From contig QZKK01000152.1 of NCBI GenBank assembly GCA_003599475.1, positions 1-20,173 on the forward strand: a DNA stretch of 20,173 nucleotides. The letters run 5' to 3'. This DNA comes from Desulfobacteraceae bacterium (lineage in GTDB: Bacteria; Desulfobacterota; Desulfobacteria; Desulfobacterales; SURF-15). The notes below the pieces were generated by a model. That model did not search any database, had not been told where the DNA came from, and saw only the letters and a list, made by a program, of their open reading frames with translations. Shown here piece by piece: positions 1-20,173 of the stretch (its first letter is position 1; each line of letters starts with the position of its first letter). The position numbers were made by a program, and so were the translations under genes.

Positions 1-418
1 CAAGCTCGAGGTCCGTGACCATACGGGTCAAAAGGTCGCTTGACTGGTATCGGGAGAAGAAAGACAGATGCTTTCTCAAAATCGATTCACTCAGCCGCAA
101 TTTAAAATTGCGGAAGATATTCTCCGATGCCCGGGCAATGAGGGAAACCTGAACATACCAGAGACAAGCGCCGGCGATCACCACCCCAAGAAGCAGGAGA
201 CTGTAACGGCCGAGCAGGGTCAGGCTTTTCAATGGGATCGCCCGATCGATGATCAACTGGATGGAATACGGAATCAGAGCCACAAAAAAGCCGCTGATCA
301 GGGCAAAAGCAAATCCTAATATCAACCTTTTCCTTTCATTTAAAACATCGATTGCCAGCAATTTCCAGAACAACCGAAGCGAGTTGAACATGCTTCTTTC
401 GTTTGGACTGTCCGTCAT
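1..418 (-). CDS. ABC exporter, N-terminal part of transmembrane domain (partial)
   Basis: Reading leftward from ATG 418, an open frame of 139 codons runs off the left edge. It begins MTDSPNERSMFNSLRLFWKL and contains a hydrophobic segment (around residues 30-50, ISGFFVALIPYSIQLIIDRA), a second one (around 65-90, YSLLLLGVVIAGACLWYV), and then the stretch FFSRYQSSDLLTRMVTDLE. This layout is typical of the ABC_membrane domain of type I exporters (MsbA/LmrA/peptide exporter class), where a conserved F...G/S-x-L-x-x-R...D segment follows the second helix. The nucleotide-binding domain would lie outside the window. An alternative start is ATG 391; ATG 418 has a GGGG-type ribosome site nearby. The gene is divergent from the lipid megasynthase operon, so export of that operon's product is an attractive but unproven role. 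Substrate cannot be read from this fragment. Confidence 0.75.
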   Translation of the reverse strand, partial: MTDSPNERSMFNSLRLFWKLLAIDVLNERKRLILGFAFALISGFFVALIPYSIQLIIDRAIPLKSLTLLGRYSLLLLGVVIAGACLWYVQVSLIARASENIFRNFKLRLSESILRKHLSFFSRYQSSDLLTRMVTDLEL

Positions 419-635
419 GAAATGGCCCCTTTCTGGATCGTTTCAGATGGTCACCCTCTGTTTCACCCAAGTAGAACAACAACCTGTCCAGCAGTACGAA
501 CGGATACTTGTTATTGGACATGACTTTTCTTTCAGGTGTTCAGGATCGATGACCGGTTTTGCGCAAGCGAGGGGCGAGTGTCGCAAAAAATGGTTCATGT
601 GTCAATAAGTGCTTAAAAGTGGAAAAAATTTGTTA

Positions 636-664
636 TTTCAAGCGGAAGATAATTTTGCTATCAT
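636..664 (+). promoter_or_regulatory. Candidate extended -10 promoter of the biosynthetic operon
   Basis: TGCTATCAT at 656-664 is an extended -10 element (TG-n followed by a 5/6 match to TATAAT). The -35 position with a 17-nt spacer (TTTCAA, 636-641) is poor, as is common for extended -10 promoters. Another -10-like GATAAT lies at 648-653. Transcription would begin near 671, giving a leader of about 60 nt. Called from sequence only. Confidence 0.35.
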
Positions 665-691
665 ACCCCGCTTCTATTAAATGCTATTGGC

Positions 692-709
692 GGAGTTTTT
701 TAGAACTCC
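692..709 (+). other. Small hairpin in the operon leader
   Basis: GGAGTT (692-697) and AACTCC (704-709) are perfectly complementary around a TTTTAG loop. The hairpin sits 23 nt before the aminotransferase ATG. It contains a GGAG core but is too far upstream to be the ribosome site. It could influence translation of the first gene; no family of riboregulator was recognised. Confidence 0.35.
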
Positions 710-732
710 TAAACCAATCGGGGCGGATCGAT

Positions 733-2067
733 ATGACCCAACGAAAACATCCCAAGTCCATCGAAAATTCGTCGAGGGTGAAAAAGTATCTCCCGGGAGG
801 AGTTCACTACAATACCCACAGCCCCAAGACCCCCATCGAGAGGGTTATTCCTTTTCATAAAGGAATCGGATCGAGAGTTTGGGATCCGGACGGGAATGAA
901 TACCTGGACTTGTTTTGTAAATTCGGCGCCCTGATCGTCGGTCACCAAAATCTTCGGTACAACGAAGCGTTGAAGGATTGCATCGACCGGGTTTTGGCGG
1001 TCGACCAATGCCATCTGGAGCACGAGGTTTGCGAACGGATCGTGCACCTTATCCCCTGTGCGGAGATGGTGCGCTTCGGGTTAAGTGGAACCGAGAGCAT
1101 CCAGAACGCCCTCCGCCTGGCCCGAGCATATTCGGGGAAACAGAAATTTATCCGGTTTATCGGTCATTATCACGGCAATGCAGACAACATCATGGGAGGT
1201 GCGGTAAAAGACCCGCGATACCCCGCCCCCTTTCCCGGAGTGGGGGATTACGATACGGAAGGCCGGGATCCCGAGATCCTTCAACGACAGTCTTTTTTGA
1301 TCCCCTGGAACGACAGCCGGGTTTTGGAAGAGCTGCTCTCAAACTGCAGTCAAGAAATTGCTGCAGTGATCATGGAGCCGATCGCAATCAATGGCGGAGG
1401 GGTTCTGCCCGAGCCGGGGTATCTCGAAAAAGCGCGGTCGCTTTGCAGCCGATACGGCGTGGTTCTGATTTTCGATGAGGTCATCACCGGCTTCCGGGTC
1501 GGACTGAACGGCGCGCAGGGCCTGTTCGGAGTGGTTCCGGATCTTGCGGTCTTCGGCAAAGCGCTGGCCGGTGGTGCGGTGCCCGTTTCGGCCATTGTAG
1601 GAAAAAAAGAGATCATGAACCTGTATGCGCAGCAGCGGGTGGTGCACATGGGAACTTTCAACGGATATCCCCTGGGGCTTGCCGCAATTCGGGCCACGCT
1701 GCAACTGCTCGCCGAGGATTCGGGGTGTTTTGAACGCATGGGTTCGTTGAATCTGAGGATTGCCGAATGCTTCGTGGAAGCGGCAAAGAATGCCAGCCTG
1801 CCGCTGGTGATCCAGGGAGTACCGAATGCGTTGCTCTTTCATGTCAGAGAAAAGCCCGTAGAGGATATGGTCAATGACCCACCGGATCTTGAAAGAAACG
1901 CTCTGCTCTATCTTTATGCACGCCAATACGGAATCCTTTTTTCCTATATTTCGCGGATGTATCCGAACCTTCTCCTTGCAGAAGACGATGTCGCCTTTTT
2001 CAGGGAACGAATCGGAGAAGCCCTGATTGCCGCAAAAAAAGCCCTTCAACTCCTCGGCAGGGGCTGA
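733..2067 (+). CDS. Class III aminotransferase, glutamate-1-semialdehyde aminomutase-like
   Basis: A 444-residue PLP-dependent fold type I enzyme close in length and motifs to HemL. Visible landmarks: the early motif LPGGVHYN, the phosphate-binding GLSGTES, the FIGHYHGNAD segment, the cofactor-contacting Asp in IFDEVITGFR, and the Schiff-base lysine Lys276 in FGKALAGG. ATG 733 is chosen because homologous sequence begins right after it (MTQRKHPKSIENSSRVKKYLPGG); upstream in-frame codons look non-coding. The ribosome site is weak (GGGGCGGA). It heads an operon with a thioester reductase and two Pfa-like megasynthases, so true tetrapyrrole synthesis is unlikely. By analogy with MxcL of myxochelin biosynthesis, a GSA-aminomutase-like enzyme that aminates an aldehyde made by reductive release, I infer that it converts the released long-chain aldehyde to an amine. 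Amino donor and exact substrate are unknown. Confidence 0.85.
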   Translation: MTQRKHPKSIENSSRVKKYLPGGVHYNTHSPKTPIERVIPFHKGIGSRVWDPDGNEYLDLFCKFGALIVGHQNLRYNEALKDCIDRVLAVDQCHLEHEVCERIVHLIPCAEMVRFGLSGTESIQNALRLARAYSGKQKFIRFIGHYHGNADNIMGGAVKDPRYPAPFPGVGDYDTEGRDPEILQRQSFLIPWNDSRVLEELLSNCSQEIAAVIMEPIAINGGGVLPEPGYLEKARSLCSRYGVVLIFDEVITGFRVGLNGAQGLFGVVPDLAVFGKALAGGAVPVSAIVGKKEIMNLYAQQRVVHMGTFNGYPLGLAAIRATLQLLAEDSGCFERMGSLNLRIAECFVEAAKNASLPLVIQGVPNALLFHVREKPVEDMVNDPPDLERNALLYLYARQYGILFSYISRMYPNLLLAEDDVAFFRERIGEALIAAKKALQLLGRG

Positions 2068-2070
2068 AAA

Positions 2071-2138
2071 GATCAGAAGATGAGAGGATCAGAAGATGAG
2101 AAGATCAGAAAAGTATCCTTATCAACTTCTCATCTTCT
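2071..2138. repeat. Tandem 16-bp repeat with 13-bp inverted complement
   Basis: Units starting GATCAGAAGATGAGA repeat at 2071-2086 and 2087-2102, with a partial third copy at 2103-2113. The segment AGAAGATGAGAAG (2091-2103) is exactly complementary to CTTCTCATCTTCT (2126-2138), giving a 13-bp stem with a 22-nt loop between the aminotransferase and reductase genes. It is followed by a T/C-rich stretch to about 2175 (TTTGTGTCTTTGTGCC type) that looks like dispersed low-complexity intergenic sequence. There is no oligo-U run directly after the stem, so it is not a clear terminator. Confidence 0.7.
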
Positions 2139-2211
2139 TTAACTTCTGCTCTTCTTTGTGTCTTTGTGCCTTCGTGGCGAAACTATGAGAAGCTTTGAAC
2201 TAGCAGGAATC

Positions 2212-2988
2212 ATGGAACCGGAAAAGCAAGTTGCAGTCGTAACCGGAGGTGCGGGAGGCCTGGGACGGGGAATCGTCGAGGAGCTGCTTCAGCAGGGATT
2301 TCACGTTGCAGCCACCGATATCTCACGAGAAGGACTCGCTTGTTTCAAAACCTCCGAGTTTTCGGAAAAACTGAAGTGTTTCGCTCTGGATGTCGGCGAT
2401 TTGGAGAGTGTAAAAAAGGCATCTGCCGAGATCTCCAGGGCATTTCCGCTTCCGGTTACCGTCCTGGTGAACAATGCCGGCCTTTTTTGCCGCCATCCGG
2501 TCACAAAAGCCGACTTTTCAGAGACGGCACAGCACATCCTCCAGACCAATCTGCTGGGTGCGTTTTATTGTACGGAAGTATTCTCGAAGTCGATGATTTC
2601 CGCAAATTTCGGCCGTATCATCAATATCGCCTCGATTGCTGGAATCTACGGCGCAGGGCATGCCTCCGCCTACGCCGCATCCAAGGCCGGATTGATCGCC
2701 GCCTCCAAATCCTGGGCAAGGGAGCTTTCTCCCTTCGGGATCAATGTCAATGTCATTGCCCCCGGAATATTTCAGACTTCGATGACGGAACAGGAAAACC
2801 TTCCCCGCGTCCAGGCGCAGAAGCTCATGCTCCAACAAGTCCCGGTCCGGCGTTTCGGCGATCCTGATGATGTCGGTGAGCTGGTCGTCTTTCTGGCCAC
2901 CTGCAGGACAAATTACATTCAGGGGACGGTGATCGAAATCGATGGAGGAATCCATGTCGCCGGGGTCGAAGGTATCCAGGAGCTGTGA
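2212..2988 (+). CDS. Short-chain dehydrogenase/reductase, FabG-like 3-oxoacyl-ACP reductase
   Basis: A 258-residue classical SDR. It shows the nucleotide-binding glycine motif TGGAGGLGRG near the N-terminus, the NNAG motif (LVNNAG), catalytic Ser141 (NIASIAG), and Tyr154/Lys158 in YAASK, followed by the PG turn (IAPGIFQTSM) and the family C-terminal motif (GTVIEIDGG). ATG 2212 lies just before the first beta strand and has AGGA close upstream; ATG 2185 and GTG 2158 are alternatives, but the latter falls in repetitive sequence. The gene ends 10 nt before the thioester reductase, so the two are probably cotranslated. Likely roles are ketoreduction of a carrier- or CoA-bound 3-oxoacyl intermediate, or reduction of the released aldehyde to an alcohol. 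The context does not decide between these. Confidence 0.85.
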   Translation: MEPEKQVAVVTGGAGGLGRGIVEELLQQGFHVAATDISREGLACFKTSEFSEKLKCFALDVGDLESVKKASAEISRAFPLPVTVLVNNAGLFCRHPVTKADFSETAQHILQTNLLGAFYCTEVFSKSMISANFGRIINIASIAGIYGAGHASAYAASKAGLIAASKSWARELSPFGINVNVIAPGIFQTSMTEQENLPRVQAQKLMLQQVPVRRFGDPDDVGELVVFLATCRTNYIQGTVIEIDGGIHVAGVEGIQEL

Positions 2989-2992
2989 GGAG
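2987..2992 (+). promoter_or_regulatory. Ribosome binding site that decides the thioester reductase start
   Basis: GAGGAG at 2987-2992 overlaps the stop codon of the preceding reductase and lies 6 nt before GTG 2999. The spacing is ideal, which favours GTG 2999 over the in-frame ATGs at 2942 and 2954 inside the upstream gene, and suggests translational coupling. Confidence 0.7.
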
Positions 2993-2998
2993 CTGAAA

Positions 2999-4186
2999 GT
3001 GAACGCGATCGCAGACCGACCAGCCATTCCCGGAAATATCTTCCTCACCGGAGCGACAGGCGTGGTGGGCGGACGGATTCTGATGGAAATCCTCCGCTAT
3101 ACCGGATCGGATTGCCATTGCCTGGTGAGGGCCAAAGACCGAATGCATGCCCGAACGCGCCTTGCCGGCATGTTGAAGACCTATGGAATGCCGGAGCAAG
3201 AGTACCGGACCTGCCAGAAACGCATACATCCGGTTTTGGGGGATATCGCGCTCGAGCGCTTCGGGCTGGATAACGAGACCTACGATTCCCTGGCACACAC
3301 CTCCGGGCTTGTCATCCACATGGCGGCAGACCTCAGCCTGATTTCATCTTATACCAAGCTTTCCGCCGTAAACGTCGAAGGAACCGATCACGTGATCGAT
3401 TTCTGCCTTCGCGGCGGCAGCCTCCTGGCATACGGCTCCACTTTCGGGGTGATCGGGGATAAAGTTTACCAGAAGGATTATGTCTTTTCAGAAGATTCGA
3501 CCGATATCGGGCAGAAATTTCCGGAATCCCATTATCCCAGGACCAAATACGAGGCGGAGCTGAGGATCCGCCGGGCGGGCGCCAAGGGATTGCGCTGGGT
3601 TATCCTGCGTCTCGGAGACATCCTGGGAGACAGCCGAAGTGGTGCATATCCCCTCGATGGCTCCGGCACCATCAATATCTATTACGACATCTTCAAAACG
3701 GTGATAGAGACAGGGATTGCCCCCTATTTTGAAGACCGCTGCTATATCGCCCCGGTGGACTACGCGGCCAGGGCTGCCCTTTTTCTGGCTCTGCATCCGG
3801 ATGCACAGGGATCGACCTTTCATATCGTAAATTCAGAACAGGACTGTTTCTATCGCATCATGAATCTGCTGGTGGAATGCGGATATGCGCTGCGGATCGT
3901 TCCCTGTAAAGAATACAGCGGGCTCTTTGTCAAAAACCGGGTGTGGCTCCGGGGGAAAATCTATCGATCGCTGTTTACCCGCATGATCGCAGGCCTCCCT
4001 TTGCTTCCGGGTCGGGTGGAATCGGCCCGGATCTGTATCCTCCAGGCCGAGCGTCTGCTTGCACCCGCAGGCATCGTTTGTGCTCCCGCCGATTACAACC
4101 TGCTCGCCAGGTATCTAAACTTCTGTATCGAAAACGCCTATCTGCCTTCCCCGGCGAATCAAAGGCCTCTGGCCGAAATCCGATGA
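2999..4186 (+). CDS. Stand-alone thioester reductase (extended SDR, FAR/TR family)
   Basis: A 395-residue protein with an N-terminal Rossmann motif (FLTGATGVVGGRIL, residues ~14-27). LVRAKDRMHARTRL follows, as in the R-domains of NRPS/PKS and fatty acyl reductases. The middle part has GLVIHMAADLSL and NVEGTDHVIDFC (family motif: H-x-A-A followed by NVxGT), and the catalytic Tyr179 and Lys183 lie in HYPRTKYEAE. These features match the NAD(P)H-dependent thioester reductase family (NAD_binding_4). It would reductively release the acyl chain from the carrier protein as an aldehyde, or as an alcohol after a second hydride transfer. Start GTG 2999 is set by a strong ribosome site. It is free-standing rather than fused to a megasynthase, as in HglB-type and zeamine-type systems. 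With the aminotransferase two genes upstream it suggests an aldehyde-to-amine exit route. Confidence 0.85.
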   Translation: MNAIADRPAIPGNIFLTGATGVVGGRILMEILRYTGSDCHCLVRAKDRMHARTRLAGMLKTYGMPEQEYRTCQKRIHPVLGDIALERFGLDNETYDSLAHTSGLVIHMAADLSLISSYTKLSAVNVEGTDHVIDFCLRGGSLLAYGSTFGVIGDKVYQKDYVFSEDSTDIGQKFPESHYPRTKYEAELRIRRAGAKGLRWVILRLGDILGDSRSGAYPLDGSGTINIYYDIFKTVIETGIAPYFEDRCYIAPVDYAARAALFLALHPDAQGSTFHIVNSEQDCFYRIMNLLVECGYALRIVPCKEYSGLFVKNRVWLRGKIYRSLFTRMIAGLPLLPGRVESARICILQAERLLAPAGIVCAPADYNLLARYLNFCIENAYLPSPANQRPLAEIR

Positions 4187-4225
4187 AAACCAGATGGCAT
4201 ATTTGTTGAATAGAAAAATAGCGAA

Positions 4226-7200
4226 ATGAACACGACCGATAAAAGAAAAACCTCTCGAAAGACCGAGCCAATTGCCATCGTGGGTATGGGGGGCATGTTC
4301 CCGGAAGCGAAAAATCTTCAGGAATTCTGGAGTAATATCCTGTCGAAGAAGGACTGCATCCGGGAGCTGCCGGATTCCTTCGACTTCGATGGCGATTTCA
4401 GAAAAGACGATTACTTCGATCCGGACCCGCTCGCCCGGGATAAGACCTATGCCAAAAAAGCGGGCTATCTGCCTGAATTGGAGTTCGACCCGGCGGCATT
4501 CGGCATCCCCCCGAAGGCCATGGAATCGATCAGTCAGGTGCAGCTCCTGGCACTGGTCGCGGCCCGAGACACCCTGCAGGATGCAGGTTTACTCTCAAAC
4601 GGAAGAAACGCCCCTCTGCGCAGCCGGACGGGGGTGATTCTGGGGGTGGCCGGCTTTGGAGACACCTCTTTTCAACTGGCCGCCCGGCTGGATTACCCGA
4701 ACTGGCGCCGTGTGCTGGAAAATTCCGGAATCCCCGAACCGAAGGCCTCTGAAATCGTCGAAAAGCTGAGGGCGCTCTATATCGAATGGAACGAGGACTG
4801 CTTTCCCGGGTTTTTAGGCAATGTGGTGGCAGGCCGGATCGCCAACCGGTTCGACCTGGGGGGAATCAACTGCACGGTGGATGCCGCATGCGCCAGCAGT
4901 CTGGGAGCGATCCAAATGGCGATCGGTCAGCTTTCGGAGGGAAACTGCGATGCGGTTCTTGCCGGAGGCGTTCAGGCGGAAAACGACGTGATGTCTTTTA
5001 TGTGCTTCAGCAAGACCCGGGCATTGTCGGCAAAGGGGATCTGCCGGCCCTACGACGCGGATTCCGACGGGATGCTTCTCGGTGCGGGCGTCGGGATGAT
5101 GGTCCTGAAGCGTCTGAAGGATGCGGAAAGAGACGCAGACAGAATCTATGCGGTCATCCGGGGAATCGGTGCTGCAAGCGACGGGCGGGCAAACAGCATC
5201 TACAATCCCGATGTGAAGGGACAGCTCTCCGCACTCCGCCGCTGCTATGAAAAAGCCGGACTCACGCCGGGCGATATCCAGCTCCTCGAAGGCCACGGCA
5301 CCGGGACCCTTGCAGGAGACGCCTGCGAGATCTTGTCGATGATGGAGTTTTTCAAGGATGCCCCTCCACGCTCCATCGCCCTGGGAAGTGTGAAGTCGCA
5401 GATCGGACATCTCCGGGCGGCCGCCGGCGCAGCCGGAATGCTCAAGGTGGCCCTGGCGCTCTATCATCAGATGCTCCCCCCCACCCTGCACATCGAAAAT
5501 CCGAATCCCGCAATCGCGGCAGCGGATGCGCCGTTTTATCTCATTACCGAGCCAAAATCCTGGGCATGCCCCGAAGGAAAGTCCCCCCGGAGAGGGGCGG
5601 TCAGCTCTTTCGGCTTCGGCGGGGCGAATTTTCATACCGTTCTGGAAGAATACTCCGCCTGCAACGCGCGCTCTCCCCGGGTGGAAGATGCCCCGGTGCA
5701 AAGCGCTTCCCCCTGTCAACCGATGAAAAACGAGCTACCCAAGATGACCATCAACGGGTTCCGTTATCTGAATCCATCCACCAGAGCCCGCAGAGATCGG
5801 GCATTGCAAAAGGAAGCTTCCGAGTCGTCACAGAAGGAAACCATGAAAAGACCCGTTCCACCTCCATCCGACACCGAAACGCACCCGGTCATGACCGCTG
5901 CCGAGCCGGACGATGCGATTGCCGGCCGGCTCAAATGGCAGGAGCGTCTGGATCGGCTGCAGCAGCAGTTTCATGAAAACCAGGCCGGCTACATCGATCT
6001 GCTCTCCGGGTACATGGAAAAGCAGTATGCCATGATCGAAAAAATTCCGCCCGGGCCGCATCTGGACAAGATTCTCGACAGTTTTACCGCAGCCCTCCAG
6101 CTTCTGGATAAAAACCAGCAGCGATACCACGACAACCACGATCGTTATCTGGAAAACCAGCTCAAGCTGTTAAACGCCTTGAGCCGTTATCCGGACGGGC
6201 GGCATCTGTCCCCCGATATCAGAATTCGCCCGGAAAGCCCCGGTACGAAGAAAGCCGCTTCGGAATCTCTTCTGCCGGAGCCCCCTCCCGCGATCCCTGA
6301 GAGCCAGCGCATTCCTTTGCGTATCCCCCCGGAGGAGATGCCTGACGACTCGAATCCCTATTCTGCAATCCCCCGGACTTCTCCGGTTCCCTCATCCGAC
6401 GGTTCGAAAATCACGGCCGCTGCTCCTGTCGATGTAAACCAAATCATAGAGAAACTGCGGGACATCGTCAGCGACAAGACCGGATACCCAAAGGAAGTGC
6501 TCGAAATCGACATGGACCTTGAAGCGGACATGGGAGTCGATTCGATCAAACGGCTCGAGATTCTCGGGGCCATGAAGGAAGCCTTCCCCGAGATGCCCAT
6601 GGAGCTTGAAGCCGTGGGCGAGCTGCGTACGCTCCGCGAAATCGCATCTTTTCTGGAGCAATACTTCCAAGGCGAAGCCTCTTCCCGAATTCCTGAAAAT
6701 GGACCGCCCGCAGCCGCAGTTCCGGCAGGAGAAAAACCGGGCCCTACCGATTCCGCCGGAGTCTCCCGCATCGTCGGCCGTCTTCGGGCCCTGATTCTGG
6801 AAAAAAACGGATACCCTCCGGAGGCGCTCACCGCAGAAACCGATCTCGATGATGTCGGTCTGGATGTCGTTCACTGGCTGGATATCATCTCGGCCATGGA
6901 GGAGGAATTCCCCGCTCTCAAGGTGGACGTAAACGAGCTTGAGCATCTCCATACCCTGGGAGAAATCGAACGGCATCTCTGCGAGCATCTTGCCGCAGAG
7001 CCTGTCGGTCGGATTCAACCGGTTTCCTTCTCTAAAGACGCCCCTCCTGCAGCTTCCCGGCAGGAGACGAGCGGTTCAGAGGGGCTGAAGAAAATCGATC
7101 CGGTGCCGCAGACCGCATCATCCAAAGCTTTTTCATTATCCCGGAAAGTGGTGCTGAGTACTGCCGGCAATGCGGCCGAAGCTACCCCAACACCAAAGAA

Positions 7201-9736
7201 GCAAAGCCGATCCATCCAGAAAAAAAATCTGGCTGAGCCGGACCGGATCCTTTCCACCTTTGGGGATACTCCTCTTTGGGTGGTCATGGACGAGGGCAGT
7301 TCGGTCGGAAGGAAGCTGGCTGGAGAAATCGAAAAACAGGGGGGCAAAACGGTGGTTCTGCGCTTCCCCGAAGCGCTTGTCGATTACGGCGGTCAAGAGA
7401 TGCATACCAAAAACCGGATCTCTCTTGCCGGCTGCAGCGAGAAGCAATGCAATGCGGCCCTGGAAGGAATCCGGAAAAAGTACGGTCCGATATCCGGTTT
7501 TATTTATATTCATCCCTTCGACGATTCGGCGGCTTCCTCCTTTACCGATTTGTTCCGGAAGGAAGAAAGCATGGCCATCCGGATCCCTTTCTGGATGGCC
7601 AAGCATCTGCAGCAGTCCATGGCCGGCAAGAACGAGTGCATCCGCCGTTCTTTCATTGCGGTTTCCCGCATGGACGGAGCGCTCGGGGTAAGCGGGCGGA
7701 AGCCTTTTACCATCTTCGGCGGATGCCTCTCCGGTCTGATCCGGTCTCTTGCCCGGGAGTGGCCGGATTCCTTTTGCCGGTTTCTGGACATCGCCCCCGA
7801 AGTACCCGCCGAAACTGCGGCAGAAATGATTGTAAAAGAGCTTTCCGATCCACGTGCGGATCTTTTCGAGACCGGCTATGACGCAGAAGGGAATCGTTGG
7901 ACGCTCGAGGCCGTGGAAACCGAAACGCTTCCGGAAAAACCAGACTTTCTGCCGGATTCGGAGACGGTCTTTCTGGTCAGCGGAGGTGCTCGGGGAATCA
8001 CCGCCGAATGCGTGACCGCCATGGCGGAGGCATTCCATTCCAGGTTTGTCCTGCTGGGCCGCACGGAAGCGGCGGAAGACGAACCGGAATGGGCCCGGAC
8101 ATGTCTAGAGGAAGCGGGTCTTAAAGAAAGGATCCTCTCCCGGTTGAAGGATCAAAAAAAGCGAGCGACGCCGGTCGAGGTGGAAAAGCTTCTTCGCCCC
8201 GTTCTTGCCGGACGCGAAATCCGGCGCACGCTGCAAAGAATCGAGCAAAACGGGGGGGAGGCGATCTATTTTCCTGTGGATGTCACCGATAAGGAGAGCC
8301 TGCACCGGGTGCTTGTGCGGGCGCGGGAAAGATTCGGAGAGATCGACATGCTCATCCACGGGGCGGGAAACCTGGCCGATAAGATGATCGAAAAGAAAAC
8401 GGCCCAGGACTTCGACCGGGTCTTCGAATCCAAGGTCCTGGGGCTGAAAAATCTACTGGAGTGCCTCGATTCAGATCGGTTGCGCGCCATCGTGCTCTTT
8501 TCTTCGGTGGTCTCTGTTTCGGGAAACGCGGGACAAACCGACTACGCCATGGCCAATGCCCTGCTCGATAAATTCGCCCGATGCTGCCGTTTGCTGGCTC
8601 CGGAAAAAATGGTCACCGCTGTCAACTGGGGTCCCTGGGAGCATGGAATGGTCACCCCTTCGCTGCGAAAGGTCTACCGGGAAAAGGGTTTCGAGCTGAT
8701 TCCGGCCGCTGCGGGAAGCCGGATGTGCGTATCGCTTTTCCAGGAGAAAGTCGAACCGCAGACGATCGCCTGGGGCAAACTCCCGGCCCCTCCTCTCTTC
8801 GAGCGGGAGGAAATTCATGCCACCCGGGTCCAGCGAAGCCTGCTTCTTGAGGCCAACCCATTTCTTTACGATCATGTCATCGACTCCCGTCCGGTCCTGC
8901 CCGCGACCTGCGCCGCCCAGTGGATGATCGAAACCTGCGAAACGCTGCTTCCGGGCCATCGGTTCCGCGAGCTCAAGAAATTTAAAGTCCTGAAGGGGAT
9001 CGTATTCGAGGAAACCGGACCGAAAGACTATATCGTGGGGATCGAACCGGCAGGAATCTCAATCGACCCGCAGAGAAAACTGGCAGTCAAGATCTTCAGC
9101 AGAAACGGTAAACAGCCCGTACATCATTACAGCGCAGAAATCGTCCTTTCGGACCCTGAAATCGCGGAGGCCATGCCGATCTATGCAGAAATGGACATCA
9201 CCCGCGACGGAAGGCCCCCTGAAGAATACTATGCCGGGGTTCCCCTATTCCACGGCAAAAGCTTCCAGGGGGTGCGGCAGGTGTGCAATATCGGCCCCCG
9301 CCACATCACCGTATCCGGCTGCCTGCCTCCGATCGATGACGCCAACCAGGGGCAGTTCAAGGCCGGCTCCTTCAATCCATACATCGCAGATGTTCATCTG
9401 CAAAGCATTCTCCTCTGGTCCGGAGATTTCCTGAAGGCAGGCTGCCTGCCGGCCTCGATCGGCCGGATCGAGCAATTCCATCCGATCGGCTTCGGAGAAG
9501 AGTTCTATGTCTCGACCCGGATTCAATCCCAGGCCGAATATCGTCTGCGGGTGGATATGACCGTCCATAACGAGGAGGGGAAAATCCATATGCGGTGGAC
9601 CGATGTGTGCTTGACAGTCTCCGGGCGTCTCCATGAGCAGTTTCGAAGAGCCGGAAGTCGGAGGTCGGAAATCGGAAATCGGAGGACAGAGGGAAGAGCA
9701 AGCACCAAATCACAAGCATCAAATTTCAAACAATAA
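4226..9736 (+). CDS. PfaA-like iterative PKS / PUFA-type synthase subunit: KS-ACP-psiACP-KR-DH
   Basis: An 1836-residue megasynthase. Residues ~14-480 form a ketosynthase with Cys222 (VDAACASS), His357 (EGHGTGT) and His395 (SQIGH), closest in style to PfaA KS. Residues ~480-735 are a Pro/Ser-rich linker with a helical Gln/Tyr-rich part (~565-655) where PfaA proteins carry a malonyltransferase; no GHSxG motif is present. ACP1 (~735-815) has Ser773 in DMGVDSIKR, the Pfa-type carrier signature. The second carrier (~845-925) aligns well but has Val881 in place of Ser (VGLDVVHW). A structural KR half (~1000-1240) and a catalytic KR half follow, with SGGARGIT (~1250), Ser1427, Tyr1440 and Asn1444. 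The C-terminal DH is a double hotdog with His1550 (HVIDSRPVLP) and Asp1722 (DVHLQ). ATG 4226 is the first possible start after an in-frame stop at 4211; its ribosome site is weak. The last ~28 residues come from repeat DNA. Confidence 0.9.
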   Translation: MNTTDKRKTSRKTEPIAIVGMGGMFPEAKNLQEFWSNILSKKDCIRELPDSFDFDGDFRKDDYFDPDPLARDKTYAKKAGYLPELEFDPAAFGIPPKAMESISQVQLLALVAARDTLQDAGLLSNGRNAPLRSRTGVILGVAGFGDTSFQLAARLDYPNWRRVLENSGIPEPKASEIVEKLRALYIEWNEDCFPGFLGNVVAGRIANRFDLGGINCTVDAACASSLGAIQMAIGQLSEGNCDAVLAGGVQAENDVMSFMCFSKTRALSAKGICRPYDADSDGMLLGAGVGMMVLKRLKDAERDADRIYAVIRGIGAASDGRANSIYNPDVKGQLSALRRCYEKAGLTPGDIQLLEGHGTGTLAGDACEILSMMEFFKDAPPRSIALGSVKSQIGHLRAAAGAAGMLKVALALYHQMLPPTLHIENPNPAIAAADAPFYLITEPKSWACPEGKSPRRGAVSSFGFGGANFHTVLEEYSACNARSPRVEDAPVQSASPCQPMKNELPKMTINGFRYLNPSTRARRDRALQKEASESSQKETMKRPVPPPSDTETHPVMTAAEPDDAIAGRLKWQERLDRLQQQFHENQAGYIDLLSGYMEKQYAMIEKIPPGPHLDKILDSFTAALQLLDKNQQRYHDNHDRYLENQLKLLNALSRYPDGRHLSPDIRIRPESPGTKKAASESLLPEPPPAIPESQRIPLRIPPEEMPDDSNPYSAIPRTSPVPSSDGSKITAAAPVDVNQIIEKLRDIVSDKTGYPKEVLEIDMDLEADMGVDSIKRLEILGAMKEAFPEMPMELEAVGELRTLREIASFLEQYFQGEASSRIPENGPPAAAVPAGEKPGPTDSAGVSRIVGRLRALILEKNGYPPEALTAETDLDDVGLDVVHWLDIISAMEEEFPALKVDVNELEHLHTLGEIERHLCEHLAAEPVGRIQPVSFSKDAPPAASRQETSGSEGLKKIDPVPQTASSKAFSLSRKVVLSTAGNAAEATPTPKKQSRSIQKKNLAEPDRILSTFGDTPLWVVMDEGSSVGRKLAGEIEKQGGKTVVLRFPEALVDYGGQEMHTKNRISLAGCSEKQCNAALEGIRKKYGPISGFIYIHPFDDSAASSFTDLFRKEESMAIRIPFWMAKHLQQSMAGKNECIRRSFIAVSRMDGALGVSGRKPFTIFGGCLSGLIRSLAREWPDSFCRFLDIAPEVPAETAAEMIVKELSDPRADLFETGYDAEGNRWTLEAVETETLPEKPDFLPDSETVFLVSGGARGITAECVTAMAEAFHSRFVLLGRTEAAEDEPEWARTCLEEAGLKERILSRLKDQKKRATPVEVEKLLRPVLAGREIRRTLQRIEQNGGEAIYFPVDVTDKESLHRVLVRARERFGEIDMLIHGAGNLADKMIEKKTAQDFDRVFESKVLGLKNLLECLDSDRLRAIVLFSSVVSVSGNAGQTDYAMANALLDKFARCCRLLAPEKMVTAVNWGPWEHGMVTPSLRKVYREKGFELIPAAAGSRMCVSLFQEKVEPQTIAWGKLPAPPLFEREEIHATRVQRSLLLEANPFLYDHVIDSRPVLPATCAAQWMIETCETLLPGHRFRELKKFKVLKGIVFEETGPKDYIVGIEPAGISIDPQRKLAVKIFSRNGKQPVHHYSAEIVLSDPEIAEAMPIYAEMDITRDGRPPEEYYAGVPLFHGKSFQGVRQVCNIGPRHITVSGCLPPIDDANQGQFKAGSFNPYIADVHLQSILLWSGDFLKAGCLPASIGRIEQFHPIGFGEEFYVSTRIQSQAEYRLRVDMTVHNEEGKIHMRWTDVCLTVSGRLHEQFRRAGSRRSEIGNRRTEGRASTKSQASNFKQ
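6050..6190 (+). other. Helical Gln/Tyr-rich linker in place of an acyltransferase
   Basis: Within the first megasynthase, residues ~562-655 contain recurring helices with Q/H-x-x-Y spacing (for example FHENQAGYIDLL, YMEKQYAMIEK, QQRYHDNHDRYLENQLKLL). Such Gln/Tyr-rich helices are seen in linkers before carrier domains of other PUFA-like and glycolipid synthases. Here they take the space where an acyltransferase would be expected. They could be a docking or dimerisation element; this is inference from composition. Confidence 0.4.
9653..9687. repeat. Heptamer tandem repeat, five copies, inside the 3' end of a gene
   Basis: Five consecutive 7-bp units follow the pattern GGARRTC: GGAAGTC, GGAGGTC, GGAAATC, GGAAATC, GGAGGAC. 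Because 7 is not a multiple of 3, the translated tail cycles through frames (GSRRSEIGNRRT). The array lies immediately after the last conserved part of the DH domain and continues into AT-rich repetitive DNA. It resembles short tandem heptamer repeats found in intergenic DNA of several bacterial groups. Confidence 0.8.
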
Positions 9737-9893
9737 GATAAATATTTAAATGAAGAAAAATTCAAACAATCCAAATCCTCCTGCGGAAGTATTTCTTTGA
9801 TTATTGAATATTGAGAACTGGATATTGTTTGGAATTTGTTGCTTGATGCTTGGAATTTATTCTTAACGATTTCAACGTGCAACGATTTCAACG
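9714..9893. repeat. AT-rich interrupted inverted repeat and 13-bp direct repeat between the two megasynthases
   Basis: AAGCATCAA (9714-9722) pairs with TTGATGCTT (9843-9851), and CAAACAAT (9727-9734) pairs with ATTGTTTG (9824-9831), forming the arms of an imperfect inverted repeat around an AT-rich centre. The left arm overlaps the end of the first megasynthase gene, whose stop codon (9734-9736) lies inside the repeat. To the right, AACGATTTCAACG occurs at 9865-9877 and again at 9881-9893, the second copy touching the ATG at 9894. The motif style (AATTTGGTGCTTGGAATTT type) is familiar from dispersed intergenic repeats. No gene or ribosome site was found in this 157-nt gap. Confidence 0.65.
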
Positions 9894-12800
9894 ATGACTA
9901 AAATCGCCATCATCGGTATGGGGTGTCTGTTTCCGGAAGCGGACAGCCCGGATGCGTTTTATAACCTTCTGATGGAGGGTCGCGACGTTACAACGCCTTT
10001 AACCGAAAAGGAGCTTGGCGTCGATCCGGACTTCTATTTCCACCCGCACCCGGATGTCCCGGACAAGATCGGCTACCACAAAAACGGGTATATCCGCAAT
10101 TTCCGATTCAATCCCCGGGGATATCATCTGGAGCCTTCGGCGCTGGAAAGTCTGGACCGGATCTGTCAGTGGCCGATTTACGCCGCCGGGCAGGCGATTG
10201 AAGACAGCGGCTACCGAAACCGACATGAAGAGCTCGACCGGTGCGGCATCATCCTGGGGAACCCGACCTTTCCGACGCTTTCGTCCAAACAGATTTTTTC
10301 CCGGATCCATCATATCGCTCTGGAGCCGCATCTGCAAAAGCTGTTGCACCGGAACGATTTTTCTCTGGCCGAACCGCGGCCCGAAAAGTTGTCCGAGGAA
10401 AACGCTTGGACGGCCGGGTTGCCTGCAAGAATCGCCGCACAGGCGCTCGGTCTTCGAGGCCCCTGTTATGAGGTGGATGCCGCCTGCGCCACCTCGATCC
10501 ATGTGGTCCAATTGGCCGCTTATCATCTTCTGAGCGGGCATGCCGACATGATGATCGCAGGCGCGGTATGCTGCCCCGATTACCTGTACGTGATAAATGG
10601 TTTCAATGTGCTTCGGGCTTTTCCTCCGGCTCAGGCGCAGTCCCTCCCCTTTGACCGGTCCTCTCAGGGGATGAAGATCGGAGAAGGCACGGGGTTTCTC
10701 GTTTTGAAGCGTCTCATGGATGCCCTGCGCGACGGCGACCGCATCCATGCCGTTGTGGAGAGCATCGGGCTTTCAAACGACGGCAGGGGAAAGCATATCC
10801 TGGTGCCTTCCGGCCCGGGCCAGATTCTGGCATTGGAGAGAGCCTACAGGGGAAGGATCCGGCAGGTCGATTACATCGAGTGCCATGCGACCGGAACCCC
10901 GCTGGGAGATGAAACCGAGCTTTCCACCCTAGAACGATTCTTCGCAGATACCCCTTTTCTTCCGCTGTTGGGCGGAAACAAAGCCAATATCGGCCATACG
11001 CTGACGGTGGCCGCCATGGCCGGCATCCTCAAGGTGGTCATCAGCATGAGTCGGGGAATCATACCGGCCACGATCGGAGCGGAAGACCCGATCCGTTTGC
11101 CGGGTGCAAGGTTTACGGAGAAACAGATCGTACGGGAGCCTTGCGAATGGCCCTGCCGGGGGGGCGGGAAAATCGCGGGAATCGATGCATTCGGTTTTGG
11201 AGGGGTCAACGCCCACATGGTTCTGACCGGTCCGCCGGAAAAAAACGCTCAAAGCCGGTCGGTTCCCTCGATGCAACCGCTTGAAAGCGGGATGACTGCC
11301 ATCGTGGGAATGCACTGCCGCTGGGGGAATCTCGAAGGCCTGGATGCACTCAACGACGCCATCTACCACGGCCGGCAAAATTTTCAACCTCTGCGCTCCG
11401 AAAGATGGATCGGGGGAGAGCGGAATCGAACGGTCCTGGAACAAGAGTTCGGGCTCCGGGAAGGCCAGGCCCCTCCGGGCAGCTATTGTGACGCATTCGA
11501 TCTTGACTGTCTTCGATTCAAGGTCCCTCCCCAGGAAGCAAACGCGCAGCTCTTCAACCATCTTTTGATGCTGCACGTTGCCGACCGTGCCTTGCAGGAT
11601 GCCGGCTTCTCCATGACAGAGGCCGGCCGGAACATCGCCGTGGTCATCGGTACGAAAATGGATTGGGCCAATCACCGCCGCCTGACTCGTCTAGAGCTCC
11701 CCCTGTACCTGCGGCGGGGATTGCGCCGGCACGGGATCGATCTTTCACCCGATCAAATGGTTTCATTGGAATCGGCCGCCAAAGGCGCCATTTGTCCAGA
11801 CCCTACGCTGGAGGGGACCACGGGAGGTATCGGCAATCTGGCCGCAAGCCGTATTTCGGCGGCATGGAATTTTACCGGGCCTTCGCTGCTGATTTCTTCA
11901 CAGGAAAATTCCGCCTACAAAGCACTGCAGGTGGCCCGCTTCCTGCTCACCTTCGATCCGGAAATCGAAGCCGTGCTTCTCGGCGCCATCGATCTTTCGG
12001 GCGGCTGGGAGCATGTACTGTGGCACAGCCGCCGGCATAAAGCCGCCGGTAAGAATCAGGGTTTCGCATTCGACGCGGCAAGCTCCGGCTGGAGCATCGG
12101 AGAGGGAGCCGGAGCGCTCGTCCTGAAAAGAGAAAGGGATTGTAATGAAAACCGGATCTATGCCCGAATCCGGGCGCTGAAAATCGTGCAGCAGAGCGGC
12201 CCCGCCGGGTTGGAGCTTGCCCCGGAGCCTGAATCCGTCTCCTGCGCATGCACCCGGGCTTTTCAGGAAGCCGGGATATCGCCCGGGCAAATCGGGTATA
12301 TCGAAGCCAACGCCGGCGGAATCGAACCGGAGGACCGGGCCGAACTTATCGGGCTTTCTCGCGCTTACCGTCAAGAGCCGGAGGAATCCGGCCGGACGAT
12401 CGGGTCGGTCAAGGCAAACATCGGCCACACCTTCACCGCCTCCGGAGCCGCCGCTCTGATCAAAGCCGCCCTTTGCCTCTACCATGAATATCTCCCCGGA
12501 ATCCCGGGCCTGAGCGGACCGAAATACCCGGAGCTCGATCCGAAAAATGCTTTCCATACCCTCGGGAAGTCCCGTTTGTGGCCGGGTCCGGCCCGCATGG
12601 CTGCAGTCAACGGAATCGGTCTGGACGGCTCTTATGTGCATGTCATCCTGGAGGAGCCGACCCGAGAACAGCGGAAGATCGAAAAGGCGGCATCCCCGGC
12701 GATAAGGCCGGACGAAGAGAACAACCGGTTGCGCAAGCGCCTGGTAAACGGCTGGATGCCGATGGGGGAGTTTATCCTGCAGGAAACGCATCGAAAACAT

Positions 12801-14237
12801 TTTCCTTCTCCCCCGGCTTCGGCAGCAAAGAGTCCGAAAACCGCGTGCCCGATCGACCGGTATATCGAAAGGGCCCTGCGGCGCAATGCCGAAACGCAGC
12901 TCACCTACTCCAAGATCAAGCAGGTATTCCAGGACGATCTGCGCTCGATTTTGGAGCGGGAGCCATGGGAATCCACAGCTTTACAAACGAGCATGATGAG
13001 AAGAGAAGGAGAGTCCCGCCGCGGGGAATCGAACGCGAAAACAGAGCTTGTCTGGGACACCCCCCAGATCCTCGAGATGACAGAAGGAAGGCTCTCGGCG
13101 GTCCTCGGTCCGGAGTACCAGGATATCGACCGCTTTCCGGTCCGCGCCCGTTTGCCGCTTCCTCCTTTCCAGTTCGTAAGCAGAGTGACCCGTATGAGTG
13201 CCATGCCGGGGCGATTAGAGCCGTGCAGCATCGAGTGGGAGTACGATATCCCCCGCGACGCCTGGTACATTACAGACGGCAGAGTTCCGGGAATCGTCTC
13301 TTTCGAATCCTCTCACGGCCTCATTCTGGCGCTCAGCTACATCGGCTGCGATCGTCTATTTGGAGGAAAATGGCGTTACCGTGCCCTGGACAGCACCGTC
13401 ACCTTCTTCGGGTCCGCTCCGCTGCCCGGAGATACCCTCTCAGCAAAAGCGAACATCCGTTCCTTCCTGAGAAGCGGTAGGAATCTATTGATTTTTTATG
13501 ATTTCCACTGCCGTGTCGACCGCCGGGAGATTTTCAAGATCGAGGCCAATGCCGGCTTCTTCTCACCGCAGGATCAGGAGAAAGTCCGCGGGTGGCCGGT
13601 TCGTGAAAAGGAAGCCGGTGAAGAAGTCCCCGGTCTGGTGTTTTCACCGTTATTGCACTGTTTGAAAACATCGTTTCAGGACCAGGAGATCGATGCCCTG
13701 CAGGAGGGTGATTTCGCTTCCTGCTTCGGCTCGGAATATTTCCGGCAAAACCCGGGGCTGCTGGGTGTGCCTCGGTTGAAAATGCTGGATCGAGTGGTTT
13801 CCGTCGATCGTTTGGGAGGTCGATGGGGGCTTGGAGAAATCGTCGGTGAAAAAGATATCACCCCCGATCACTGGGTTTTTGCGGCGCATTTCAAAAACGA
13901 CCCGGTGCTTCCGGGTACCATGCTGGTGGAAGGGTGCAACCAGGTTCTTTTCTTCTATATGTTCTACCTGGGTCTGCATACCCGATTTACCCGGGTGCGG
14001 GTCGATTTTTTGAAAGGGATCACCTCGACTGTGAAATTCCGAGAGGAGATCAAACCCCAATTCATCCGGATCCGATTCCGCCTCCAAATCCAGCAGATTG
14101 CCGCCACCCCGGAAACATTTGCAGTCGCCTCGGTGGAAATTTTTCACGGGGCCAAGGCCATCGGAATCTGCGATCGTCTCGGGGTTCGCTTTCATGAGGG
14201 GTTTCTGCAAAATGGCAAAGGGAATCAAAGGTTCTGA
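9894..14237 (+). CDS. PfaC-like synthase subunit: KS-CLF-DH (FabA-like)
   Basis: A 1447-residue multidomain protein. Residues ~2-450 are a complete ketosynthase with Cys198 (VDAACATS), His331 (ECHATGTPLGD) and His368 (NIGHT). Residues ~467-925 are a KS-like chain length factor: the nucleophile position is Glu671 (ISSQENS) and the first His is replaced by Asn (EANAGG), so it cannot condense alone. A charged helical linker (~930-1045) leads to a double hotdog dehydratase (~1048-1440). Its second half carries the FabA-type motif HFKNDPVLPG with His1332 and an acidic residue in the following helix (LVEGCNQ); the first half (FESSHGL) looks non-catalytic, as in PfaC. Typical PfaC proteins have two such DH units, here only one. 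It should pair with the upstream subunit to set chain length and to dehydrate or isomerise 3-hydroxyacyl intermediates. ATG 9894 abuts a direct repeat and lacks a clear ribosome site. Confidence 0.9.
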   Translation: MTKIAIIGMGCLFPEADSPDAFYNLLMEGRDVTTPLTEKELGVDPDFYFHPHPDVPDKIGYHKNGYIRNFRFNPRGYHLEPSALESLDRICQWPIYAAGQAIEDSGYRNRHEELDRCGIILGNPTFPTLSSKQIFSRIHHIALEPHLQKLLHRNDFSLAEPRPEKLSEENAWTAGLPARIAAQALGLRGPCYEVDAACATSIHVVQLAAYHLLSGHADMMIAGAVCCPDYLYVINGFNVLRAFPPAQAQSLPFDRSSQGMKIGEGTGFLVLKRLMDALRDGDRIHAVVESIGLSNDGRGKHILVPSGPGQILALERAYRGRIRQVDYIECHATGTPLGDETELSTLERFFADTPFLPLLGGNKANIGHTLTVAAMAGILKVVISMSRGIIPATIGAEDPIRLPGARFTEKQIVREPCEWPCRGGGKIAGIDAFGFGGVNAHMVLTGPPEKNAQSRSVPSMQPLESGMTAIVGMHCRWGNLEGLDALNDAIYHGRQNFQPLRSERWIGGERNRTVLEQEFGLREGQAPPGSYCDAFDLDCLRFKVPPQEANAQLFNHLLMLHVADRALQDAGFSMTEAGRNIAVVIGTKMDWANHRRLTRLELPLYLRRGLRRHGIDLSPDQMVSLESAAKGAICPDPTLEGTTGGIGNLAASRISAAWNFTGPSLLISSQENSAYKALQVARFLLTFDPEIEAVLLGAIDLSGGWEHVLWHSRRHKAAGKNQGFAFDAASSGWSIGEGAGALVLKRERDCNENRIYARIRALKIVQQSGPAGLELAPEPESVSCACTRAFQEAGISPGQIGYIEANAGGIEPEDRAELIGLSRAYRQEPEESGRTIGSVKANIGHTFTASGAAALIKAALCLYHEYLPGIPGLSGPKYPELDPKNAFHTLGKSRLWPGPARMAAVNGIGLDGSYVHVILEEPTREQRKIEKAASPAIRPDEENNRLRKRLVNGWMPMGEFILQETHRKHFPSPPASAAKSPKTACPIDRYIERALRRNAETQLTYSKIKQVFQDDLRSILEREPWESTALQTSMMRREGESRRGESNAKTELVWDTPQILEMTEGRLSAVLGPEYQDIDRFPVRARLPLPPFQFVSRVTRMSAMPGRLEPCSIEWEYDIPRDAWYITDGRVPGIVSFESSHGLILALSYIGCDRLFGGKWRYRALDSTVTFFGSAPLPGDTLSAKANIRSFLRSGRNLLIFYDFHCRVDRREIFKIEANAGFFSPQDQEKVRGWPVREKEAGEEVPGLVFSPLLHCLKTSFQDQEIDALQEGDFASCFGSEYFRQNPGLLGVPRLKMLDRVVSVDRLGGRWGLGEIVGEKDITPDHWVFAAHFKNDPVLPGTMLVEGCNQVLFFYMFYLGLHTRFTRVRVDFLKGITSTVKFREEIKPQFIRIRFRLQIQQIAATPETFAVASVEIFHGAKAIGICDRLGVRFHEGFLQNGKGNQRF

Positions 14238-14476
14238 CATCCCAAACCCCGACCAACCGGGCGCTGAAGAGCTGCGGATTCGAGCCGATCGCCTGTGATC
14301 ATGCATCTCAACCCATTCGGCGGCTCTTTTCACTGCCTAACGCTCGATATTCGGCGTCGAGGGGCTCTAAAATTCTATTTCTGAAGCTCGCTCCTGAAAA
14401 GGTTTTCCACGATAAGGTTCCGGAATGAAGGAAGGGAGCGTGAAGGATTCTGAAAAGTTTCTCATTGCTTCTGCAC
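14238..14476. other. Convergent spacer without a gene
   Basis: This ~240-nt stretch follows the second megasynthase and precedes the 3' end of the glycosyltransferase gene. No supported reading frame or repeat was seen, apart from a short stem CTCGA/TCGAG near 14343-14361. A terminator candidate lies at its right end. Confidence 0.5.
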
Positions 14477-14506
14477 GGGAAAAGGGGATTTCCCTATCTT
14501 TTTTTT
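14477..14506 (+). terminator. Candidate Rho-independent terminator of the biosynthetic operon
   Basis: GGGAAA (14477-14482) pairs with TTTCCC (14489-14494) around an AGGGGA loop. TATC and eight consecutive T residues follow on the plus strand. The stem is short, so strength is uncertain. It overlaps the stop codon of the convergent glycosyltransferase gene (14494-14496). Confidence 0.5.
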
Positions 14507-15786
14507 CGGATATTGATCGCCAGTTCCTCGATCAGCTCCACTGCACGCCCAACGCCATCCTCCCTCTCTACCCTCTTCCTCACTTCCCTTGCCCGCTCAC
14601 GCATGGCAGGCGAGCCCAGCACCTCCCGAACCCGCCCTGCAAGCTTCTTCGCCGTAGCGGCACGGAAATTTAGCGGTTTGGGTGCCAAACCACGGCGATG
14701 CAGTTTTTCTGCCCATAAGAATTGATCAGAGATATGGGGGACAACGACAGAGGGAACACCGGCGATGAGAACAGACTGAGTCGTACCTGCGCCGCCATGA
14801 TGAACGACAGCGGCACAGCGGGGAAAAACGGCGGCGTGGGGGGAGGATGGGACCCATATGACATCTGCAGAATGCGGAAGTCCGCCTGCCTTTGCAGCAT
14901 CAATCTGGATAATGGCCCGACAGCCCAGATCTCGCACCGTATCCAGCAAAACGACCGCCTCACTCCGCAGGAAATGATTGCTGTTCGCCGTCATGCTGCC
15001 GAATCCGAAGTATACCGGAGGAGGGCCCGCTGAGAGGAAGACCTCCAACTCCGTCGGAATCGGCCGTAGGCTGTCGTATGGCATCGATAAAAATCCACAC
15101 ACCTGATGTCGTGGGTCCCAGTCAGGTGGACGTGTGAAAAGCTCCTTGCTGACTGCCGCGAGATTTAAAACGCGGGATGACCACGCCTCCCCGATCATGT
15201 CGCGAAGGGGCGACAACCGATGCTCGGCCCGGAGACGATTAACCGAGGCAAGAAACAGCTTGTCGAAAATAAGTTTGTTAAGCCGCCAGAAAAGAGGGGT
15301 GAAGAGAGGCCCCAGTTTTGGGAAGCTTATCGGGGAGAAATGGTGCGACGGGATCAAACCAAAATTATAGAGGTTGACGCTTACCTCCGGCACCGCCCTC
15401 ATCTCTGCAGCCATCCGAAGCGGATGGTGATAATTGTGGCCAATGACCAGATCGCATTCTTGTGTGAGCCGTTGCGCTTCATCCAGCATTGCCGGAATGA
15501 AAGGGTCGAACAAATGCTTGATCATGATTCGTTCCTGGGCGATGAAATTCTGTGCCAGCAGGAGACGCATTCCAATGCGGTCGCACTCCGTCGGATCAGC
15601 GATCACCGGTGTGGCAACCGGAGTAATGCGCAGTCCGATACGGCTTCCCAGCCCGCAGTAGTCTTTCGGATCCAAATCAGTTACAACAGCCTCGACCTCG
15701 TGGCCCGCCCGCTGCAACCCCAGGCCGAGAGCCAGAAACGGCCGTATATCCCCTTCGCTGCCCCAGGTTTGAATACCAATCCGCAC
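14494..15786 (-). CDS. Family 1 (UGT/MGT-like) glycosyltransferase
   Basis: A 430-residue GT-B protein. The N-terminus VRIGIQTWGSEGDIRPF contains the G-S-x-G-D-x-x-P motif of sterol glucosyltransferase-like and antibiotic/macrolide glycosyltransferases. The C-terminal donor-binding domain has PVYFGFGSM and the signature VVHHGGAGTTQSVL around residue 328, followed by GVPSVVVPHISDQ. These point to transfer of a sugar from a nucleotide sugar to a lipid or polyketide acceptor. I chose GTG 15786 because GGAGGT lies 4 nt upstream and conserved sequence starts there; an in-frame ATG at 15831 would add 15 poorly conserved residues. It is convergent with the megasynthase operon and therefore separately transcribed. 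Glycosylation of the cluster product is plausible (compare the glycosyltransferase step in heterocyst glycolipid synthesis) but unproven. Confidence 0.85.
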   Translation of the reverse strand: MRIGIQTWGSEGDIRPFLALGLGLQRAGHEVEAVVTDLDPKDYCGLGSRIGLRITPVATPVIADPTECDRIGMRLLLAQNFIAQERIMIKHLFDPFIPAMLDEAQRLTQECDLVIGHNYHHPLRMAAEMRAVPEVSVNLYNFGLIPSHHFSPISFPKLGPLFTPLFWRLNKLIFDKLFLASVNRLRAEHRLSPLRDMIGEAWSSRVLNLAAVSKELFTRPPDWDPRHQVCGFLSMPYDSLRPIPTELEVFLSAGPPPVYFGFGSMTANSNHFLRSEAVVLLDTVRDLGCRAIIQIDAAKAGGLPHSADVIWVPSSPHAAVFPRCAAVVHHGGAGTTQSVLIAGVPSVVVPHISDQFLWAEKLHRRGLAPKPLNFRAATAKKLAGRVREVLGSPAMRERAREVRKRVEREDGVGRAVELIEELAINIRKKR

Positions 15787-15864
15787 CGCTACCTCCGAAT
15801 TACGAAAATAAAAAAACAACCGCTCTCTCAAATCGTCATGGAATCCAGAGAGGAGCGCTTCTAA

Positions 15865-15930
15865 TTGGAATCTGTTTTCGCGGATACGAGTACGCTGGTC
15901 AAGTTCTACTATCCCGAGCCGGGGTGGTGT
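15865..15930 (+). pseudogene. N-terminal remnant of a PIN-domain (VapC-like) toxin
   Basis: From TTG 15865 the frame reads ESVFADTSTLVKFYYPEPG, which is the classic N-terminus of VapC-family PIN ribonucleases (acidic metal-binding Asp in FADTS, then LVKxYYxEPG). After about 20 residues the similarity ends abruptly at a repeat element, and the frame continues only as repeat-encoded sequence. A GAGGAG ribosome site lies about 10 nt upstream. The codons just before (ending SREERF, stop 15862-15864) could be the tail of a lost antitoxin, but this is only a hint because that DNA also overlaps the 5' end of the glycosyltransferase locus. Clearly a relic and not a functional toxin. Confidence 0.65.
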
Positions 15931-15931
15931 A

Positions 15932-16004
15932 GAAGTCGAAGATGGCCCAGGAATAACTGGATTCAGGCTTCCGCCGGAATGACGGAGTGTCTGGGTTCGA
16001 CTTC
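15932..16004. repeat. Dispersed palindromic repeat bounded by 9-bp inverted arms
   Basis: GAAGTCGAA (15932-15940) and TTCGACTTC (15996-16004) are exact inverted copies. Between them, CTGGATTCAGGCTTCCGCCG and the following GAATGACGGAG match the style of the very widespread intergenic palindrome whose translation reads like W-I-P-A-F-A-G-M-T (here WIQASAGMT) and, on the other strand, FRRKPESS. The element sits exactly where the PIN-domain similarity is lost. Confidence 0.65.
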
Positions 16005-16022
16005 AGTTCCCGAATTCGACCG

Positions 16023-16499
16023 TCAAAGCGCGTTTGGATCGAGCCTGGGGATCTCGGATTCAAAATAACTCGACAGCAAACTCTGCCATTCACCGATAAA
16101 CGCCGCATAGGCCTCCTCGTCGAATCCGGCAATAAATTTCTCTCCGGTTGCCGATAGGGCAAGGTACTTGTAGGTCACCTCAATCTTTGTTTTCGATGTT
16201 TCGAGCTCCGTACAGCTCACTGTGATAACGCCGATTTTATCTTTCGGTTCGATTTTGTAAAACTGCACGAAATGGGATTCGGGATCGTGCTTCTTTACGA
16301 TCCAAATCGCCTCGATTGTCCCGTGGTCGTGGGCTTTGGTCAGGAAAACATCGTCTTCCGAAAGTTCGGTTTTTCCCATTAAATTTTCATAGTCCCAGCC
16401 CGGAACCCAATGTTTCTCGCCTTCGGGACTGAACAACGGAAACAGCTCGGCGATGGGAAGATCCATTTCGAAGGATTTTGTGTGGCGGATGGATTTCAT
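16023..16499 (-). CDS. SRPBCC-fold (START/polyketide cyclase-like) protein
   Basis: A 158-residue protein starting MKSIRHTKSFEMDLPIAELF. It has the helix-grip pattern of small SRPBCC proteins: an opening strand, then helix PIAELFPLFSPEGEKHWVPGW (resembling ...pa..vw.l..p.....w.pgw), alternating beta strands in the middle (TIEAIWIVKKHD, HFVQFYKIEP, GVITVSCTE) and a long C-terminal helix. ATG 16499 is preceded by AGAGGATC at good spacing; a longer frame upstream overlaps the neighbouring gene and looks spurious. It lies 16 nt after the DUF2277 gene in the same direction and is probably cotranscribed. The ligand or reaction cannot be told from sequence. Although the fold includes aromatase/cyclases, this gene is not part of the megasynthase operon. 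Confidence 0.65.
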   Translation of the reverse strand: MKSIRHTKSFEMDLPIAELFPLFSPEGEKHWVPGWDYENLMGKTELSEDDVFLTKAHDHGTIEAIWIVKKHDPESHFVQFYKIEPKDKIGVITVSCTELETSKTKIEVTYKYLALSATGEKFIAGFDEEAYAAFIGEWQSLLSSYFESEIPRLDPNAL

Positions 16500-16515
16500 G
16501 GCGATCCTCTGAGAG

Positions 16516-16782
16516 TCAGCCGATTCTTTGAGCCGCGCGAGCGCGGGCCTTTGCCTTTTCAGCCTCACGGTTTTTTGGTGAAGCGGCCGTTACCAGCGAA
16601 TCGAGCAATTTCGAAGACGCTTCCGCAATTTCGCTGACGGCCCGATGAAACGCCTCTTCGTTTGCAGCAGAGGGTCTCGTGAACCCGCTGATCTTCCGCA
16701 CGAACTGCAGAGCGGCCGCCTGGATCTCATCCTCCGTCACCGGCGGCTCGAAGTTGTAAAGAGTCCTGATATTCCTGCACAC
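16516..16782 (-). CDS. DUF2277 family protein
   Basis: An 88-residue protein beginning MCRNIRTLYNFEPPVTEDEI and containing ALQFVRKISGF, the hallmark of DUF2277, followed by a helical region (ASSKLLDSLVTAASPKNREAE) and a basic Ala/Arg-rich tail. The family is small, well conserved and of unknown function. The start codon is GTG 16782, chosen because the family begins precisely with MCRNI and AAGGGG lies 7 nt upstream. It is in line with the GatZ-like gene upstream (71-nt gap) and the SRPBCC gene downstream. Confidence 0.85.
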   Translation of the reverse strand: MCRNIRTLYNFEPPVTEDEIQAAALQFVRKISGFTRPSAANEEAFHRAVSEIAEASSKLLDSLVTAASPKNREAEKAKARARAAQRIG

Positions 16783-16853
16783 GCGATTCCCCTTTCCTTT
16801 CCCGGCAGACGATATCCTGAATATTTGTTGCGATCGATTTTACCATAGAGGAC

Positions 16854-18197
16854 TCAGCGTTCACAGAGAAAGAACGCATTGCCTGTTTCCGGCTTGCATG
16901 CCGCCGAGTAGCGCGATGTCACCTCCATGATCTTGCTGTAAATAAGCTCTTTGGGATCTCCGCAAAGCCTCCCCTCCCGGACAAGGTCGTACTGCTTCGG
17001 AAGATATTGGCTGATGAGAGGAAGAGGAATCCTGTCGAGGCGGAGGTTTGCGATGAGCCGCTTGACGGATTGATCGATTCCGGGGCGGGTTAAGTAGTAT
17101 CGCACCCGATCGCTGTAGCTGTAGTAGGGGGCAAAGCGGAAATGCGGATCATCGCCTCGGTGGTATTTGACCCAATGCACCGGATCTTTCCGCATCGTTT
17201 CTTCGATCCTCTGCCGCAGCATCGATCGCTGGATGCCGCGCCGGTTTGCCAGCCATTCCTCCTCGATGGCAGCAAGCGCGGTAAGCGCCTCCCTCAAAGA
17301 AAATGTCAGCGCGGGCCCGACTTTGAGAACGGCAAAGTGATCCTCGACCATCTCGGTCAACGCCGATTGCCTCTGATAATCTGTGGAGTGCGCTTCGTAG
17401 ACAAACTGACTGTTTCCCTCGATAAATGCCGTCAGCTTCTCCGCCCGGTTTCGATCGTAATCCACAACCGTATGGGGGCCGAAATCGGCTCCGGCTTGTA
17501 CGACGACCGCAACCGTGCGCGCCCATGCCTTCTCCAGGTCCCGCAGATCGAAGGATTTTTTTGTGGCCTCAATCGTATATTCGACATCTTCGATCTCTGA
17601 AACCGAAAGATCATGGCCTGCCCCGCTCATGCCGCCGGGGGGAGGAACGTCTGTGCCGATGACATAAACCGGGCCCTGATCCGGCAGAGGGGAAGCAGCC
17701 GCTTCGGCGGCCTCACAAAGCAATGCAGAACGTTCTACGGCCACTTCTGCCTGCAGCATCGGTATTCCGTCTGCATTGTCATCGATGCAGGGCATGGAGG
17801 CATCCAGGTGAATCTTTTCATAGCCGGCCGCAACATATTCGCGGATCAGATCGCACCCCTTCCGCATCGCCTCACCGGCAGGTTCTTTTTGCCATGGACC
17901 CGGGCCGAGGTGGTCCCCACCGAGGAGGATCCGATCCTGTGGAAAATTCATTTCCCCAGCGGTTCGCCCGACAAAGGCGGCAAACTCTCTGGGAGTCATT
18001 CCCGTGTAGCCGCCGAACTGATTGACCTGGGCTGCTGTCGACTCGATGCAGAGGATCGTTCCGTCTACGATAGCCTGGCGCATGGCGGCCTCGAGTACGA
18101 ATCGATTCGCCGAACAGACGGACATGATCCCGATCGGCCGGCCGCTCTTTTGAGCAGAAACGATATCTCGGAGAGATTTTACAGCCGTTTTGCTCAT
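16854..18197 (-). CDS. GatZ/KbaZ-like tagatose-bisphosphate aldolase non-catalytic subunit family
   Basis: A 447-residue TIM-barrel protein. Supporting motifs are PIGIMSVCSANRFVLEAAM at the N-terminus, CIESTAAQVNQFGGYTGM, ILLGGDHLGPGPW, KIHLDASMPC, VYVIGTDVPPPGG, and near the C-terminus the region with HWVKYH and the FSYSDRVRYY-like segment. These are characteristic of the GatZ/KbaZ (AgaZ) family, E. coli members of which are about 420-426 residues and stabilise the GatY/KbaY aldolase. ATG 18197 has AGGAAGG about 11 nt upstream; the frame extends further but without homology. No GatY, kinase or transporter gene accompanies it, so galactitol or N-acetylgalactosamine use is not supported here and the true substrate is open. 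Confidence 0.85.
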   Translation of the reverse strand: MSKTAVKSLRDIVSAQKSGRPIGIMSVCSANRFVLEAAMRQAIVDGTILCIESTAAQVNQFGGYTGMTPREFAAFVGRTAGEMNFPQDRILLGGDHLGPGPWQKEPAGEAMRKGCDLIREYVAAGYEKIHLDASMPCIDDNADGIPMLQAEVAVERSALLCEAAEAAASPLPDQGPVYVIGTDVPPPGGMSGAGHDLSVSEIEDVEYTIEATKKSFDLRDLEKAWARTVAVVVQAGADFGPHTVVDYDRNRAEKLTAFIEGNSQFVYEAHSTDYQRQSALTEMVEDHFAVLKVGPALTFSLREALTALAAIEEEWLANRRGIQRSMLRQRIEETMRKDPVHWVKYHRGDDPHFRFAPYYSYSDRVRYYLTRPGIDQSVKRLIANLRLDRIPLPLISQYLPKQYDLVREGRLCGDPKELIYSKIMEVTSRYSAACKPETGNAFFLCER

Positions 18198-18222
18198 GGG
18201 ATTCCAATCCTTCCTGGAAAAA

Positions 18223-18252
18223 TTGACAAATACTCGTTTATTGGATGATATT
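18223..18252 (+). promoter_or_regulatory. Sigma-70 type promoter for the broken antitoxin gene
   Basis: A perfect TTGACA -35 (18223-18228) is followed after 18 nt by GATATT (18247-18252, 4/6 match to TATAAT). The antitoxin ATG lies 29 nt downstream of the -10. It is located in the divergent gap between this gene and the GatZ-like gene. Confidence 0.55.
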
Positions 18253-18281
18253 CTATCAGCAACATGGAAGAGAGGAAACCC

Positions 18282-18546
18282 ATGCCGATTGTACGTTCCA
18301 TTTCCGACCTCAGAAACCGGGCAAACCAGATATCGCAGCTTTGCCACAATGGGAGATCAACCGGTTTTCATTACAAAAAGGGGAAAGAGGGATTTGGTGG
18401 TGATGAGCCAGGCCCATTACGAGCGCCTGCAGAGCATGCTGGAGCTGTATCGAAAGCTTGCCGAGGCCGAATCGCTGGAGGCAGCGGGCGGAGACGGCAT
18501 ATCGCATGAGGAAATGATGCAACGGATAAAAGAAAGAATCAGATGA
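18282..18546 (+). pseudogene. Phd/YefM-type antitoxin gene with a +1 frameshift
   Basis: The frame from ATG 18282 (ribosome site GAGGAAA just upstream) reads MPIVRSISDLRNRANQISQL followed by CHN, a typical Phd/YefM antitoxin N-terminus. At 18350-18353 the homology jumps to the +1 frame, which reads GDQPVFITKRGKRDLVVMSQ and then AHYERLQSMLELYRKLAEAE to the stop at 18544-18546. Removing one G of the GGG run at 18351-18353 restores a continuous antitoxin of about 87 residues. No RelE/ParE or Doc-type toxin follows: the overlapping ATG 18543 opens only a 20-codon frame. It is either a decayed orphan antitoxin or a sequencing/assembly error in a G run. Confidence 0.75.
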
Positions 18547-18653
18547 CCAAGCCTGACCAAACAGAACATTCATCAATGAATAAATATTTCAAATCGCCAC
18601 GGTAATAAGCATCTGCTCAATCATTTTGTTCTTTTGTTCGCCAAAGGACTCTC

Positions 18654-18920
18654 TCACTCATAATGAGTCCACATTCGGATGACCTTTACTGTCTTGATGT
18701 CATCCAGAATCTGATAAACCAAGCGATGCTGTATATTGATTCGCCGCGAGCATGCACCGGAAAGGTCTCCGATAAGCTTCTCGAAGGGTGGTGGTGACTG
18801 GTAGGGGTCTTCTCTGAGAATGTTAAGGATTCGCTCGGCTTGAGCCTTCAAACCGGATCGGGTCAATTTTTTTGCATCTCTTTTTGCGTGCTTGGTGAAA
18901 ACCAGCCGCCACCTCACCAT
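18654..18920 (-). CDS. yoeB: YoeB/Txe-family toxin, ribosome-dependent mRNA interferase
   Basis: An 88-residue protein with the family pattern WRLVFTKHAKRDAKKL at the N-terminus, PPPFEKLIGDLSGACSRRI in the middle and RLVYQIL...VIRMWTHYE at the end. Residues matching the E. coli YoeB catalytic set are Glu47, Arg60, Arg66, His86 and Tyr87, so the enzyme appears intact. YoeB cleaves mRNA in the ribosomal A site and is neutralised by binding the YefM C-terminal tail. The start ATG 18920 overlaps the last 7 nt of the antitoxin gene, which couples their translation. Confidence 0.93.
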   Translation of the reverse strand: MVRWRLVFTKHAKRDAKKLTRSGLKAQAERILNILREDPYQSPPPFEKLIGDLSGACSRRINIQHRLVYQILDDIKTVKVIRMWTHYE

Positions 18921-19156
18921 TCAAGCTCCTCATCGCATTCGTCGACAGGGGTATTTAGTCCCTCGCCTATGGATTCACGCATGCCGGGTATGGACGTGAG
19001 GTATAGGGTTTCTTGAATCGCATTCCAATCCTCTTCAGAGATGAGAATCGCGGTGTTCCTTTTCCCCACGATCTGTACCGCCTCGTGCGATTCGGCCACA
19101 TTGTCCACAAGGGTATATAAACGCTTTCTTGCTTCAGACGCTGTTAATGTGGGCAT
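18914..19156 (-). CDS. yefM: YefM/Phd-family antitoxin
   Basis: An 80-residue protein with the DNA-binding N-terminal motif LTASEARKRLYTLVDNVAES and the conserved VQIVGKRNTAILISEEDWNA, followed by an acidic C-terminal tail (PVDECDEELEW) that would bind and inhibit the toxin. GGGAGG lies 6 nt before ATG 19156. It is the first gene of a two-gene operon with the YoeB toxin and, as in other YefM-YoeB pairs, should repress its own promoter, which carries an inverted repeat over the -10 element. Confidence 0.93.
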   Translation of the reverse strand: MPTLTASEARKRLYTLVDNVAESHEAVQIVGKRNTAILISEEDWNAIQETLYLTSIPGMRESIGEGLNTPVDECDEELEW

Positions 19157-19171
19157 TTTGAACCTCCCAAT

Positions 19172-19211
19172 TCGTACGCAATATGGTACGACGCAAGAAA
19201 ACCAGAGTCAA
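19172..19211 (-). promoter_or_regulatory. Promoter and operator of the yefM-yoeB operon
   Basis: Read leftward, TTGACT (-35, 19211-19206) is separated by exactly 17 nt from TACCAT (-10, 19188-19183). The inverted repeat TCGTAC-N8-GTACGA (19172-19191) covers the -10 element. This arrangement fits autorepression by the antitoxin, as known for the family, whose operators contain short GTAC-centred palindromes. Confidence 0.65.
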
Positions 19212-19254
19212 GAGCTAAATGAGATTGGGCGAACACTGCGGCTGAGGCGCGCTG

Positions 19255-19731
19255 TTAAGCGTCGCCTCTAGCCGCCTTGTTCGGCTCCACTCTGTCCGTT
19301 CTTTTGTCTCTAATGATCTTGTGCGTGCCGTCAGGATTTATGATCTCCATCACGACCGGATTACGGTTGCCCCGGAGGGCGTCGCAGAGTCGGGTGTGCA
19401 ATTCCTCGAAAGTGATGTTTGCGTACTCATCGCCGGTGAGAACCAAAAGGGGGTTCACGTACTCTTGTCCACTTCGCGTGGTCCCCTTGATCGAGTACTC
19501 TGTGATGAAGACGACCGCGCGCATGAAGGAGGCATCCCCATTCTCGTCGGTCTCTACCGGCGGCGGAAGAAACTCAGCGAATGGGTCGCCATCCTCATAC
19601 CCTTGACCTCTGGTGGGAGTGCCGATATGGGCATGGACGCCTTGAGCAGTGACTTCAATCCAGTCACACCCCAAGTATTCATCGCCTTCCTTGGGGAATT
19701 TTAGCTTCCACAATGTCGCGTAAATGCTCAT
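19255..19731 (-). CDS. Hypothetical protein
   Basis: A 158-residue soluble protein beginning MSIYATLWKLKFPKEGDEYL and containing WIEVTAQGVHAHIGTPTRG and GDPFAEFLPPPVE. Later regions are FITEYSIKGTTRSGQEYVNP and LTGDEYANITFEELHTRLCD. It has no signal peptide or membrane segment. Similar small proteins are, to my recollection, found in scattered bacterial genomes without known function. ATG 19731 is chosen because AGGAAG lies just upstream; a longer in-frame extension to 19836 is Cys/Phe-rich and unconvincing. It lies in the accessory right end, divergent from a recombinase gene. Confidence 0.65.
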   Translation of the reverse strand: MSIYATLWKLKFPKEGDEYLGCDWIEVTAQGVHAHIGTPTRGQGYEDGDPFAEFLPPPVETDENGDASFMRAVVFITEYSIKGTTRSGQEYVNPLLVLTGDEYANITFEELHTRLCDALRGNRNPVVMEIINPDGTHKIIRDKRTDRVEPNKAARGDA

Positions 19732-19773
19732 GTTCTTCCTGCCGAACCCACAAACCCCGAAGTTAGCGCAAAA

Positions 19774-19786
19774 TGTTTTGAAAACA
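19774..19786. promoter_or_regulatory. Short palindrome between divergent genes
   Basis: TGTTTT-G-AAAACA is a perfect 6-bp inverted repeat around one base. It lies in the 73-nt gap between the hypothetical gene (start 19731) and the recombinase (start 19805). It could be an operator or a chance AT-rich palindrome. Confidence 0.25.
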
Positions 19787-19804
19787 GGGCATTTCTGATA
19801 AAGC

Positions 19805-20173
19805 ATGATGCGGCAAAATGGAAGGAGACCGCCCATTCTTCATCGCCTTGTCCAGGAGTTTCTTGACTATTGCCGCCTGGCGAACTTTTCCGACCGCTCC
19901 ATCCAGGCATTGACCGCTCGATTAAACGAACTCCAAGCGTATCTTAAAGCCCAATCGATTGGTTCAGTAAAGAAAATCAACTATTTGCATCTTGTTGACT
20001 TTGTCGCCGAATTCAATGCCCCTTCCATCCATGTACGAAAATCACGGGTCTGGACGTTGCGGCAGTTTTATCACTTCTTGACCCTGCATCACAAGGTTGA
20101 CAAAAATATCGCCCGGGGGCTGCTCTTGTTGATTTCCGGACTAAATCAAACGATATTTTCTGATTATTTTTAT
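19805..20173 (+). CDS. Tyrosine recombinase/integrase, N-terminal SAM-like domain (partial)
   Basis: An open frame of 123 codons from ATG 19805 (or 19808) runs off the right edge; the codon triplets TGA and TAA directly upstream exclude an earlier start. The protein contains LVQEFLDYCRLANFSDRSIQ, then LNELQAYLKAQSI and HVRKSRVWTLRQFYHFLTLH, the four-helix core-binding (phage integrase SAM-like) domain of tyrosine recombinases. The catalytic domain (R-H-R-Y) lies outside the window. The ribosome site is weak. The final ~20 residues (LLLLISGLNQTIF and on) fit the family less well than the preceding part, so a frameshift or truncation near 20115 is possible. Its presence suggests an integrated element extending to the right. 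Confidence 0.7.
   Translation, partial: MMRQNGRRPPILHRLVQEFLDYCRLANFSDRSIQALTARLNELQAYLKAQSIGSVKKINYLHLVDFVAEFNAPSIHVRKSRVWTLRQFYHFLTLHHKVDKNIARGLLLLISGLNQTIFSDYFY

Follow-up and report, generated by a model that had tools for sequence, protein, structure and literature searches.

A Pfa-type operon without AT and PfaD-type ER probably represents a third lineage of zeamine/fabclavine-type polyamine synthases

The stretch of DNA analyzed here (20,173 nucleotides, positions 1 to 20,173 of contig QZKK01000152.1 from a Desulfobacteraceae bacterium, referred to as the window) carries a five-gene operon at positions 733-14237 of the forward strand, encoding an aminotransferase (AMT), a FabG-like SDR, a stand-alone thioester reductase (TR), a PfaA-like subunit, and a PfaC-like subunit. 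We estimate, with a probability of about 0.8, that this operon belongs, as a reduced relative and third lineage, with the polyamine ("Pfa plus amination") synthases of the zeamine/fabclavine type, and that it would function like the known polyamine synthases minus two of their parts. The new elements are the AT-less PfaA subunit and the lineage with a conserved serine-less ACP2, whereas X. bovienii provides an earlier example of an NRPS-free cluster for polyamines alone.

The open reading frames and their Pfam/NCBIfam matches bear out the initial annotation, which had described a Pfa-type core joined to a TR, a FabG-like SDR, and an aldehyde-type AMT. The domain order is KS-ACP-ACP-KR-DH in the PfaA-like subunit and KS-CLF-FabA-DH in the PfaC-like subunit, with the following features:

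733..2067, + strand: class-III PLP aminotransferase (AMT), free-standing, equivalent of the Zmn12/FclE AMT domain (Aminotran_3, E 7.8e-56)
2158..2988, + strand: FabG-like SDR, equivalent of Zmn13/FclF (best NCBIfam matches FabG-type; 48-52% identical)
2942..4186, + strand: stand-alone TR, equivalent of Zmn14/FclG (TIGR01746, S-Y-K residues; 40-44% identical)
4226..9736, + strand: PfaA-like KS-linker-ACP-pseudoACP-KR-DH without AT, equivalent of Zmn10/FclC (TIGR02813 PfaA)
4265..5497, + strand: PfaA KS domain, DAACASS (Pfam; KS tree)
5690..6451, + strand: KS-ACP linker at the site of the missing AT (similarity to linkers elsewhere)
6449..6655, + strand: ACP1 with serine, GVDSIK (Pfam, alignment)
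6767..6985, + strand: pseudo-ACP2, serine replaced (alignment)
7967..8641, + strand: KR domain (Pfam)
8822..9637, + strand: PKS-type DH domain (Pfam)
9894..14237, + strand: PfaC-like KS-CLF-DH, equivalent of Zmn11/FclD (two ketoacyl-synthase units and a FabA domain, E 4.9e-34)
9897..11225, + strand: PfaC KS domain (Pfam, catalytic motif)
11280..12653, + strand: chain-length factor (CLF), Glu671 at the Cys position (alignment)
13770..14162, + strand: FabA-like dehydratase/isomerase, HFKNDPVLPG (Pfam, His motif)
14494..15831, - strand: UGT-type glycosyltransferase, possible tailoring gene, the link being suggestive only (Pfam, homologue search)

The five genes all lie on the forward strand with intergenic gaps of 90, -47, 39, and 157 bp, and they recur among database proteins at 56-91% identity, so that the operon is neither a chance arrangement nor an assembly artefact. 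The motifs that we take to be catalytic are present: Cys/His/His in both KS domains, S-Y-K in the TR, the AMT Lys, and the FabA-type His. A GatZ-like neighbor gene is 43-49% identical to homologues in genome samples of four phyla, with matches at E<=1e-80 in 2/198, 2/151, 1/149, and 7/149 genomes.

The absence of AT, ER, and NRPS, also claimed in the initial annotation, agrees with the profile searches for AT and PfaD-type ER in six frames and with the Pfam scan for NRPS. The six-frame search covered open stretches of at least 25 residues, in which a profile built from six cyanobacterial ATs has its best match at E 0.24 and a profile from seven cluster NMO/ER domains at E 2.5; the window holds neither an AT nor a PfaD-type ER. 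The AT profile recovers the Dickeya PfaA, which lies outside the profile, at 7e-124, and the ER profile recovers the Dickeya ER-AMT at 2e-287, a control that is not independent because this sequence is itself in the profile. An ER of another type does not appear in the Pfam scan of nine window ORFs, the sole search for such types, nor does an NRPS domain; no NRPS/PKS arm or condensation partner domain is found in the 11 ORFs scanned, a scope bounded by the contig ends. An AT is likewise lacking in the PfaA subunits of the four relatives that reach the KS (P0246-P0249), where P0249 gives a weak match to the AT profile (9.3 bits, E 0.0023); P0252 starts at the ACP and is uninformative on this point.

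The PfaA-like subunit scores 1151.8 bits against TIGR02813 PfaA, above the cut-off of 1010.1. Its linker resembles the linkers of the zeamine/fabclavine PfaA subunits (4/4) and the separate ACP protein of the cyanobacterial loci examined (6/6). ACP1 carries DSIK and ACP2 a Val at the serine position, where V, I, or L replaces the serine in all six clade sequences covering the site. The PKS-type DH motif reads HVIDS in the window versus HxIDG in three full relatives. The PfaC-like subunit is 39-45% identical to three homologues, and the Glu in place of the CLF Cys is also found in zeamine, Hgl, and PUFA rows.

The window AMT carries the PLP Lys and the SGTE motif and is 54-62% identical to three cluster AMTs. 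The initial annotation had regarded a grouping with housekeeping HemL as speaking against its reading; in the unrooted AMT tree, the window, cyanobacterial, and zeamine/fabclavine sequences group together at 100/100, apart from 11 HemL rows. An identity as HemL was rejected on this placement and on the score of 268.2 bits against a hemL cut-off of 527.3. The tree holds 11 of 13 HemL loci (L086 and L092 are absent, other frames having been called or the row having no match), enters the window twice, and omits seven loci as repeats of included cluster AMTs (on the same contigs, or for L097 by equal ORF length and neighbors).

The TR matches TIGR01746 at E 1.8e-58, yet with 198.5 bits it stays below the cut-off of 213.35, and its start may be ATG 2942 or GTG 2999, the latter as in P0006. 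At E<=1e-40, samples of three phyla yield TR matches in 1/297, 0/240, and 0/246 genomes, the single match having 29% identity and the zeros being uninformative without a known positive. A genome-contig scan queried with the TR alone gives no match, a plasmid search gives 159 records that are all below 60% identity, and three loci from a viral-contig scan (24-25% identity) were left unused. The second genome-contig scan used a single peptide pattern; since neither the window TR nor that of P0007 fits this pattern, close relatives may have escaped the scan.

Placement of the KS and CLF inside a PUFA or glycolipid clade, likewise named beforehand as counting against a distinct system, is found in neither of the two trees run. 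In the unrooted PfaA-KS tree (where row G001_C41_KS is protein P0286), the window, cyanobacterial, and zeamine/fabclavine rows lie on the same side of a 100/100 branch, with the PUFA-like and Hgl rows on the other, and in the unrooted KS-CLF tree the PUFA-like long PfaC and HglC split off at 100/100 from the side that holds the window, cyanobacterial, and zeamine/fabclavine sequences. The final KS-CLF tree comprises 48 of 78 rows, 30 (18 unlabelled, 12 labelled) being omitted for speed or long branches; a 76-row quick tree also puts the window with the cyanobacteria (SH-aLRT 89, not starred). Among its cyanobacterial-labelled rows, P0132, P0136, and P0143 are the ones whose AMT-TR neighborhood was observed; several others are labelled by similarity, and zeamine/fabclavine rows from the protein database are labelled by genus name. 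Judged by sequence, the window forms, together with six protein-database relatives of its PfaC, a third lineage of zeamine/fabclavine-type synthases, recognized here, whose sister relations with the other two (93/59, 95/74, and 88/67) come from three mutually disagreeing unrooted trees. An identity as PUFA synthase was rejected, the KS and CLF standing apart from the PUFA-like rows and the window having no AT and PfaD. HglE/HglC was also rejected as an identity, with the KS and CLF outside the Hgl rows and HglC being a KS-CLF-AT protein without DH; on these trees, HglE/HglC are not the nearest kin of the window synthase.

The earlier statement that the operon does not match any known system was too strong: zmn10-14/fclC-G, the genes for the polyamine part of the zeamine and fabclavine pathways, encode equivalents of all five window proteins, and a polyamine-only cluster is published (PMC9113149). 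Nor is the FabA-like DH a distinctive feature, since Zmn11/FclD share it. Like the window, the zeamine genes zmn10-14 of Serratia plymuthica and Dickeya encode PfaA-like and PfaC-like subunits, the latter with one FabA-like DH, together with an AMT, a FabG-like SDR, and a TR, have no PfaB, and show a similar KS-ACP linker and Glu in the CLF. Unlike the window, their PfaA subunit has an AT, the AMT is fused to an ER (Zmn12), the block order is PfaA-PfaC-AMT-SDR-TR, followed by a carbon-nitrogen hydrolase and NRPS/PKS genes, and the pseudo-ACP2 was not found in Zmn10-14. The PfaD-like ER is mostly fused to the AMT in zeamine/fabclavine-type clusters. The fclCDEFG genes are reported to be essential to polyamine formation, and X. 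bovienii, in whose cluster NRPS/PKS genes are missing or truncated, makes free polyamines (PMC9113149). This deoxy-polyamine cluster resembles the window in having no working NRPS/PKS partners and in the PKS-type DH at the FclC C-terminus, whereas fabclavine fclC-H and X. bovienii differ in the AT of FclC, the ER-AMT fusion FclE, and the nitrilase FclH.

A search for the five-gene order in other genomes, as proposed initially, recovers AMT-SDR-TR-PfaA-PfaC also in cyanobacterial clusters (Komarekiella, Nostoc, Calothrix, and Scytonema; L001-L006), with genes inserted there. These homologues are the closest to the window in AMT, SDR, TR, PfaA KS, and PfaC (three genomes compared), and at two loci no NRPS was seen beyond PfaC in the ORFs scanned. 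The AMT is free-standing there, as in two Rhizobiaceae loci, but an ER gene is present in those loci; the cyanobacterial clusters further differ from the window in a PfaA split into KS-AT, linker-ACP, and KR-DH genes, in placing the PfaD-like ER gene before the AMT, and in an extra 374-398 aa gene after the TR. The literature searched gave no product for these clusters, and we know of none for the cyanobacterial or the window clade. Overall, AMT-SDR-TR lies beside homologous Pfa genes in 16 of 28 loci read for gene content, out of 80 retained from 172 genome-contig relatives (ORF calling missed genes in L011). The heterocyst glycolipid synthase (HglE/HglC/HetM) shares the Pfa-like KS-CLF with a TR nearby, but HglC has no DH, no AMT was seen, and both KS trees place this synthase across the 100/100 branch. 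In myxochelin synthesis, the TR is NRPS-bound, and to our knowledge that system has no Pfa core. The likeness to MxcG/MxcL lies in TR release and aldehyde amination, as described in PMC3547906.

The chemical steps and the product, which we infer throughout, would be as follows. A trans-acting AT, perhaps the housekeeping FabD, would load malonyl onto ACP1, and the PfaA KS and the PfaC KS-CLF pair would lengthen the chain iteratively. In each round, the beta-keto group would be reduced by the KR, the DH, and the FabA-like DH/isomerase (with a trans ER if the chain is saturated), or might be transaminated by the AMT, as proposed for Zmn12/FclE. The TR would release an aldehyde, and this AMT would then turn the aldehyde group into a terminal primary amine. 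The SDR stands where FclF does and might act at another point of the cycle. Since there is no NRPS partner in the contig, the end product would be a free or glycosylated long-chain amine or polyamine. With no malonyl-loading and enoyl-reducing parts of its own, the operon probably borrows ordinary fat-synthesis enzymes to make a fatty amine or polyamine. The likely product is a long-chain primary amine or polyamine formed via a trans AT, with saturation set by a trans ER. Points that count against the polyamine-synthase reading include the absent AT and ER, which may mean a different chemistry, and the downstream UGT, which suggests tailoring of a kind not described for zeamine/fabclavine.

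The product predicted in the initial annotation, a long-chain unsaturated primary amine, would arise if the AMT acted solely on the TR-released aldehyde and the chain were polyunsaturated because the operon has no ER. We regard this as possible, though clearly the less probable course. It fits with the window having no PfaD-type ER and a FabA-like DH/isomerase of the kind seen in PUFA synthases, and with the comparison to MxcL-type aldehyde amination drawn in PMC3547906. However, the AMT groups with members that PMC3547906 and PMC9113149 propose to aminate repeatedly inside the chain, PUFA clusters bear their own ER according to PMC3098273, and an ER missing from the operon is not equal to an ER missing from the cell. 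An unsaturated primary amine is one option; homology favors a chain that may also bear internal amines.

The UGT following PfaC raises an unlikely but conceivable alternative, in which the long-chain amine is glycosylated by this neighbor and serves as an envelope lipid, not as a secreted antibiotic. Four of six cyanobacterial genomes have a UGT homologue at most ~19 kb away on the same contig as the cluster, accompanied by ABC-transporter-like ORFs, and Komarekiella (G001) has a more distant UGT-family gene ~6 kb past PfaC. Nevertheless, the window UGT is encoded on the other strand and shares just 27-29% identity with the cyanobacterial-cluster UGTs, three better-scoring UGTs of Calothrix sit on other contigs, and among proteobacterial genomes with zeamine-type clusters a UGT match occurs in 1/6, on another contig. 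Compared with the exporter next to the Calothrix cluster, the ABC-exporter fragment at 1-418 gives no match (21 bits, E 0.022).

Loss of AT and ER through decay of the pathway is very improbable. Two missing domains, an ACP without serine, the altered DH motif of the window, and the additional lack of a PKS-type DH in P0249 could be read in this way, but the four AT-less relatives that reach the KS retain the KS Cys and the ACP1 serine, three of them also the DH motif, the pseudo-ACP2 is conserved in all six sequences that cover it, and long open frames are maintained at the identities given above. A PUFA or heterocyst-glycolipid synthase with unrelated neighbors is hardly credible, as the TIGR02813 match above cut-off is opposed by the 100/100 separation in both trees, the DH-less HglC, and the recurrence of AMT-SDR-TR beside homologous Pfa genes.

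Returning to the reduced polyamine-type synthase, we put forward, as a tentative extension, a Pfa synthase that naturally has neither AT nor ER, keeps a serine-less ACP as a conserved feature, and uses the cell's fatty-acid enzymes to make an unseen class of possibly glycosylated and possibly unsaturated long-chain amino lipids, ancestral or parallel to the zeamine antibiotics.

With the described operon, Pfa synthases that make amines would no longer be confined to proteobacterial antibiotics but would span at least three lineages, all of which keep the PfaA KS, linker-ACP, KR-DH, PfaC, AMT, SDR, and TR. If an iterative Pfa synthase does run with a trans AT and ER, it would offer long-chain amines from a simple set of five genes and permit a direct test of whether the AMT aminates the chain end only or also the interior.

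The five-gene Pfa-type block is real and conserved, and is a reduced third lineage related to the characterised polyamine synthases. The gene set proposed by the initial annotation is borne out by open reading frames (ORFs) and profile scans, and is conserved in relatives.

1-418, minus strand: N-terminal part of the transmembrane region of an ABC exporter, read away from the aminotransferase gene and truncated at the contig end
733-2067, plus strand: class-III aminotransferase (AMT)
2158-2988, plus strand: FabG-like reductase (SDR)
2942-4186, plus strand: thioester reductase (TR)
4226-9736, plus strand: PfaA-like protein, ketoacyl synthase (KS)-linker-ACP-ACP-ketoreductase (KR)-dehydratase (DH)
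9894-14237, plus strand: PfaC-like protein, KS and chain-length factor (CLF) with a FabA-like dehydratase
14494-15831, minus strand: UGT/EryCIII-like glycosyltransferase, directly after PfaC and convergent
16854-18347, minus strand: GatZ/KbaZ-like protein (TIGR02810, 515.3 bits, under the cut-off of 568.8)
19805-20173, plus strand: phage-integrase N-terminal domain fragment at the contig end

The gaps within the block are, in order, 90, -47, 39, and 157 bp, sizes compatible with a single operon. The expected catalytic motifs are found, and the PfaA-like protein scores 1151.8 bits against TIGR02813 (PfaA; cut-off 1010.1), although it has no acyltransferase (AT). The CLF carries Glu at the Cys position, as described for Zmn11 in the available text of PMC3547906, but this is not diagnostic, since all 10 rows compared carry it, including heterocyst glycolipid (Hgl) and PUFA-like rows.

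Searching genomes with the TR alignment gave at least 80 loci, and gene content was read for the first 28. AMT, SDR, and TR adjoin Pfa genes in 16 of these, namely six cyanobacteria, three Xenorhabdus, Dickeya oryzae, Serratia plymuthica, three Pseudoalteromonas, and two Rhizobiaceae, or in 17 with L011, where PfaC and AMT, but no TR, were called as ORFs; the set was not seen in the other 11. Loci L010 and L023 (the latter Serratia plymuthica) agree closely in gene order and sizes with the zmn10-15 table of PMC3547906 (available part), except for the L023 PfaC, read as 1335 aa (L023:1826-5833) followed by a 94-aa ORF (L023:5851-6135), whereas Zmn11 is listed with 1439 aa and is thus longer. 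Like that of the window, the AMT of the Rhizobiaceae and cyanobacterial loci is unfused to an enoyl reductase (ER). Identities to Calothrix, X. bovienii, and Dickeya are 62, 56, and 54% for the AMT, 52, 49, and 48% for the SDR, 44, 40, and 41% for the TR, 55, 53, and 53% for the PfaA KS, and 45, 39, and 40% for PfaC. The six cyanobacterial loci have a conserved protein without a Pfam match after TR (e.g., L001:11241-12437), and another such cyanobacterial protein follows PfaC (L132:16696-17856, L133:16321-17499); the window has no match to either.

The initial annotation had named two placements that would contradict it, and neither was found. A housekeeping HemL identity for the AMT is opposed by the 43-row AMT tree (window included twice, long-branch warning), which unites window, cyanobacterial, and zeamine/fabclavine AMTs at 100/100 away from 11 HemL rows, and by bit scores (cluster AMTs score 487-592, HemL rows no more than 210). 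Membership among PUFA-like, HglE, or HglC proteins is opposed by two further trees, all three being unrooted. In the PfaA-KS tree (39 rows), a 100/100 branch separates 14 window-clade, cyanobacterial, and zeamine/fabclavine rows from 25 others (PUFA-like, HglE, and further PfaA rows that bear an AT); in the KS-CLF tree (48 rows), 15 long PfaC and HglC rows are set apart at 100/100. Here "PUFA-like" and "long PfaC" follow database names and length, and Hgl rows follow architecture and, in L135, also an adjoining TR. The window clade stands at 100/100 in the KS-CLF tree and joins the cyanobacterial clade at 95/74, and the closest pair of lineages differs per tree, the others giving window with zeamine (93/59) or window outside both (88/67).

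Profiles built from the family's own AT and PfaD-type ER domains, scanned in six frames, found neither in the window, as first described (best E values 0.24 for AT, with 0.33 for the PfaA frame itself, and 2.5 for ER). The AT control, a Dickeya PfaA outside the profile, gave 7e-124; the ER control gave 2e-287, but is itself part of its profile. Cyanobacterial PfaA is split into three genes (KS-AT, ACP, and KR-DH). The KS-ACP linker of the window, roughly 250 residues, matches the cyanobacterial ACP protein in 6/6 loci (E 6e-21 to 4e-17) and zeamine/fabclavine PfaA in 4/4 (E 1e-24 to 2e-21), and the window protein therefore looks, from its sequence, like the family architecture minus AT. Of 7844 PfaA-like proteins, the 120 best, the window among them, include 114 with an AT by profile, and two of these (P0332 and P0349), AT-bearing proteins with a polyamine-type linker, match the linker below 1e-10; weaker matches, down to about 4e-5, also occur.

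The six AT-less proteins are the window, P0246-P0249, and P0252, a fragment beginning at the ACP; P0249 is without the PKS-type DH. All six retain DSIK in the first ACP and have V, I, or L at the serine position of the second. In four zeamine/fabclavine PfaA and three cyanobacterial ACP proteins, a profile of this pseudo-ACP matched nothing but the ordinary ACP, and it had no significant match in two KR-DH proteins. The nearest relatives are 56-91% identical for PfaC (P0126-P0131) and 56-76% for TR (P0007-P0015), and from agreeing longest-contig sizes (36,916, 20,940, and 13,113 bp), TR, PfaA, and PfaC appear to be linked on three further contigs. Many more TRs, 42-44% identical to that of the window (P0017-P0042, one named Chthoniobacterales), possibly form a further lineage.

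Glycosylation of the long-chain product by the neighbouring UGT is a lead. A UGT homologue occurs on the cluster contig in 4/6 cyanobacterial genomes (contig checked in all but Scytonema), with ABC-transporter-like ORFs, one gene beyond PfaC in Calothrix and, in the other three genomes, upstream of the ER gene by about 7, 7.5, and 19 kb; Komarekiella delphini-convector has a like UGT on another contig. Identity to the window UGT is only 27-29%, and the latter lies on the strand opposite to the block. No NRPS domain was found beyond PfaC among the ORFs scanned (8/9 in L132, 7/15 in L133). The GatZ/KbaZ-like protein has about 60 extra N-terminal residues and shares 43-49% identity with its homologues from four phyla.

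For zeamine, the available text of PMC3547906 proposes transamination in place of reduction cycles in selected rounds, and TR release of an aldehyde aminated by the AMT of Zmn12. According to the accessible part of PMC9113149, the polyamine of X. szentirmaii requires fclCDEFG, X. bovienii has polyamine and transport genes only (NRPS/PKS genes missing or truncated), E. coli with fclCDEFGH makes polyamines, and the PKS-type DH of FclC, a type shared by the window PfaA-like protein, controls late dehydration. The accessible part of PMC13291983, a survey of PUFA-PKS-NRPS triple hybrids, gives NRPS-free AMT-TR clusters no class of their own, and "aminotransferase" and "thioester reductase" are absent from the main text, as available, of PMC3098273, which sorts Pfa clusters into types A to T. 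Among the open-licence papers listed, one listing being 20 of 230, none deals, judged by title and abstract start, with a comparable Pfa cluster lacking an AT or with what the cyanobacterial clusters make.

In the proposed mechanism, malonyl would be loaded in trans, the chain extended iteratively by KS and KS-CLF with reduction or transamination in each round, and TR would release it for terminal amination, giving a product without peptide conjugation. Amination of the chain end is quite probable, internal amination has about an even chance, and a putative trans ER would likely saturate the chain.

The initial annotation had seen no nameable match. The combination of parts is not new, being known from the zeamine and fabclavine polyamine synthases, and neither is the free AMT; the AT-less, ER-less architecture with its pseudo-ACP is new. 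By analogy, the window synthase would work like the polyamine synthases yet fails two of their features, and for this reason it is not filed as a plain member of them.
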